Of a stretch of 64,000 nt of DNA, positions 1-64,000 are shown piece by piece. The stretch covers positions 682,001 through 746,000 of the forward strand of contig NC_006046.2 of NCBI RefSeq assembly GCF_000006445.2. Reading direction: 5' to 3'. Made by a program: the position numbers and the translations under genes. Origin of the DNA: Debaryomyces hansenii CBS767. Lineage: Eukaryota; Ascomycota; Pichiomycetes; Serinales; Debaryomycetaceae. How positions within the stretch are numbered: the first letter of the stretch is position 1; each line of letters begins with the position of its first letter. The notes below the pieces were generated by a model that was given only the letters and a program-made list of their open reading frames with translations, ran no database searches and was not told the DNA's origin.

Positions 1-823
1 GTTGAAATTTGACAATACATTTTCGCGGTAGACACCCGACTAAGAATGAGTTCGTGGATCAATATGAGCACGATAAGATAAAGACGAGAGGTTCCATGGA
101 CTGGTTAAGACAAGACTCTAATGGGGGATTTAGAAGGCTCTTGTGATATTGTAAGACTGTGAAAAAGAAAAGCTCTGGTGGGGGGAGTTGTTGAGCGGAC
201 AACTATAGACAATGGGTGCAATATCCCCAATTTGGTCGAGTGGCTCCTTTACCAGTTTTTAGTCATACCTAAATAGTCATAATTGTATTAAACCTAATGT
301 ACAATGCAAGACAAGCTGATGGAGAGAGAATTAGTAGTTGATGACCGAACGTATTGTTGCAGTGGTATTCTTACTTGATTGTGCATTATTGAGCATAAAT
401 TGACGATTTTTGCAAATCACAGTGATAATAGTACAGAAGAAGTTGCGTGACAGATTGTTCAATCTATTGAGATCATTCTTGTGACCTGTTACTTCGATGA
501 TGGGGAGTAAGGAGATGTAATGATTATATGTGCGTGACAGTTTGAACCAGGTACAATTGGTTACATCATTTGGCACATATACGGATATGTACAACTCTAG
601 ACAGTAGAATTTGTCAATTTTTGCATTTCGCAACAATTAGTAGATGTTGAATAGTTAACATGGTGAAACTAACATATATATACAGAACTGTGATACACGA
701 GAATCACAATATACAATCATTTGCACAATCTACTACTACCTCATATATTCTCGGCTGTTGCTATAAGAGGGTTGATTTCGTATCCAGTTTGGTTTCTAGT
801 TGAGGTGCAAGGATAGATTAAAA
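1..823. other. Intergenic stretch, no convincing gene
   Basis: No recognisable gene. A 101-codon open frame on the minus strand (331-636) has no family resemblance I can name and no clear codon signal. The right edge runs into a decayed gene copy starting near 824. The rest is AT-rich DNA without obvious repeats. Confidence 0.5.
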
Positions 824-1110
824 GATAGAATTACGGACAGTTTCGCTGAAAGATCACAATCAAGTACTTAGACCTTCTTTCGACGGTTCATTACCCCAGC
901 TTCGACTACATAAGAAACCCATTCAAATCTCCAAGAAGTCTTTATTCAAATTTCATAGAGTATATATACCCATTATCCAGCTCGACTTACGCTTTTCTGG
1001 CCCATATTTCAACAATTCCAAATTATTTGTACGTTCACAGAGATTAAATCCAGCTTTCGCATTTAATTTAATGTATAGATCTCTCATGTTTTTTATAACA
1101 CATAATTCCA
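824..1110 (-). pseudogene. Decayed third copy of the hypothetical gene at 2276-2944
   Basis: This stretch aligns by eye with about 2163-2570, covering the 3' flank and C-terminal coding part of the 222-aa gene. Shared blocks include the flank around 'tttcgctgaa', the 3' end 'aagtctttattcaa', the codons for NGYIYSMK, and the block 'attccaaattat' followed by 'ttcacag.gattaaatcc'. The reading frame is broken: after the NGYIYSMK equivalent the frame meets a stop, and the terminal LNKDFLEI is found only after a shift. The N-terminal two thirds cannot be recognised. It is therefore a relic rather than a functional gene. It shows that this small family has expanded locally at least three times. Confidence 0.75.
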
Positions 1111-1375
1111 AGTTTCGGATTCAAAATACCCTATGAGAACATCGATGTAGAAGGAGTATGTCAATAAATACACATAGTTGATGCCAAATATTTCACTTGG
1201 ATGATTGGGGCTAATAGTGAATATTGACATGCAGATCATAAGTTTGAACCATTGGGAACGATATTACTCAGATGATTTACATGCCATATTATTGATACTA
1301 TGCGAATAGTAATTCTATACTTTCGATTGTAGATCGGCACGGTACCAATGATCCCACTCTAATTTGTTGATAGAA
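1111..1375. other. Intergenic stretch
   Basis: No gene or RNA recognised. It lies between the decayed copy and the 3' end of the 224-aa hypothetical gene, and may contain unrecognisable remains of the decayed copy. Confidence 0.4.
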
Positions 1376-2050
1376 TCAATCAGAAAACGTAATATTAAAT
1401 GGATAATTAATTTCGGGGTCGTATTTCATTTCGATGTACCCGTCCCGGAAAGTAATTGTCTCATCAGTAATTTGACCATTCATATCGTAATATTTCTTAA
1501 AGTAACCCAACTTCTGTGCCTGTTCTAGTATTTCATCATACATTCTTTTATTCTTCTTTGCAGCAAATTTAAACATATTTATCTCTGGTTCATCTATACA
1601 ATGGGTGTTTGAACTTGCTCCACCAATTTTCATAGCATATTTTAAATATTTGTATTTTTCACTCAAATCTTCATATACTTCTCGTGAAAAAACGCCAGGG
1701 AAATTAAAATATACTGGGCTGTATTTTTCTATCAATTTATAGTCGACATAATCAACGCTTATGAATTTAGAAACGCAATACCCACATAGCTTATATATAT
1801 CGTTATGTTTAAATAATTCAAAAATCCAACAAGCAAATTTAGTATTGTGTATTATTCCATGTTTTATTGCTCTCAATTCAAGGTCCGAGATGTTTGCAAT
1901 ATCAATATCATATTCTTTACCAACATAGGCTAATTTGATGATATTCAAGTTATCAATGCCTTCCTGACCTTCACGCGCTATTTTCTGTTTCTTATGATAT
2001 GATCCAAGATGATGTACATCATCGTCTTCCCGATGTTCTTTCTCAGCCAT
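1376..2050 (-). CDS. Hypothetical protein, local paralogue family member 1
   Basis: The 224-aa product is not recognised. It is soluble and charged, with no signal peptide or membrane segment. The N-terminal 30 residues are very polar (EHREDDD, HHLGSYHKKQK). The middle aligns by eye with the neighbouring 222-aa protein: a D-L-[ED] start, then F-A, 'D.I.K.C', 'KF', and 'D..I.KY.P'. The C-terminal parts share G-Y-[FY]-K-[KR] and a 'DGYIEMK/NGYIYSMK' block. The start at 2050 is an ATG with no earlier in-frame ATG in the intergenic space. Together with the relic at 824-1110 it forms a three-member local family. Function unknown; the gene may be lineage-specific. Confidence 0.65.
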   Translation of the reverse strand: MAEKEHREDDDVHHLGSYHKKQKIAREGQEGIDNLNIIKLAYVGKEYDIDIANISDLELRAIKHGIIHNTKFACWIFELFKHNDIYKLCGYCVSKFISVDYVDYKLIEKYSPVYFNFPGVFSREVYEDLSEKYKYLKYAMKIGGASSNTHCIDEPEINMFKFAAKKNKRMYDEILEQAQKLGYFKKYYDMNGQITDETITFRDGYIEMKYDPEINYPFNITFSD

Positions 2051-2275
2051 CAGATGATGTATATTAACGTATAATAAGTATTAAAAACCTGGCCAAATTG
2101 CGGTGAAAGAACTATAAACTATTACTCATATTTCGATTCTATTTTGTGTTGACTTTTTATGATTGTCTGAAAGATAAGATTACGAACAGATTTCGCTGAA
2201 GGAACACAATAGAGTGCTTTAGAACTCTCTCCGACGGCTCATTTCACCAACTTTCCGTTCCACTAGCAAACTCAT

Positions 2276-2944
2276 TCAAATTTCCAAAAAGTCTTTATTC
2301 AACTTTTTCATGGAATATATATATCCGTTATCTATGAATTTCCCATTCATGTACTCTTCGCCTCGTAAGGCATCAAGATAACCACCAGTTATTTCTTTGT
2401 TTTCTACATAATCGTAGTAGTATCTAGGTTCAATGCTTATTCTCTTATAATACCCAAAATGTTTCTGTCTCTTCCGAAATTCCAAATTATCAGAACTTTC
2501 ACAGTGATTAGATCCGTCTTTCGGTTTTAATTCAATGTAAAGGTCGTTCCAGTTTTTAACAATACATAGGGATGCTAAAGGTTCCTGTATGTATTCTCTG
2601 AACTTGTCGATTAATATCCTACATGTTTCTTTGGTTGGAGTTTCAGGGTCCCAAATCATCGATGGTCTGTATTTTATTATCAATTCATCGATTATTATGT
2701 TATTCATTACGAATTTTTCTGCAATTGCATCCATTACGAAACAATCTTTAGCGATTTGATCGTCTTTATATAAAGCCTTAGCAAACTCCAAATCTCTCCA
2801 TACACCAAACATCAATGCTACGTCCAAATCATCATCATCATCATCATCAGGGCCGAAATAATGCCTTTTCAATTCTTCATATTCAGCAAAATAAGCAGCG
2901 AATAATACCTTAGTCTCTCTATCCAATTCATAGTCACTCATCAT
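2276..2944 (-). CDS. Hypothetical protein, local paralogue family member 2
   Basis: A product of about 222 aa of unknown function. The open frame extends upstream to 2965, but only from a GTG codon; two consecutive ATGs at 2944 and 2941 are the likely starts (MMSDYELDRE). An aspartate run (PDDDDDDDL) lies near residue 40. No membrane segments or known catalytic motif are visible. It shares the central 'FAK..[YF]K.D.I.K.C' and 'D..I.KY.P' pattern and the C-terminal GY-K block with the 224-aa neighbour, so the two are diverged tandem duplicates. The better-preserved relic at 824-1110 is closer to this gene than to its neighbour. Confidence 0.65.
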   Translation of the reverse strand: MMSDYELDRETKVLFAAYFAEYEELKRHYFGPDDDDDDDLDVALMFGVWRDLEFAKALYKDDQIAKDCFVMDAIAEKFVMNNIIIDELIIKYRPSMIWDPETPTKETCRILIDKFREYIQEPLASLCIVKNWNDLYIELKPKDGSNHCESSDNLEFRKRQKHFGYYKRISIEPRYYYDYVENKEITGGYLDALRGEEYMNGKFIDNGYIYSMKKLNKDFLEI

Positions 2945-3209
2945 CCGATAAATTTCTACCACCACCTTTGCACCAATTGCTTATCGTTATCAGAGTACGA
3001 CATCATAGACCAGGGCTGAGGCCCTCGAAGGACAAATGTCACACAAAACCTCCCCCGCGAGCACAGTCGTGTACTTTTACCAATTCGATGATAATGTCCC
3101 ATTAGACAAATTTTTCACTCGAATCGCAGTATACGGTTAGGTCTTTATTCAAACTAAGAATAGTCTGCAATTTTTAGTAAAAGCTTAAAGTGATTATCTC
3201 TAGTTAACA

Positions 3210-3530
3210 ATGTCTGTTGAAACCGCATTATCATACGCTGCTTTAATCTTAGCCGATTCTGACATCGAAATTTCGGCTGAAAAATTAGCCCAATTGACCG
3301 CTAAGGCCAACGTTGAAGTTGAATCTATCTGGACCGACATCTACGCCAAGGCTTTAGAAGGTAAGAACTTGAAGGACTTATTCTTCAACATCCAAGCTGC
3401 TCCAGCTGGTTCAGCTTCCGCTGCCCCAGGTGCTGCTGCTGCCTCTGGTGAAGCTGCTGCTGAAGAAGAAGCCAAGGAAGAAGAAAAGGAAGAATCCGAC
3501 GATGACATGGGTATGGGTTTGTTTGATTAG
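3210..3530 (+). CDS. RPP1A: 60S acidic ribosomal protein P1 (P1A type)
   Basis: The 106-aa product is a ribosomal stalk P1 protein, which helps recruit and activate translational GTPases on the 60S subunit. The N-terminal dimerisation region ([19 protein letters not shown]) is followed by an Ala/Gly-rich hinge at about residues 63-85. The acidic tail ends in the invariant stalk signature, here [10 protein letters not shown]. Length equals that of yeast Rpp1A, which it resembles more than Rpp1B or the P2 proteins. Leucine codons are TTA/TTG with no CTG, as expected for a highly expressed gene. There is no intron. It is the first housekeeping gene to the right of the hypothetical paralogues. 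Confidence 0.96.
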
Positions 3531-4048
3531 ATGACTACGCGACGTCCGTCGGGGTTTATAGGTTTTTAATTGAATAAATAATTGCGTGTTGATTGAGTGT
3601 AGAAGAAATTTGAGAATACTGGATGGTAGTACTGTACTAGGAAGTGTGAATAGATATTGGCCGATATTGACCATACTTATGATCCATCGTACTCCAAATC
3701 CAGATCCATATGTTTAGAACGACGTAGACATACAAAGTACGAGAACATAGACAGCATGCAATAGAATACCAGAACGTAGACAGCATGCAATAGAATACCA
3801 GAACGTAGACAGCATACAATAAAATACCAGAACAACGTATGGTACAACGTAGATTCTGACTACTTAGCAGACGGCCGAATATACATCAGAGCATCTGACG
3901 TAAACACCGCACAATTATGGTACTCCAATCTCATCGCTCTACACTCTCGTACTAAACCACGTTTGTATTAAATCAAATGAACAATTTACAGGATATAACC
4001 GTACGTAATGCTAATAAACACAATATATACTCAGCGTTCCTCAGCTCC
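3531..4048. other. Convergent intergenic region with a short tandem repeat
   Basis: Region between the convergent RPP1A and RPL13 3' ends. It holds only the 29-bp tandem repeat described separately; small open frames here are made by the repeat. No RNA gene was seen. Confidence 0.6.
3742..3828. repeat. Three tandem copies of a 29-bp unit
   Basis: The unit begins agaac[ag]tagacagcat and ends ataccc-like 'aatacc'. Copies are at 3742-3770, 3771-3799 and 3800-3828. The first two differ at one base and the third at a few. A partial unit (agaac) follows. No spacers are present, so this is a minisatellite. Confidence 0.9.
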
Positions 4049-4657
4049 TTATTTCTTCTTCTTGTCAGCTTCGGCTTCGGCCTTTTCTCTGGTACGCTTT
4101 TCTCTAATACCCTTGTATTTCTTGTCGGACTTGGCCAATCTCAAGGTTCTGAAAGCACTTTGTTCTGGTTGTTCAACGGCTCTTGGGGCAGATTCAACGG
4201 ATGGTTGCACAACTGGGAAAACAGTAGCAACATCGGCTTGCTTGTGGCTGGCAGCTTCAGCAGCCTTGGTGTTCTTGTCGAAAACAACTAACTTGGACTT
4301 GTATTCTTGTAATCTGGCAACATTAGCTTCGAAGGTTTCTTCGCTTCTGTTTTGTCTTCTGTGGTCAACAGAGATACCAATGGTTCTAGCGTACTTAGCA
4401 CTTAATCCAACAGCCTTTAATTCGGCTAAGGTGAACCCTCTACCGGCTCTGACCTTTCTGTTGTACTTGATAGTTGGACATCTAACAACTGGTCTCAAGG
4501 TGTCAATTGGTCTTGGGGCAATCTTGGCTGCCTTGGTCAATCTGTGGTCTCTTCTAGAAGCCTTCTTACCAGCTTGGTCTAAGTGGACCTTGACACGTTC
4601 CTGCCAGTGCTTTCTGAAGTGATTCTTTAATAATGGTAAGTTCTTAGAGATAGCCAT
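4049..4657 (-). CDS. RPL13: 60S ribosomal protein L13 (eL13)
   Basis: The 202-aa product is eL13, a component of the large ribosomal subunit. The N terminus ([19 protein letters not shown]) and the core motifs [25 protein letters not shown] and [16 protein letters not shown] are typical of the family. The C terminus is lysine-rich (DKKKK). Length matches yeast L13 (about 199 aa). It has no visible intron. Its start codon faces RPS16 across a roughly 500-bp divergent promoter. A motif AAAAATTTTTCA lies about 60 bp upstream of the ATG and resembles the RRPE element of ribosome-biogenesis genes. Confidence 0.97.
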
Positions 4658-5159
4658 TGTTACTTAAACCTATACTAATGATATTATTAAAAAGTAGGAC
4701 TTAATTATCTTAAAAATTTTTCAATTCTTTTTTCCACTAATGCTCGTGCAATCCGCCAACTGGTGGTCACACTCACACCCATTAGGTGGGAGAGTGCTCG
4801 CTAAGTGATGAGATTCTGCCAACTCGTCGGGCGCCGCGGCCTCAGCGCACTGGTGTCGTTTAGCGGTGACAAGGAAGTCGCAGTCACAAACCACATGATT
4901 TCAGGTGACCACCGCGTAGTATAATTGGGCCTGCCATAGTACATATGGGAACACGTCCCTAAACCGCGAATCAGGGTTCCCAGAGCCCTCACTGGAACAA
5001 TAGATCCACTGGCGAGCAGTGCGATTCGTTGGCGACGACCAGTGGGTTTGTGTAATTGGGCTCGAGAGGGCCAATTTTTTCAGTCTATTCGGTGCGATAC
5101 AGGTTTAAGTAAAAGTGAAATTTTTTTTTCAGAGGAAAGCAATAGCTAATCAAGTAAAT
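4658..5159. promoter_or_regulatory. Divergent RPL13/RPS16 promoter
   Basis: About 500 bp separate the two start codons. The centre (about 4750-5060) is clearly more GC-rich than its surroundings. It contains TTTAGGG/AGGGTT-type sequences near 4957-4978 that could be Tbf1 sites (Tbf1 controls ribosomal protein genes in Candida albicans; assignment here is inference). An inverted repeat CCACTGG...CCAGTGG lies at 5006-5045, and an RRPE-like AAAATTTTTC motif on the RPL13 side. A T-tract lies near 5126 on the RPS16 side. No gene is seen in this stretch. Confidence 0.5.
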
Positions 5160-5917
5160 ATGTCCACTCCATCTGTCCAAGTATGTATGAGTTGAGAGAA
5201 CGGGAAAGGTATTGAAGAGGATACGAGAGAATAAAGAGCAAATGTGAAATCAAGGAAGAAAAAATGTTAAAAATGGTGTACTGAAGAATTAATGAAAGAA
5301 TATTTAATGAGAAGGAGGAAATGAGGGAATACCGATAAATGAGAGATGAAGATGATAAATGGAGAAATGAATAGCATGGGAATGAAGAGAATAAACAAGT
5401 GAATATAAAGAGTGATTAACGAAAAAAATCAGCATAGAATTAAGATCGAACTTCAACCTACCTAATTTCCGTCGAATTACGTCCCAAATATGATATACTA
5501 ACATTTTAGACTTTTGGTAAAAAGAAGACTGCTACTGCTGTCGCACACGTCAAAGCCGGTAAGGGTTTAATCAAGGTCAACGGTGCCCCAATCACCTTGG
5601 TCCAACCAGAAATCTTACGTTTCAAGGTCTACGAACCATTAACCTTAGTTGGTTTAGACAAATTCCAAAACATCGATATCAGAGTTAAGGTCTCCGGTGG
5701 TGGTCACGTCTCGCAAGTTTATGCCATCAGACAAGCCATTGCCAAGGGTTTAGTCGCCTACCACCAAAAGTTCGTCGATGAAGCCTCTAAGAACGAATTA
5801 AAGAAGGTCTTTGCTTCTTACGACAAGACCTTGTTAGTTGCCGACTCCAGAAGAATGGAACCAAAGAAGTTCGGTGGTCGTGGTGCCAGAGCAAGATTCC
5901 AAAAATCTTACCGTTAA
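5160..5917 (+). CDS. RPS16: 40S ribosomal protein S16 (uS9), two exons
   Basis: Exon 1 is 5160-5180 (MSTPSVQ) and exon 2 is 5510-5917, giving 142 aa. The product is uS9, whose C-terminal tail reaches the P-site tRNA in the decoding centre. Visible family motifs are [19 protein letters not shown] at the N terminus, GLDKF, and [19 protein letters not shown]. The C terminus is FQKSYR. The splice donor is GTATGT and the acceptor TTTTAG. Joining the exons restores the family N terminus exactly, which fixes the start. A short first exon followed by a long intron is common in yeast ribosomal protein genes. Confidence 0.97.
5181..5509 (+). other. RPS16 intron
   Basis: A 329-nt spliceosomal intron with donor GTATGT, branch point TACTAAC at 5496-5502 and acceptor AG at 5508-5509, only 7 nt after the branch motif. 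The interior is strikingly purine-rich. I found no snoRNA box pair in it. Confidence 0.93.
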
Positions 5918-6492
5918 GAAACCGTATCAATCATATATTCATATTATTTGGTGTTTCTTTTTAGTTTTAAATTTTTGGTTGGATTAGTTTTTTCATCCCC
6001 TTTTATCTAATGTATAAATAAATCACGTTTTGACATGAATGTAGTGTAGACTGATAGACCAAATGAGTAGAGAAAGGTACTGCCAAGAAAGTGTATTTGG
6101 TTAAATTCATTATCTTCCTCGATATTTGTAGAAATCAAATCGTTTACATCATCTGGTATTAATTAAGAAGATCAAGGTTGTTGAAACGTAACAGAATTTC
6201 TAATGTGGCCTTATATTAAGTGCCTCGTACCAATGGAAATTTTAGAAATGTTGATGTTGACAGTCTTATTTTTGATCTTGTATTAGACAAGAAGCTTTTT
6301 TCCTCTGCGTAGATGATTCTAGCTTCAGAACAATGCGAAAATCTATGCAATCTGCGGAGATACATTTGTCAACACCCGGACTTAACATTTTTCATACAAA
6401 TTACTAAATGAAATGCATCTGGTATAAATATAAAACAATCTTCCCTTTAAATTTTTCTAAAAGGGTACAGCTAGAAAGTAGATAAGGAAAGA
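5918..6492. other. Intergenic region, RPS16 terminator and YIM1-like promoter
   Basis: 575 bp without a gene. The left end holds A/T-rich sequence expected at an RPS16 3' end. The right end contains the TATA box of the oxidoreductase gene at 6423-6430. Nothing else was recognised. Confidence 0.5.
6423..6430 (+). promoter_or_regulatory. TATA box of the YIM1-like gene
   Basis: TATAAATA lies 70 bp before the ATG. A comparable TATATAAA stands at about 13711 before the pseudogene copy, supporting it as a real element. Confidence 0.5.
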
Positions 6493-7599
6493 ATGACTTT
6501 TGACAAAGAAAAATTGAAATATAGGGCTGTTACTTATAGTACCAGTGATAAGCCTATGTCTATCACAGAACAAACCATCTCATTGATTAAACAAGCTGAC
6601 GGAAGCTTTGACTTACCGTCAAATACCATATTGGTTAAAGTTCACTCAGCAGCATTGAATCCCTTAGATTTAGTGTTGTACAACTCTTCTAATAGATTAT
6701 TTTCTTATTATAATGATCAGCAAGGTGTTGGTAGAGATTATTCTGGTACTATTGTTGCGATTGGCGATGTTGCTGCTAAGAAGACCGATTTTTGTATTGG
6801 AGATAATGTTTGTGGAATGTATACCCATATACTTGGTAAAGGTACTGTTTCGGAGTATGTTTTGCTTGATGCGATGTCTGTTTCAGACTCTTCTGTTGTC
6901 ACAGTGCCAAAGAATTTGTCTTTGAACGAAGCTGCTGCATGGCCGTTAGTTCTAGGCACCGCATTGGCAATGACACAAGGACGTATTAAAATTGGATCCG
7001 ATGCAAAGGTATTGGTTCTCGGCGGATCTACAGCTGTTGGTAGGTTTTGTATCCAGTTATGCAAGAACCATTTCAAAGCTGGTGAAGTAATTGCTACATG
7101 CTCGTCGTCATCAGCACCAATTATAAGGGAGATGGGTGCGGATGACACTATAGACTATACAAGATATCCTAGTATCGAGGGGCAAGTTTTGCAGGCCGCA
7201 GAGTCAGGTAAATTTGATATTATATTGGATTGTTGTGGTAATGGTGACCTTTTCGCATCCATGCCAAAAATATTAAAACCAAAATCACATTATGTGACTA
7301 TTGCTGGCGATAAAAAGTTCAAGTATTCGAAAGTAAGCTTGTTTAACAATATAATGCCGACTCTCAAGCCTATTTTCAGAATGTTACTCTCTTCTATAGG
7401 GTTAACCTCGTATTCTTTTACTATTACAGGAGTTAGGCCAGGGAAACAATGGGCTGAGTTAGGTAAACAATTAATTGAGGACGAAAAGGTCAAAATAACG
7501 GTTGATAGTGTTCATCAGTTTGAAAATTTTCTTGACGCTATCGAAAGAATGGAGAGTCAAAGAGCGAGTGGTAAAATTATTATTGAATTAGATGTATAG
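6493..7599 (+). CDS. YIM1: YIM1-family zinc-independent MDR oxidoreductase
   Basis: The 368-aa product belongs to the quinone-oxidoreductase branch of the medium-chain dehydrogenase/reductase superfamily and most resembles yeast Yim1. The N-terminal GroES-like domain carries HSAALNPLDLVLYN and VGRDYSGTIVAIGD. The Rossmann domain has the nucleotide-binding loop VLVLGGSTAVGRFCIQ (about residues 171-186), then CSSSSAPIIREMGADDTIDY and FDIILDCCGN. The end, ASGKIIIEL, is typical. Zinc-ligand residues of alcohol dehydrogenases are absent. The substrate is unknown; yeast Yim1 is linked to DNA-damage response and lipid particles. It is the intact partner of the pseudogene at 13759-14265 and the first gene of the duplicated module. 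Confidence 0.88.
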   Translation: MTFDKEKLKYRAVTYSTSDKPMSITEQTISLIKQADGSFDLPSNTILVKVHSAALNPLDLVLYNSSNRLFSYYNDQQGVGRDYSGTIVAIGDVAAKKTDFCIGDNVCGMYTHILGKGTVSEYVLLDAMSVSDSSVVTVPKNLSLNEAAAWPLVLGTALAMTQGRIKIGSDAKVLVLGGSTAVGRFCIQLCKNHFKAGEVIATCSSSSAPIIREMGADDTIDYTRYPSIEGQVLQAAESGKFDIILDCCGNGDLFASMPKILKPKSHYVTIAGDKKFKYSKVSLFNNIMPTLKPIFRMLLSSIGLTSYSFTITGVRPGKQWAELGKQLIEDEKVKITVDSVHQFENFLDAIERMESQRASGKIIIELDV

Positions 7600-7918
7600 T
7601 GTCTTCTTTATTAATTTATTTCGCAATCAACATAAGTCGATTGGGTTCCTACAATAGCACACAATTATAGCGCTAATAATAATCTACGAATTCAGTTTAT
7701 ATTAACATCTTTATCATTTCTAACAGCTATTATACAACTAATCGAAACCACTTGTAATTCTATTCGAGAATCACTATTTGGCTTTATTAAAAAGGCATCA
7801 TTGCAATTAATTCTAGTTTATACATTGCACCTTACTCAAAATTATCAGGCCAACACCTCAAGTTTAAAAGCAACAGAGATAAATTGGCAGATGGTCGTCG
7901 GATGCGATCAAAAGAATT

Positions 7919-7960
7919 GGGGCGGGTCGGGAATTCAACGCAGGGCCTCACGCATGCTTG
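7919..7960 (-). pseudogene. tRNA-Pro(UGG) relic
   Basis: The 3' half of a tRNA-Pro, read on the minus strand. It matches the intact gene at 20673-20780 over about 42 bases (ggggcg.g.t.gggaatt.aac.cagggcctc.cgcatgcttg) with about five changes, including one in the B box. Weak similarity to the 5' half reappears near 8025-8050 (gcgaga...agacca), which would imply an altered intron region. It is non-functional. Confidence 0.65.
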
Positions 7961-8107
7961 AACTGTTGAAGTTGAAATCACTACCTAGAAGGGTGTTTTC
8001 CGAGCCTCTACAGGTGCATTGGAATTGCGAGATGGTGATAAGACCAAGTGCTTTTGAAGGCTGTCGACAATGTAGACAAGATTATCGCCGTCCTATGTCT
8101 ACCATTT

Positions 8108-8230
8108 CATCATAACCGTAAATATGGAGGTTTAATTAATTATTTACCATTTAGTTATACTACTATGTTAATAGCTTCATTATCTTTAATGGCTATACCT
8201 GGTTTAACAGGTTATTACTCTAAAAATTAA
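8108..8230 (+). pseudogene. NUMT: fragment of mitochondrial nad5
   Basis: Translation gives [18 protein letters not shown] followed by [17 protein letters not shown], which is a highly conserved stretch of NADH dehydrogenase subunit 5 with its proton-channel helix. The fragment ends abruptly in stops just after YYSK, where mitochondrial ND5 would continue with D-I. Base composition is much more AT-rich than the flanks. Complex I subunit 5 is mitochondrially encoded in CTG-clade yeasts, so this is a nuclear insertion of mitochondrial DNA. Confidence 0.85.
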
Positions 8231-8328
8231 TAAAAAAATCTGTACAAAAATATGGATTAAATAATTTTATCATTGCATGAAATAGCGTTCGCGGTGAAGA
8301 TGCCGTGTATCCGTAGATTGACAAAAAG

Positions 8329-8400
8329 ATGGAACGCTACATCTATACTAGCATTTGAAAGCATAACTCCAGTTAAACCTGAAATATTAGAATCAAAAAT
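8329..8400 (-). pseudogene. NUMT: fragment of mitochondrial cox1
   Basis: Read on the minus strand, about 8329-8383 encodes SGLTGVMLSNASIDVAFH, a conserved cytochrome c oxidase subunit I segment (normally preceded by FT.G and followed by DTYYVV). The match stops right after the H codon. Orientation is opposite to the nad5 fragment about 100 bp away, so the cluster is a mosaic. Confidence 0.8.
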
Positions 8401-8437
8401 ATATTTAAAATAACATCCAAGATAAACTCGAGATCGA

Positions 8438-8513
8438 AAAGAACGTTGAGGGAATTGAACCCTAAAGAGACTAATTTGCAATCAGCACACTCAACCATGA
8501 GTAAAAAGTTGAA
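8438..8513 (-). pseudogene. NUMT: mitochondrial tRNA-Cys(GCA)-like fragment
   Basis: Read on the minus strand it shows a D-arm (ACTC...GAGT), an anticodon arm GCTGA-TTGCAAA-TTAGT with anticodon GCA, and a T-arm AGGG-TTCAATT-CCCT. The acceptor stem does not pair well, so I treat it as an inserted or decayed mitochondrial tRNA rather than a working gene. It could instead belong to another tRNA if the ends are misjudged. Confidence 0.45.
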
Positions 8514-9285
8514 GAATTTTGGATATGGATATGGACTCTATTGACCCTGCTGATTATATGAGGCGAAATGTCGATCTGAAACTGAAGATACTCTTATTGC
8601 TGACTTGTCGGTTGGTTTTTAAGTAAATCAATACTGTGGTCCATGCCGATCCAAATGATTGGCCAGGTTGAACCAGATTTTGCCAATCGAAGAAGCTTTC
8701 GGTGACTAGTGCAAGTAATCTGGTGAAAAGTTTATATTAAAAAGACTGTTCATACTAAAGAAACTCACATATTAAAGGAACTGTACATACTTAAAAAGAA
8801 TAACAAGAAGAAAAGGGGTCTTTTAACGTTTTATTATTATCATTATTGTTATTATTGTTGTTGTTATTCTAAAAATATATTTGACTTGTTCTTTAACTTT
8901 TTTGTTCCGTGGCGATCATGCGACGTTGCCATTGTCTATGTATGTGAAAGCTCTTAAGGGTTCGAAGTACGTGCGAAAGCGGAATGTTCCAAAAATGTGA
9001 GTCTCACTCGGCTTGCTCAGAATGCTTGAGAACTTAACCTTGGTAGTATGCCTACGGCAGAAGGCTGTGTTATAAGCGACTTGTTTCTTCTAATAATCTA
9101 ATGTTATTCATAACGTAGAGATAGATCTGACATGACATGCAGCCATGTTGCCTCGATCGTCCGATCTTGTGCATGCGGCTTACACAGATAAGGACTTGTG
9201 TGTCAAAGCAATGTAGTTACTGTTTTAACTATAGAAGCAAATAATACATATATTAGGTACGAAAAATAACCAACTCTTTTTCTTT

Positions 9286-9602
9286 TTAATTCAACAAGGC
9301 CAAGGTGACATCGCCCTTTATCTTAGCACGAAGTTCTATATCAACATCCAAGTTCAAGTCAAGTCTTAATCGTAATGCACCACTGTCATCTTTCTGTTGC
9401 TGTTTCTGTGGCTGCTGTTCTTGCTGCGGCTGCACCTGTTGCTCTTGGGGTTCTTCCTTCGTATCATCACCAACCTTGGCCATTTGTTGCTGCTTTTTGC
9501 GTTCTTGTTTTGCAAGAGCTTTCTGCGCTTGGGCCTGCTTCTTCTTTTTCTTCTTGCTACCCTTTTCAACAGCAGGTGGTTCTGGTTCTTGTTCTGGCTC
9601 TA

Positions 9603-9636
<34 letters not shown>

Positions 9637-9831
9637 CGTGTCTGACTCTTCTTCGGAATCGGAGTCGGAGTCATCTGAATCTGAATCGGAATCGGAGTCG
9701 TCTTCGTCCTGTTGTGTTTCATTCACAGGTTCTGGTTCTTCTACTTTAGGCTGAGGTTGTTCTTGAGAACCCATTTTGTTCTTTTGGTTCTTAGAACCAG
9801 TCTTTTTCTTTGGTTGTTGTTTAGAAGACAT
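9286..9831 (-). CDS. Disordered acidic/Lys-rich protein with conserved amphipathic tail, copy 1
   Basis: The 181-aa product is low-complexity almost throughout. The N terminus is Lys/Gln-rich (SSKQQPKKKTGSKNQKNK). Next come PKVEEPEPVNE, an Asp-Ser run and Glu-Pro repeats at about residues 47-88, a lysine block (GSKKKKKKQ) and a Gln-rich segment. The last 30 residues differ sharply in character: they alternate hydrophobic and charged residues (LRLRLDLNLDVDI, then RAKIKGDVTLALL), as a beta hairpin would. The paralogue at 14598-15068 preserves both ends nearly unchanged while the middle varies. There is no signal peptide. It is transcribed divergently from the LEA-like gene at 10520, 688 bp away. 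I recall similar tails in filamentous-fungal hypothetical proteins but know no function. Confidence 0.8.
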
Positions 9832-10519
9832 TGTAAACGACTATAAAAAAACACTTTTCAACAAGACAGAACTTGAACCAAAAGAGCGAACACTGCTTGC
9901 TTTATTTAATATCAGCCCAAGAGAGCAATCTAAGTTATTCCCCTTCCCGAAGAACTTGCCTATTATAGATGACAGCAAGAAAATCAAGGAAATCCGACAT
10001 CATTTATTCCGGACCTATAAATGAGGTACTATTAGGAGGTTCCAACTCCGCCTCTCCACAGGAACCGGTAAGATTGCTGGTGAAAAAAAAAAAAAAAAAA
10101 ACCCGCATATGTTCCTGAAGCTCGCGCAGGTCAGAACAAGGAGAAAAATGTTCCTATTTAGTTCAAAAGCAACCTAATCGGTGAGCTTAGGTCAGATATT
10201 ATGGTTTTCTTATAAATAAAAAAAGTAGAAATCCGTTCGAAACGAGTCGCTTCCATCTGCAGTTGCTTCCTTGCCTTTTGCAAGCGGTGATGTCGCACAG
10301 TTGCGGTCCAATTTTTTTAGCAATAAAGTTAACCTGGTAATTGATCATCATTCGTGGTTTTCGGAAATTACGCTTGAACTGCGTCTTTCTAGTACATATA
10401 AAGGAAAAGGCAATCACCAGATGCTGTCTACGTATAAATTTTATATTATCTCCCCTTTTTTAGCTGTTTTAGATATTACTATCCTAAGCTTAAAATTTCT
10501 TATTATATTAAAGAAGAAA
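9832..10519. promoter_or_regulatory. Divergent promoter of the disordered/LEA-like pair, copy 1
   Basis: 688 bp. Segments conserved with the copy 2 promoter (15069-15693) include 'cagccca.gagagcaa' near 9913, 'cctataaatgaggt' near 10014, and 'ccagatgctgt..(a/g)cgtat' near 10418. The TATA-like CGTATAAAT at 10431-10439 serves the LEA-like gene. A CCCCT at 9940-9944 could be a stress-response element (inference). A 19-A tract at 10083-10101 would disfavour nucleosomes. Confidence 0.55.
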
Positions 10520-12808
10520 ATGACCGATATAATTTCAAGTGCTACAAAGCCCGTCAAGGACACCGTCTCCGACAAACCAGGAGAAGGTGGCGGCGATGAT
10601 AATCAAACCAACCTTATCGACTCTACCCAACAGAAGGTCTCTGACACTACAAGTCAAGCCACAGGCACTGTCAATTCCGTCAAGGAAAATGTTCAAGAAA
10701 AGACTGGTGAAGTGACCGACCAGGTGTCATCAACTGTGCCAGGGTCCGAACTTGTGACTTCAAAACTTAAAGAGTTGACAGGGTCACACAAGCTCAACGA
10801 TAGCGGCCAGGTGACTGACAAGGCTGGAAATGTGCTAGCCACTTTCAAAGAAGGAAGTGGTCAATTGAAACGCATTGCTGGCAAGAAGGTTGATATTGAC
10901 GAGTTGGGAAATTTGACAAGAAAGGGCAAGAAGCTTGGTTCCATTGAGCCTGTTCTTGACGATGCTCAACAGAAAGCCACTGACACAACAAATCAAGCCA
11001 CCGACACTGTCAAGTCTGCCAAGGACGATGTGCAAGACAAGGCCGGTGAAGCGGCCGACCAGGCTTCATCATCTGTGCCAGGGTCCGACCTCGTAACTTC
11101 CAAACTTAAAGAGTTGAAAGGGACATATAAGCTCAACGATAGCGGCCAGGTGACTGACAAGGCTGGAAATGTGCTAGCCAATTTCAAAGAAGGAACTGGT
11201 CAATTGAAGCGTATTGCTGGCAAGAAGGTTGATATTGACGAGTTGGGAAATTTGACAAGAAAAGGCAAGAGTCTTGGTTCCATTGAGCCTGTTCTTGACA
11301 ATGCTCAACAGAAAGCCACTGACACAACAAGTCAAGCCACTGACACTGCCAAGTCCGCCAAGGACAATGTCCAAGACAAGGCCGGTGATGTGAAAGGCAA
11401 GACCGGTAAAGTGGCCGACCAGGCTTCATCTTCTGTGCCAGGGTCCGAACTTGTGACTTCAAAACTTAAAGAGTTGACAGGGTCACACAAGCTCAACGAT
11501 AGCGGCCAGGTGACTGACAAGGCTGGAAATGTGCTAGCCACTTTCAAAGAAGGAAGTGGTCAATTGAAACGCATTGCTGGCAAGAAGGTTGATATTGACG
11601 AGTTGGGAAATTTGACAAGAAAAGGCAAGAGTCTTGGTTCCATTGAGCCTGTTCTTGACAATGCTCAACAGAAAGCCACTGACACAACAAGTCAAGCCAC
11701 TGACACTGCCAAGTCCGCCAAGGACGATGTAAAAGGCAAGACTAGTGATGTGCAAGGCAAGACCGGTGACGTGAAAGGCAAGGCCGGTAATGTGGCCGAC
11801 CAGGCTTCATCATCTGTGCCAGGGTCCGACCTCGTAACTTCCAAACTTAAAGAGTTGAAAGGGACATATAAGCTCAACGATAGCGGCCAGGTGACTGACA
11901 AGGCTGGAAATGTGCTAGCCAATTTCAAAGAAGGAACTGGTCAATTGAAACGCATTGCTGGCAAGAAGGTTGATATTGACGAGTTGGGAAATTTGACAAG
12001 AAAAGGCAAGAGTCTTGGTTCTATTGAGCCTGTTCTTGACGAAGATAACGAGTCTGATGAATCCGGAGGCTCTGATGACGACACTGATGACGAGGAGCAA
12101 TCATTGGAAGGCGGAACTGTCCGTGAAGACGGAAAGGTTGTCAACGATGAAGATGAAGTGGTAGGCCAGGTCGTTGAAGGGTCTTACAAGAAGCTTGAAC
12201 GGTTAGTTGGCCGAAAGGTGACTTCTGATCACACTATTGTCAATAAAAAAGGGAAGGAATTGGGCACTGTCGAACCAATTGACGATGATTCTGATGACGA
12301 CTCTGATGACGAGTCTGATGATTCCGAGGACGAGTCTGATGATGAAGAACAATCGTTGGAAGGCTACACTGTTCGTGAAGACGGAAAGGTGGTCAACGAT
12401 GAAGACGAAGTGGTAGGCCAAGTTGTCCAAGGTTCTTACAAAAAGCTTGAACGATTAGTAGGCCGAAAGGTGACTTCTGAACACACCATTGTCAATAAAA
12501 AAGGCAGGGAGTTGGGCACTGTCGAACCAATTGACAATGAATCTGATGATGACTCTGATGACGATTCTGATGACGACACTGATGACGACACTGATGACGA
12601 CACTGATGACGAGGAGCAATCATTGGAAGGCGGAACTGTCCGTGAAGACGGAAAGGTTGTCAACGATGAAGATGAAGTGGTAGGTCAAGTCGTTGAAGGG
12701 TCTTACAAGAAGCTTGAACGGTTAGTTGGCCGAAAGGTGACGTCTGATCACACTATTGTCAATAAAAAAGGGAAGGAATTGGGCACTGTCGAAGCGCTAG
12801 AAAAATAA
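10520..12808 (+). CDS. LEA-like repeat protein (DUF3659-type repeats), C-terminally truncated
   Basis: A 762-aa hydrophilic protein. The start at 10520 (MTDIISSATKPVKDTVSDK) is chosen because it aligns with the start of the paralogue at 15694; the frame upstream to 10271 is unsupported. LEA-like stretches (QQKATDTTNQATDTVKSAKD) separate four type A repeats (near 10730, 11066, 11426, 11804) built on KLNDSGQVTDKAGNVLA and KKVDIDELGNLTRKGK. Three related type B repeats follow (near 12096, 12348, 12618; REDGKVVNDEDEVVGQVV, GRKVTSDHTIVNKKGK), joined by (DDSD)n linkers. Fungal LEA-domain proteins with such repeats are linked to stress protection. Unlike copy 2, it ends after the last repeat: the C-terminal domain of about 320 residues is missing. 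Confidence 0.88.
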   Translation: MTDIISSATKPVKDTVSDKPGEGGGDDNQTNLIDSTQQKVSDTTSQATGTVNSVKENVQEKTGEVTDQVSSTVPGSELVTSKLKELTGSHKLNDSGQVTDKAGNVLATFKEGSGQLKRIAGKKVDIDELGNLTRKGKKLGSIEPVLDDAQQKATDTTNQATDTVKSAKDDVQDKAGEAADQASSSVPGSDLVTSKLKELKGTYKLNDSGQVTDKAGNVLANFKEGTGQLKRIAGKKVDIDELGNLTRKGKSLGSIEPVLDNAQQKATDTTSQATDTAKSAKDNVQDKAGDVKGKTGKVADQASSSVPGSELVTSKLKELTGSHKLNDSGQVTDKAGNVLATFKEGSGQLKRIAGKKVDIDELGNLTRKGKSLGSIEPVLDNAQQKATDTTSQATDTAKSAKDDVKGKTSDVQGKTGDVKGKAGNVADQASSSVPGSDLVTSKLKELKGTYKLNDSGQVTDKAGNVLANFKEGTGQLKRIAGKKVDIDELGNLTRKGKSLGSIEPVLDEDNESDESGGSDDDTDDEEQSLEGGTVREDGKVVNDEDEVVGQVVEGSYKKLERLVGRKVTSDHTIVNKKGKELGTVEPIDDDSDDDSDDESDDSEDESDDEEQSLEGYTVREDGKVVNDEDEVVGQVVQGSYKKLERLVGRKVTSEHTIVNKKGRELGTVEPIDNESDDDSDDDSDDDTDDDTDDDTDDEEQSLEGGTVREDGKVVNDEDEVVGQVVEGSYKKLERLVGRKVTSDHTIVNKKGKELGTVEALEK
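10730..12800 (+). repeat. Intragenic repeat array of the LEA-like gene, copy 1
   Basis: Seven repeats of two related classes: type A near 10730-10960, 11066-11300, 11426-11660 and 11804-12040; type B near 12096-12290, 12348-12540 and 12618-12800. Type A copies are almost identical in DNA, including long exact blocks such as the one around 'gtgctagccactttcaaag', so they expanded or were homogenised recently. Confidence 0.88.
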
Positions 12809-13021
12809 TCCTCGGAAGGCTGCACTGTTCAGCCGTGGGCCAATTTTGCATACCAATTTCATATTGCAAGAGATTCTGTAACTATATCGGATTGCCACCC
12901 ACAAAGGATTATCACCCACAAAATCGTTTACAGTACGACCATGTATTGCCCATTAAATTGCGAAATTCAGTTTAGCCAAATTCCTTGAGGCTATCCACTT
13001 TTCACTTCTCGTTCAACTTTC
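12809..13021. other. Remnant of the lost LEA-like C-terminal part
   Basis: Directly after the stop codon the frame reads S-S-E-G-C-T-V, matching the SLEGCTV that opens the next type B repeat in copy 2. Similarity is lost within about 25 bp. This indicates that copy 1 once continued and was cut by a deletion. The rest of the stretch shows no gene. Confidence 0.6.
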
Positions 13022-13355
13022 GGTATGAGCTATATACTCTTAATTTTCCATAGTAATACAAGACTTTCACTTCGCCTAGGTTATGTTTTCTTCCTATTTC
13101 TTTTACTCCCTCTATATATTTAGCAGTAGCCCATACTCTGATATCCTTTTCCTCGAATGGCTTTTAAAGAGTTTAACAACAGGTTGATTTATGGCAATCT
13201 CGTCTTCAAATATGTCTTCCATTCTCGCTTTTAATCCATTTTCTGTTACGACTTCTAATTCTTATAACCCTCCACGTAATTTTAACTTTGATATCTTCAG
13301 TACTATACAAAATGTCAAAGCCACTACTTTGGAGTAAGTCTTGTTTTATGTCCAT
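13022..13355 (-). pseudogene. Decayed protein-coding relic, family unknown
   Basis: On the minus strand three adjoining frames give protein-like sequence: from an ATG at 13355, MDIKQDLLQSSGFDILYSTE and on to KVKITWRVI; then, frame-shifted, ELEVVTENGLKARMEDIFEDEI and NQPVVKLFKSH; then, shifted again, RVWATAKYIEGVKEIGRKHN and EVKVLYYYGKLRVYSSY. Codon use looks real but the frame is broken at least twice. I do not recognise the family. Confidence 0.55.
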
Positions 13356-13758
13356 TGTTGGCGTGTATGTATTTAATCCTGCTGTATGTGAAACTGAGTC
13401 TTCTATTGATATATGAGTATATTCTTAAGTTATAGGTCTGGCGGGGTTGTCTCACCGTAGCCCGAAGAATTCCAGTACTAAAATAACGTTCTATATGCTG
13501 TTGACGAACGTGCTCTGGGATGGTATGCCTTAATTACACCGTACCACCATGTATTCTTCCATATGCAGACACATAACTTGCATCTCCCTTACCTATTCTC
13601 CAATTTTGTAACGTTCCTACCAAATACTAGTCTCAATGTAATGATTATCGAACCCAAATGGCATGACTGCATTCGCAAATTATTTGGTGCTAACGTATAC
13701 CAGGACATATATAAATGCAACATGTTGGACAGAAGAAGTGCTTTTTGATTGCAGAGAA
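13356..13758. other. Intergenic stretch before the YIM1 pseudogene
   Basis: About 400 bp without a recognisable gene. It ends with a TATATAAA at about 13711 that corresponds to the promoter TATA of the intact YIM1-like gene. Confidence 0.4.
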
Positions 13759-14265
13759 GAATAACGACTTTTGCTCAAGAAAAACTGAAGGACAAGGTTG
13801 TTACGTATAGTACGCATAGTACCGGCGATAAGCCGACGTCTCGCGGAACAAACTCTCTCATTGATTAAGCAAGCTGGTGGAAGGCTCAATTTGCCGTCAA
13901 ATAACATGTTGGATAAAGTTTTTTTAATAGCGATGAACCCCGATTTTCTGGTTTGTACAATTCTGAATGGATTTTTTTCTTTTTCGTATCATAATGATCA
14001 GCAGGGTCTCGGTATAAGACCAATTGCAGCATCCGAGATATGGGATGTATACTCATATCCTTGGTGGTTACGATACTGTTTCTGAGTATGTTTTGCTTGA
14101 TGCTAATTCGGTTACAGACTCCTCTGTAGTGAGAATCCCAAAGAACTTATCGATGAATGAGGCATGGCCCTTAGTTCTGGCATAGCATGGCAATGATCCA
14201 AGGACGGATTAAAATTTCTACATGCTCGTCATCTTCGGCACCAATTGTTATAGAGGGTGCAAAAT
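13759..14265 (+). pseudogene. YIM1-like pseudogene, copy 2
   Basis: This is a broken copy of the oxidoreductase gene at 6493-7599. Matches run from the second codon (acgacttttgctcaagaaaaa against atgacttttgacaaagaaaaa; the ATG itself is lost) through the equivalents of SLIKQADG, LPSNTIL, NDQQGVGRD, TVSEYVLLDA and VPKNLSLNEA. There are several frameshifts and an in-frame TAG after PLVL. A deletion then joins 'ggacggattaaaatt' directly to the codons for CSSSSAPI, removing the nucleotide-binding glycine motif. The last third is absent. The gene is clearly dead, while its partners in the same duplicated module stay open. Confidence 0.92.
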
Positions 14266-14597
14266 ATGCAAGTGGAATGTTTCGAAAATGCTTACAATGC
14301 TTTGTGAACTTTAACCCTAGTGTATGCCCTAGCGCACAACACAGTGATATAAGGGACTTGTTTTCTTCTAATCTGATCTATTGTTAAATAAGAAATCGTG
14401 TTGTAGAGATAGATCTGACATGGCATGCAGCCGTATTGTCTCGATCGTGCGGCTTACACAGATAACAAAGACTTGTGTGTCAAAGCGACGTTGTTACTTT
14501 TTTTAACTATAGAAGCAAATTATACATATATTGAGGACGAATCTAAGATAAACAAAATGAAACTTAAGAGTTGGTTTTTTATCTTGTTTTTTTTTTC
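14266..14597. other. Duplicated 3' flank of the small disordered-protein gene
   Basis: No gene. About 14270-14520 aligns with 8965-9240 (shared 'gacttgttt.cttctaat', 'gtagagatagatctgacatg', 'cggcttacacagata', 'actatagaagcaaat.atacatata'). It is the downstream flank of the minus-strand gene, kept in both modules. Confidence 0.65.
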
Positions 14598-15068
14598 TTA
14601 CGACAACAAGGCCAAGGTGACATCACCATGGATCTTGGCACGAATTTGTATATCAACATCCAAGTTCAAGTCAAGTCTTAATCGTAGTTCCTTCTTATCT
14701 TCCTCTTGCTTCGGCTGCTGTGCTAGCTGCGACTGCCCTTGTTGCTGAGGTTCCTTCATATCCTCACCAGCCTTGGTCATTTGTTGCTGTTTTTTGCGTT
14801 CTCGTTTTGCAAGAGCGTTCTGTGCTTGCTTCTTCTTTTTCTTCTTGCTCGCCTTTTCATGAGTAGGTTCTTCAACTGCTGGTTCAGGTTCAGGTTCTGG
14901 CTCTTCTTCGGAGTCGTCTTCGGAATCGGAGTCGTCTTCGTCCAGTTGCGATTCGTTCACTGGTTCTGGTTCTTCCACCTTGGGCTGAGGTTGTTCTTGA
15001 GAACCCTTGTTGTTCTTTTTGTTCTTAGAACCAGCCTTTTTCTTTAATGTTTGTTGTTTTGAAGCCAT
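14598..15068 (-). CDS. Disordered acidic/Lys-rich protein with conserved amphipathic tail, copy 2
   Basis: The 156-aa product is the paralogue of 9286-9831. The N terminus (ASKQQTLKKKAGSKNKKN) and the block GSQEQPQPKVEEPEPVNE are kept. The acidic Ser/Asp/Glu-Pro section is shorter. The lysine block (ASKKKKKKQ) and the alternating tail (LRLRLDLNLDVDI, then RAKIHGDVTLALL) are almost identical to copy 1. Variation in the middle with fixed ends suggests the ends carry the function: a basic N terminus and an interaction or self-assembly tail. It is divergent from the full-length LEA-like gene at 15694. Function unknown; no targeting signal seen. Confidence 0.8.
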   Translation of the reverse strand: MASKQQTLKKKAGSKNKKNNKGSQEQPQPKVEEPEPVNESQLDEDDSDSEDDSEEEPEPEPEPAVEEPTHEKASKKKKKKQAQNALAKRERKKQQQMTKAGEDMKEPQQQGQSQLAQQPKQEEDKKELRLRLDLNLDVDIQIRAKIHGDVTLALLS

Positions 15069-15693
15069 TGTAAACGACTATGTATAAGAAGAAGGTTGTA
15101 ATGATGAAAAAAAATTTTGAAACAAGAGAGATAATTCTGCTCGCTTTACTTAATATAACTTTCAAAAAAATCTTGTTCTCAGCCCAGGAGAGCAAGCTAT
15201 TTTCTTTAGGTTCTCCTTTTGTCTTTTCCCCATGTACGTGCCTGCTATACATGACAAGGAAGTCCGCCATCATATTTTGGGCCTATAAATGAGGTTAATA
15301 CGAGATGTAAAGGTTGCGGTGCGGCGTGGAAGGCCGGGGCCACGCATATAGGCAGTACTTCTGTCCCTTCTCTGTGCCCCTCTGTGCATTCTCTGTGCCT
15401 TCTTTGTGCCTTACGACAACAATTGCTCCTCGCATACTTAGTCGAAACGAGCCGTTTTTTTCCTGCAACATTTCAAACCCTGACATGACAAGCAACCCGG
15501 AGCAATTATTTTTTTTAGATTGCTTGAAAGAAGGTAGAGGAGGAACCAAGGTAATGTTGTATTCTACAAGAGAAAAGCAACCACCAGATGCTGTATGCGT
15601 ATATAAACTCTATGCGATATTCCTATTTTTTATTATTTTAATAGTCTTATTATAAGCTTACAATTCGTTATTGTTATTAACTAAAGAAAAAAA
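15069..15693. promoter_or_regulatory. Divergent promoter of the disordered/LEA-like pair, copy 2
   Basis: 625 bp, with blocks shared with the copy 1 promoter: 'cagcccaggagagcaa' near 15181, 'gcctataaatgaggtt' near 15282 and 'ccaccagatgctgtatgcgtatataaa' split across 15580-15606. The TATATAAAC at 15599-15607 is the likely TATA of the LEA-like gene. A CCCCT at 15377-15381 could be a stress-response element (inference). A short tandem run of '(c)tctgtgcc' units lies at 15367-15411. Confidence 0.55.
15367..15411. repeat. Short tandem repeat of tctgtgcc-like units
   Basis: Four imperfect units (tctctgtgcc, cctctgtgca, tctctgtgcc, tctttgtgcc) lie within the copy 2 divergent promoter. They are not present at the matching place of the copy 1 promoter, so they arose after the duplication or were lost there. 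Confidence 0.7.
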
Positions 15694-18513
15694 ATGACAG
15701 ATACAATATCAAAAGCTACAAAGCCTGTCAAGGACACTGTATCCGACAAAAAAGGAAAACTGGGCGGCGGTGGTGATAAGCAAACCAACGCTATCGACTC
15801 CGCGCAACAGAAAGTCTCTGACACAAAAAATAAAGCTACTGACACTGCCAAGTCCGCAAAAGACGATGTACAAGGCAAGGCCGGTGAAGCGGCCGAGCAG
15901 GCTTCATCATCTGTGCCAGGGTCCGAACTTGTGACTTCCAAACTTAAAGAGTTGAAAGGGTCGCACAAGCTCAACGATAGCGGCCAGGTGACTGACAAGG
16001 CCGGAAATGTGCTAGCCACTTTCAAAGAAGGAAGTGGTCAATTGAAGCGTATTGCTGGAAAGAAGGTTGATATTGACGAGTTGGGAAATTTGACCAGAAA
16101 GGGCAAGAGTCTTGGTTCTATTGAACCTGTTCTTGATGAAGAGGATGAGTCTGATGATTCCGACGATTCTAATGATGATTCCGATGATGATTCTGATGAT
16201 GATTCTGATGAAGAACAGGAAGAAGGTGAACATGATGCTGTCAATTCCGTCAAGGACAATGTACAAGGCAAGGCCGGTGCAGCGGCCGATCAGGCTTCAT
16301 CATCTGTGCCAGGGTCCGACCTTGTGACTTCAAAACTTAAAGAGTTGAAAGGGTCACACAAGCTCAACGATAGTGGCCAGGTGGTTGATGACGCGGGAAA
16401 TGTGTTAGCCACTTTCAAAGAAGGAAGTGGTCAATTGAAGCGTATTGCGGGCAAGAAGGTTGATATTGACGAGACGGGAAATTTGACCAGAAAGGGCAAG
16501 AATCTTGGTTCTATTGAGCCTGCTCTTGACGAGGAGGATGAATCGGATGACTCTGAAGATTCTGATGACGATCCTGATGATTCCGACGAATCTGATGAGG
16601 AAGAAAAGTCCTTGGAAGGCTACACTGTTCGTGAAGACGGAAAGGTTGTCAACGATGAAGACGAAGTGGTAGGCCAAGTTGTCGAAGGTTCTTACAAAAA
16701 GCTTGAACGATTAGTAGGCCGAAAGGTGACTTCTGATCACACTATTGTCAATAAAAAAGGGAAGGAATTGGGCACTGTCGAACCAATTGACAATGAATCT
16801 GATGATGACTCTGATGACGAATCTGATAATTCTGACGAGTCTGACGAGTCTGATGAGGAAGAAAAGTCCTTGGAAGGAAACACTGTTCGTGAAGATGGAA
16901 AGGTTGTCAACGATGAAGACGAAGTGGTAGGCCAAGTTGTCGAAGGTTCTTACAAGAAACTTGAACGATTGGTTGGGCGAAAGGTGACTTCTGATCACAC
17001 TATTGTCAATAAAAAAGGGAAGGAATTGGGCACTGTCGAACCAATTGACAATGATTCTGATGACGACTCTGATGACGACTCTGATGACGACTCTGATGAT
17101 GAAGAGCAATCATTGGAAGGCTGCACTGTTCGTGAGGACGGAAAGGTGGTCAACGATGAAGACGAAGTGGTAGGCCAAGTTGTCGAAGGTTCTTACAAGA
17201 AACTTGAACGATTGGTTGGGCGAAAGGTGACTTCTGATCACACTATTGTCAATAAAAAAGGGAAGGAATTGGGCACTGTCGAACCAATTGACAATGATTC
17301 TGATGACGACTCTGATGACGACTCTGATGACGACTCTGACGATGAAGAGCAATCATTGGAAGGCTGCACTGTTCGTGAGGACGGAAAGGTTGTCAATGAT
17401 GAAGACGATGTGGTAGGCCAAGTTGTCGAAGGGTCCTACAAGAAGCTTGAACCGTTGGTTGGCCGAAAGGTGACTTCTGATGATACCATTGTCAATAAAA
17501 AGGGCAAGAAATTGGGCACTGTCGAACCAATTGATGATGATGAAGGTCCAAGCAAAGAAGAGCAAGAGCGGAACATGAGCCGGTTGAGCGGATTGATTCG
17601 AAGCTCCATTGACAAGGTCCAGCCATTCACGGAAATGATCCAATCCAAGGTGGACCAAGAAGAATTACCAGTTGACGAGTTAAACTCGGTGACTACACGA
17701 GCGGAACGGATCATTGGTGAAGTTCGTGGTGGTATTAGGGCAATTGATCCAGATGAGAGAATGATTAATGATGCCAAGGAGCAAGTTAATGGTGGTGGCG
17801 AGGCTGGTAGAGAACAACAAGAATTGGTCAAGACAATTCAGGAGCTTGACGAGCAAGAAGAGATTGTCCAGAATGCTCGGGAAAAGTTGGAAAACTATAA
17901 ACCACCCGAACATGAACCAACTGAGGAAGAAATAGAAGAAAAGAGACAATTAGAAGAAAGAAGAGAAAAAGCGGGGCAGATGTCAAACTCTATTGACAAT
18001 TGTATCGACAAGACTAAGCCGTTGTTGAACCAAATCAAGCAGCACATGGACAATGCTGACCGTGACCAAAAGAATGATAACTTGGACGAAGAAAAGTTGG
18101 TCAATGCGGTCAAGCCATTGTTACAAGAGGCTACTAATGTTTTGAACGAGACTTGGGGTGCCATTCGAGCCTTAGATCCGGATGGCAAGATTCAGAAACA
18201 GGCCAAGGGTAAGGGTAAGGGTGAGGTGACTTCCGAAGAGTACTACTTGGCTGATCGGTTGGCGTATCTCAGTGACCATGTACAATCGTTTATTGACGAT
18301 ACTAGAAGCAAATTGGACAACATGCCAGAGGCCAAGAAGGACTTGAACCCATTGTTGGATATGTTGCAACTGCCATTGTTTCAAATTATTAGCGCAGTGG
18401 GGTTGTTGTTGTCCGGTGTTTTGGGCTTGGTAAAAAATTTGCTAGGCGGACTTGGACTTGATAATTTGTTGAGTGGTATTGGTCTTGAAAAAGTGTTAGA
18501 AGGTATATTGTAA
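15694..18513 (+). CDS. LEA-like repeat protein with C-terminal domain (DUF3659/DUF6987-type), full length
   Basis: A 939-aa hydrophilic protein. The N terminus (MTDTISKATKPVKDTVSDKK) and LEA-like QQKVSDTKNKATDTAKSAKD are followed by two type A repeats (near 15903 and 16290). Four type B repeats follow (near 16605, 16863, 17106, 17346) with acidic (DDSD)n linkers. From about 17550 comes a domain of about 320 residues, rich in charged helices with two similar halves (SIDKVQPFTEMI...GGIRAIDPDERM and SIDNCIDKTKPLLNQIK...GAIRALDPDGKI). It ends in a hydrophobic, Gly/Leu-rich tail (VGLLLSGVLGLVKNLLGGLG). This layout matches fungal LEA-domain proteins. A role in desiccation or osmotic protection is inference, though apt for a halotolerant yeast. 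It pairs divergently with the 156-aa disordered protein. Confidence 0.88.
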   Translation: MTDTISKATKPVKDTVSDKKGKLGGGGDKQTNAIDSAQQKVSDTKNKATDTAKSAKDDVQGKAGEAAEQASSSVPGSELVTSKLKELKGSHKLNDSGQVTDKAGNVLATFKEGSGQLKRIAGKKVDIDELGNLTRKGKSLGSIEPVLDEEDESDDSDDSNDDSDDDSDDDSDEEQEEGEHDAVNSVKDNVQGKAGAAADQASSSVPGSDLVTSKLKELKGSHKLNDSGQVVDDAGNVLATFKEGSGQLKRIAGKKVDIDETGNLTRKGKNLGSIEPALDEEDESDDSEDSDDDPDDSDESDEEEKSLEGYTVREDGKVVNDEDEVVGQVVEGSYKKLERLVGRKVTSDHTIVNKKGKELGTVEPIDNESDDDSDDESDNSDESDESDEEEKSLEGNTVREDGKVVNDEDEVVGQVVEGSYKKLERLVGRKVTSDHTIVNKKGKELGTVEPIDNDSDDDSDDDSDDDSDDEEQSLEGCTVREDGKVVNDEDEVVGQVVEGSYKKLERLVGRKVTSDHTIVNKKGKELGTVEPIDNDSDDDSDDDSDDDSDDEEQSLEGCTVREDGKVVNDEDDVVGQVVEGSYKKLEPLVGRKVTSDDTIVNKKGKKLGTVEPIDDDEGPSKEEQERNMSRLSGLIRSSIDKVQPFTEMIQSKVDQEELPVDELNSVTTRAERIIGEVRGGIRAIDPDERMINDAKEQVNGGGEAGREQQELVKTIQELDEQEEIVQNAREKLENYKPPEHEPTEEEIEEKRQLEERREKAGQMSNSIDNCIDKTKPLLNQIKQHMDNADRDQKNDNLDEEKLVNAVKPLLQEATNVLNETWGAIRALDPDGKIQKQAKGKGKGEVTSEEYYLADRLAYLSDHVQSFIDDTRSKLDNMPEAKKDLNPLLDMLQLPLFQIISAVGLLLSGVLGLVKNLLGGLGLDNLLSGIGLEKVLEGIL
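15903..17535 (+). repeat. Intragenic repeat array of the LEA-like gene, copy 2
   Basis: Two type A repeats (about 15903-16140 and 16290-16530) and four type B repeats (about 16605-16795, 16863-17050, 17106-17295, 17346-17535). Type B copies 2 and 3 are nearly identical in DNA. The array shares long exact blocks with copy 1 although the two genes differ in repeat number (7 against 6), pointing to ongoing exchange. Confidence 0.88.
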
Positions 18514-19446
18514 GTGAATATGTAATTTTGTGTATTTTGTTTAAGTGACATATTTGGTTTAATTAGCTTTCTTTCTGGTAGATTCTTTCTTGTAAACCAT
18601 AATCATTCTGCACAGCAACCTCGCTTATGCATGTTCCTCAGTTTCTGGCTATGACGGGGAGGAGACTCCAACTTTTCCTAACCGATAAGTTATGATTCTT
18701 CCTGCCCTTCAAATAGATTAACAAAAAGAAAGAAATAGAACAACGCTGCTGCAAGGTGATACAGATCGGCCTGTTCTTCTGCCTATTTTTTTGGTTTATT
18801 TTCGATTCAATGACACATACTGACGTTTCGTGTGTTCATATTACAATTAGGACGTATGTTGGACTCGGGCGTGGCTGTGTCTTGAGAGTTGACACTAGGC
18901 AAATGAATAAAATCTGTTATTAGTGTATTGATCTTGTGCATGGATGTGAGTTGTCGATACACTAGTAGAACGGTTGATGAGATTTCGCATCCACTGTTCT
19001 AGCGGGTTGGCTTTGGGAACTAAACGCAAATGAAAACTAACAAACCTATGATAGCTAATGAACTTTAAGAATTACAAACCATGCCATTTATAGCACATGC
19101 GACCTAAGTGACAGGTGATGTATAGGACAACTTGAAACATAAAACAAAATGAAGAAATAATTGAGGCGTCGACGTTGCAGGCGACATGAAATTTAGGCTG
19201 CAATTCAATGCGTAATGCGATTCTTGGTGTGTCATGAATCGAGGTTGCAGGACAAGGTATACGTCTGCGAAGAAGACTGCGAGTGGTATTTTCAATTAGT
19301 ACTCCTAAATGAGTAATTTGTCTATAGGACAGGAGGTACAGCGACGGCAGGTGCAAAAATATTTATTTCTATACAGTTGACTATTTAGCCACTAAATGGT
19401 ACACATCAGGAGAAACCAACGACGAGAATAATTAGCTCTGATAGAC
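18514..19446. other. Intergenic stretch, nothing recognised
   Basis: About 930 bp. Short open frames near 19072-19356 on the minus strand match no family I know and look like chance. No tRNA, repeat or mitochondrial fragment was identified. Confidence 0.5.
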
Positions 19447-20560
19447 GTCTTCCAAAGTTTCACCATTGGCCTGCTTCATTGTCAATTTTTTCGACAACAA
19501 TCTGATTTTCTTCCCTTCGAATGAGCTAACACCACCGCCACTTTCTGAAGTTTCACTATCCCTTTGGGCACATTCGACGCTATTTCGATGGCGATTCAGC
19601 GGTCGTTCTTCGTCCTGTTGTTATTCTTGGTATCCTTCAAATAAACCAATTTATCACTAGCATGCCGAGCCTTACACCCATTATCGACTCTCAATCTTGG
19701 TGACGTGGTAGCTGTCAATATATACCTTCCACATGGCGACCACTCACACACCGAGGTATTTACATTTGCAGCTTCGAAGTAGTAATCTTTGAAACTTGTT
19801 TTGACGGTCATAAACATCAATAGCACCTTGAAAGTTACCAAAACCAGCTAATACATATCTGGCATGTGGGGAATACAATATAGTATTCCTCAGCTGGTAA
19901 TGATAATATGGCTCTGGCATCAAAAAATGTTGTATCGACTAGCATATATACAACGGTAAATTCTCTTGCAGAAGAAGATCAAGTAATATCATGAATAGAA
20001 CCAGTTTCTAGTTTTTTGAAGTCAATTCTTGAATATGATCCTGCAATTCCTAATAAATAAAGATTGGTTTCCACATAGTAAAATTTGTTGGTGGTATCAT
20101 GATCTGTGGATATTAATGCTAATAATGCAGTACCAATCGAATTCCACTTTAATTGAAATCTTTCAACTTTAAAGAGGTTCTTCAGGCAAATTTGCAGATT
20201 GAAATTAGGTACATTGTAAATCACGACTCTTGCTGATTTTACCATTCTTTTCTGGGATAAAAATTGCATCAGATGGATTTAAACCCTGACTCATTTGAAA
20301 GCTTTGGAAAGTGGCCTTACGATCACTCAGGCTATACTTATAGATAGACGGTCTAGTTTCTTCATTACTAGAATTCGTGATATCAAAAGAATGGAATACT
20401 TTGTTATTGAAAATTTTAGCAAAGAGCCTTTCGCCTTGTGTGAATTGTGGCTTCCATCCAGCTTCATGTTTATTCGCCTATTCGCTAATAACGCTATAAA
20501 AATTAATATTGAAAAATTTCACATTATATTCCATAATCCACTTCCTTATCCTATAAACTC
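19447..20560 (-). pseudogene. Decayed translation initiation factor eIF2A gene
   Basis: On the minus strand, broken frames give successive eIF2A blocks in the right order: GWKPQFTQGERLFAKIFNN near 20450, GLNPSDAIFIPEKNGKI near 20280, ARVVIYNVPNFNLQICLKN and FQLKWNSIGTALLALISTD (20250-20100), NKFYYVETNLYLLGIAGSY, GSIHDIT followed by a stop where the family has Trp, FFDARAILSLP, VLAGFGNLQGAIDVYD near 19830, CEWSPCGRYILTATTSPRLR near 19720, and a C-terminal MKQANGETLEDV near 19460. These match the WD40 propeller and C terminus of yeast eIF2A (YGR054W). Several frameshifts and stops are present, and the first 100 or so residues are missing. It is non-coding now; whether an intact copy exists elsewhere cannot be seen here. 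Confidence 0.9.
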
Positions 20561-20672
20561 GGTATAACCCACAAGCACAAGTAGGTACCACTAGTTGATA
20601 TTATCAAAGACTTCTAGCGAATCAATTCTAGCTTATATTTGTCAACCAGAAGAATGGGAAATAAAAAAAGAA

Positions 20673-20780
20673 GGGGCGAGCTGGGAATTGAACCCAGGGC
20701 CTCTCGCATGCTTGTAGTTAATAATCTAGTTTCCTAGATTGTCGCCCAAAGCGAGAATCATACCACTAGACCACACGCCC
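20673..20780 (-). tRNA. tRNA-Pro(UGG) with a 36-nt intron
   Basis: On the minus strand the tRNA starts GGGCGTG at 20780 and ends CTCGCCC plus discriminator C at 20673. The D-arm contains TGGTCTAGTGGTATGA. The anticodon arm CTCGC...GCGAG encloses loop TTTGGGT with anticodon TGG. The T-arm is CTGGG-TTCAATT-CCCAG. The intron (20744-20709) follows the canonical position one base 3' of the anticodon and can form the usual hairpin (AATCTAG...CTAGATT). Sequence is nearly that of yeast tRNA-Pro(UGG), which also has an intron. Confidence 0.96.
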
Positions 20781-20953
20781 TAATCTTGGTTCTTTTGTTT
20801 CCGATACCAGCTACTTAGTACTAAATGCTTTTTCTACCCCACAAGAGCCACATTTGACATCTTCGGCTAACACTTTTCGTCGACCTTAATAGCCGTCTTC
20901 TATTAATTTTCTTCTTGTTTTTCTTCTTTCTATACTAATTCAGTAAAACAAGT

Positions 20954-22789
20954 ATGGTATTTACTACTAAAGCCTTTAGAAACTGCACATCGTTGCCATT
21001 GAGACTTCATTCAAAGTCTACCCTCAGATGCAACACCAGACTTTATTCTTCAGCTCGCACAAACTCCGAAGTTCTGTCAATTGTTAAATATGTTGGGGGT
21101 GCTTTGCTTTTTGGAAGTGGTATTTCGATGGGAATCTACTGGAATGGGACTAAGAGTTCCAAGGAAACATTGAATAGTGATAATTCAGCTTCTAATTCAA
21201 CTGATAATTCGACTAGTCCTCTCGAGAATGTTTCTCCAGTTCAGTATGCTACCGAAGCAGATTTCCAAAAAGCTATTGAGGAAATCAAGAAAATCGTTGG
21301 TGAAGATAACATTACTACTGATGTAGATGTTATTCTTTCCCATAGTGATTCATTCTTCAGTACCCATCATCCACCAAACCCAACTGAACAAAAGCCGCAA
21401 GTAGTGATTTACCCTGGTTCCACGGAGGATGTCTCGGAAATTGTGAAGATTATGCACAAGTATCGTGTTCCCATTGTGGCCAGCTCGGGATTGACTTCGT
21501 TGGAAGGCCATACGATGCATACTAGAGGCCCCATCAGTGTTTCGTTGTCGTTTGACCGTATGGACAATGTGATTGAGGTTCACCCTGTCGATCTTGATGC
21601 CGTAGTCCAGCCTGGTGTGGGATGGCAAGAATTGGATGAATACCTACAGGGTGACAGTTCCACCGAGCATCTTATGCTCGGACCCGATCCGGGTATAGGG
21701 GCAAGAATTGGTGGTATGGTCGGTAGCAGTTGTTCTGGAACTAATGCCTACCAGTATGGTACCATGAAGGAGAATGTGGTTAACTTAACTGTTGTATTAG
21801 CGGACGGAACTATTATTAAGACCAAACAAAGGCCTAGAAAGTCCAGTGCTGGATATGATATGACAAGATTATTTATTGGTTCTGAAGGTACTTTGGGAAT
21901 TATCACAGAAATCACCGTTAAGTTACATGTACGTCCCAAGCTTGAGTTGGTCAGTGTGGCAACATTCCCCACTATAGCAGATGCTGCTAGTACTGCCCTG
22001 GCTATCATCAAAAGTGGTCTTCAAATGAATGCCATTGAACTTTTGAACCCAACTATGGTCTCGTTTGTTAACAACTACGGCGGTGTAACCGATGAAAATG
22101 ACGAACCAAAGAAATTTCTTGAAAAACCAACCTTGCTTTTCAAGGTGGGTGGTCCATCGAAAACGGCAATTGATGAGCAGCTCGAACTAATTGAAGCTAT
22201 CAGTAAGGACAACCACTTGATAAAACTCGAAAATTCCCATAACGAAGAGGAAAACGCCGTCTTATGGTCGTCCCGTAGGAATGGCTTATGGTCTACAGTG
22301 CAATACGGATCTGAAATTCTCGAAGATAAGAATGATGTCCAGATCTGGACCACCGATTTCGCTGTTCCTATTTCCCACTTAGCGAACGTTATTGCCGAGA
22401 CAAACGACGATTTGAATAATCTGGGATTCCAGGATAAGTTCTCTGTCCTAGGTCATGTAGGAGATGGCAATTGTCACTTCTTAATTGTATATAACACTAA
22501 GGACTACAAGAGAGTTAGCGAAGCAGTTGATAGAATGGTTTTCCGTGCATTAAAGTACGAAGGTACCTGTACCGGAGAACATGGTGTAGGTGTCGGTAAG
22601 AGAAAATACTTGAATACTGAACTTGGTACCACTACTGTGGATTTAATGAGACATCTCAAGTTGCTGATGGATCCTAGAAGAATTTTGAATCCTGATAAAA
22701 TATTCAAGCTCGACCCCACCGATACTTTAGACGAACAACTAGAACACGGAGATATCAAGGCTGTTGGTGCTCCTTGTTGTAGCTCATAG
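20954..22789 (+). CDS. DLD1: D-lactate dehydrogenase (cytochrome), mitochondrial
   Basis: The 611-aa flavoenzyme oxidises D-lactate to pyruvate and passes electrons to cytochrome c at the inner membrane. The N terminus is a basic presequence (FRNCTSLPLRLHSKSTLR), followed by one membrane segment at about residues 47-63. The FAD-binding type 4 domain contains PGSTEDVSEIVKIM, GLTSLEGHT, PGVGW, GIGARIGGMVGSSCSGTNA and GSEGTLGIITEIT. The FAD-oxidase C-terminal domain carries HVGDGNCH (501-508) and GEHGVG (541-546). Length fits yeast Dld1 (about 587). Residue 571 is a CTG codon where relatives have Ala or Ser, a clue to the genetic code. The start follows a 170-bp gap from the tRNA-Pro gene. Confidence 0.95.
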   Translation: MVFTTKAFRNCTSLPLRLHSKSTLRCNTRLYSSARTNSEVLSIVKYVGGALLFGSGISMGIYWNGTKSSKETLNSDNSASNSTDNSTSPLENVSPVQYATEADFQKAIEEIKKIVGEDNITTDVDVILSHSDSFFSTHHPPNPTEQKPQVVIYPGSTEDVSEIVKIMHKYRVPIVASSGLTSLEGHTMHTRGPISVSLSFDRMDNVIEVHPVDLDAVVQPGVGWQELDEYLQGDSSTEHLMLGPDPGIGARIGGMVGSSCSGTNAYQYGTMKENVVNLTVVLADGTIIKTKQRPRKSSAGYDMTRLFIGSEGTLGIITEITVKLHVRPKLELVSVATFPTIADAASTALAIIKSGLQMNAIELLNPTMVSFVNNYGGVTDENDEPKKFLEKPTLLFKVGGPSKTAIDEQLELIEAISKDNHLIKLENSHNEEENAVLWSSRRNGLWSTVQYGSEILEDKNDVQIWTTDFAVPISHLANVIAETNDDLNNLGFQDKFSVLGHVGDGNCHFLIVYNTKDYKRVSEAVDRMVFRALKYEGTCTGEHGVGVGKRKYLNTELGTTTVDLMRHLKLLMDPRRILNPDKIFKLDPTDTLDEQLEHGDIKAVGAPCCSS

Positions 22790-22939
22790 AATTATATATT
22801 ATATAGATAAGCATATAATTTAACGTGTGTCTTAAAGCTGCAAATGGACTGAGCTCGTGATTTTCATTTTTAAACATCTCGCAAGAAGTAGACACATTAA
22901 CCATAATCATAAAGTTTGTTGAATTATATAATAGTAAGG

Positions 22940-25900
22940 ATGGTTTGGGTAGATGCATATCCTACCTCACTGATAGCCTTAGCTGGAGATGAGCCTATTC
23001 TAAAGCTTATTCGTATCCCACATACTCCCCTAATTGGGTTGTTAACTAAATCAAGTTTGTTGATTTACAATCAGCGTTCCTTATTATTAGTAGCACATCA
23101 TATAAGAACAGACGAGTCATTACAACAACATGGAGAAAATATCAACGTGAAATGCAAGTATATATCGGTTAACAGTGCTCAATTACAACAATTGGCTATG
23201 GTAAACCTATTTGTTGAAACAGACTTAAGCTGTTTGGTGATTTACCAAGTCATGATAAACTATTCAAAATCATTATACGAAGTACATAATAAGCAAAATG
23301 ATGAGTTATTGCAAACAGGCTTACCATTGAGTTTTACGTCACATAAGTTTTCTTTGGTCAATATGATAAAATCAGCAACGAAAACTCTCATGCAAGGGAA
23401 TCAAGTGCTGGTGAATCTAGAAAATATAGAGCATTTTAACAACTGTTCGATTGAGGACGAATTAAGCAATTTCAAAATTGGACATGTGAAGTTGTCAGTC
23501 TATAAGATATTGAAAATTGGTATTGGGATCTCAAAGTATTGGATTAAACAAAATTCCCATAACGTTCTACTTTTTAATGATAAGAACGAAAAATGTTCAG
23601 GCGATCATGCTCAATCATTGCCGGAAAACGATAGTTATTTCCAACTTATAAACATAAAGAATTTTAAGAACGAAGTGTTTCAATTTTCGGAACTTGAATG
23701 GTATGATAACTGTTCGAAAGTTATGCACATTACATTTAACTACTACCAGAACTTCATTTTATTGATTAATGACAAATGCCAAATTTGGTATATGAAATTT
23801 GAACAAGGTGAAGACTTTAAAGTTAAAATAGTTGGACTGAAAGTATTTGAATTTGACAAAGTAGAAACACCCGAATACAAAATATCATTCAATCCCCAAT
23901 TTGATTTGGTTTTAATAAGAATAGACCGTAAAATTAAACTTTTCAAATTCTATGAAAAGAAAGATACCAACTCATTGGAATTCGTCAAAGATATTGACTT
24001 TGAATTCACCAATGGTGAGATAGAGATCCACTGGTCGCCATGTGGTAAGTTTTTTGTGGTGTTTAACAAAGAATCTGGATATTGGTCCATCTACTCAAAG
24101 TTTGGTAATAACTCCTTTAGCTCGTTTGAAATCTTGAATGAAGCTAATTCCCAGAATAATGCCGATACTGACCCTATCACAAATTTCTTGAAGATTTCAA
24201 GCGTATTAATTACCTCGAACTCAAGTCAATTGATATTAATGAATAAAAATAAAAGCCATTTATATTTGGTTGACCTATTATCGTTAGCCAACCAGAACCA
24301 CTCAACTGGAACAAGTTCAGATTTAATTTTTTACAATAATGAATATATCAGTATATTATCCAACTACAGTGCCAACGCTGCAAATAATTTTATTCGATTC
24401 CCTATGTTGCCTATATTTAAGGATATATTTACAAAAATTGAAAATTTTAATGGTTCAAGTTCATCGGTTAAATACCCCGGTGGACAATTGCGATTCTCGT
24501 CTAATATATATAAACAGATATCGGTAACATACGGAGACCACGTCGCAGTTTCTACTCCATATAATAGTGGGCATGATGTTAACCAAATATTGTGGTTCAA
24601 TTTTCGTAACTATTATGTTGAATCTCTTAACGTAATTGAACATTTTTGGTTTGATGATTATTTAATTCTATTTAATAGAACAGTGCAGGAGGATAATTTT
24701 GTTGATGAAATTATGGTCATGGATACTTCATTATCAAAATTCGGACATGGTGGTACAAACTTTAACTTTGATAGTGATTTGATTATTTGGAAGCACAGCT
24801 TGGATAGTAAATTTATTTGTTATGAATTGGGTGATCGAGAAGAGACAACACTGAAGGCAAATGGAATTAATCTAAGTAAGAATTTAATGATTGTAACCGA
24901 TGATAAGAAAATTATTATATTCGAATTATCAAAATATGAGTCAAGTATGCTTATCAAGAAGCGTTTGCAAAGCAGAACCCCACCTCAAAACCTGGATGAT
25001 CAGGATGATTCAGATGTTAAGAATTATAAGATTTTCATTGGTTTAAGCAAAACAGTTCATTTAAATAGTATCCAGGATAAGTTGGCCATAGCCGATATCA
25101 GTCAGGTCAGCATGATGGAGAATGCACATTTCTTATTATTGTTGAATAATGGGGATTTATTTTTATTGAAAAACTATACTTCGAAACTGTCGCTGGATGA
25201 AGCAAATGGTGCATTAAGACAACCGAGTAACATGTACGAACTAATTAAGATAAAGGGATCGATTGAGTATTATCAATTGCAATCGATTAATTACGTCAAA
25301 CAGAATAATATATCTTACTTGTATTTATTCAACGGTGAGACCTTATTGATTTATAATTTACTAGAAATGATTGAACTGGCATTTGGCACTCATAATCGCG
25401 TACCTGTTAGCATCGACGATCTGGAACCTCAAATGGTTGATCCAATTACCATCGCGGTGCACGATTTCCAACCGCTCGTCATCAAAAACACCGTTAGTGA
25501 GAGTTCAGCCGGTCTCAAGTCAATTGATCTCATAGGATTGGAAAGCATCTCATTCTATAAAAACAACTATTTGATTGTGAAAAACAAAATGAACCATAAA
25601 TTAATTCTAAACAATTTCATAGAATACGACGTCTCCACAAAGTTCGACATCAACACGATATTGCACAAATACCACCCGTTCGATAACTTCGACTACTGTC
25701 TCGAGTTGCTATTATTCAACTACCTTACCTCCAACAGTGCCGACTACCTTTCCAAGATCATTGAGCTAATCAACCACACAAATCTGCCCGAGTCCATCTA
25801 CATCAACTGCTTGAGAAAAATAGAAATTGCCTACTGGCAGACGTTTTTTGAGCATTTGAAGACAACCCCCACCGACTTCATGAACAAATTAATCGAAATC

Positions 25901-26137
25901 GGCAATGTCGAATTATGCTACAACTATCTCATCATTTACCTAAACTTCAAGAAAGAACACGAAGACACCTCGTCTGATATATCATTAGATTCGCATGATA
26001 CCGAGATCATTCTTAAAATCATCAAAATGCTCGATAAATCACAAAAGTGGGACTGGTGTTTCGAGCTTTGTCGATTTATAAAGCTACTAGAGCCTTCAGG
26101 CAACTTGTTGAAGCAAATCGAAGTAGTACTTAAGTAA
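22940..26137 (+). CDS. RIC1: RIC1-like subunit of the Ric1-Rgp1 GEF for Ypt6 (Rab6)
   Basis: A 1065-aa protein. In yeast, Ric1 with Rgp1 activates the Rab GTPase Ypt6 at the Golgi, needed for endosome-to-Golgi traffic. The frame is open from 22916 but the first ATG is 22940 (MVWVDAYPTSLIAL). The N-terminal half looks like a beta-propeller (WSPCGKFFVVF near residue 365, and other WD-like strands), with IPHTPLIGLLTKSSLLIYNQ near the start as in the family. The C-terminal quarter is helical and includes KYHPFDNFDYCLELLLFNYL and SQKWDWCFELCRFIKLLEP, which fit the RIC1 domain (helical repeats). Length agrees with yeast Ric1 (1056). Overall similarity is moderate, so confidence is below that of its neighbours. 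Confidence 0.78.
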   Translation: MVWVDAYPTSLIALAGDEPILKLIRIPHTPLIGLLTKSSLLIYNQRSLLLVAHHIRTDESLQQHGENINVKCKYISVNSAQLQQLAMVNLFVETDLSCLVIYQVMINYSKSLYEVHNKQNDELLQTGLPLSFTSHKFSLVNMIKSATKTLMQGNQVLVNLENIEHFNNCSIEDELSNFKIGHVKLSVYKILKIGIGISKYWIKQNSHNVLLFNDKNEKCSGDHAQSLPENDSYFQLINIKNFKNEVFQFSELEWYDNCSKVMHITFNYYQNFILLINDKCQIWYMKFEQGEDFKVKIVGLKVFEFDKVETPEYKISFNPQFDLVLIRIDRKIKLFKFYEKKDTNSLEFVKDIDFEFTNGEIEIHWSPCGKFFVVFNKESGYWSIYSKFGNNSFSSFEILNEANSQNNADTDPITNFLKISSVLITSNSSQLILMNKNKSHLYLVDLLSLANQNHSTGTSSDLIFYNNEYISILSNYSANAANNFIRFPMLPIFKDIFTKIENFNGSSSSVKYPGGQLRFSSNIYKQISVTYGDHVAVSTPYNSGHDVNQILWFNFRNYYVESLNVIEHFWFDDYLILFNRTVQEDNFVDEIMVMDTSLSKFGHGGTNFNFDSDLIIWKHSLDSKFICYELGDREETTLKANGINLSKNLMIVTDDKKIIIFELSKYESSMLIKKRLQSRTPPQNLDDQDDSDVKNYKIFIGLSKTVHLNSIQDKLAIADISQVSMMENAHFLLLLNNGDLFLLKNYTSKLSLDEANGALRQPSNMYELIKIKGSIEYYQLQSINYVKQNNISYLYLFNGETLLIYNLLEMIELAFGTHNRVPVSIDDLEPQMVDPITIAVHDFQPLVIKNTVSESSAGLKSIDLIGLESISFYKNNYLIVKNKMNHKLILNNFIEYDVSTKFDINTILHKYHPFDNFDYCLELLLFNYLTSNSADYLSKIIELINHTNLPESIYINCLRKIEIAYWQTFFEHLKTTPTDFMNKLIEIGNVELCYNYLIIYLNFKKEHEDTSSDISLDSHDTEIILKIIKMLDKSQKWDWCFELCRFIKLLEPSGNLLKQIEVVLK

Positions 26138-26313
26138 TTAGGATAGGCATTGTAATGATTGCAAAATATATGATGACGGCACGACTGAATTTTTTTTACT
26201 CGGTTAAGCAGCCCGGTGGGGCTCGGTTTAACCAACCAAAATTCATCTTTTTGAACCTCATAATAGTAATACAGACAAGACCAAGCCAGTAAACCGTTAA
26301 TACAAGCGTTAAA

Positions 26314-26679
26314 ATGACATTAGCTACTGAGTTCGCCGAGACTACACGTCGTTCAGCTACTAATTCTGAATTAAGATTGAGAGTTTTGCACTTATACCGT
26401 AAATACATGAGACATTCCAGAGATTTTTGTGATATTTATGAGTTGGATATGCCAGTTTCCAACGTCAAGACCAAGATTAGACAAGAATTCGAAAGACAGA
26501 GATACGTCAAGGACTTGCCAGTGAATAACGTGTTATTGATGAAAGGACAAATGGAATTCCAAGAGTTGATCAATTTCTGGAAACAACAGTGCCATGTTAT
26601 GAGATACTTTGAAGATCAAAGTGACTACGGAGTGGTTGACAAGAACGATTTTGTTAGAAATTTCTTGAGAGGCAATTAG
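26314..26679 (+). CDS. NB4M: Complex I LYR subunit NB4M (NDUFA6/B14 type)
   Basis: A 121-aa accessory subunit of mitochondrial NADH:ubiquinone oxidoreductase. The LYR motif is in VLHLYRKYMRHSRDFCDIYE (about residues 27-46), which in Yarrowia binds the acyl carrier protein. Further along are VKTKIRQEFERQRYV, the motif NVLLMKGQMEFQELINFWKQ, and an H-V-M-R-Y-F end typical of NDUFA6. Length equals the Neurospora and Yarrowia homologues. Saccharomyces has no complex I, so the gene supports a CTG-clade or other complex I-bearing yeast. Start ATG at 26314 is the only upstream choice. It is convergent with TUB2. Confidence 0.93.
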   Translation: MTLATEFAETTRRSATNSELRLRVLHLYRKYMRHSRDFCDIYELDMPVSNVKTKIRQEFERQRYVKDLPVNNVLLMKGQMEFQELINFWKQQCHVMRYFEDQSDYGVVDKNDFVRNFLRGN

Positions 26680-27006
26680 ATAGATGTATCATAGTTGGTT
26701 GCTTCTGATTGAACTTGCATTTTTTTATATGGATAGTATATCCAGTCATATTTCTTAGAGACGGCAGACTTGGTGAGCAGGCCGTCAATCTTTATACTAG
26801 TAAATTATAATGAACATTCACTAATGGTACAGAGATGTAGGAGTAATACAGCGCAAGTACGAATTAAGCAATATATAAACCTATAAACCAAAACATTATA
26901 TAAATAATATATAAGTAATCACACTAAAGGGACAAAAAACAGAGAAGGAAAGAAACGAGGAAAAATTAGGGTATAAACAACTATATATATTAAAAGAGAA
27001 TTAAGT
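26680..27006. other. Convergent intergenic region
   Basis: 327 bp between the 3' ends of the complex I subunit gene and TUB2. It is AT-rich with TATATA-type sequences expected near polyadenylation sites. No gene seen. Confidence 0.5.
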
Positions 27007-28585
27007 TTATTCTAAACCATCTTCTAATGGAACTTCATCAGCATAATCCAATTCTTCTTCGTCATCAACACCGGCATCTTGGTATTGTTGGTATTCACTG
27101 ACCAAATCGTTCATGTTAGATTCAGCTTCGGTGAATTCCATTTCATCCATACCTTCGGAAGTATACCAATGTAAGAAAGCCTTTCTTCTGAACATCGCAC
27201 TGAATTGGTCACCAACTCTCTTGAACAATTCTTGAATGGAGGTGGAGTTACCAATAAAGGTGGCAGACATGTCCAAATCCTTTGGAGGAACCGAACAAAC
27301 GGCAGTTTGAACGTTATTAGGGATCCATTCGACGAAGTACGAAGAGTTTCTAGTTTGAACCTTGTGCATCTCGTCGTCGACTTCCTTGGTGGAAACCTTA
27401 CCTCTGAAGAACGCGGCCACAGTTAAGTAACGACCATTTCTTGGGTCGGAGGCAGCCATCATATTCTTTGCATCAAACATTTGCTGAGTCAATTCAGGAA
27501 CGGTTAAGGATCTGAATGATTTGGAACGTAAGGAGGTTAATGGGGCGTAACCAACCATGAAGAAATGCAATCTTGGGAAAGGAACCAAGTTGACGGCTAA
27601 TTTTCTCAAGTCAGAGTTCAATTGACCTGGGTAACGTAACGAGGTGGTGACACCAGACATAACAGACGAAACCAAGCTGTTCAATTCGGCGTACGATGGT
27701 TGTGGTAATTTCAAAGTTTTTTGACAAATGTTGTATAAGGCTTCGTTATCAATACAGAAGGTTTCATCGGAGTTTTCCACCAATTGATGGATCGACAAGG
27801 TGGCATTATAAGGTTCGATAACGGTATCGGAGACCTTTGGCGATGGAACGACCGAGAAGGTGGCCATCATTCTGTCGGGGAATTCTTCTCTCATTTTCGA
27901 TATCAATAAGGTACCCATACCAGAACCAGTACCACCCCCAAGCGAATGGGTGATCTGAAACCCTTGTAACGAGTCACATCCTTCTGCTTCTCTTCTAATC
28001 ACATCCATGACCGAGTCGACCAATTCCGCCCCCTCGGTGTAATGTCCCTTGGCCCACACATTGCCCGCACTACTCTGGCCAAAAATATAGTTGTCGGGTC
28101 TAAAGAGATTCCCGATGTTCGACGTCTTGACCCCATCAATGGTGCCCGGTTCCAAATCCACTAACACCGCACGAGGGACGTATTTACCTGAGCTCGCTTC
28201 GTTAAAATACACGTTAAGCTTCGCTTTTTGAAGATCGTCTTCTCCATGGTAGTTACCATTGTTATCCAACCCATGTTCACCACAAATAGTCTCCCAAAAC
28301 GCAGCACCCTAAAATGTTAGTATCTAATTCCGTGCGTATCGCATGTGGGACGATTCCTCCGCCAATCAAATTTTCCATCGCAAAATCGTCCCCTTATTTC
28401 TTTAATCATCAATACATACAATCTGGTTACCACATTGACCAGTAGACAAATGAATCTATATAAAAATGTTAGTATTCTGACATTCCAAAATCGTACTTCG
28501 GCGCGTCCGTCCTAGTGGCATCACCGATCTCGACGGCGTCTAATGGACAATTTTTTTAGTAAATCTTACGTACAATTTCTCTCAT
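27007..28585 (-). CDS. TUB2: Beta-tubulin, three exons
   Basis: Exons on the minus strand: 28585-28574 (MREI), 28455-28420 ([12 protein letters not shown]) and 28308-27007, giving 449 aa, the usual length. Beta-tubulin forms microtubules with alpha-tubulin. The autoregulation signal MREI, the GTP-binding [10 protein letters not shown] loop, and the acidic C-terminal tail ([17 protein letters not shown]) are all visible. Both introns have good signals: intron 1 donor GTACGT and acceptor TAG; intron 2 donor GTATGT, TACTAAC branch point and acceptor TAG. Without the two micro-exons the frame would begin only at a TTG (28269). Introns near the 5' end of TUB2 are common in fungi. Confidence 0.96.
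28309..28573 (-). other. TUB2 introns 1 and 2
   Basis: Intron 1 spans 28573-28456 (118 nt) and intron 2 spans 28419-28309 (111 nt), separated by a 36-nt exon. In both, TACTAAC (reverse complement of gttagta) lies within about 10-16 nt of the acceptor AG, the short spacing typical of this clade. Confidence 0.92.
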
Positions 28586-28893
28586 ATTATGCTGTCTATA
28601 ATTCTGAATTCACTTATGTGTATAGCAATGATTTTCAAACTATAAATATTCCTGTAGATGAATTCTTTATAACTCGATAATACTAATAGTATCAGATTGA
28701 CGTTTGTTTTGAATTTTGTTGATGTTTAATATTTGGTAAATCCACGATAATTTTTGAGAGGTTTTGTGTAATTGTTTTTTTATTACCCCGATTAGGCAAT
28801 ATGGGATAGATGGGCAATAGATGGGGGTTGGGTATATGAGATTGAGGTGGAGACTTGTCTGAGATGTAGTAGGTGAGGTGTAGTACTGGGAGT

Positions 28894-28964
28894 GAGACGT
28901 GAGACTGAGACGTGAGACTGAGACGTGAGACTGAGACTGAGACGTGAGACTGAGACGTGAGACT
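28894..28964. repeat. 13-bp minisatellite (gagacgtgagact)
   Basis: Five exact copies of gagacgtgagact at 28894, 28907, 28920, 28939 and 28952, interrupted once by a half unit (gagact, 28933-28938), and followed by a degenerate copy (gaggcatgagac). The sequence is purine-rich on this strand. Confidence 0.92.
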
Positions 28965-29530
28965 GAGGCATGAGACGATGGGATAAAAGAAGGTTGATGA
29001 TGTAGGAAGGAGGATCGGAAGAGATAGAGAAGGGGACAGGTGAACGTAAGCCTACGTAAATGATAAGCAGGTGTAGATGTATACTGTAGTTGTATATTAT
29101 AGTATAGTTGAGTGCTGATATTTAGGATGGTATGTGAATAGTTGGTTGAGAAAATGTACTAAAAATGCAAACGACATGATACTGTGCAAATAATCAAAAT
29201 TTGCAATCATTTCTAAAAATTAATTTATGAACAATAGACAATATATCTTGTAATATACCTGATAATGTGTACCATCACAGACCAAGAAACATATAGAGAA
29301 AATATCAGGTTTACTAATACACGTAGACTAGAAATGTGTTGCACTTTTTGCATCCGCATATATAGAATAACACTATGACTACACCAAAACACCGGTGCCA
29401 ACTACAATCAAACACCACTGGTCTTTGTTTTGACCCTGCTAGTCTCGTGGGTATGTCATCTCGTACGACAAACTAAGTATCCTCTCGTTTGCCAAAGATA
29501 ACTTCCCAGCAACTAACAATGATTCCAGAC

Positions 29531-29609
29531 AACCACAAAACCACTCCAGATAGCCACTCCAGATAACCACTCCAGATGACCACTCCAAATTACTCCAGAT
29601 AATCATTCC
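29531..29609. repeat. 13-bp minisatellite (ccactccagata + 1)
   Basis: About five imperfect copies of ccactccagat(a/g)N with a 13-bp period lie upstream of SED5. Short open frames across it are repeat artefacts. Confidence 0.8.
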
Positions 29610-29798
29610 ATAGATCACCCAGGCCATCCAGCTTCCATTCTGAACAACACCAGCATTCCGTTCCTGAAGGCTGGCAGAACAGAAATAGTAATATCCTGCA
29701 CATAACCGCGCAGGCCACCACTTCAATGAACTAATCTGAACCCATTTGCTGTTATCTACTAAAGAAAAGGGCAAAAACACTATAAATTAGAGGCAATC

Positions 29799-30815
29799 AT
29801 GGCCAGTAATATTCAAAACAGGACGTTTGAATTCCAGCAGTGCATATCGTCTTTTGACAAACTAAATAAAAAGAATAATGTGGGCCGAAATCCATCGCAA
29901 ACAACGCCGGCGAGGAAAACTCAGTTCAGTCAACAGGCCAGTATAATCGCCAAAGATATTGCCCATACCACCGAGCTTTTGAGTAAGCTCGCGTTGCTCG
30001 CCAAGCGTAAACCACTTTTTGACGATAAACCCATCGAGATCGGAGAACTCACGTATGTTATCAAACAGGACATTTTCAAGATCGAAGAAAACATTACCTT
30101 GCTCCAGAAATACGCTAAGGGAGAGTCGTCGATCCAAATAGACACACAGGTGACACAGTACTCGAAGAACGTGTTGAACTTGTTGAACTCGAAGATGAAG
30201 AACATCAGCGGCGAGTTTAAGAACGTGTTGGAGATCCGCCAGAAGAACGAACTCATGAACAAGAATAGAACAGAACATTTCTTATCGGCCGCCACAAACA
30301 ACCGTACTAGCAACAACCACTCGCCGTTGACCAACCTCTCGCCTCAGCTGTCAAACAACAACAATTTATCGGGGTTGGGCGAAAACCCGTACCTCATGCA
30401 AGCACAGAGTAACGGGCAGGCCCAGACGACATACGACCCAGATTTGGACCAAGATGCATACTCAAACTACAACAACGGCGAATTCTTGTCGATTCCCGAC
30501 CAAACAAGACAGTTGTTGCTCATGGAAGAACAAGGAAACCAGTACTTACAGGAGAGAAATTCTGCTGTGGAAACTATAGAATCTACTATCAACGAAGTGG
30601 GGAACCTCTTTCAACAATTAGCATCGATGGTCAGCGAACAGGGTGAGGTCATCCAGAGAATCGACCTGAACGTCGAGGACATCAACATGAACATCTCCGG
30701 AGCCCAGAGAGAACTATTGAAGTATTATGCTCACATTTCGAGTAACAGATGGTTATTCTTGAAGATCTTCGGTGTGTTGATAATGTTCTTTTTGATATGG
30801 GTCCTAGTTAGCTAA
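29799..30815 (+). CDS. SED5: Syntaxin Sed5, Golgi Qa-SNARE
   Basis: A 338-aa t-SNARE of the early Golgi, required for ER-to-Golgi and intra-Golgi fusion. The N terminus (NIQNRTFEFQQCISSF) carries the syntaxin-5 motif that binds Sly1 in its homologues. An Habc helical bundle spans about residues 55-155, followed by a disordered Asn-rich linker. The SNARE motif (about 248-312) has its central glutamine at Q281 (MVSEQGE), then DINMNISGAQRELLKYY. A single C-terminal membrane anchor covers about residues 318-337. Length matches yeast Sed5 (340). Residue 290 is encoded by CTG inside R-I-D-x-N-V-E-D, where homologues carry Ala, Ser or Glu: Ser fits, Leu does not. Confidence 0.96.
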   Translation: MASNIQNRTFEFQQCISSFDKLNKKNNVGRNPSQTTPARKTQFSQQASIIAKDIAHTTELLSKLALLAKRKPLFDDKPIEIGELTYVIKQDIFKIEENITLLQKYAKGESSIQIDTQVTQYSKNVLNLLNSKMKNISGEFKNVLEIRQKNELMNKNRTEHFLSAATNNRTSNNHSPLTNLSPQLSNNNNLSGLGENPYLMQAQSNGQAQTTYDPDLDQDAYSNYNNGEFLSIPDQTRQLLLMEEQGNQYLQERNSAVETIESTINEVGNLFQQLASMVSEQGEVIQRIDLNVEDINMNISGAQRELLKYYAHISSNRWLFLKIFGVLIMFFLIWVLVS

Positions 30816-31272
30816 TTAATTACAGTATCCCTTAATATATACCCTTGTACACTAACATTATGCCCGTTCCCGTCGACATCTTGTCGTCAATAGGCCTCCT
30901 AAGTATTATGTTCGCCGTCGTGTGTCTACCATAAAAATACCAGTCAAAACCGTCATAGATGAGTGATTGATAAACTAATTACCGTGATAATACAGTTAGA
31001 TCTGGTTTAGCTTTCACAAATCAGGCTAAATATAGATCAAAGCATTTCGTTTGCATTATACCTATAGTGAACAGTGAGTAGTGATCATATCCAAAGATTT
31101 ATCGTGGTGGAAATCGAATATATCTCGAAAGTTGCCCCTGCTAGCGATAAGGCACCAGGAAGACATTAATACTAACTGAGTGATAGGAAATTATACCAGA
31201 AATATAAAATTCGCCTTAATTTATAAATTTAAATATAATTATCTATTTATTGCATAAGACAACGAAATAAGA
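30816..31272. other. Intergenic region SED5-SNF7
   Basis: 457 bp, no gene or RNA recognised. The AT-rich right end (31190-31250) is the presumed SNF7 promoter and 5' leader. Confidence 0.5.
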
Positions 31273-31953
31273 ATGTGGAATTACCTATTTGGCGGAAACA
31301 AGCAACAGAAGAAGGAGTATCCGAAGAAGGCCATTGTTGAGTTACGTGAGCACATCCAGATGTTGAATAAGAAGCGTTCACATTTGGAGCTGCAGATTGC
31401 GGACCAGGATGCTTTAGCACGGAAATATATCACTACCAACAAGGCATTGGCCAAGAATGCGTTGAAGAGAAAGAAGGGCTACGAGGCAAACTTGATGAAG
31501 ATAGAGAACCAGATCGACTCGTTGGAGACGCAACTCACTTCGATTGAGGGCGCAAACTTGAACTTGGAAACTATGAAGGCCATGAAGCAAGGTGCACAAG
31601 CCATGAAGCAAATCCACGGAGAATACGACGTGGACAAGGTCGAGAATACGATGGACGACATCAGAGAACAGGTCGAGTTGGCGGACGAGATATCCGAAGC
31701 CATATCAAGACCGGTGGGCACAGAATTTGTCGACGAGGACGAATTGGACGAGGAGCTCGCCATGTTACAAGAAGAAGAAAAAGAACACAAACAGCAAACT
31801 CCTGCCCAAAAGGCCCCTGTCGCCAAGGTGTCGGCCCCAGAAGAAGAAATGCCAGACTTCCCTACCGTCAACAAGAACAAGCCTGCGGCTTCCACCGAAG
31901 ACGACGAGGACGAGGAAGCTTTGAAGGCATTACAAGCAGAAATGGGTCTTTAA
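31273..31953 (+). CDS. SNF7: ESCRT-III subunit Snf7 (Vps32)
   Basis: A 226-aa protein that polymerises on endosomal membranes to drive intralumenal vesicle formation and membrane scission. The N-terminal helix (MWNYLFGGNKQQKK) is the membrane-inserting segment. The basic core helices (KAIVELREHIQMLNKKRSHL and onwards to about residue 90) are followed by MKAMKQGAQAMKQIHGEYDVDKVENTMDDI. The C terminus is acidic and ends EDEEALKALQAEMGL, the region that in yeast contacts Vps4 and Bro1. Length is close to yeast Snf7 (240). Coiled-coil prediction would be strong across residues 20-150. Confidence 0.96.
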   Translation: MWNYLFGGNKQQKKEYPKKAIVELREHIQMLNKKRSHLELQIADQDALARKYITTNKALAKNALKRKKGYEANLMKIENQIDSLETQLTSIEGANLNLETMKAMKQGAQAMKQIHGEYDVDKVENTMDDIREQVELADEISEAISRPVGTEFVDEDELDEELAMLQEEEKEHKQQTPAQKAPVAKVSAPEEEMPDFPTVNKNKPAASTEDDEDEEALKALQAEMGL

Positions 31954-32432
31954 TCCTTCTCGCACATATACATACTAATTGGAGTTATTTTTGTTTTATA
32001 CCATTGCAATACCGGGTCCGCGGTGAAGAGAAAGGTTGACGATTGTGCTTTCTTGTTCCTCTCCCTTCCCTGTCATCTTCTCCTATCTGTCCTATCTCTA
32101 TTCCATCTCTTCTCACCTTTTTTCCTCGTTTCACTGCGGTTTGTCCGTTCTTTCTATTTATTTTGCAATCGGACTGTCATTTTGCTCTATAACGCACATC
32201 TAATACTTTAATTCTCTTTATGAATACCTGTTTATGAATGTAATGAATAGATATCACTTATAAGTCGTCTGCCTGTAGAGATGAAAATACTGCATAGAAA
32301 TTTTTTTTTTTTTTTTTCTCTTTCTGCTAAAATTCACTACTACAAGATGGCGGAATTGATGTGAAATATTCTTGTATTCTTAGTTAGATATCTTATTTAG
32401 CACTGATATTCGTCACAATAGAGTAGCTGAAT
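31954..32432. other. Intergenic region SNF7-RPO41
   Basis: 479 bp. Around 32045-32160 the plus strand is pyrimidine-rich, and a run of 19 T lies at 32301-32319, about 115 bp before the RPO41 start, a likely nucleosome-depleting promoter element. No gene seen. Confidence 0.5.
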
Positions 32433-35400
32433 ATGATGTTCAAAAGATTATCTAGGAAACACATAGCAGTTGATTTGGTTCGACGCTACGGTGTTGAGAA
32501 TCAGAGATTGCAAAGCATAAGATCAACTACTACTATCACAAGATCAACGGGAATACCAAGTGAGAGTTTCCCTATATATAATTCGTTCTTAGAAGACTTG
32601 AAAAACAAGAAGGATATACCCGGGAGAAATGCTTTATATAATAAGTCATTTTCAGAGATAAATGGGGATTTTTTGAATACGATTTCGAGAGAAGAAACGC
32701 AAGAAGTTGCATGGTCATCACAATATGACCCAGTATCAAGATCGCCATTTGCAAAGGATGTTGTTCACTTACAATCGCTTTTGGATGCGTTATTATCGAG
32801 CAAAAATTTCGATAGAGCAGATAAGATATTGAAAGCAATTTATCCACTCTTGTCATCGCAAGAGAACTTTATATTTTCGCTCAATAAGTATTTGGAAGCA
32901 TGGTCACTTGAAAGCTCGACATCGATCATAGAGATGGAGAATTATTTGGCTAGCATCCAGCTGCAGTTCAGAGATGTGGTTCCAAACGATAGAACATACG
33001 CTATTTTGATTTCAAAAGCCATAGACGATGAAAAGATCTGCATGTCATACATTTCTAGAATTAAGTCCAACACCTCGATGATCAGAAAGGTCTTTACGCA
33101 TATAGATATCATTGGTATAGACGGTTTGATGAAAATTTTTAAAGATCCTTCTGTTACTGAAAATCTAATTCCGAAGGATCTCTGTCCGCTATTTGCACAA
33201 GTGAGAAAGCTAGACGGTAGCAGCGATATGTATGACGTTGATTCCGAAGAGAATGTACCTGAATATTTCAAAGATACCGAACTGAGTGTACCAATCATTG
33301 AAAAGGATTCTGATTCTTTGAAAGCGGTTGACTCATTTGGTTTAAAAGTTATTAGACATACACTTTTGGGTTTGAAAACCGATAATAATTCAGCTGTGCT
33401 AGATGAATTCATTAATAACATTGAAAATGAAATGAATAACCATGTCTTGCATAACACTTCGAACCAAGAGAAGAAAGATTATTTTGCTGTTTACAAATGC
33501 TTAAAGACTGATGAACAACGAGAAAAGTTCAATGAAGCATTAGATTTATTTAACGAGGGAAGACAGAGACAGTTAGAATTGAGAGGTGTAGACGGAGCAA
33601 AAGAAAAGTGGAAGCATGAGTTCGAAGATATGCAGAAAAGAGGTGCAATTAATCTTCATAAAAGTTTAAACGTTCAATTATTCAAGTGGTATTCTGATTT
33701 ATTGCCATATGTCGAAGAAGAAGTGAACCAATGTAAAAAGATATTAGATGGTGAAATTTCATTAGACAACGTTAAGCCTGATGCAAAAAATCTCATGAAA
33801 GACAGAGCGTATTATGCCCCCTATTTGACTTTAATCCCTCCTAAGAAAATGTGCGTTATCACTATATTGGAATTACTAAAATTAAATTCTACAGGTGGTA
33901 TTGTTGATGGGATGAGAACTGCTAGAGCGGTTATTTCAGTTGGAAAGGCACTTGAATTAGAATATAAATCGCAAAACTTAATGAAAGCTGAAGGTAGATC
34001 ACTTTCTAAAAAGTTAAAGACTACTAGTCAGTGGAAAAAGCTTTTAAGACAAAGAAGAGACTATAATAAGCAAGATCCAATTGCAAATAACGAGTGGGAT
34101 TATCCAATTTACGCTAAGGTTGGATCGGTCTTAACTTCATTATTAATACATGTAGCTAAGGTTCCTGTTAAGGGAACAGATCCTACAACTGGAAAAGAAG
34201 TAAAGGGTATGCAACCTGCTTTCCATCATACCTACCAGTACCTTCAAGGTCAGAGGTTGGGTGTTTTGAAAGTACATAAATCGTTAGTGCGGCAATTAGC
34301 TGGAAATGTCTTAGGTAACTCTGTACAACCACAAATGTTACCAATGCTAGTTCCTCCACGTCCATGGACTAGTTATAATGATGGGGGTTATTTATTTTCA
34401 CAAAATAGTTTAGTTAGAATTAAGGATTCTGCTGAAACAAACGCATATTTGAAGGCTGCTTCTGATTTAGATAATTTGGAAATTTACGATGGATTAAACG
34501 TGTTAGGTGATACCGCATGGACTGTGAATCGTAATGTATTCAATATTATTTCTAAGTTTTGGAATACAGGAGAGAAATTTTTAGACATCCCTCCTATTGT
34601 TGAGGAACCCGAATTACCAAAGCAATTGCCAATGAATGCGGAACCATTTGAAAAAGCTGAATATCAAAGAAAAGTTAGAAAGGCTATGAATGAAGCTGCT
34701 TCTGCGAGATCTCAAAGATGTGATACCAACTACAAGTTAGAAATTGCTAGAGGGTTCTTAGGCGAAAAACTTTTCTTTCCTCATAATGTTGATTTCAGAG
34801 GTAGAGCTTATCCATTATCCGCGCATTTAAATCATTTAGGTAACGATATGACTAGATCTTTATTTTTGTTTTGGGAAGGTAGAGAGGTTGGGGACGAAGG
34901 TTTAAATTGGTTAAAGATACACTTAGCCAATGTCTATGGTATCGATAAAGCTCCCTTAAATGAAAGAATTCAATTTGTTGATGATAATTTGGAGAATATC
35001 TTGGAATGTGCCAGAAATCCAATAAATGGAAGTGGATGGTGGAAGAAGGGAGAGAAGCCTTGGCAAGTATTGAGTGTTTGTTTTGAATTAAATGAAGCTT
35101 TCCAGTTAGATGATCCAACCAAATTTGTTTCCCATATTCCTGTACATCAAGATGGTACTTGTAATGGTTTACAGCATTATGCTGCATTGGGAGGTGATAT
35201 CGAAGGGGCACGTCAAGTGAATTTGATTCCGGCCGACAAGCCTCAAGATGTTTACACGTTCGTAGCAGGATTAGTTCAGAAGAGAGTTGATGCCGAAGCG
35301 GAAGCAGGTAACAAATATGCCATTTTCTTGCAAGATAAGATCACTAGAAAGGTTGTTAAACAAACTGTCATGACCAATGTGTACGGGGTTACTTTTGTTG

Positions 35401-36371
35401 GTGCAGTTTTACAAATCCAAAAGCAAATTGATCACTATTTCGATAAGAACGATACAGAAAATGTCGATGAATATGCCAGATATTTAACAGCCCATGTTTT
35501 TGCGTCGATCAGAGAATTATTCGAAGGTGCTCATTTAATTCAAGATTGGTTGGGTGAATCTGCTAAAAGAATTAGTAAATCCGTTCGTATTGATTATGAA
35601 GAGAAGAGCTCTAAAAATTCAAACAAACCAAGCCATTTATCTTCAGTCATTTGGACTACACCATTAGGATTACCATGTGTCCAACCATATAGAGTTACAA
35701 AGAAACAAATTATTTCCACTAATTTGCAAGATATTGTCATTTCAGATCCTTTTGGTGCTAGTCAAGTGGATGCTAGAAAGCAACAAGCAGCATTCCCACC
35801 AAACTACGTGCATTCGTTAGATGCGACCCACATGTTAATGACCGCTAAGGCATGCGCAGAGCTGGGATTGTCTTTCGCCTCTGTCCATGATTCCTACTGG
35901 ACCCATGCATGTGATGTGAATACTATGAACAGCCATATTCGTGAGCAGTTTGTAAAATTGCACGGCGAAAACTTAATTGTAAAGATTAGAGATGAATTTG
36001 AAAGACGTTATAAAGGTTTCTTACAGGTTATTATAATACCTGGAGACCACGAAGTTGCCAAGAAGATTAAAGACGTTAGAAGAAATATTGTAAAGGATTT
36101 AGGTAGAGCCTTAACTGTTGCTGACGAAATTTACTTGGAAAAAAAGAGACAGCAGTTATTAGATTCCGATGATCCAAAAGTTATAGAGATGGGTCAGAAA
36201 ATGGTGACTACTGTCAGCGTAACAGAAGGAGTAGACATGAATAAATTAGCTGTAAGCGCTGCCTCCAGGAAAGCAATGCAAGTGTTAGCTCCTTTGAAGT
36301 TTCCTGAAATTCCAAAGAAAGGTGATTTAGATGTCAGCATCGTTAAAGACTCACCATATTTCTTTTCATGA
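32433..36371 (+). CDS. RPO41: Mitochondrial RNA polymerase
   Basis: A 1312-aa single-subunit, T7-like RNA polymerase that transcribes mitochondrial DNA. The N terminus is basic and suits a presequence (FKRLSRKHIAVDLVRR). An N-terminal extension of about 700 residues carries helical, PPR-like sequence. The catalytic core shows motif A with HQDGTCNGLQHYAALGGD (Asp 907), motif B with KVVKQTVMTNVYGVTFVGA, and motif C with VHDSYWTHACD (Asp 1153). NVDFRGRAYP lies upstream, as in the family. Length compares with 1351 in Saccharomyces. Two adjacent ATGs (32433 and 32436) begin the frame; the choice between them cannot be made here. Confidence 0.97.
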   Translation: MMFKRLSRKHIAVDLVRRYGVENQRLQSIRSTTTITRSTGIPSESFPIYNSFLEDLKNKKDIPGRNALYNKSFSEINGDFLNTISREETQEVAWSSQYDPVSRSPFAKDVVHLQSLLDALLSSKNFDRADKILKAIYPLLSSQENFIFSLNKYLEAWSLESSTSIIEMENYLASIQLQFRDVVPNDRTYAILISKAIDDEKICMSYISRIKSNTSMIRKVFTHIDIIGIDGLMKIFKDPSVTENLIPKDLCPLFAQVRKLDGSSDMYDVDSEENVPEYFKDTELSVPIIEKDSDSLKAVDSFGLKVIRHTLLGLKTDNNSAVLDEFINNIENEMNNHVLHNTSNQEKKDYFAVYKCLKTDEQREKFNEALDLFNEGRQRQLELRGVDGAKEKWKHEFEDMQKRGAINLHKSLNVQLFKWYSDLLPYVEEEVNQCKKILDGEISLDNVKPDAKNLMKDRAYYAPYLTLIPPKKMCVITILELLKLNSTGGIVDGMRTARAVISVGKALELEYKSQNLMKAEGRSLSKKLKTTSQWKKLLRQRRDYNKQDPIANNEWDYPIYAKVGSVLTSLLIHVAKVPVKGTDPTTGKEVKGMQPAFHHTYQYLQGQRLGVLKVHKSLVRQLAGNVLGNSVQPQMLPMLVPPRPWTSYNDGGYLFSQNSLVRIKDSAETNAYLKAASDLDNLEIYDGLNVLGDTAWTVNRNVFNIISKFWNTGEKFLDIPPIVEEPELPKQLPMNAEPFEKAEYQRKVRKAMNEAASARSQRCDTNYKLEIARGFLGEKLFFPHNVDFRGRAYPLSAHLNHLGNDMTRSLFLFWEGREVGDEGLNWLKIHLANVYGIDKAPLNERIQFVDDNLENILECARNPINGSGWWKKGEKPWQVLSVCFELNEAFQLDDPTKFVSHIPVHQDGTCNGLQHYAALGGDIEGARQVNLIPADKPQDVYTFVAGLVQKRVDAEAEAGNKYAIFLQDKITRKVVKQTVMTNVYGVTFVGAVLQIQKQIDHYFDKNDTENVDEYARYLTAHVFASIRELFEGAHLIQDWLGESAKRISKSVRIDYEEKSSKNSNKPSHLSSVIWTTPLGLPCVQPYRVTKKQIISTNLQDIVISDPFGASQVDARKQQAAFPPNYVHSLDATHMLMTAKACAELGLSFASVHDSYWTHACDVNTMNSHIREQFVKLHGENLIVKIRDEFERRYKGFLQVIIIPGDHEVAKKIKDVRRNIVKDLGRALTVADEIYLEKKRQQLLDSDDPKVIEMGQKMVTTVSVTEGVDMNKLAVSAASRKAMQVLAPLKFPEIPKKGDLDVSIVKDSPYFFS

Positions 36372-36532
36372 TTGATGATGCATTCTTGTACATATTATAT
36401 TTGTCCGTGTACAGTTTCTTTCTGATTTTCAGTACTGTAAATTTGTATATACTTGTCCATATAGAATAAATACGATAAAATTAAAACAACGTTTGAAAAT
36501 GTGTATTTGAACATGATTAAAGCTAATAATAC

Positions 36533-37426
36533 TTATATAATTTTCCCTTGCTGTTCAAAATTCTCTATTAACGGTAATAATGGCTCTAATTCTTTCCTGT
36601 CAATCAAATTAAATTCCTTTATAAAGCTAATAAAATGGGCGAAGAAAGAGTTCCAGTGTGCTTCTAATGACAAGTGTACTATCTTATCAAATTGGTTGTG
36701 ATATATGAAAGCAAATATTCTGAGCATTTGTCTTAATATGTTTTTGCAATCCTTCAAGAAGTTCGGTGGGAATGCTCCTCCATTTTTAGTAGGAAATATC
36801 GATTGATCGTTCAACTTGGTTGATATCCATGTCAAAACATAGTCAATATATTGGCTTGCTGGCAAATTGATTGCTTGGCCACTGGCATCAACCCACATAT
36901 AATTCGTATTAGGACCCGCATTCATAGTTGGAAATGCCTCTGGTGTAACATAATCAGCAATAATTCCATAAAATTGGTTTAAGTTATTGTACAGTTCGAA
37001 TATATTCAACGCTATCCACTCGTTCGAATCCACATATTTTGGAAGTTGAACGATAGTTTTGAAGGATCCTTTCACCAACGCAGTCTTCACAAATGGTTCA
37101 CATAAGAAAAGTGGTAATTTTGATGGTGATGCTTGTGACTGTTGAGCTACCTGCTGACGACGTGGCAGCTGATTCTGCTGCACCTGTGTATTTCCTTGTG
37201 TACGGCCTCTTCTAGTAGGTGACTGATTTGCAAATTGTATTTGATTTGTGTTTCGTGGTTTAGTTGGAGAATATTTATTTGGCGAATATTTGCCTGGAGA
37301 CTGTGATCTTCTTATCGGTGAACCAGATGAATTATTATGTGAATATATCGATGCTGGCGTATCCACATCCTTTTTATTCTTCTTGGAGCTTCTGCCCAAT
37401 CCTCTGATCGTGTTTAGAAATGACAT
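36533..37426 (-). CDS. MOB2: Mob2, activator of the Cbk1 (NDR) kinase
   Basis: A 297-aa protein of the RAM network, which controls polarised growth and daughter-specific transcription. The N-terminal 100 residues are disordered, with SPGKYSPNKYSP and RRSQSP-like sites of possible Cdk phosphorylation. The Mob domain runs from about 105 to 297 with FLCEPFVKTALVKGSFKTIV, EYVTPEAFPTMNAGPNTNYMW-like (here DYVTPEAFPTMNAG), HNQFDKIVHLSLEAHWNSFF and the terminal ENFEQQGKII. These features separate it from Mob1. Yeast MOB2 has a 5' intron; here the frame is continuous. It is convergent with RPO41 across only 161 bp. Confidence 0.96.
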   Translation of the reverse strand: MSFLNTIRGLGRSSKKNKKDVDTPASIYSHNNSSGSPIRRSQSPGKYSPNKYSPTKPRNTNQIQFANQSPTRRGRTQGNTQVQQNQLPRRQQVAQQSQASPSKLPLFLCEPFVKTALVKGSFKTIVQLPKYVDSNEWIALNIFELYNNLNQFYGIIADYVTPEAFPTMNAGPNTNYMWVDASGQAINLPASQYIDYVLTWISTKLNDQSIFPTKNGGAFPPNFLKDCKNILRQMLRIFAFIYHNQFDKIVHLSLEAHWNSFFAHFISFIKEFNLIDRKELEPLLPLIENFEQQGKII

Positions 37427-37734
37427 CGTTTATGGGCTGATCTGTGAAAAAATATGAATGAATGAATGAATAATAAATATGAAAAAGGACTAACTTTAAT
37501 ATACAAATTTCTCGACTCAAAGGACCTATGTGAATATACTATATCGGGAAGAGTATAATTGTAGGACAATAGAAACAAGTTCTAAACAGTTGATTGAAAA
37601 AAAAAAGGAGGTTTCGATTCATTCACGTGAAGATCAACAACACGATTCTCTTTGGTCTAATATGATTTAATATGAAATGAATTATGAATTAAAATAATAA
37701 ACCTTATAACCTATCTATAGAAAGAATTAGAAAT
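37427..37734. other. Intergenic region PSD1-MOB2
   Basis: 308 bp, AT-rich, between the 3' end of PSD1 and the start of MOB2. It holds a (gaat)n microsatellite at about 37457-37471 just upstream of MOB2 and a short A-run near 37598. No gene seen. Confidence 0.5.
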
Positions 37735-39540
37735 CTATTCAAACCTGCCTAACTGTTCACCCATCTTAACTTTCTGGCCAAGTTCTAAATCGAATTTGAA
37801 GTTATCTGGGGCTTCAAAGATCAAAACAACTGTAGAGCCTAATTTAAAACCACCAACTTCTTGACCCTTCGTTAAAGGATACCCACCCAAAAGTCTACTG
37901 GCTTTAGTATACGTGGCCTCGTATACAGTATTCTTCTTCAATTTCTTACGTTGGCTGGCAGTGGAGGAAGTAGTCGATACTGTTGACACATCAGTAGAGG
38001 ATTCATCAGTGTTTTGCAATAATGGGGTATTTTCATTATCGGAAGAAAGAGAGCTCTTCAGATAGACTTCGTTTTCGTAAACATCGTTTGTTTTCAAATC
38101 CTTGTCAAAGTTGACAACTATACTACCAACATTCGTGGCACCAACTGGAATCATGGAAAAGAAACCGTGCTTCCAGTAGCCTAGCAACGCTACTCTCTCG
38201 TTCAAAACAAATAATCCCTGCAAAGTCTTCTGAAAGAAGGGGGCTACCGAAAACAATTCACCAATGAAATGACGTCTTAACGTTGTGACCCAGTTGGTTG
38301 GCGAATGGTAACGATGATAGTCACCTGGAGCCAAGTAAATAACCGCAAAGTACAATTGCTTGTTGTCACTGAAATTGTTCAATGTAGGGGGCGCTACACC
38401 CTTGGCCACCGCGAGCTCTTTGGAAAACGAGGACTTTGATCCCTTAGCTGTTCCATCACCTTCATCTTTATAGTCTAAATCGTTCATATGGAATGTATCA
38501 CTCGATTCACCACCAACCAAGTCATCAACTGAGTACGATATACCATTAATCTTGGCAAACTCTTCGTCTCTTTTCAAGACGGAGTCATCGTCAGTTTCAT
38601 GGTCAAAATCAAGTGAATGAGAAGGCGCTGCTAATCTTTCTGCTTTCAATCCAAGTAAAGCATCAATTGAATATGTCATACCCTTCACTTGTTCAATTTC
38701 ACCATTCTCTATGATTCCGAATTTTAATACTTTTCCGTCAGATGGAGATACCACTTCCGAATCGGCAATTGGTCTAACACCCGGCTTCAACTTTCTGTAG
38801 AAAAATTCAGACAAGTTACTGTACGTGGTTAAATCTGGCTCGTCCATCTCTTCCAAATTGACACCAAATAAAGTGGAATACAACTTATATGATGGACCTC
38901 TTAACCAAACTGGTAAATTGATGGAGTTGAATTGACCCCATAATCTTGAAATCGACTTCAATGGCAACGTCGAATATGCATACAAGTGCCACGATTGTGG
39001 TTTTATTGCATATTCGTTGAAGTGCTGGTCTTTGTCACCTCGTTCGTAGTGGATCTTTGCCGCAACACCCCCTAAAACAACCGTCAAAGAGGTTAAAGTC
39101 CACCATCTAATAAATCTTCTGCGTTGCTGTCTCTTTTTACGTGCCTCCGCTGAGAAGAATCGTTTGTGAAAATTCTTCGTTTTGTTTTTCAATTTCTGAT
39201 TGGCACTCGAAAACAGTCTTCTGGATATCCTTATATATGGAAGCTTCAATTTCTTCTGACCCGAAGCCAATCTGGTTCCCTTCGTCCATGTCGAGTAATA
39301 CAACACGTTTCTCTTAGGTCTTGGAATCTTTGGGAATGGATAGTAATATGACCCAAAGTTCCTCTTTTGTTGAATTTGTCCTTGTAATGTCTTTTCTGCA
39401 ACTAACGAGGCCCTGGATAAAGGTTGGGATATATTCATAGTGTGAGGCCCATGTGAAAAGGCAGAAGAAGTGTACCTCATTTTATGACCCAAACTAGGTT
39501 TCAGGTACAACGAAGAGGGTCTGAAAGGCATTCTTAACAT
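37735..39540 (-). CDS. PSD1: Phosphatidylserine decarboxylase, mitochondrial
   Basis: A 601-aa enzyme of the inner membrane that makes phosphatidylethanolamine from phosphatidylserine. A basic presequence is followed by a membrane segment at about residues 146-164 ([18 protein letters not shown]). The decarboxylase domain includes [32 protein letters not shown] and VGATNVGSI. The LGST site (567-570) is where the proenzyme cleaves itself before Ser569 to create the pyruvoyl cofactor. An insertion of about 100 residues repeats a motif: [11 protein letters not shown] and then [11 protein letters not shown]. Such acidic inserts occur in other fungal Psd1 proteins. The short C-terminal alpha subunit (33 aa) is usual. 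Confidence 0.96.
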
Positions 39541-39719
39541 CCAAGTAAGAATCTACTATATCAATATTCTACAAAAGAAGAATTGATAGTGATAATATTT
39601 ATTGTCTTGTGAAGATTTATATTTTCCATACTGAAGTGTCGCACTACAAAATTTTTACGGTCGTCTTGAACCAAAACAATAACATGATAACCTTACGTGT
39701 ACTATATTAAAAAATACGG

Positions 39720-42700
39720 CTATGAATTGGATAATTTCCAAACATTCTGCTTAAGCTGTTCTATAAAGCCCAAACTAATGAAATGCAAATTTTCTGTGAG
39801 TAGCCTATCGGTAAATGCAAAAATGAGCTTTAAGTTCCATAAATCATCAATAGTCTTCGGTTTTGTAGCCATTAATTGCATTTCAATCTTATTATCAATG
39901 ATGTTGAAAATAGATAAGCCCGAATTGTTGGTAAGGGAGTCGTATTCTCCATCATTATCACTGCTCTCGTAGAGAAAAATCTGCTTTTCGAAGGTATTGA
40001 GCTTCTCCATAAACTTCAAGCCTAGCAATTTTGAGACATCGCTATTTATGCTGACCTCACCATTATCAATCTGGAGCTTTTTGTTTTCATTCTTTAACAA
40101 GGTTCCAATTGAAGTCTTTAAAAGTTGATAGTTACGTCTTTTATATACAAATATGGTGAGGGTCTTCTTAAATATTTCCAAATACTCTGAATTTAATTGG
40201 AAGTCGATCTGAACGTTGAAATGATCGGGTGAATTAGTTGATATCATTAATATATCACTTAGATTGGGCAACAAATATGGCGATAACGTTTCTTTGACTT
40301 CTCCATTCTTCATTGTGATAGTCACTGGAACCTTGCAGGGCTTGCGAGTATTTACGTCTCGAATAATTAAGCATCGAGGTTCAACTGACAACGCCCAGAA
40401 GTGTCTTAGCGCCTGTAGGTGGACTTCGTATTCGCTGTTCTCATTTGGATAAATTGGGTATAAGGATACGACTAAGGAGGCAATTGCAAAATTTGATTTG
40501 CTGAATGCATACTGCCCACCACCTAAGAATAAAAACCCTAAGGCGGTGTTTATTGCCATATAATTACCATAACCCATATCTTTATTAGTTTCCCCTTGTA
40601 GGATCCTTAGTCTTCTGAAAGTTTCTAGGTCTCCACTCCCAGCCATAATAATAGATAAACTCAATGCGATTAGATCTTGAGTATTATTGGCGCAATGATA
40701 TGCCATTCTTTGATCATAGTTATTGACAGGAGCTACTGAAATAACCATCATCTTATCCAAGAAATATAATAACGTATCACGAGCCTTCTTGTCGTGGGTT
40801 GAAGCATATTTAATAGCGATTGAAAGGCATGCACCACCTAGAATATTGAAATACCCTAACTGGTCACTATCTAGCGAATCGATACTATCAAGTGAATATT
40901 TTTCTAACAATGGTCTCGGAATTTCATTATTCACCCATTCAATTGAGTTATCTATGAATTCCCACATGATGAGGTTCTTTGCAACACATCTTAATAGAAG
41001 CAAGTCAGGTCTAATATAATCCAATAATTGTTCATTATTTGGTACTTCCAATTTATTGGCTATTGCGATATTTTCAGTTTTCATATAAATGAATCCTAGG
41101 GCAATAATAGCTCCACAACAAGATTTGTCTAATTCTTGAATTGACTGGAAATCTTTCATAGATATGGCAAGCACTAATAGTTTATCTATAACATGTGTAT
41201 CATTTAAACCTCTTAAGTCATTACCCTTACCCAAGTTTACAAACCCTAAAGCAATTCCAGCTGCTAAACGATACCCTTCATGAATTTGTTCAGTATCATT
41301 CTGAAATACGGAACTAGTGATTTGTGAAAGTAATATTTCACTCATCCGACGATGCTGACTTTCAAGATAAAGCAATCCAATTCCTATTAATCCTGCAGTT
41401 TGAACCATGATAGGAACATTCAAATCATTGGCACCTTGCGGTAATAATGCAACTGCGTGAACGGACAAGACCTTTGTCAATTTGTTATCCATGGATCCTT
41501 TGATACTAGCGGCCATACCAACTAAAAGACCCACACTTGTTAATGGATGCTTTGGACCCAAATAATTATAAATATGCCATTCCTCTAATTTTTTGAGATG
41601 TCCATTAAGACCTAATCCTAATAAGAAGCCAGCATGCTGTGAATTTAGTTCTGGTGGTTTATTAAAAATTATCCAACTGCCAGAAATCCCTTTTGAGTCC
41701 TTACTGATACTCAACCCGGACGAAACACCATTATGGAAATATCCCCACTCAGAAATATTATCACTTATGGCTCCCTTGGACAAGATGATATTTGTCATTG
41801 TTGGTGCAATTAGTGTACTGAAACTGAATTTTGGAATTGGGAATTTCTCTGTCAATAATGGCATTCTACCAGCGTAAAACAATGCAGCTCTACCTAAGGG
41901 TATAGTTAGAGTTCTAAGAGCCACAAGAGCTGCTAGTTCTCTTTGCAAAATGAACATATCATACTCGCTGATATCTTCATCAGTGGTTAATGTCGCTGAT
42001 TGAGTCTTCGTTTGGTGAAGTAAGGTCGTTATTTCATAATACCGTCTATCATAGTCAAATATCAATTTTGTAATATTTATTCTATCTGCCTCTGATTGAC
42101 CATCCCATGCAACCACAGATTCATTCTTGTCAAAAATGTTAGCCAAAATATAGTTAATATCTTTTGTGACTAATTGAGACGTCGATCCAGAAAGTCCAGT
42201 ATAATGAGAAGATGGAGTTTGAAACGCATCAGTATCTAAAAACATGCTTAAATCTTTTCTTCCGACCAATTCTAGAGTTCTGCTAGTCCATTCAAAAGCA
42301 GGATTCTCCTGACAAATCAGGACAGCTTCTTTTAGTGGGATATATATCCCAGGAGGGTAAGTTTCCAAGTCGCTCATAGTAATTCCATATGTGCACATCA
42401 TATCAATTACATGTGTAGGTTCGTAATGAGGTGATACAATTATTTCGAATAGTTTTAGGACATGGTATGTTCTTGGAGTTATCAATTCATCAATGGTATC
42501 GCTTTCTTCCACCAACTGTGAAAAGAACAAGTATGGAATAAGGCTATCACTAAACAAACTAGTCAATGATGCAAGTAGGTTTGGTGGTGATCCTAAAACA
42601 CAAACCAGGAGGAATCTTGTAACCTTCTCTATGTTGTTCATGTCAATCATATAGTATTTATTCCAAGATTCGGGCCATCCCATCCATGTAGTTAATTGGG

Positions 42701-44438
42701 TCAAGAACATTCCCATAGTATTTAAATTAGATTGACTCAAAATATCAAGTTTCATTTCTTCTCTTATTAGATGTAATGAAATAACAACGTAGGGAATTAA
42801 ATCAGAAAAGGAGTAATTGAATTGAGAAATGCTATGCAAATGTTTTGCTTTTGGTAACATCTTTGTAATCTCATTTGATATTCCTGAAGGGAAGTCGTCT
42901 TGAAACGGGTAAATTAAACTTAGTAAAGTAATGACAAACGCATTCCAATCATCTCTCCTTTCATCTAACAGAAGTGCCGAACGCCATAATACCCATATTG
43001 TTTCATTAATCTTGGAACCAGATAGATATTTAAAACATTGTAAACACTTGAGTACCAATTCGTTCGACGGATCCAATAGTAGTTTTAATATATATGCTTT
43101 TCCCGATTTCGATAGTAATGCTACATCTTCATTGAATGACGACTGCAACATTTTTATAGGAGGGAAGTTTCCAGCCAAATCGATATTTAATGTGACAACA
43201 TCAATGAAAGGGTTAACCAAAGTAAGCGAATGCTCATCTTTCAAAACCACTAAATACCCTTCATGTTTAGAGTTATTAAGTGGAATACAATGCTCGCATT
43301 GTATTCTATAGCAGAATTGATATCTAGGGATATGGCTTGACAGTTGCTGAAATATATGAACTTGAGCTTCTTTACTAGATTTATTCATTATCACTATTGC
43401 TTCCTGGTCTTCATACGTCAAGCCATAGACTTCAACTTGTGATTTGTCCACATTCAACTTATACGCGTCTATCTTCGTTAATATCATATCCTTCCGAAAC
43501 ACTGCAAACTCTAAGGACGAATATCCAGATTTTGTTTTGGAAGAATCAGGAAAACCTGGATCCGAGCTCATCCTAGCTATGGATGATACATCAGATAACA
43601 AGGTGCTGGTTCTTTTCTTCTCCATATTCATAGAAATGACATTTTGAAGACTGTTATTTGAAATGGAGTTATTATTATGGTTGGGGTCAAGATGCACACT
43701 TTCATCTTCAGGAATCCTCGACGGATTTGGGGTTGAAATCATACTCTGTTTTCGTTTCGAGAGCTTCGATGAGTTGGTGACCAGCTTTTTGTTTCCCCTA
43801 GCGGAAGATCGTATATGATATAGCACGACCGTCTTTTCCAGAGTATTGAATGTAGCACATATGGTTGAAGTTTTATTTAAACCCTTGGCTGGAAATGTCA
43901 TCAATCTTTCATGTGGCGATATAATTGAAGTCGACGATGAAGTAATTATCCTAAAGTCTCCAATTGGATCAACCAACGTTAGAAACTTTGCGGTATGCAA
44001 TTGTTGTGGATGTAAATTATCTATACTAGATAATGATGGCACATTCAGGTCTTTTTCCAATATTATTCCGGATTCAAACGGTAATGCACTTTTCAAGCTA
44101 AATGGAAAGCTTACTACGTACGATCTTCCGTCGGGATAGTTAATGTATGCGGATTTTCGAAGACAGATAATCAAAGCATCGGTAGGATTCGTATCACACC
44201 CTGATCCACCACTATTGAATGACGTATATGATGCCGCTATTATGTCTTCATCGTACTTCAATTTCTTAGTTACCGTAGACCCTCTTATAAGAATCACTTC
44301 TCTCTTAGAAATCAATAGCTGTCGACTATTTGGATATAATACCGTCTTGTAGCCAATGCTTGACGAATACGGATGTCTGATATCAGATCTTAGATCAAAC
44401 GCCGGTAACGTAAGTCCTTGGGTCATGTCACTTTGCAT
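39720..44438 (-). CDS. APC1: Anaphase-promoting complex subunit Apc1
   Basis: A 1572-aa scaffold of the APC/C ubiquitin ligase, which triggers anaphase and mitotic exit. The N-terminal half forms a WD40-like region with a disordered Ser/Lys-rich insert (SSKLSKRKQSM...), a probable phospho-regulated loop. The C-terminal half contains proteasome/cyclosome (PC) repeats: HAGFLLGLGLNGHLKKLEEW, KHPLTSVGLLVGMAASIKGS, MVQTAGLIGIGLLYLESQHR and YGNYMAINTALGFLFLGGG. Length compares with 1748 in Saccharomyces and with shorter Candida forms. The start at 44438 (MQSDMTQG) has a second ATG four codons on. Confidence 0.94.
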   Translation of the reverse strand: MQSDMTQGLTLPAFDLRSDIRHPYSSSIGYKTVLYPNSRQLLISKREVILIRGSTVTKKLKYDEDIIAASYTSFNSGGSGCDTNPTDALIICLRKSAYINYPDGRSYVVSFPFSLKSALPFESGIILEKDLNVPSLSSIDNLHPQQLHTAKFLTLVDPIGDFRIITSSSTSIISPHERLMTFPAKGLNKTSTICATFNTLEKTVVLYHIRSSARGNKKLVTNSSKLSKRKQSMISTPNPSRIPEDESVHLDPNHNNNSISNNSLQNVISMNMEKKRTSTLLSDVSSIARMSSDPGFPDSSKTKSGYSSLEFAVFRKDMILTKIDAYKLNVDKSQVEVYGLTYEDQEAIVIMNKSSKEAQVHIFQQLSSHIPRYQFCYRIQCEHCIPLNNSKHEGYLVVLKDEHSLTLVNPFIDVVTLNIDLAGNFPPIKMLQSSFNEDVALLSKSGKAYILKLLLDPSNELVLKCLQCFKYLSGSKINETIWVLWRSALLLDERRDDWNAFVITLLSLIYPFQDDFPSGISNEITKMLPKAKHLHSISQFNYSFSDLIPYVVISLHLIREEMKLDILSQSNLNTMGMFLTQLTTWMGWPESWNKYYMIDMNNIEKVTRFLLVCVLGSPPNLLASLTSLFSDSLIPYLFFSQLVEESDTIDELITPRTYHVLKLFEIIVSPHYEPTHVIDMMCTYGITMSDLETYPPGIYIPLKEAVLICQENPAFEWTSRTLELVGRKDLSMFLDTDAFQTPSSHYTGLSGSTSQLVTKDINYILANIFDKNESVVAWDGQSEADRINITKLIFDYDRRYYEITTLLHQTKTQSATLTTDEDISEYDMFILQRELAALVALRTLTIPLGRAALFYAGRMPLLTEKFPIPKFSFSTLIAPTMTNIILSKGAISDNISEWGYFHNGVSSGLSISKDSKGISGSWIIFNKPPELNSQHAGFLLGLGLNGHLKKLEEWHIYNYLGPKHPLTSVGLLVGMAASIKGSMDNKLTKVLSVHAVALLPQGANDLNVPIMVQTAGLIGIGLLYLESQHRRMSEILLSQITSSVFQNDTEQIHEGYRLAAGIALGFVNLGKGNDLRGLNDTHVIDKLLVLAISMKDFQSIQELDKSCCGAIIALGFIYMKTENIAIANKLEVPNNEQLLDYIRPDLLLLRCVAKNLIMWEFIDNSIEWVNNEIPRPLLEKYSLDSIDSLDSDQLGYFNILGGACLSIAIKYASTHDKKARDTLLYFLDKMMVISVAPVNNYDQRMAYHCANNTQDLIALSLSIIMAGSGDLETFRRLRILQGETNKDMGYGNYMAINTALGFLFLGGGQYAFSKSNFAIASLVVSLYPIYPNENSEYEVHLQALRHFWALSVEPRCLIIRDVNTRKPCKVPVTITMKNGEVKETLSPYLLPNLSDILMISTNSPDHFNVQIDFQLNSEYLEIFKKTLTIFVYKRRNYQLLKTSIGTLLKNENKKLQIDNGEVSINSDVSKLLGLKFMEKLNTFEKQIFLYESSDNDGEYDSLTNNSGLSIFNIIDNKIEMQLMATKPKTIDDLWNLKLIFAFTDRLLTENLHFISLGFIEQLKQNVWKLSNS

Positions 44439-44697
44439 ATTAACAGCGTTGACTAATTGACACGTACACTAGCGTTTCTACCCGATTAAAGCAATGTTTA
44501 TTACTCTATCCTGCTAGTTGTAGTTAGCGCTAGCTTTTGACATCACTTTGTAAACACAAGATAAAATCGCACTCAAGCACATTTACGATGAGACTACCAA
44601 TAGAAGTAAAAAATTCAATATACATTCCTAACAGTTTAAGATATACCTATATACAATCAGCTTAAGTAGCCGAGATGATAAAATCTGAACCAGTAGA

Positions 44698-45972
44698 TTA
44701 CTCAAGAATTCTGGTGACTAAACCAGTACCAACGGTCTTACCACCTTCTCTGATGTTGAAACGTTGGTTGACTTCAATTGGGGTCTTTCTGACTAATTCG
44801 ATTTCCATTTCAATGTTGTCACCTGGCATGACCATTTGAGAGTGGTCAGCACCTTCTGGGAATCTTAAAGTACCAGTGACATCGGTGGTTCTAAGGAACA
44901 ATTGTGGCTTGTAGTTTTCACCGAATGAGGAGTGACGACCACCTTCTTCCTTACTTAAAATATACAAGGAGGCTAAGACCTTCTTGTGGGAAGTGACAGT
45001 ACCTGGCTTAGCTAAAACCATACCACGGTTGATTTCGTCTCTCTTAACACCTCTCAATAAAATACCGGCATTGTCACCAGCCATAGCAGCATCCAATTCC
45101 TTCTTGAACATTTCAATACCAGTAACAGTGGCCTTGAAGGTCTTGTCGAAGTTACCGACAATTTCGATTTCTTCACCCTTCTTTAAAGTACCTCTTTCAA
45201 CTCTACCGGTAACGACAGTACCTCTACCGGAGATAGAGAAAACATCTTCAACAGGTAACAAGAATGGTTGTTCCAAATCACGTTGTGGAGTTGGAATGTA
45301 TTCATCAACGTTGTCTAACAACTTTTCAATGGCTTGGACACCAATTTCCGGTTGCTTATTTTCTAAAGCACATAAAGCAGATCCCATAACAACTGGAGTG
45401 TTGTCACCATCAAAACCGTATTGCGACAATAATTCTCTCATTTCCATTTCAACTAATTCCAACATTTCTGGGTCGTCAATAGTATCAACCTTGTTGACGA
45501 AAACAACTAAGTGTTGAACACCAACTTGTCTGGCCAATAACAAATGTTCTCTAGTTTGTGGCATTTGTCCGTCAGAAGCTGCAACAACGATGATAGCACC
45601 ATCCATTTGAGCAGCACCAGTAATCATATTCTTAATGTAATCAGCGTGACCTGGACAATCAACATGGGCATAATGTCTCTTCTCAGTTTCGTATTCAACA
45701 TGAGTGGTGGAAATGGTAATACCTCTGGATCTTTCTTCTGGAGCTCTATCAATAGACTGATAATCTAAGAAAGAAGCACCACCCTTATCGGCCAAAACCT
45801 TGGTGATAGCAGCTGTTAAGGTAGTCTTACCGTGATCGACATGTCCGATGGTACCAATGTTAACATGTGGCTTCGAACGGTCGAATGCCGCGTAAGTTCT
45901 AATCGAAGTTGGACGAACTTTGAATGAAGTACGTCCAGTTGAACGGAAAGCATTAACAACGTTTCTAAACAT
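44698..45972 (-). CDS. TUF1: Mitochondrial elongation factor EF-Tu
   Basis: A 424-aa GTPase that delivers aminoacyl-tRNA to mitochondrial ribosomes. The frame is open to 46035 only from a TTG; the first ATG (45972, [17 protein letters not shown]) starts a good presequence. G motifs are GHVDHGKT (43-50), [19 protein letters not shown] and GSALC. Domains 2 and 3 end with [20 protein letters not shown]. Leucine and other codons are strongly biased, as for an abundant protein. AAAATTTTTCA, an RRPE-like motif, lies about 60 bp upstream. It is divergent from the SDE2-like gene, whose start is about 200 bp away. Confidence 0.97.
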
Positions 45973-46170
45973 CTTTAAATTGCTTATTGTATGATAACTA
46001 TTCAAAAAAGCTTCGTTCTGCTTAAATATCACCAAAATTTTTCAAGTCGACAATTGATTCGTGGAATTTTTTTTCACTAAAATTACGTAATCGATGATAT
46101 AAGTCCAATATGGATTCATAGATAAGCATACTAAGGGTACTATATGGCAATATATGGCAATATATGACAT

Positions 46171-46950
46171 ATGGTCAAGATGGTTATAGAAGTAGGAAAT
46201 ATAACGGGGATACCCAATCATCGGATAGAAGATTATGATAGCGATATATCCATGGATGCGTTGGTGAAGAGGCTAGATGAATTCTATAGGAAGTTCCAGT
46301 TATACCCAAGATATGTATTGGAATGCACTAATAAACCACTTTGTCGGGACAGCACTATAGAGAGTCTTAAGGGAATGGACGGAGTGACTAGAATAAGTGC
46401 ATACGTAGGGGTTTTAGGAGGTAAAGGAGGATTTGGAGCGAACTTAAGGGCCAACAAAAGCAGATCAGGACGACAACCAAAGCGAGAGACTAAGGATTCC
46501 AAAACGTATTATAAGGATTTGAAAACAGGGGTTAAAACTAGGGACATTGCTAAGTTGAAAAAGGCGTACGATGCACTTAACGAACTGAATGGACAAGCCG
46601 AGCAAGATAAAGAAAAGTTTCAAGAGAAAAAGGAGAAGCTCCAGAAAGCGATAGGGTATTATGAGAGTGTGTTGAACGGTAGTGTTGCGTCGCAGGAACG
46701 GTTTCGGGATACGGAATTCCTTGATGAACTCGATGACGTGATGATGGAGGTGAGAAATAGTGTCAATAGTGCATTGAACCTGGATACTGAGTCCGATGAT
46801 TGGGAAAGCGATTGGGAATCATCCGACGAGGAACAAGATACGCCACAAGAGGGAGCATCGAAAGACCAAGCGTCAGGTAAGACGAAGCAGGCAAACGCGA
46901 AATCAAAGCCTAAATTTGCATCATTTTTCGACGAAGAAAACGAAGAGTAG
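46171..46950 (+). CDS. SDE2: Sde2-like protein with processed ubiquitin-like N terminus
   Basis: A 259-aa protein. Sde2 in fission yeast is made as a ubiquitin fold that deubiquitinases cut at GG|KGG, and the Lys-ended remainder joins the spliceosome to help excise certain introns. Here VLGGKGGFGANLR puts the cut between G84 and K85. The preceding 84 residues, with a start at 46171 (a second ATG lies three codons on), have the right length and strand pattern for a ubiquitin-like fold. The remainder has RETKDSKTYYKDLKTGVKT, the counterpart of the family's CRDL-G-R block, then a coiled coil (about 130-175) and an acidic tail with WESDWESSDEE. Saccharomyces has no clear Sde2. Confidence 0.85.
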   Translation: MVKMVIEVGNITGIPNHRIEDYDSDISMDALVKRLDEFYRKFQLYPRYVLECTNKPLCRDSTIESLKGMDGVTRISAYVGVLGGKGGFGANLRANKSRSGRQPKRETKDSKTYYKDLKTGVKTRDIAKLKKAYDALNELNGQAEQDKEKFQEKKEKLQKAIGYYESVLNGSVASQERFRDTEFLDELDDVMMEVRNSVNSALNLDTESDDWESDWESSDEEQDTPQEGASKDQASGKTKQANAKSKPKFASFFDEENEE

Positions 46951-46994
46951 TCACATATAGAGCATGTACATTATATTTAACATGTATATTATAT

Positions 46995-47885
46995 TTAGGA
47001 TCTGATAAGCACATCTGTTTCCAGGTCATCATTATTTATTCCATCGAGGTTTTGTATGATATTTCTGTCAATTTCTCGTCTTTCTAAAATTTCGGAGGTT
47101 ATTCCTTCATTCCTTATGTATTCATAATAAATGCACAATAGCAATAAAGTTCCCTGTAAAAGAGCTGCAACCAAGTACGACACCCACGATGACCAATGTG
47201 AGCCTTTTGTAAAAAATAACGTCATGGTGAAAATGAACCCACCCGGTGTTTGAATGCACATCATGCCAATAGACAACGTGCCCGGGTGTTTAAGTCTGTA
47301 AGTCGTAGTAATTTGGGGGACATACTTCATCATAGTCAATAGCGCCGAAAGCAAACCATTGATCTGGGCAATTGTGAGTAAAAGAGTACGATTGGTATAT
47401 AATCCTGTGAATACTTCAATTATCGATATTATCCCGTGTAGCGCTACGAACTTCCCCACAGTCACAATCCTTGCATACTCATCCTTATCCTGCTTGATGG
47501 AATATCTTGTTTGAAGAAGGACAACCACTAATATCAAAATGGCACATGTGCATTGTATTCCAATCTGAATTAGGTTCAACTGGGAGTTAAGACAGTTGAA
47601 AAAGTTTAATGCACCTATATAGCAACAATGTCTAGCCTTAGAGCTAACTAGAATGATATTTGTAAGGGTAAAAATAGATGAGCAGGAGCCCAAAAACAAG
47701 AAATTCGTCGATAACCCTTCAGATGTCTTTTTGATATAAATACGACGATATTGTGGTAAGTAACTGACAATAATACCTATGGTGATTAATACCAGAAATG
47801 CGAAGTTTATTTTAGATGCTCCTTCAAATACGGAGCATTTATTATTGTCGTTGCTACCAATCAGTTGGTATTGCAAGTCATTCAT
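46995..47885 (-). CDS. PQ-loop repeat membrane protein
   Basis: A 296-aa protein with about seven hydrophobic segments. Two PQ loops are visible: SYLPQYRRIYIKKTSEGLS (about 41-59) and MKYVPQITTTYRLKHPGTLS (about 187-206), the second followed by CIQTPGGFIFTMTLFF. This is the layout of the PQ-loop/SWEET-related family, which includes lysosomal or vacuolar amino acid and cystine carriers. The sequence looks closest to the uncharacterised yeast YDR090C type rather than to the cationic amino-acid exporters Ypq1-3, but this is a judgement by eye. The C terminus is hydrophilic and acidic. Substrate unknown. Confidence 0.82.
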   Translation of the reverse strand: MNDLQYQLIGSNDNNKCSVFEGASKINFAFLVLITIGIIVSYLPQYRRIYIKKTSEGLSTNFLFLGSCSSIFTLTNIILVSSKARHCCYIGALNFFNCLNSQLNLIQIGIQCTCAILILVVVLLQTRYSIKQDKDEYARIVTVGKFVALHGIISIIEVFTGLYTNRTLLLTIAQINGLLSALLTMMKYVPQITTTYRLKHPGTLSIGMMCIQTPGGFIFTMTLFFTKGSHWSSWVSYLVAALLQGTLLLLCIYYEYIRNEGITSEILERREIDRNIIQNLDGINNDDLETDVLIRS

Positions 47886-48075
47886 AACTTAGCGAAGTGA
47901 ATAGAATTTATAATTGAGTGTATACTTTGATGCTAATAGTGTGAAAGAAGGGTTGTTTTAAGAGATCTAAAATTACGCAGATAACAAAAAAACACTGCAC
48001 ATAATAATAGTGCTTTATTTTGGCGTAGTACTACAAATTGTATTATACATGTTCTTTTTAGTATCGTTTATTATA

Positions 48076-50436
48076 TCATAATTGAATCGTAATAGGGATT
48101 CTTAAGTACATCAGATCATTATTTTGCAATTTGACGTGAAGTCTCAAGTAATAAGCTCTACCTATTATACAACTCTGGAAGTTTGGCACGAGGGAATAGG
48201 CGTCAACGCCGAGGTCATCGTGAGACCCTGTATTGTCTTTTGAAAAGACATTCTTTAAGTCAACCAGGAGGTTGACCTTCTTCGAATAAACTTCTTTGTC
48301 GCTGGAAGACTTTGCTTCCTGTGAAGAAACAAACGTCCAAGGGGTTGTTGCATGGTTTGAAGTCACTTTAGATTCGTCAACTCGTAAGCAGTTGTATTTT
48401 GTAGATAAATTGGCTAAACTCTTGATGTCCATGATTAATTGACTATCAACGTTCAAGATTTCAAAACTTAGTTTTCTCGACAAATCAGTGATTTCTTCTA
48501 GATATTTCTGGAATGGCTTAATGACGTAGTGCTCAATATTGTCAGTATCACCCGGTTTATTCTTAAATAACAAATCACTAAATATCTCAACAGGAATAGG
48601 ATATTTCTTTGATCTATATGTAAAGACAATTAATTCTGCACTTATGGATTTAACATCCGGAGGTTTAGACGCTTTAGAGCTTTCATTCGATGAGAAAACA
48701 AATTCTAACGGAATGTTAAGCTTCGTCGATAATTCGTTATTAGGTGGATGCGGATGCAAAGTTCTATATTTATATGGAGGCATATATTTCAATTTGTAGT
48801 CCATTTTAATTGTCGTCAAGCCAATAATTCCTACAACTTTAGGAGCAGCAGTCAACGATTTCTTCTTATAAGGTACGAATAATTCATACTTGGCACCTTT
48901 TTCCTTTCTCAATAATTTATTTTTACTCAGGTTACTGTTACTCCCTTCGTTATATAATTGTCTTCTTTTAGATATAGACGGAATTCTTGTAATTTCGTAG
49001 GTTTGTTCATTATTCAGGATTGTACGCTTCTCATCCAATAAATCTTTACCTAAATGAATTTTCTGGGTTACCCTTTCAACTAAGTTGTTATATATAATCT
49101 TTGATTCATTTTCAATTATGTGACTGTCGAAAGCCTTCGATAACCGCTCCTTTGGTATTAATCTGATAAAACAACTGGATTCATTAACAATTAAGAATTC
49201 ATCCTTCTCTGATTTGACCGCAGAATTTGGCATGATAATACTATAATCAGATTCTTTAGCAATAACCCTTGCCTCAACACTATAACTAACAGAAGTATCA
49301 GGGAACGATAAATCCTTTAATCTTTTATCAAGGACCCCATTAAAACCAGGTTTCCTAGGCTGATTCAATACTGGAGCCGTCCCACCAATTGTGAATTCAG
49401 TATTTGCAGAAACTCCTTGTCGAAATTTTCTCAAGTTTTTCAAGAATTGGTCTTTTGCTAAACCTAACGTAGGCAACATCTCGCAATGTCTCGGCAAATT
49501 ATGGAATTCGCAGGCCACATCCAATAACTTATCTGGAACACGGAAATTGAAGAATTTCTTGTAAGTGACATCGGGTTCGAAATATTTCTCCATAGGAAAT
49601 CTCATGCATGCGTTATCAAGTGGATCATACTGGTTCTCCTCAGCGTCATCATTCAAATCGGCTGGAGTCCATGATGCACTATAATCAAACATATTGAGGA
49701 ATTTATAAAAGATATGCGACTTCTTCGAATCCGTATCACTTGTAACCGAAATTTTACCTTCAAAAACAACTGAGAACATATCAAACAGAATAGGAAGAGT
49801 ATGCTTGTTTCTGATTGTGATAAATCCGTTTATAGAATCCCCAGGCTGATATTCTATAGTCAGAGGGTCGATAATAGTGGGACGTACACCCCTCTTGCAC
49901 GCCTTTTCAGTAATTTGGATTTCAATTTTCACTCGATTAGCAACAGCACTGTTAATATCACCAATTTTCTTCAATCTATGCGTGTTTCCCAAAAGACTAT
50001 CTTCCCATCTAGTGGGTGATTCATTTATGAGATTCCCCGAGTACGAATGAGCAGCTGCCGCAGTAGAGTGTGACGATCCTGGGGAATCTGTCATATTAGG
50101 AAAGTAACTCCCAGTACTCGGATCAACGCTTCCAACGGGAGTTTCTGTAGAATCCTCGTGGTACGTAGGTGGCGCATATCTCAAGTCTTCGTTCGACGGG
50201 CGAAGGTTTTTCGAAAACGTCGATTGGTAAAGTTGGTATGAAGGCAAAATATTCCATATCGGAACATCCTCGTACGCCGGCGACGCTAATGGCTCGTTCA
50301 TTTTCTCATTTGGTGTTGTGTCACTCTTCGTATCTTGTACCGGTATAGGTATCTCATCGCTATGGTCTGATGTTATGCTATTTTGCACCAGGGTCTTAAA
50401 ATCACGCTTGGAAGGGTTGGTTCCAAAAAATTTCAT
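48076..50436 (-). CDS. Bul1-like arrestin adaptor of the Rsp5 ubiquitin ligase, paralogue A
   Basis: A 786-aa protein. Bul1/Bul2 link the HECT ligase Rsp5 to permeases and other cargo for ubiquitination and sorting. The N terminus has LPSY (64-67) in ILPSYQLYQSTFSKNL and a PPTY motif (89-92), the likely Rsp5 WW-binding site. The Bul1 N-terminal arrestin fold follows (IDPLTIEYQPGDSINGFITI, FDMFSVVFEGKISV, VTYKKFFNFRVPDKLLDVAC). The Bul1 C-terminal region ends VPNFQSCIIGRAYYLRLHVK. Two further members lie at 55334-57601 and 57824-60037, all on the minus strand. It is divergent from SLI15 over a 457-bp promoter. Confidence 0.9.
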   Translation of the reverse strand: MKFFGTNPSKRDFKTLVQNSITSDHSDEIPIPVQDTKSDTTPNEKMNEPLASPAYEDVPIWNILPSYQLYQSTFSKNLRPSNEDLRYAPPTYHEDSTETPVGSVDPSTGSYFPNMTDSPGSSHSTAAAAHSYSGNLINESPTRWEDSLLGNTHRLKKIGDINSAVANRVKIEIQITEKACKRGVRPTIIDPLTIEYQPGDSINGFITIRNKHTLPILFDMFSVVFEGKISVTSDTDSKKSHIFYKFLNMFDYSASWTPADLNDDAEENQYDPLDNACMRFPMEKYFEPDVTYKKFFNFRVPDKLLDVACEFHNLPRHCEMLPTLGLAKDQFLKNLRKFRQGVSANTEFTIGGTAPVLNQPRKPGFNGVLDKRLKDLSFPDTSVSYSVEARVIAKESDYSIIMPNSAVKSEKDEFLIVNESSCFIRLIPKERLSKAFDSHIIENESKIIYNNLVERVTQKIHLGKDLLDEKRTILNNEQTYEITRIPSISKRRQLYNEGSNSNLSKNKLLRKEKGAKYELFVPYKKKSLTAAPKVVGIIGLTTIKMDYKLKYMPPYKYRTLHPHPPNNELSTKLNIPLEFVFSSNESSKASKPPDVKSISAELIVFTYRSKKYPIPVEIFSDLLFKNKPGDTDNIEHYVIKPFQKYLEEITDLSRKLSFEILNVDSQLIMDIKSLANLSTKYNCLRVDESKVTSNHATTPWTFVSSQEAKSSSDKEVYSKKVNLLVDLKNVFSKDNTGSHDDLGVDAYSLVPNFQSCIIGRAYYLRLHVKLQNNDLMYLRIPITIQL

Positions 50437-50893
50437 TAAACTTCACTTTTTCTTGCCGTCTAACTATTAACCTGTTTAGTCTATTACCAATAACGGCTCT
50501 GTTGAGTTGATTAAAATATTGCGATGCTTGCTCTTATCTATTGTGATGCCCAACAAAAATATTTCTTTTACCACAATACCTTCGTAATAATCAATTTCCA
50601 ATACTGTTAGTTTGAAATATCAACCAACCCAGAATTGGATACTACTTATACACTTATTTTTATTCGATTCAAGGACCACTCCGGGAAGATATTCGAAGGA
50701 ATATAAGATCAATTTGACATGTTAACAAGGCACATGTCGCGTATGAAAAAATAATTTAACCACAAAATGTAAATACAATTCCTATTGGTTCCAGATCATC
50801 TTATACACTTATATTCAACGGTAATTAACGGAAAGTTGATAATACGAAGTAGGTGAAGTGGAGTCCGTGACTCAGGTTTGAAATAGCTATAAA
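50437..50893. promoter_or_regulatory. Divergent promoter, Bul1-like A and SLI15
   Basis: 457 bp with no gene. No element can be assigned with certainty. A short GTCGCG near 50735 resembles part of a cell-cycle MCB box, which would suit SLI15, but the match is weak. Confidence 0.35.
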
Positions 50894-53800
50894 ATGAGTT
50901 CCAGTTTTTGGGCTATCAAAGCAGCAAAAAATAAGAAGAACGAAGTGGTCCCCGGAACATCGAAATGGGTTGCCAATGAGTTATATTGCATGAATTCGGA
51001 AGTGCTAACGCATACGGAGATGTTTTACCATGATTTGAGAGGTGACATTGATCAATTGAATGATTTTATGAAAAAGGCGCTAGAGGGACAACATAATAAG
51101 ATGTTTGTCGCCTCGTTATCGGAGAGCGAAGAGGGCGAAGAGAACGAGAATAAAGGAGTCGATATCATAAGGGAAGTGGACCAGGATGCGGGAGTGAAAG
51201 AAGCAGAATATGATAAAGAAGCAGAATATGATAAAGAAGCAGAATATGATAAAGTACCAGATGGACGAGAAAAGCAAGAAGGGGCAGACTTAACGTCCAA
51301 CTTCACTTATATCTCGCCAGGGCACCGAGACAAAGGTACGCTGATAGATGGGGATGCGGACGAGGCAGAGAGTCCTCAGTCTTCACCAGTGATGGCTCTT
51401 ACTAATACCAATACCACACATGCTACATCAAGGTATACGCCGAAGACACCGTCGCCATTGAAGAATAATCAGGAGCAAGATGCTCATACGTCTCTGCACG
51501 CTGATTTATCGTTTATACCCATTGCAAATACTATAAACCCGAATAAGGTTGTACCCCCAAAACTCGAGTCACCTTATAAAGAACTGGAGCAGACAAATCC
51601 GGTTTCGGACGACGATTCATTTCAGGCCATCAGTACGGCAATCAGGAAAAGCATAGCTGGCAAGTCTGCCATTAATAACCCTCGAGCAAGCCAGTTTATT
51701 CACGTTGATACACCTAAGAGAAAACACGCTACTGTCCTGGAAAATCCGCTGAGGCCTAATAATAGAGCTACCATCGGTGCACCATCTCATGGGAATCTGA
51801 ATGACTCTGGAAGCATTTTTGTACCATTGAAGAAGGACCCAGCTTCGATAAGAAAGTCTATGAGTAAAACTCCTACACGGGCATCTGTCTTTGTATCGTT
51901 GCCTTCTCGTGAACCTATTACAATCAGCTCATCGTCAAATCATTCTGGAAAAGGAATGTCTGATATTAAAAGCAGGTCCCTGCGAGTGTTCGAGAAATTA
52001 GAAATAGCATCAAGAAATGAAAATAATACCAATAATACTACAGGAAACCTATCTCCTACAACATTAAAGAGACGCAAATTACAAAGAGATACGGAAAGTC
52101 AGGCAGGATTCAATTCTACATATATAAAAGAAAGCTTGAAGAGAAGGTCGTCTGCAAGACCATTACTAAATGACAATATAAAACCTAAGGAAGATCCAAT
52201 TAAAATTATAAAGCCAAAGGAAGAGATAAATGATGAGACCAATTGGCATGTACAAGAGCAGTTTTCGAAAAAGCAGTCAAATGCGGCGACTGAGAATGTT
52301 GAGCAATCGGAGGAAAGTGTAAAACATCAATTTGATGTAAAATCTGATAAAAACGATACAGCAAAAGTCCCAGTAACCGAAAATTTATCTGAAAAAGCTT
52401 TTGAAAATACAGAGAAAATATTGAACCTGTTTCTTGATCGTAATGCACCCGCCCTTGTTGAGGATGATGAAATAAAAGAGGATGTGAAGCATAGAGAAAG
52501 CCTTGGCCGTCGTTCGCCTTCGAAATCTCCTGTTATTAATTCGATTGGATCTGTTCTCCGCCGTGCTAGGAATGTATTTATGAGTAATCCAAGATCCGCC
52601 GGCTTACAATACGATTCTGCAAGCTATTCAACTAGTACTGGCTCGCCAAACCGGCAATCAGGTTCAAGGTCTCCAACTAAACTGTCATTGAATATACTAA
52701 CAAGAGAACGTACGAAGTCGCCCGTTAGAGTGTCTACCATGTCTAGCACACAAGGGTTCAGGTCCCCGACTAAGCTGTACAATAAGGCATCGTCTGAGGC
52801 TAATTATAGAGCTTCTTCAAGACTACATAATATCGATTCAGATTCCAAAAATTCGACTGAACCTAAAACCATACAAGGAAAGGCTGAAGTAGATTTGATT
52901 AATAGACTTATGGCTCCTACCAGCGCAAGCGCAGCTAAAAATGTCAAAACTCCTTCCAGAAAGACGCAAGAAGGTAAAAAGTCCGACAATGCTGTTTCAA
53001 GTAAGAACAAGTTCCTCACTACAACTCTCAACCCAACGAAACCACAATTTAACCCAATCAAGACATCAAATAAATCTAATACATCTCCCTTGAAAAAGTC
53101 AATTCCACTAAATGACGAGCATGAGATGAGAGAAACAAAAATTCCTTCGAGGCTTGAATTCTCTAACATTCCATCCTTGAAAAAAAAATCTCTAATGGCA
53201 GAGAGGAGCGAAGCGGCTGCTCAGAAACCTAGGCAAAAAATTATGATAGCGATGAATCATAAATTAGATAGCAAGTTACAGTCAAATCCCTCATCTGTCT
53301 TAAAAAGTGAGACCCCTAATAACGAAAGAACAAACGAAGGAAAAAGGTCCTCTAATTTTTTGAATGATATTACAGAAATACAGCAGGCTCTGAAACCAGG
53401 AAATAAGTCAAACTATGGAAATTTAATGACCTTGCCAGAAACTACAAAGAATAGTTCTACTAATAACTCGGAATCCAAGGATTATTCCAAACGTTCGAAA
53501 GTTGAAAGTAAAACACCCTCAAGACAACATACATTGAGTAAGCAAAAGATTCTTGAAAAAAAGGCTAGCAGAATTTCAAATAGCGATAAGAAAGTAACAC
53601 ATAAAAATACTAATTTTAAAACAAATGATATTTTTACGGATCCTAAAACACCTGCTAAAGATAGAAAAGTACAGACCGCAGAAGACACTTTGCCAGACAT
53701 TCCGACTGATGATGAAGATAACCAGTCTCACAAGGTCTTGCAAAGTTGGGCTGAAACTCCACAGTTACATAAAATTGTAATGCAAAATAGAACCATAGAT

Positions 53801-53980
53801 CCAGTTACAATTTTCGGAGAAGTTCCCCGTTTAAATATAGAAGAAATCTTCGAGTCACAAGCCTCAAGGTATCGTGGTAAATCCTCTCCTTCAAACTTCA
53901 CACCAGACGAAAAACAAAGGAAACGTGAAGCTACAGAATATGCAATCAAGATGGGCTATAAAGATCCTGCTCATCTGTAA
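50894..53980 (+). CDS. SLI15: Inner centromere protein Sli15 (INCENP)
   Basis: A 1028-aa scaffold of the chromosomal passenger complex that binds and activates the Ipl1/Aurora B kinase. The N-terminal segment (MSSSFWAIKAAKNKK) suits the Bir1/survivin-binding region. The long middle is basic and disordered, with many S/T-P sites and SPTK repeats, as needed for microtubule binding and Cdk control. The C-terminal IN-box is clear: LQSWAETPQLHKIVMQNR, DPVTIFGEVPRLNIEEIF, then RYRGKSSP. Homology outside the ends is low, as usual for INCENP; yeast Sli15 is 698 aa, so this one is long. Residues near 100-118 contain three exact KEAEYD units. Confidence 0.92.
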   Translation: MSSSFWAIKAAKNKKNEVVPGTSKWVANELYCMNSEVLTHTEMFYHDLRGDIDQLNDFMKKALEGQHNKMFVASLSESEEGEENENKGVDIIREVDQDAGVKEAEYDKEAEYDKEAEYDKVPDGREKQEGADLTSNFTYISPGHRDKGTLIDGDADEAESPQSSPVMALTNTNTTHATSRYTPKTPSPLKNNQEQDAHTSLHADLSFIPIANTINPNKVVPPKLESPYKELEQTNPVSDDDSFQAISTAIRKSIAGKSAINNPRASQFIHVDTPKRKHATVLENPLRPNNRATIGAPSHGNLNDSGSIFVPLKKDPASIRKSMSKTPTRASVFVSLPSREPITISSSSNHSGKGMSDIKSRSLRVFEKLEIASRNENNTNNTTGNLSPTTLKRRKLQRDTESQAGFNSTYIKESLKRRSSARPLLNDNIKPKEDPIKIIKPKEEINDETNWHVQEQFSKKQSNAATENVEQSEESVKHQFDVKSDKNDTAKVPVTENLSEKAFENTEKILNLFLDRNAPALVEDDEIKEDVKHRESLGRRSPSKSPVINSIGSVLRRARNVFMSNPRSAGLQYDSASYSTSTGSPNRQSGSRSPTKLSLNILTRERTKSPVRVSTMSSTQGFRSPTKLYNKASSEANYRASSRLHNIDSDSKNSTEPKTIQGKAEVDLINRLMAPTSASAAKNVKTPSRKTQEGKKSDNAVSSKNKFLTTTLNPTKPQFNPIKTSNKSNTSPLKKSIPLNDEHEMRETKIPSRLEFSNIPSLKKKSLMAERSEAAAQKPRQKIMIAMNHKLDSKLQSNPSSVLKSETPNNERTNEGKRSSNFLNDITEIQQALKPGNKSNYGNLMTLPETTKNSSTNNSESKDYSKRSKVESKTPSRQHTLSKQKILEKKASRISNSDKKVTHKNTNFKTNDIFTDPKTPAKDRKVQTAEDTLPDIPTDDEDNQSHKVLQSWAETPQLHKIVMQNRTIDPVTIFGEVPRLNIEEIFESQASRYRGKSSPSNFTPDEKQRKREATEYAIKMGYKDPAHL
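51197..51253 (+). repeat. 18-bp in-frame tandem repeat in SLI15
   Basis: Three copies of the unit 'aaagaagcagaatatgat' encode K-E-A-E-Y-D three times. The DNA copies are identical, so the expansion is recent and probably varies between strains. Confidence 0.93.
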
Positions 53981-54053
53981 TATATATAATATCACTGTAA
54001 ATATGTACCTATAACATAAATACTTAATGTACAACCGAAATAACATGAATTTA

Positions 54054-55208
54054 TTATTTCAAAATTTGACGTTTTGCCAAAGCAACATCTTTATTCCACT
54101 TAGATAACCATTCTTCAGAATCAGATTTTGGGATTACATATAACCTTAACGCATTGTCAAATAATGGTGCCTTTGGTTTATCTGACATTAACGCGTTATT
54201 CACGGCCACATTCTTACCAACCTTGACCAAGCCTCCTGATACAGTTTCCATGTAGCATTGTAATTTCTTGAGAGTGAAATTTTCATGTTTGGGATCCTCG
54301 AACCATTCTTTTGGTCTATCTAAAACAATTTGCAAAATATCTGTCGGAGTACTCAATTCACTAATTTCAGCAATATAATCGAATTCGTCTGTAGTAGGAT
54401 ACAAAATCATTGATGGAAAAATTAATTGTGATTCATGATCCATTGGATCCTCTAATCGTATTTTAGCATCCTCAAGTAGCTCGATAGGTCTTGCACTCTT
54501 TATCATCTCAATATGTCTTAATTTCATAGCATTTACTAATAAAACTTTTTTCAATTGTTTTTCCTCTTCGTCTCTCTGTTTCTTGAGCTTTGCGGCCGCA
54601 ATTTTTTCTTCCAAATCAATAACTTCCTGATAGGCATCTTTAATAGATTTATTATCGGCGTCCATGGTCAATCCATATTGAAATATTTGCTTGGCTTCCT
54701 CGTATCTTTCAACATAAAAGAAGGCTTTACCTGATCTGTAGCATGCTTTAACATTTTTTTCATCTATAAGTAAAACACTTTTACAATCTTCAATACATTT
54801 TCTGTAATTCTTCAATTCAAGATTACAAGCAGCTCTATTTAAATATAATGCAGAGTCAATCGAGTCAACTCCACAATCCATTTCTAAACCTCTTGTATAG
54901 TAATCTACAGCAGTTTTATATTGTTTAACTTTGTAACAATCATTTCCTTGGTTTTTAAAATTCGTAGCAATTTCGTCAGGTTCACCATCGTATGCTAAAC
55001 TTTTAAGTGCCTCTAAATTAGTATTTTCTCCTCCATCACCGTCGGTTTCATCCAATTCAGTCATGAAAAAGGGCAATCTATTCAATTCTTTTATGACATC
55101 ATCTGCAGATTTATCAGCAAGTTCAGACAATTGAGGCGGCAAAGTTGGTTCACCAGGCTTTGGGATATATCTTTTTTTATCCCATTCGGATATAAATTCT
55201 TCAGTCAT
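54054..55208 (-). CDS. CNS1: TPR co-chaperone Cns1
   Basis: A 384-aa essential Hsp90/Hsp70 co-chaperone in yeast, needed for elongation factor 2 folding. A conserved N-terminal part (EWDKKRYIPKPGEPTLPPQL, ELNRLPFFMTELDETDG) precedes the three-motif TPR domain (about 80-200): IATNFKNQGNDCYKVKQYKT, DSALYLNRAACNLELKNYRK and VKACYRSGKAFFYVERYEEA. A charged helix leads to the C-terminal 'wheel' domain with FPSMILYPTTDEFDYIAEI. Length is almost that of yeast Cns1 (385). It is convergent with SLI15 over only 73 bp. Confidence 0.95.
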   Translation of the reverse strand: MTEEFISEWDKKRYIPKPGEPTLPPQLSELADKSADDVIKELNRLPFFMTELDETDGDGGENTNLEALKSLAYDGEPDEIATNFKNQGNDCYKVKQYKTAVDYYTRGLEMDCGVDSIDSALYLNRAACNLELKNYRKCIEDCKSVLLIDEKNVKACYRSGKAFFYVERYEEAKQIFQYGLTMDADNKSIKDAYQEVIDLEEKIAAAKLKKQRDEEEKQLKKVLLVNAMKLRHIEMIKSARPIELLEDAKIRLEDPMDHESQLIFPSMILYPTTDEFDYIAEISELSTPTDILQIVLDRPKEWFEDPKHENFTLKKLQCYMETVSGGLVKVGKNVAVNNALMSDKPKAPLFDNALRLYVIPKSDSEEWLSKWNKDVALAKRQILK

Positions 55209-55333
55209 GGTTAAAGTTGACTTAATGAAATGTTTCTTTACATGTGGTTGGAAAATTTTTTGTATTTGCGCAGAGATTGCAACATGCGAAAAATATATCT
55301 ATGAGAACTATATGCTATGCAAAATTAAATATA

Positions 55334-57601
55334 TTACTCTCTTTCTTTTTGGAGTATTAATGGCACTTTAAGGACCATCTTGTCGCCATTGGGGCACTTG
55401 AGTTTTATTTTCAAGTAATAAAGTCTAGCCGTAAAACAATATTGGAAATCAGGTATCAAGCAGAAATCCTTGGAACCAGTTGGAATTAAGGCTGCATTTG
55501 ATATGTCAATAACTGCATTGAATTTCTTTGTATATTTGACCTGTTCCTCTAGTGTATCTGTTGTAGATCTTGTGGTCAAACTTTCAGATTCCCAAGGAAT
55601 TGATGATATTAAGTTTAGTTCCTCCGAAGAGTTAATAGCAGACACCCTCGGATTCAAAATCTTGAAATAATCATATTTAGATGAGAGGTTAGCAAGACAC
55701 TTGACATCACGTATTAAACTTTTATCTAAATCTAGATTATCATGTTTAACATCCTTGAGAACTTTCGATAACTCTATCGCATATTTTTGGAATAGTTTAA
55801 TAGTTATATAGTCAAAGTTGTCCGAGCCTTTACTTTTATTTTGAAAAAGCATATCGTGATGGAATACCACAGGAATAGGCAAATTTTTAGACTTGATATT
55901 CAATGCAATTAGTTCAACAGATATATGCTTGAAGTCTGGTGGAAGCTGATTCTGATTTTCTGAATAAATAAATGTAAGATCTAACGGGATATTGATTTTG
56001 GTAGAGGGAACTGGTATATCTGGTTTTCTGAATTTTGATAAAGGTACATATGGTACTCTATAATGCGTTTTTGGACTTGACAATGCAGCAAGACCGATTA
56101 TTTTATTTGTTCCAAGAATTGACTTCTTTCTGTACAGCAAGAATATTTCGTAAACATTCTCTCTAGGTCTTGTGGGGCTAATTTTTGAGTAATACGACTG
56201 GCGCATTTTTGCTAGTTCCGTTGCACTAGAAGTAGGATGTAATAAAGAAGTTGAACTCCTATCATCAATAGAAAGTGTCGACATTTCTTTCGCCAAACTA
56301 ATGTATTCCTTTATTTTGTCAACCATGTTTGAATATATCAATTTAGCCTCTTCAGTCATCATAGATCTATTAAGTTCAAAAATTGGGTCAGCGTCCCCAA
56401 CTAACCTCAAGTAACAGTAATTCTCATTTGCAACTACGTATTCATCGGCAGTTGGGTTCAGGGGTAAATGGTTTTTCAAAAATAAGTTTTCGTAACCCAC
56501 TGATCTTCCTATAATCCTGGCACTAATACAATAACTTATTGCAGTATCTGGGAATGCAAAATCATTCGTAAGCGAAGCATACTGAGCCTTATTCTTTCCT
56601 ATATCACTATCATCGGGCCGTGGTGATGCTATACCTGCGTCATCTGCATTGTCTCTCCATTTTCTTCTTAATGAATTTATCACTTCATTTTTTGAAATGC
56701 CAAGAGTGGGTGGAACTTGAATATGTTTTACTAAACCATGAGGTTCACAACTACTATCTAACAACTTATCAGGTATCTTAAATGTAAAGAATTTTTTGTA
56801 AGTGACGTTAGGTTCAAATATTTTTTTATGATTCAATTGAATTTGGGTATTGTCGTAAGGATCAACGTCATTTTTAGGAATATGCGGGTTATTATTGTCT
56901 GATACCAACCTATCAAGACTTCCATCGTTCCACGAAGCATTAAAGTCAAACATAGTCAAGAATCTGACAATGTTTACTGGTGGTTGTACAATTGGTCTAT
57001 TATTATTACCTAATGTTAAAGCTCCTTCAAACACTACCGGAAACATATCAAATGGAACGTTGTGCTTTGTTTTATTAGTGACCGTTACGAAACCATAGAT
57101 GTAATCTCCCTGTTTAAGTTCCAAGGACAATGGATCGATAAGTTTAGGTGCAACACCTATTTTTCCAATTTCTTCAGTCAAATAGATATTAATGATCAAA
57201 TCCTTGGAGATTTCTTTATTCATGGCCGTTAATCTCTTCAACTTATGAGCATTCGACAAGATCGTATTATCGATAGACAATAAATCCTCTTCCTCATTTT
57301 CTTCCTCATTGGCATTCGTGGGTGATGTAGGCAAGGAAATATCCATAAAATAATCATTAACACTCGAGGTCTCAGACGAGGCGACAGAGGATATCGGCGT
57401 AATCTCGTAACTTGGTGGTTCTGTTCGGAAGTCTTCGTGAGAGGGTGTCAAGTTCTTCGATATCGTAGATTGATACATATGATACGAGGGTAAGATATTC
57501 AAAAGCTCTTCATCTCCTCTATGGTTCAGGTTTTTCTTCCCATCTCTTTGCGACAATGAAGAGAGTCTTAATTTATACCTATTAGATCCTTTGTCATCCA
57601 T
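55334..57601 (-). CDS. Bul1-like arrestin adaptor of Rsp5, paralogue B
   Basis: A 755-aa protein of the same family as 48076-50436. LPSY (37-40) in ILPSYHMYQSTISKNLTP is followed by a canonical PY motif PPSY (62-65). The arrestin-like region includes DPLSLELKQGDYIYGFVTV, FDMFPVVFEGALTLGN, ASWNDGSL and VTYKKFFTFKIPDKLLDSSC. A serine-rich linker follows, then the Bul1 C-terminal part ending FQYCFTARLYYLKIKLKC. Among the three it is the only one with the strict PPSY form. It lies 222 bp downstream of paralogue C in the same direction, so B and C are direct tandem copies. Confidence 0.9.
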   Translation of the reverse strand: MDDKGSNRYKLRLSSLSQRDGKKNLNHRGDEELLNILPSYHMYQSTISKNLTPSHEDFRTEPPSYEITPISSVASSETSSVNDYFMDISLPTSPTNANEEENEEEDLLSIDNTILSNAHKLKRLTAMNKEISKDLIINIYLTEEIGKIGVAPKLIDPLSLELKQGDYIYGFVTVTNKTKHNVPFDMFPVVFEGALTLGNNNRPIVQPPVNIVRFLTMFDFNASWNDGSLDRLVSDNNNPHIPKNDVDPYDNTQIQLNHKKIFEPNVTYKKFFTFKIPDKLLDSSCEPHGLVKHIQVPPTLGISKNEVINSLRRKWRDNADDAGIASPRPDDSDIGKNKAQYASLTNDFAFPDTAISYCISARIIGRSVGYENLFLKNHLPLNPTADEYVVANENYCYLRLVGDADPIFELNRSMMTEEAKLIYSNMVDKIKEYISLAKEMSTLSIDDRSSTSLLHPTSSATELAKMRQSYYSKISPTRPRENVYEIFLLYRKKSILGTNKIIGLAALSSPKTHYRVPYVPLSKFRKPDIPVPSTKINIPLDLTFIYSENQNQLPPDFKHISVELIALNIKSKNLPIPVVFHHDMLFQNKSKGSDNFDYITIKLFQKYAIELSKVLKDVKHDNLDLDKSLIRDVKCLANLSSKYDYFKILNPRVSAINSSEELNLISSIPWESESLTTRSTTDTLEEQVKYTKKFNAVIDISNAALIPTGSKDFCLIPDFQYCFTARLYYLKIKLKCPNGDKMVLKVPLILQKERE

Positions 57602-57823
57602 CCTATCAAGAATCTATAAGAAACAGTGAATAACCAATAACAGGTATTAGATTCTTAGCCAAATCTCTATTAGAATCGTCTTATGTATGTACAATAACAC
57701 TAACGGTAGTTTTTGATATCATGAATTTTATCATGAAATTAGGAAAAACTGAAATTCTACCGAAGTGCGGCTGGGTATTTACGGTATGTTTACGGGAACG
57801 GAATTGTATATTGTTCTATATGA

Positions 57824-60037
57824 TCAGTTTTCTATATGCATTGGCACATTAACTGTTAATAACTCGCCGGTATTTATTTTAATACCTATTTTCAAATAAT
57901 ACAATCTCGACATGAAACAAGTTTGAAAAGTTGGTACTAACGTAAAATGATCCAAGCTGGTTCCGGGCGGTGGATGGGATGTTGGACCTTTCATTTGACA
58001 ATCTTTCAAATCAATATTGAGGTCAAAAGTTTTAGAATATAGAGAATAGTCGTCATGTGTAGATTTCAATTGTTCCCAAGGGATTGTGGCTATGGAAGTA
58101 TGCGAACTATGGCTCTTAGGTGATTTCATAATGAGCTGGTATTTTGGAATCTGCAAATTAATGTATTTTGTGGATAATGTGGCAAGAGAGTTTATATCCT
58201 TCATTAGCAGGGTCTCTACTTTGAATATCGTGCTCCCCAAAGTAGTAAGCAACGTTTTCAATTTCAATAAATATGACTGGAACTGCTTTATTAATATAGA
58301 ATCGAAATTTTCAGGTTCTTGTTTTTTATCATATATTTCTTGTTCTTTAAAACACATTTCGTGAGTGAACTCTAAAGGAATAGGGTACTTCAGCGATCTC
58401 ATTGTAAGAGCTACCAATTCAACTTTCAAATATTTGACTTCCGGAAATTGGATCTCCTTACCAGACGATGATTTTGTGTGAAAGTATGAAATATCTAATG
58501 GTATTGTCAATTTGGTATTATCATATAGTTCATTTGGCTTTCTAAATTTCACTGGAGGTATATATAACGTTCTATAATCCTCTTTGGGCGTGGATAAGGA
58601 GATGACCCCCAAAGTTTTCGATGAACCAGTCAATGATTTCCTTTTGAACGGAGCAAGGCATTGGTAGATTTCATCCAGAAATTGCTTTGTGGAAGGCCTT
58701 AATTCTCGCTTTATTTCATGATCAGCCATAGTATATAATTGTCTTAGTTTGACGAAAGATCCATCTCTAGACACCAGGGGTGAAATGTCTGGTGCATCTC
58801 GTTGCTCGCTTGGCAAATTTAATAACGCATTTCCATATTCTATCTTGCTCTTAATTGAATCAACAAACGCTTTGTAGTAAAGAATATTTCCTTGGTTTCT
58901 AGGATTGTTGTAATGAATGTAATTTATGCTATTTTGTGGAATAACCCGAATGCTACATGTGGCTTCTTTAGCAACTACATATTGATCCCGATCCAACGAG
59001 TGCTTATAGTCTGATGCTTTCCCGATCACCCTTGCATTAACACTGTAGCTTATAGACGTGTCCAATATCGAAAAATCTTTGATTTGTCCATTGTTGCTAA
59101 CTAATAATGACGATGGTGTAGTTGAGGTTCTTGAAATTCCAATGCTAGGAGGTATTTCTGTATGAATGGAAAATGTATGTTCTTCACATGTGTTATCTAG
59201 TAATTTTTCTGGGATCTTGAATGTGAAAAACCTTTTGTATGTAACATTGGGTTGAAAAAATCGCTTAACATCGATAGATAAAACTGTGTTATCATAAGGG
59301 TCTGTTTCTCCATAGCACCAATCATGAGGATCTCCATCATCCGTTGACAACCTGGCGATATTGGCATATGACCAAGATGCAAATAAATCTAGCATAGTCA
59401 AAAACTTGTGAACTTTTGAAGGCTTCTTGACGTCCATTAATCCCCGATTATTCTCAAGTACCACTAGCATACCTTCAAATACAACATATACCATATCAAA
59501 CAGTATGGGCACTGGCGACTTGTTTTTCATGGTAACGTAACCATGGATATAATCACCCTGCTTAAACTCGTATTCCAGAGGATCTATAATGGTTGGCTTA
59601 ACTCCCTTTTGACATACTTTTTCTGTCACCTTCATGTCGATCTCCAAATCTTGACAGATTTTATTATCCGACCTATTCAAATTAGGTAATTTATGAGCAT
59701 TTGCCAATATAGTATTCTCCCAGAAGTTCGGTCCTCCCTCAAGTCCCAGATGAATTTCTTGGTTTGGAAACGGAAATTCATCGACTGATGAGTTTGAAGT
59801 CGGTGACTGAATGGCCGATAGAGCCACAGATGGAGTAGTTGACAAAGAATTTACTGGTGTCATCTCATACATAGGTGGATCCACACGAAAGTTTTCATTT
59901 GTAGGTGTTAAATTCTTCGAGATGGTAGATTGATGCATATGATACGATGGAAGTATATTATTAATTAAGTCATCTTCTTCGTTTAATATTCTTTCATTAT
60001 GCTTTTCCTTAAGTTTTTCCTTACTATTAGTGTCCAT
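57824..60037 (-). CDS. Bul1-like arrestin adaptor of Rsp5, paralogue C
   Basis: A 737-aa protein. The frame opens at 60049 with a TTG; the first ATG is 60037 (MDTNSKEKLKEKHNE). LPSY (29-32) in ILPSYHMHQSTISKNLTP is nearly identical to paralogue B. The PY motif is PPMY (54-57). The arrestin-like part carries IDPLEYEFKQGDYIHGYVTM, FDMVYVVFEGMLVVLEN, ASWSYANIARLS and VTYKRFFTFKIPEKLLDNTC, and the C-terminal domain ends VPTFQTCFMSRLYYLKIGIK. It is divergent from the gamma-glutamyltransferase gene over 236 bp. B and C are closer to each other in the N-terminal signature than either is to A. Confidence 0.9.
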   Translation of the reverse strand: MDTNSKEKLKEKHNERILNEEDDLINNILPSYHMHQSTISKNLTPTNENFRVDPPMYEMTPVNSLSTTPSVALSAIQSPTSNSSVDEFPFPNQEIHLGLEGGPNFWENTILANAHKLPNLNRSDNKICQDLEIDMKVTEKVCQKGVKPTIIDPLEYEFKQGDYIHGYVTMKNKSPVPILFDMVYVVFEGMLVVLENNRGLMDVKKPSKVHKFLTMLDLFASWSYANIARLSTDDGDPHDWCYGETDPYDNTVLSIDVKRFFQPNVTYKRFFTFKIPEKLLDNTCEEHTFSIHTEIPPSIGISRTSTTPSSLLVSNNGQIKDFSILDTSISYSVNARVIGKASDYKHSLDRDQYVVAKEATCSIRVIPQNSINYIHYNNPRNQGNILYYKAFVDSIKSKIEYGNALLNLPSEQRDAPDISPLVSRDGSFVKLRQLYTMADHEIKRELRPSTKQFLDEIYQCLAPFKRKSLTGSSKTLGVISLSTPKEDYRTLYIPPVKFRKPNELYDNTKLTIPLDISYFHTKSSSGKEIQFPEVKYLKVELVALTMRSLKYPIPLEFTHEMCFKEQEIYDKKQEPENFDSILIKQFQSYLLKLKTLLTTLGSTIFKVETLLMKDINSLATLSTKYINLQIPKYQLIMKSPKSHSSHTSIATIPWEQLKSTHDDYSLYSKTFDLNIDLKDCQMKGPTSHPPPGTSLDHFTLVPTFQTCFMSRLYYLKIGIKINTGELLTVNVPMHIEN

Positions 60038-60188
60038 TTCGATCAACACATTCTCTATGGTTTATAATTTAAACAAATACTAATCCTTCTAACTCTAACG
60101 ATAACAATCTATGCTCTGCTACCTACATCTTTGTTCTACCTCTTCTAGTAATAAATTTCAAAGGAAAAAGAATTTTGATATTGGAGTG

Positions 60189-60197
60189 TATATAAAA
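60189..60197 (+). promoter_or_regulatory. TATA box of the gamma-glutamyltransferase gene
   Basis: TATATAAAA lies 77 bp before the ATG at 60274, the usual yeast TATA position. Confidence 0.5.
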
Positions 60198-60273
60198 ACC
60201 ACTGATACCGAATAGTGTTCCGATAAGACGATAATTCATTTTGAAATAGATTCATACTAAGCTATTAGTTAAC

Positions 60274-62193
60274 ATGGTGGCATTAGAAAAAAGAAGAAGG
60301 GGTATAGAAGACCAGTATCTGGAGAATTTTAGAAAATTTAGAAGATTTGTTGTATTAACCTTTGTATTATTTGGTATTGGGTGGCTTGTCCTGAAGCCAG
60401 TTAGACAGCATGAATTTGATTACAGCATATTCTATAACGTTAATCGAGATCCTGTTGGAGATCCCATAGGACAACCCACATTAGATCCGTCGAACGAACA
60501 TCTTCGGATAGGATCCAAGGCCATGGTAAGCAGTGATGTTCCGCTTTGCTCGACCATGGGAAAAGAAATACTACAGAGGGGAGGCAATGCAGCCGATGCT
60601 GGAGTCACAGTAGCTCTCTGCATCGGAAGTATCAACCTGCATTCGTCCGGTATTGGTGGAGGTGGTTATATTGTGAGTAGTTTGAAGGAAAAACAAGAAG
60701 TTATCAGCATTGATGCCCGAGAAACGGCTCCGCAGAAAGCATTTAAAGAAATGTTCCACAAGAGTATGGTTTTATCCAAGATTGGAGGACTAGCAGTTGG
60801 AGTGCCTGGAGAATTGAAAGGGTTGTATGAATTGTACACCAGACATGGCTCGGGTAATTTATCGTGGGAAGCATTGATAGAGCCAGTTGTTGAGTTAAAC
60901 CAAAAGGGATTCAAATGTTCTGAGATTTTGGACAGAGCAATCAAATTCCAAATGGGATTGGTGTTTCCCTTATTACCGAGTCTTGCAGAAGACTGGGACT
61001 TTGTATTTAAGAACAATACCAAGAGCAAACCGTTGATTGACGAAGGTGATATTATCACGAGGCCAGCATTAGCCGATACTTTATCCATGATAGCTCAAAA
61101 CGGCTCGTCTGATGTGTTTTATGACCCAAATGGGCCAATCGTGAAGAGTTTAATAGAGACTAGCTCCAGGTTTGGAGGCATTATTACTGCAGAAGACTTC
61201 GCTAACTACGATGTCAAGGTAGAGAATGCGTTAACCTTAAATTTTACTGTACACAATGAAACATACAAAGTATACACTTCAGGCGGTGTTTCTTCTGGAT
61301 TAGCTCTATTGTCGGGCTTAAACTTGTATGAAAAGCTTGGTGGAAGTAACGATCATGTACTACAGACACACAGAATAATAGAATGTATGAAATGGATGGC
61401 TAGTGCAAGATCAAACTTTGGTGACTTCACATTGCATACGTCCAATAGCACCTTCAGAGAAGACTTGATTAACCAATATACGTCAGACAAATGGGCCGAA
61501 CATATCATAACCAGTGGTGCATACTCAGATAACAATACTTTTCCGTGGAAACATTATGGCCCAAAATATGAGCTTACTGAGCCACATGGAACATCGCACT
61601 TTTCAATCATAGATTCCGATGATAATACAATGGCTATGACCACCACCGTAAATCTAGTATTTGGCTCCATGGTGTACGATAACCAGACGGGCATAATTTT
61701 GAATAACGAGATGGATGATTTTTCAATACCCGGTGCGCCGAATGCGTTCGACTTATCTCCGTCAGTGTACAATTACATCGAGCCATTTAAGCGTCCCTTA
61801 TCGTCGACATCGCCTACTATCATCATGTCACTTGTCAACGACACGTTTAGGCCTGACTTGGTTATAGGGGCAGCTGGCGGATCGCGAATCACCACTGCCG
61901 TGTTCCAAGCTATTGTGCGCATCTTGTGCGAGAAGTTACCCTTATTGGAAGCCCTCTCCTACCCCAGATTGCACCACCAATTAATCCCTCAATACATCAT
62001 GGTCGAGAATTTGACGGTCTTCGAGCTGCATCACAACATCACGGAGCGGATGCACGAATTGGGTCACGATTTCTTCTCATCCGGCCCACTTACAGCTATG
62101 AACGGTATCAAGCGTATATTGTTAGACCACGACTCCCAATGGCACGGTGTTTCTGACTACTGGAGGAAGCGAGGCCAGGCTGATGGCTACTAG
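60274..62193 (+). CDS. ECM38: Gamma-glutamyltransferase, vacuolar type
   Basis: A 639-aa enzyme that starts glutathione breakdown by transferring its gamma-glutamyl group; in yeast it sits in the vacuolar membrane. A short basic cytosolic end and one membrane anchor (about 25-42, VVLTFVLFGIGWLVL) make it type II. The body shows GGNAADAGVTVALCIG, HSSGIGGGGYIVS and DARETAPQ. The proenzyme cleaves itself before Thr440 in EPHGTSHFSIID. After it come TTTVNLVFGSMV, NNEMDDFSIPG, PLSSTSPTII and GAAGGSRITTA. Length agrees with yeast Ecm38 (660). Numerous N-X-S/T sites suit a secretory-pathway protein. Confidence 0.95.
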   Translation: MVALEKRRRGIEDQYLENFRKFRRFVVLTFVLFGIGWLVLKPVRQHEFDYSIFYNVNRDPVGDPIGQPTLDPSNEHLRIGSKAMVSSDVPLCSTMGKEILQRGGNAADAGVTVALCIGSINLHSSGIGGGGYIVSSLKEKQEVISIDARETAPQKAFKEMFHKSMVLSKIGGLAVGVPGELKGLYELYTRHGSGNLSWEALIEPVVELNQKGFKCSEILDRAIKFQMGLVFPLLPSLAEDWDFVFKNNTKSKPLIDEGDIITRPALADTLSMIAQNGSSDVFYDPNGPIVKSLIETSSRFGGIITAEDFANYDVKVENALTLNFTVHNETYKVYTSGGVSSGLALLSGLNLYEKLGGSNDHVLQTHRIIECMKWMASARSNFGDFTLHTSNSTFREDLINQYTSDKWAEHIITSGAYSDNNTFPWKHYGPKYELTEPHGTSHFSIIDSDDNTMAMTTTVNLVFGSMVYDNQTGIILNNEMDDFSIPGAPNAFDLSPSVYNYIEPFKRPLSSTSPTIIMSLVNDTFRPDLVIGAAGGSRITTAVFQAIVRILCEKLPLLEALSYPRLHHQLIPQYIMVENLTVFELHHNITERMHELGHDFFSSGPLTAMNGIKRILLDHDSQWHGVSDYWRKRGQADGY

Positions 62194-62864
62194 ACTCTGT
62201 CGTGGTGGTGGTGGCTTCTTCATTTCCGGTTATCCGTAATTCCGTGTTATATTTTATCGTCTGATGCTTTGTCTAGTTTTGTTTGTCACTTTGTCTGCCT
62301 CTAGTTGCTGTCTGCTCCCATATGTGCGTACGTATTTTCGCCCGCCCTACCCGTATATCCAGGTAGCACCGTACCTTATCCATTCGTCCACAAAGGCAAT
62401 TGGTACACTAACGAATTCTTAGCGCTCTCACTTAAGGTTAAGCTTACATACCGAACAATGTTCATTTGTTCATAATATACAATATTATCTTAAGTATACA
62501 CTCCTCGTTTTTAAGAACAATTGTTAGATGTAATCTCCGGACCCGCAATGGTCCCAAGGTGCTCGTAATATGACATTACGGAAGCAATAGAACAATGTAA
62601 GTTATGTCCGGATTCCTCAACCATTCCAATTCCCGTGATGATCGGTCTATGCACCACTTCGGAGTTTTGCTCTGAATGATCAAATGGCCGTCAACCAATT
62701 ACATTACATCATACCAGATACAATACGACCCCAGATTTTGCATGTACGTGGTGAAGAAATATATAAGAAATAAATGTCCCACAAATTTGTCCTGAATTAT
62801 TGATTAAATACTAGAGTATTAAAAGTAGAACTAATTTGTCAAGAAAAAGTGGGACATAAATACG
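62194..62864. other. Intergenic region before the carnitine acetyltransferase gene
   Basis: 671 bp without a gene. A TATATAAG at 62760-62767 lies about 100 bp before the ATG at 62865. CCGGA appears at about 62537 and 62609, possible zinc-cluster factor half-sites; a link to carbon-source control is speculation. Nothing else was recognised. Confidence 0.45.
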
Positions 62865-64000
62865 ATGACGTACCAGTACCAAGATCAACTTCAAAAGTTA
62901 CCAATACCAGATTTACAAGAAACATGCAAGAACTACTTGAATGTTTTAGAACCATTACAAACGGAAAGGGAGCATGAGAGAACCAAGGAGGCGGTGAGAC
63001 TGTTTTTGTTAGGAGGAAACGGAGAATACTTGGATAAAGAGCTTCGGAAATACAGTGAGGGACGCAGTTCTTATATTGAGCAGTTCTGGTACGATTCATA
63101 CTTGAACTATGATTCGCCAGTGGTGTTGAATTTAAATCCATTCTTTCTTTTGGAAGATGACCCGTTCCATAACGAGTCTATGAGTGTCAACCCACAGGTC
63201 AAGAGAGCTGCATCGTTGACATTATCGTCGTTGAAGTTCATCCGGGCCTTAAAAAACGAAACTTTGCTGGTGGACAAGACAAGAACCGGCCAACCTCTTT
63301 GCATGTACCAGTATTCTAAGTTATTTGGGGCGTCGAGAATTCCCACCGACGACGGTTGTGTCATGCAAACAGACGTCAATTCGAACCATATAGTTGTCAT
63401 GAGCAAGTCCCAATTCTATTGGTTTGACGTGTTGGACAAGAACAACAATTTGATCTTGTCGGAGCCGGAATTGATTGTCAATTTCACGTCCATAATTCAG
63501 GACTCATTAAATACATCGATCAGCGAGATTGCTAAATCTTCATTTGGGGTATTGACTACCGAAAATAGAAGAGTTTGGGCAAAAATAAGAAACAGTGGTA
63601 CTATCACCGATAACGCTAATAATAACGAAATTTTGAGCATTATTGATTCTGCATTATTTATTTTATGTCTTGATGACTTAAGATTAGAAAACTTGTCAGA
63701 TTTGGCTAAGAACATGTTGTGTGGATTGTCAATATTAGACAAGGGTGTCCAGGTTGGTACCTGTACCAACAGATGGTACGACAAATTGCAAATAATCGTC
63801 ACCCAAAACGGTAAGGCGGGTATTAACTTCGAGCATACAGGTGTTGATGGTCACACAGTTTTACGGTTTGTAAGTGACATCTATACAGACTCCATTTTAT
63901 CGTTTGCACAGTCCATCAATGGCCATGCCCCTTCATTGTGGAGTGATGATTCGTCGTCAAAGCCTGACTATGACCAAGAGTTGGTTACAATCCCCAGAAA
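62865..64000 (+). CDS. YAT1: Carnitine O-acetyltransferase, Yat1/Ctn1 type (5' part, cut by window end)
   Basis: The first 378 residues are present; the frame is open to the last base. Carnitine acetyltransferases move acetyl units as acetyl-carnitine between compartments, needed in CTG-clade yeasts for growth on acetate or fatty acids. The start MTYQYQDQLQKLPIPDLQET has no presequence, unlike Cat2. Family motifs include YIEQFWYDSYLNYDSPVVLN, SRIPTDDGC, HIVVMSKSQFYWFDVLD, CTNRWYDKLQ and NGKAGINFEHTGVDGHTVLR, which holds the catalytic His region (EHTGVDG; His in FEH). It resembles yeast Yat1 and Candida Ctn1 most. Residue 135 is a CTG codon at a polar position. Confidence 0.93.
   Translation, partial: MTYQYQDQLQKLPIPDLQETCKNYLNVLEPLQTEREHERTKEAVRLFLLGGNGEYLDKELRKYSEGRSSYIEQFWYDSYLNYDSPVVLNLNPFFLLEDDPFHNESMSVNPQVKRAASLTLSSLKFIRALKNETLLVDKTRTGQPLCMYQYSKLFGASRIPTDDGCVMQTDVNSNHIVVMSKSQFYWFDVLDKNNNLILSEPELIVNFTSIIQDSLNTSISEIAKSSFGVLTTENRRVWAKIRNSGTITDNANNNEILSIIDSALFILCLDDLRLENLSDLAKNMLCGLSILDKGVQVGTCTNRWYDKLQIIVTQNGKAGINFEHTGVDGHTVLRFVSDIYTDSILSFAQSINGHAPSLWSDDSSSKPDYDQELVTIPR

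What the first reader, a model, noticed from the sequence alone, without database searches (positions are those of the whole stretch)
9286..18513. A duplicated divergent pair: disordered protein with an invariant alternating tail plus a LEA-like repeat protein
Twice in this window a small acidic/lysine-rich disordered protein is transcribed divergently from a giant LEA-like repeat protein (9286-12808 and 14598-18513). The small proteins vary in the middle, but their first 15-40 residues and last 30 are almost unchanged. The tail alternates hydrophobic and charged residues for about 28 positions, a beta-hairpin or amyloid-like pattern. Keeping the pair and its shared promoter together through duplication, while the neighbouring YIM1 copy decayed, suggests the two proteins work together. 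Inference: a stress-induced assembly in which the tail binds or self-assembles and the LEA-like partner acts as a hydrated protectant. I know of no described role for the small family.
Basis: partly seen in the sequence, partly recalled or inferred. Interest (0 to 1): 0.75.

Follow-up and report, generated by a model that had tools for sequence, protein, structure and literature searches.

The report
Fungus-wide beta-patterned protein tail
Two neighbouring small yeast proteins end in a 28-residue tail that is strongly conserved in moulds, mushrooms and yeasts but for which no name was found, and both lie beside genes for a bead-like repeat protein, which suggests but does not prove that the two work together.

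Summary
The duplicated pair is real, in a 12.18-Mb yeast genome (very probably Debaryomyces hansenii). Three corrections. The copies differ: giant A lacks the DUF6987 domain that giant B keeps, and tail A has Lys where 66 of 66 distinct homologous tails have His. Only the gene-proximal ends of the intergenic region are conserved. The giant is not mainly a hydrated LEA protein: AlphaFold2 predicts DUF3659 beta modules on acidic linkers, then a helical domain.

The stronger finding is the tail: present in 125 of 125 fetched homologues; the 46 with species names are all fungal (Mucoromycota, Basidiomycota, Ascomycota). Pfam scans found no family for it and the text searches no paper with its strings. 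Upstream, 84 of 97 non-redundant members have a polybasic cluster (10 expected).

In this genome both families were found only at this locus. Partnership elsewhere could not be tested: no genomic context was reachable; 0 of 120 listed giant homologues (of 469) carry the tail, and none of those named is a mushroom. Most likely the tail is a fold-on-binding beta peg on a disordered adaptor; the giant is a plausible, unproven partner.

The parts
9286..9831 (-). Small protein A, 181 aa: basic N-terminus, acidic/Ser and EP-repeat tract, KKKKKK cluster, Q-rich linker, C-terminal tail
9286..9375 (-). Tail A (last 29 codons plus stop): LRLRLDLNLDVDIELRAKIKGDVTLALLN; Lys replaces the His seen in 66 of 66 distinct homologous tails
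9832..10519 (.). Divergent intergenic region A (688 bp); conserved with B only towards its two ends, including a 43-bp block at 9985-10027
10520..12808 (+). Giant A, 762 aa from the start codon that matches giant B; 7 DUF3659 modules by genome search (10775-12805; 8 stretches by hmmscan); no DUF6987
13760..14216 (+). Decayed YIM1-like copy of the intact gene 6493-7599; upstream part of duplication unit B
14598..15068 (-). Small protein B, 156 aa; keeps the invariant tail positions including His
14598..14687 (-). Tail B (last 29 codons plus stop): LRLRLDLNLDVDIQIRAKIHGDVTLALLS
15069..15693 (.). Divergent intergenic region B (625 bp)
15694..18513 (+). Giant B, 939 aa: low-confidence (disordered) N-terminus (residues 1-75), six DUF3659 beta modules on acidic linkers, helical C-terminal part
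17554..18507 (+). DUF6987 region of giant B: partial match 17554-17898, full match 17935-18507, with a hydrophobic helix (residues 893-922)
6493..7599 (+). Intact YIM1-like zinc-type dehydrogenase gene, upstream part of duplication unit A

Best explanation
The small proteins belong to a fungus-wide family, unnamed in what I could search, of disordered adaptor proteins. Most members share a layout: a polybasic cluster, often an acidic/Ser tract, a low-complexity linker, and at or very near the C-terminus a 28-residue beta-patterned peg. I infer that the peg is unstructured alone and folds by adding a strand to a conserved partner (fold on binding), while the polybasic cluster engages an acidic surface such as membrane phospholipid, nucleic acid or an acidic protein. 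In D. hansenii a plausible partner, or at least a same-pathway gene, is the divergent DUF3659-DUF6987 protein: a string of small beta modules on acidic linkers ending in a helical, partly hydrophobic domain. The acidic linkers could bind the basic cluster and the beta modules could accept the peg. A tandem duplication made two copies; copy B keeps the full layout, copy A lacks DUF6987 and the tail His and is drifting or specialising. Shown here: family, layout, conservation, locus unique in this genome as far as searched, duplication, domain difference. Inferred: fold on binding, the partner, and any stress role.
For: Tail found in 125 of 125 fetched homologues, 66 distinct tails, with positions 3-6 (LRLD), 8 N, 17 A, 20-22 HGD and 27 L invariant. 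Both faces are conserved, charged residues included, which points to a specific binding surface more than to a generic amphipathic strand. 82 of 125 end within 3 residues after the terminal LL; of the other 43, 25 continue with YV, as an unspliced GTATGT intron start would read (inference, DNA not read). Outside the tail only Met1 reaches 90% conservation in 83 aligned members. Polybasic cluster in 84 of 97 non-redundant members against 10.2 expected from shuffles. AlphaFold2 gives no secondary structure for the monomer, mean pLDDT 53, highest block means (61-68) in the tail. In this genome the tail and DUF3659 were found only at this locus. Giant B is modelled as beta beads plus helices.
Against: No fusion seen: 0 of the 120 listed giant homologues (of 469) carry the tail. 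The 46 named tail proteins include 25 from mushrooms (Agaricomycetes; class recalled), while I saw no Basidiomycete name among the 120 listed giants, so the tail may act without the giant; unnamed rows and the other 349 hits are unknown, and a Cryptococcus DUF6987 protein is mentioned in print. One linked locus in one genome is a single independent case. Between the two copies the tail is no more constrained by dN/dS than the middle. 13 of 97 non-redundant members lack the polybasic cluster. The monomer prediction is of low confidence throughout. No expression or binding data were reachable.
Confidence: 0.38

Rival explanations
1. The tail is a homotypic assembly motif: it stacks with itself into amyloid-like or beta-sheet fibrils or condensates, and the disordered part hangs off as a brush. 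The giant is a co-regulated neighbour or client.
For: Strong hydrophobic/polar alternation over 28 positions: 92.7% hydrophobic (LIVMFAC) at odd and 12.2% at even positions over 66 distinct tails; no stable monomer fold predicted; disordered carrier.
Against: The polar face carries invariant charges (R4, D6, D22), unusual for a pure stacking motif (inference); no prion or amyloid-signalling family among the Pfam matches of 83 members at E up to 0.1, though such motifs need not be in Pfam; no obvious internal repeat by inspection.
Confidence: 0.22
2. The tail is a general fungal docking module unrelated to the giant, for example for a nuclear factor (basic clusters resembling nuclear localisation signals, and an LxLxL core like the EAR repressor motif, both recalled) or for the translation machinery. 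The adjacency in D. hansenii is coincidental.
For: Tail and giant are not fused in the 120 listed; many tail proteins in mushrooms without a listed giant; polybasic clusters in 84 of 97, some of KRKRP type by inspection.
Against: In this genome both families were found only at the same locus, unlikely by chance for two single-locus genes among several thousand (gene number recalled; the pair was, however, picked because it is adjacent); both families occur in Mucoromycota and Ascomycota.
Confidence: 0.3
3. One reading: a stress-induced hydrated shield in which the LEA-like giant is the protectant and the tail protein assembles it.
For: Disordered small proteins; acidic linkers; relatives of giant B with the same two domains are named LEA domain protein in Aspergillus (for example P0150, P0153); Aspergillus loci under that name are enriched in conidia or more abundant in a space-station strain, though whether those loci hold DUF3659 was not verified.
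Against: No LEA Pfam model matches either giant at E up to 1; 621 of 939 residues of giant B have pLDDT of 70 or more, with beta modules and helices.
Confidence: 0.1

Closest known systems
DUF3659-DUF6987 proteins of fungi (Pfam PF12396 + PF22485; some called LEA domain protein in Aspergillus)
   Same: Giant B carries the two families that all 120 listed homologues carry, in the order DUF3659 repeats, then DUF6987
   Different: Giant A lacks DUF6987; both D. hansenii giants sit beside a tail-protein gene, untested elsewhere
LEA group 3 (LEA_4, PF02987) and hydrophilins
   Same: Hydrophilic, Lys/Asp/Thr-rich N-terminal stretch of the giants; disordered small proteins
   Different: No LEA Pfam match at E up to 1; giant B is mostly predicted folded; the small proteins end in a conserved beta-patterned tail
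Fungal amyloid signalling motifs (HET-s/HRAM type; recalled)
   Same: Short conserved motif at the end of a disordered fungal protein
   Different: No such family among Pfam matches; no two-fold pseudo-repeat by eye; invariant charged residues
Mitochondrial beta-signal (recalled consensus: polar-x-G-x-x-hydrophobic-x-hydrophobic)
   Same: C-terminal beta pattern with a conserved Gly
   Different: Residue G-2 is V/I in 66 of 66 distinct tails and G+3 is T/E in 66 of 66, so the phase is wrong

Membership tests
DUF3659 (PF12396) | Match above Pfam's curated cut-off | tested here: met
   Giant A 247 bits, giant B 264.5 bits, cut-off 24.8
DUF6987 (PF22485) | Match above Pfam's curated cut-off, giant B | tested here: met
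   258.9 bits, cut-off 26
DUF6987 (PF22485) | Match above Pfam's curated cut-off, giant A | tested here: not met
   No match in giant A at E up to 1; genome search finds it only in giant B
LEA group 3 (PF02987) | Pfam LEA_4 match | tested here: not met
   Absent from matches up to E 1 for both giants
LEA group 3 (PF02987) | Largely disordered in water | tested here: inconclusive
   Predicted only: 621 of 939 residues with pLDDT of 70 or more, 236 below 50
Pan-fungal tail family (unnamed, defined here) | 28-residue tail with the ten invariant positions L3 R4 L5 D6 N8 A17 H20 G21 D22 L27 at or near the C-terminus | tested here: met
   Copy B meets all ten; copy A nine of ten (Lys at 20)
Amyloid signalling motif (HET-s/HRAM) | Sequence match to a known family | tested here: inconclusive
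   No such family among Pfam matches of 83 members at E up to 0.1; not every such motif has a Pfam model
Amyloid signalling motif (HET-s/HRAM) | Self-propagating assembly | not testable with these tools
   Needs peptide or in vivo assays
Mitochondrial beta-signal | Polar residue at G-2 and hydrophobic residue at G+3 (recalled consensus) | tested here: not met
   G-2 is V/I in 66 of 66 and G+3 is T/E in 66 of 66 distinct tails
EAR-type repressor motif (LxLxL; recalled) | LxLxL core | tested here: met
   Positions 3 and 5 are L in 66 of 66, position 7 L in 62 of 66; a short pattern, weak evidence; co-repressor binding not testable
HsbA/MP1-like lipid-binding helical bundle (family name recalled) | Fold similarity of the DUF6987 bundle | tested here: inconclusive

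The most novel reading that the evidence does not exclude
Fungi share an ancient, undescribed two-component system: a disordered polybasic adaptor whose 28-residue C-terminal beta peg inserts into the beta modules of a DUF3659-DUF6987 bead-chain protein, building a reversible scaffold in stressed or dormant cells. The absence of DUF6987 and of the invariant tail His from the same duplicate (copy A) would then be two halves of one interface decaying together.
Probability: 0.15. Interest if true: 0.85.

Novelty: new variant of a known kind. Interest (0 to 1): 0.6.

Why it matters
A motif conserved across Mucoromycota, Basidiomycota and Ascomycota on otherwise unalignable disordered proteins, for which the Pfam scans and text searches found no name, implies an old and important interaction that has not been described there. 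It gives a short, testable peptide bait. If its partner is the DUF3659-DUF6987 protein, it would also give a first biochemical handle on proteins that are filed as LEA proteins by name.

Tried and rejected
Neighbourhood in other fungi: scans of viral contigs and genome contigs with tail alignment A4 found 44 and 69 pattern matches, none confirmed by tblastn; metagenome contigs were capped at zero and not tried. I compared by eye the locus tags of the tail list and the giant list for adjacent numbers and saw no genome in both lists. Fusion test: 0 of 120 listed (of 469 hits) carry the tail.

Print: 0 papers for DUF3659, 0 for six tail strings, 1 paper, not relevant by its listing, for a descriptive search, 0 for a D. 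hansenii salt-transcriptome combination. DEHA2D07/08/09 gave 4 papers, listing only, holding DEHA2D09 tags only (the tag range is my guess). LEA searches: listings, except as cited. DUF6987 and Aspergillus identifiers gave 7 papers; passages seen in PMC12345193, PMC6143729, PMC6168859 and PMC12731236, and in PMC4869263 one passage and part 1 of 2 of section 13; the other two (PMC6213286, PMC8874384) by listing only. My recalled identifier AN8640 proved to be conF, unrelated.

Known limits: the 120-row lists hide 637 of 757 tail hits and 349 of 469 giant hits. Tails were found with tail-based queries, so invariance is partly selected; one search scored only the 7997 candidates sharing most words. 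A3 used 7 of 13 first hits, A6 83 of 127 tail proteins, A7 34 of 120 giant homologues plus the two window giants. One search used 97 of 127 prefixes (one too short, 29 redundant). One search's narrower pattern matched 123 of 125; the two misses differ from it by one residue each and are counted.
Full report
Setting. The window is G000:C4:682001-746000 of a 12,181,948-base, 8-contig genome. Size and contig number equal what I recall for Debaryomyces hansenii CBS767 (nuclear plus mitochondrial), and the five genes examined use CTG only 0-2 times each, as expected where CTG means Ser. I used code 12 in scripts; the species name rests on recall.

Observation. The two divergent pairs exist. BLAST aligns unit A (6489-12793) with unit B (13760-17541): YIM1 to a YIM1 relic, small to small, giant to giant. 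In the small CDS 6 of 6 indels are multiples of three; in the 3' flank 3 of 8; in the YIM1 relic 5 of 10. dN/dS of the small genes is about 0.33 (0.145/0.44). So the small ORFs look translated and selected, and the YIM1 copy is dead.

Between the copies the last 30 residues are 83% identical, like the first 45 (82%), against 67.5% in the middle; the tail's dN/dS (0.110/0.30) is no lower than the middle's (0.201/0.56). The intergenic alignment is 66-87% identical over the first 240 columns (small-gene side), 68-80% over the last 140 or so (giant side), and 35-46% over columns 300-600, within the range of 20 shuffled controls or below it (39-51%). Two proximal promoters were kept, not one whole shared region. 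The copies differ in structure: giant A has seven DUF3659 modules by genome search (eight stretches by hmmscan) and stops; giant B has six and then DUF6987. No relic of DUF6987 was found downstream of giant A.

The tail is the real find. A search with the last 42 residues of small protein A gave 13 proteins at E up to 1; a profile of seven of them gave 757 at E up to 0.1, of which 120 were listed. All 125 fetched proteins hold the pattern, in 66 distinct versions; copy B's tail is identical to these at 17 to 24 of 28 positions, median 20. By my count 46 of the 125 carry a species name: 3 Mucoromycota, 25 Basidiomycota, 18 Ascomycota, none outside fungi (phyla recalled). Invariant positions are L3, R4, L5, D6, N8, A17, H20, G21, D22 and L27. 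Hydrophobic residues fill 92.7% of odd and 12.2% of even positions. Copy A breaks H20. 82 of 125 end within three residues after the last Leu; of the 43 longer ones, 25 continue with YV, which I read as an unspliced intron beginning GTATGT inside the last Leu codon (inference; DNA not seen). The prefixes hardly align, but 84 of 97 non-redundant ones hold a cluster of at least 5 K/R in 8 (10.2 expected), starting a median of 68.5 residues before the tail, and 62 of 97 hold an acidic/Ser cluster (12.6 expected); acid precedes base in 37 of the 56 with both. Local Pfam scans show no family for it: of 83 members scanned, no family matches more than 2 at E up to 0.1. Precomputed Pfam labels exist for 2 of the 125 (PF28325); the local scan of those two did not return that model.

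The giant. The joined-query search returned 469 proteins at E up to 0.01; all 120 listed carry both DUF3659 and DUF6987, among the named ones Chytridiomycota (Spizellomyces), Mucoromycota (Umbelopsis, Mycotypha) and Ascomycota including Lipomyces (phyla recalled). None of the 120 carries the tail. AlphaFold2 with 36 sequences predicts beta modules (block means mostly 70-94), disordered acidic linkers and a helical C-terminal part, mean pLDDT 73, pTM 0.35; a 19-residue window at residue 895 reaches a Kyte-Doolittle mean of 2.25. Fold comparison of the helical part is inconclusive.

Does the pair work together? For: in this genome the tail and DUF3659 were each found only at this locus, and both families are widespread in fungi. 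Against: the duplication is tandem, so it counts as one linkage, not two; the pair was singled out because it is adjacent; no fusions in the rows seen; the tail is common in mushrooms while no listed giant homologue bears a mushroom name, although a Cryptococcus DUF6987 protein is mentioned in print. The coincidence in copy A (no DUF6987, no tail His) is suggestive but is one case. Not testable here: gene order in other fungi, expression, binding.

Verdict. A duplicated pair, correctly spotted, with a proposed mechanism that is only partly supported. The new content is a pan-fungal C-terminal motif, unnamed in what I searched, with a shared upstream layout. The likely reading is a fold-on-binding peg on a disordered adaptor (0.38), with self-assembly (0.22) and a giant-independent docking role (0.30) as live rivals.

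Noticed in passing
window 8117-8507: Mosaic insertion of mitochondrial-type DNA: five fragments from five separate places and both strands of contig C8 (81-99% identical) joined end to end, with slight overlaps, between YIM1 and small gene A; that C8 is the mitochondrial contig is inferred.
   Followed up: partly
G000:C2:415600-418068: Two further open YIM1-like genes in tandem (73% and 69% identical to the window copy); no DUF3659 match was found on that contig.
   Followed up: no
window 48076-60037: Three large minus-strand ORFs (48076-50436, 55334-57601, 57824-60037) share an N-terminal stretch beginning ILPSY and further motifs, apparently paralogues, arrestin-like by eye.
   Followed up: no
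P0105, P0119 (Verticillium, 259 and 255 aa): Only these two of the 125 fetched tail proteins carry a precomputed Pfam label (PF28325.1), which the local Pfam scan did not return.
   Followed up: partly
   Followed up: no
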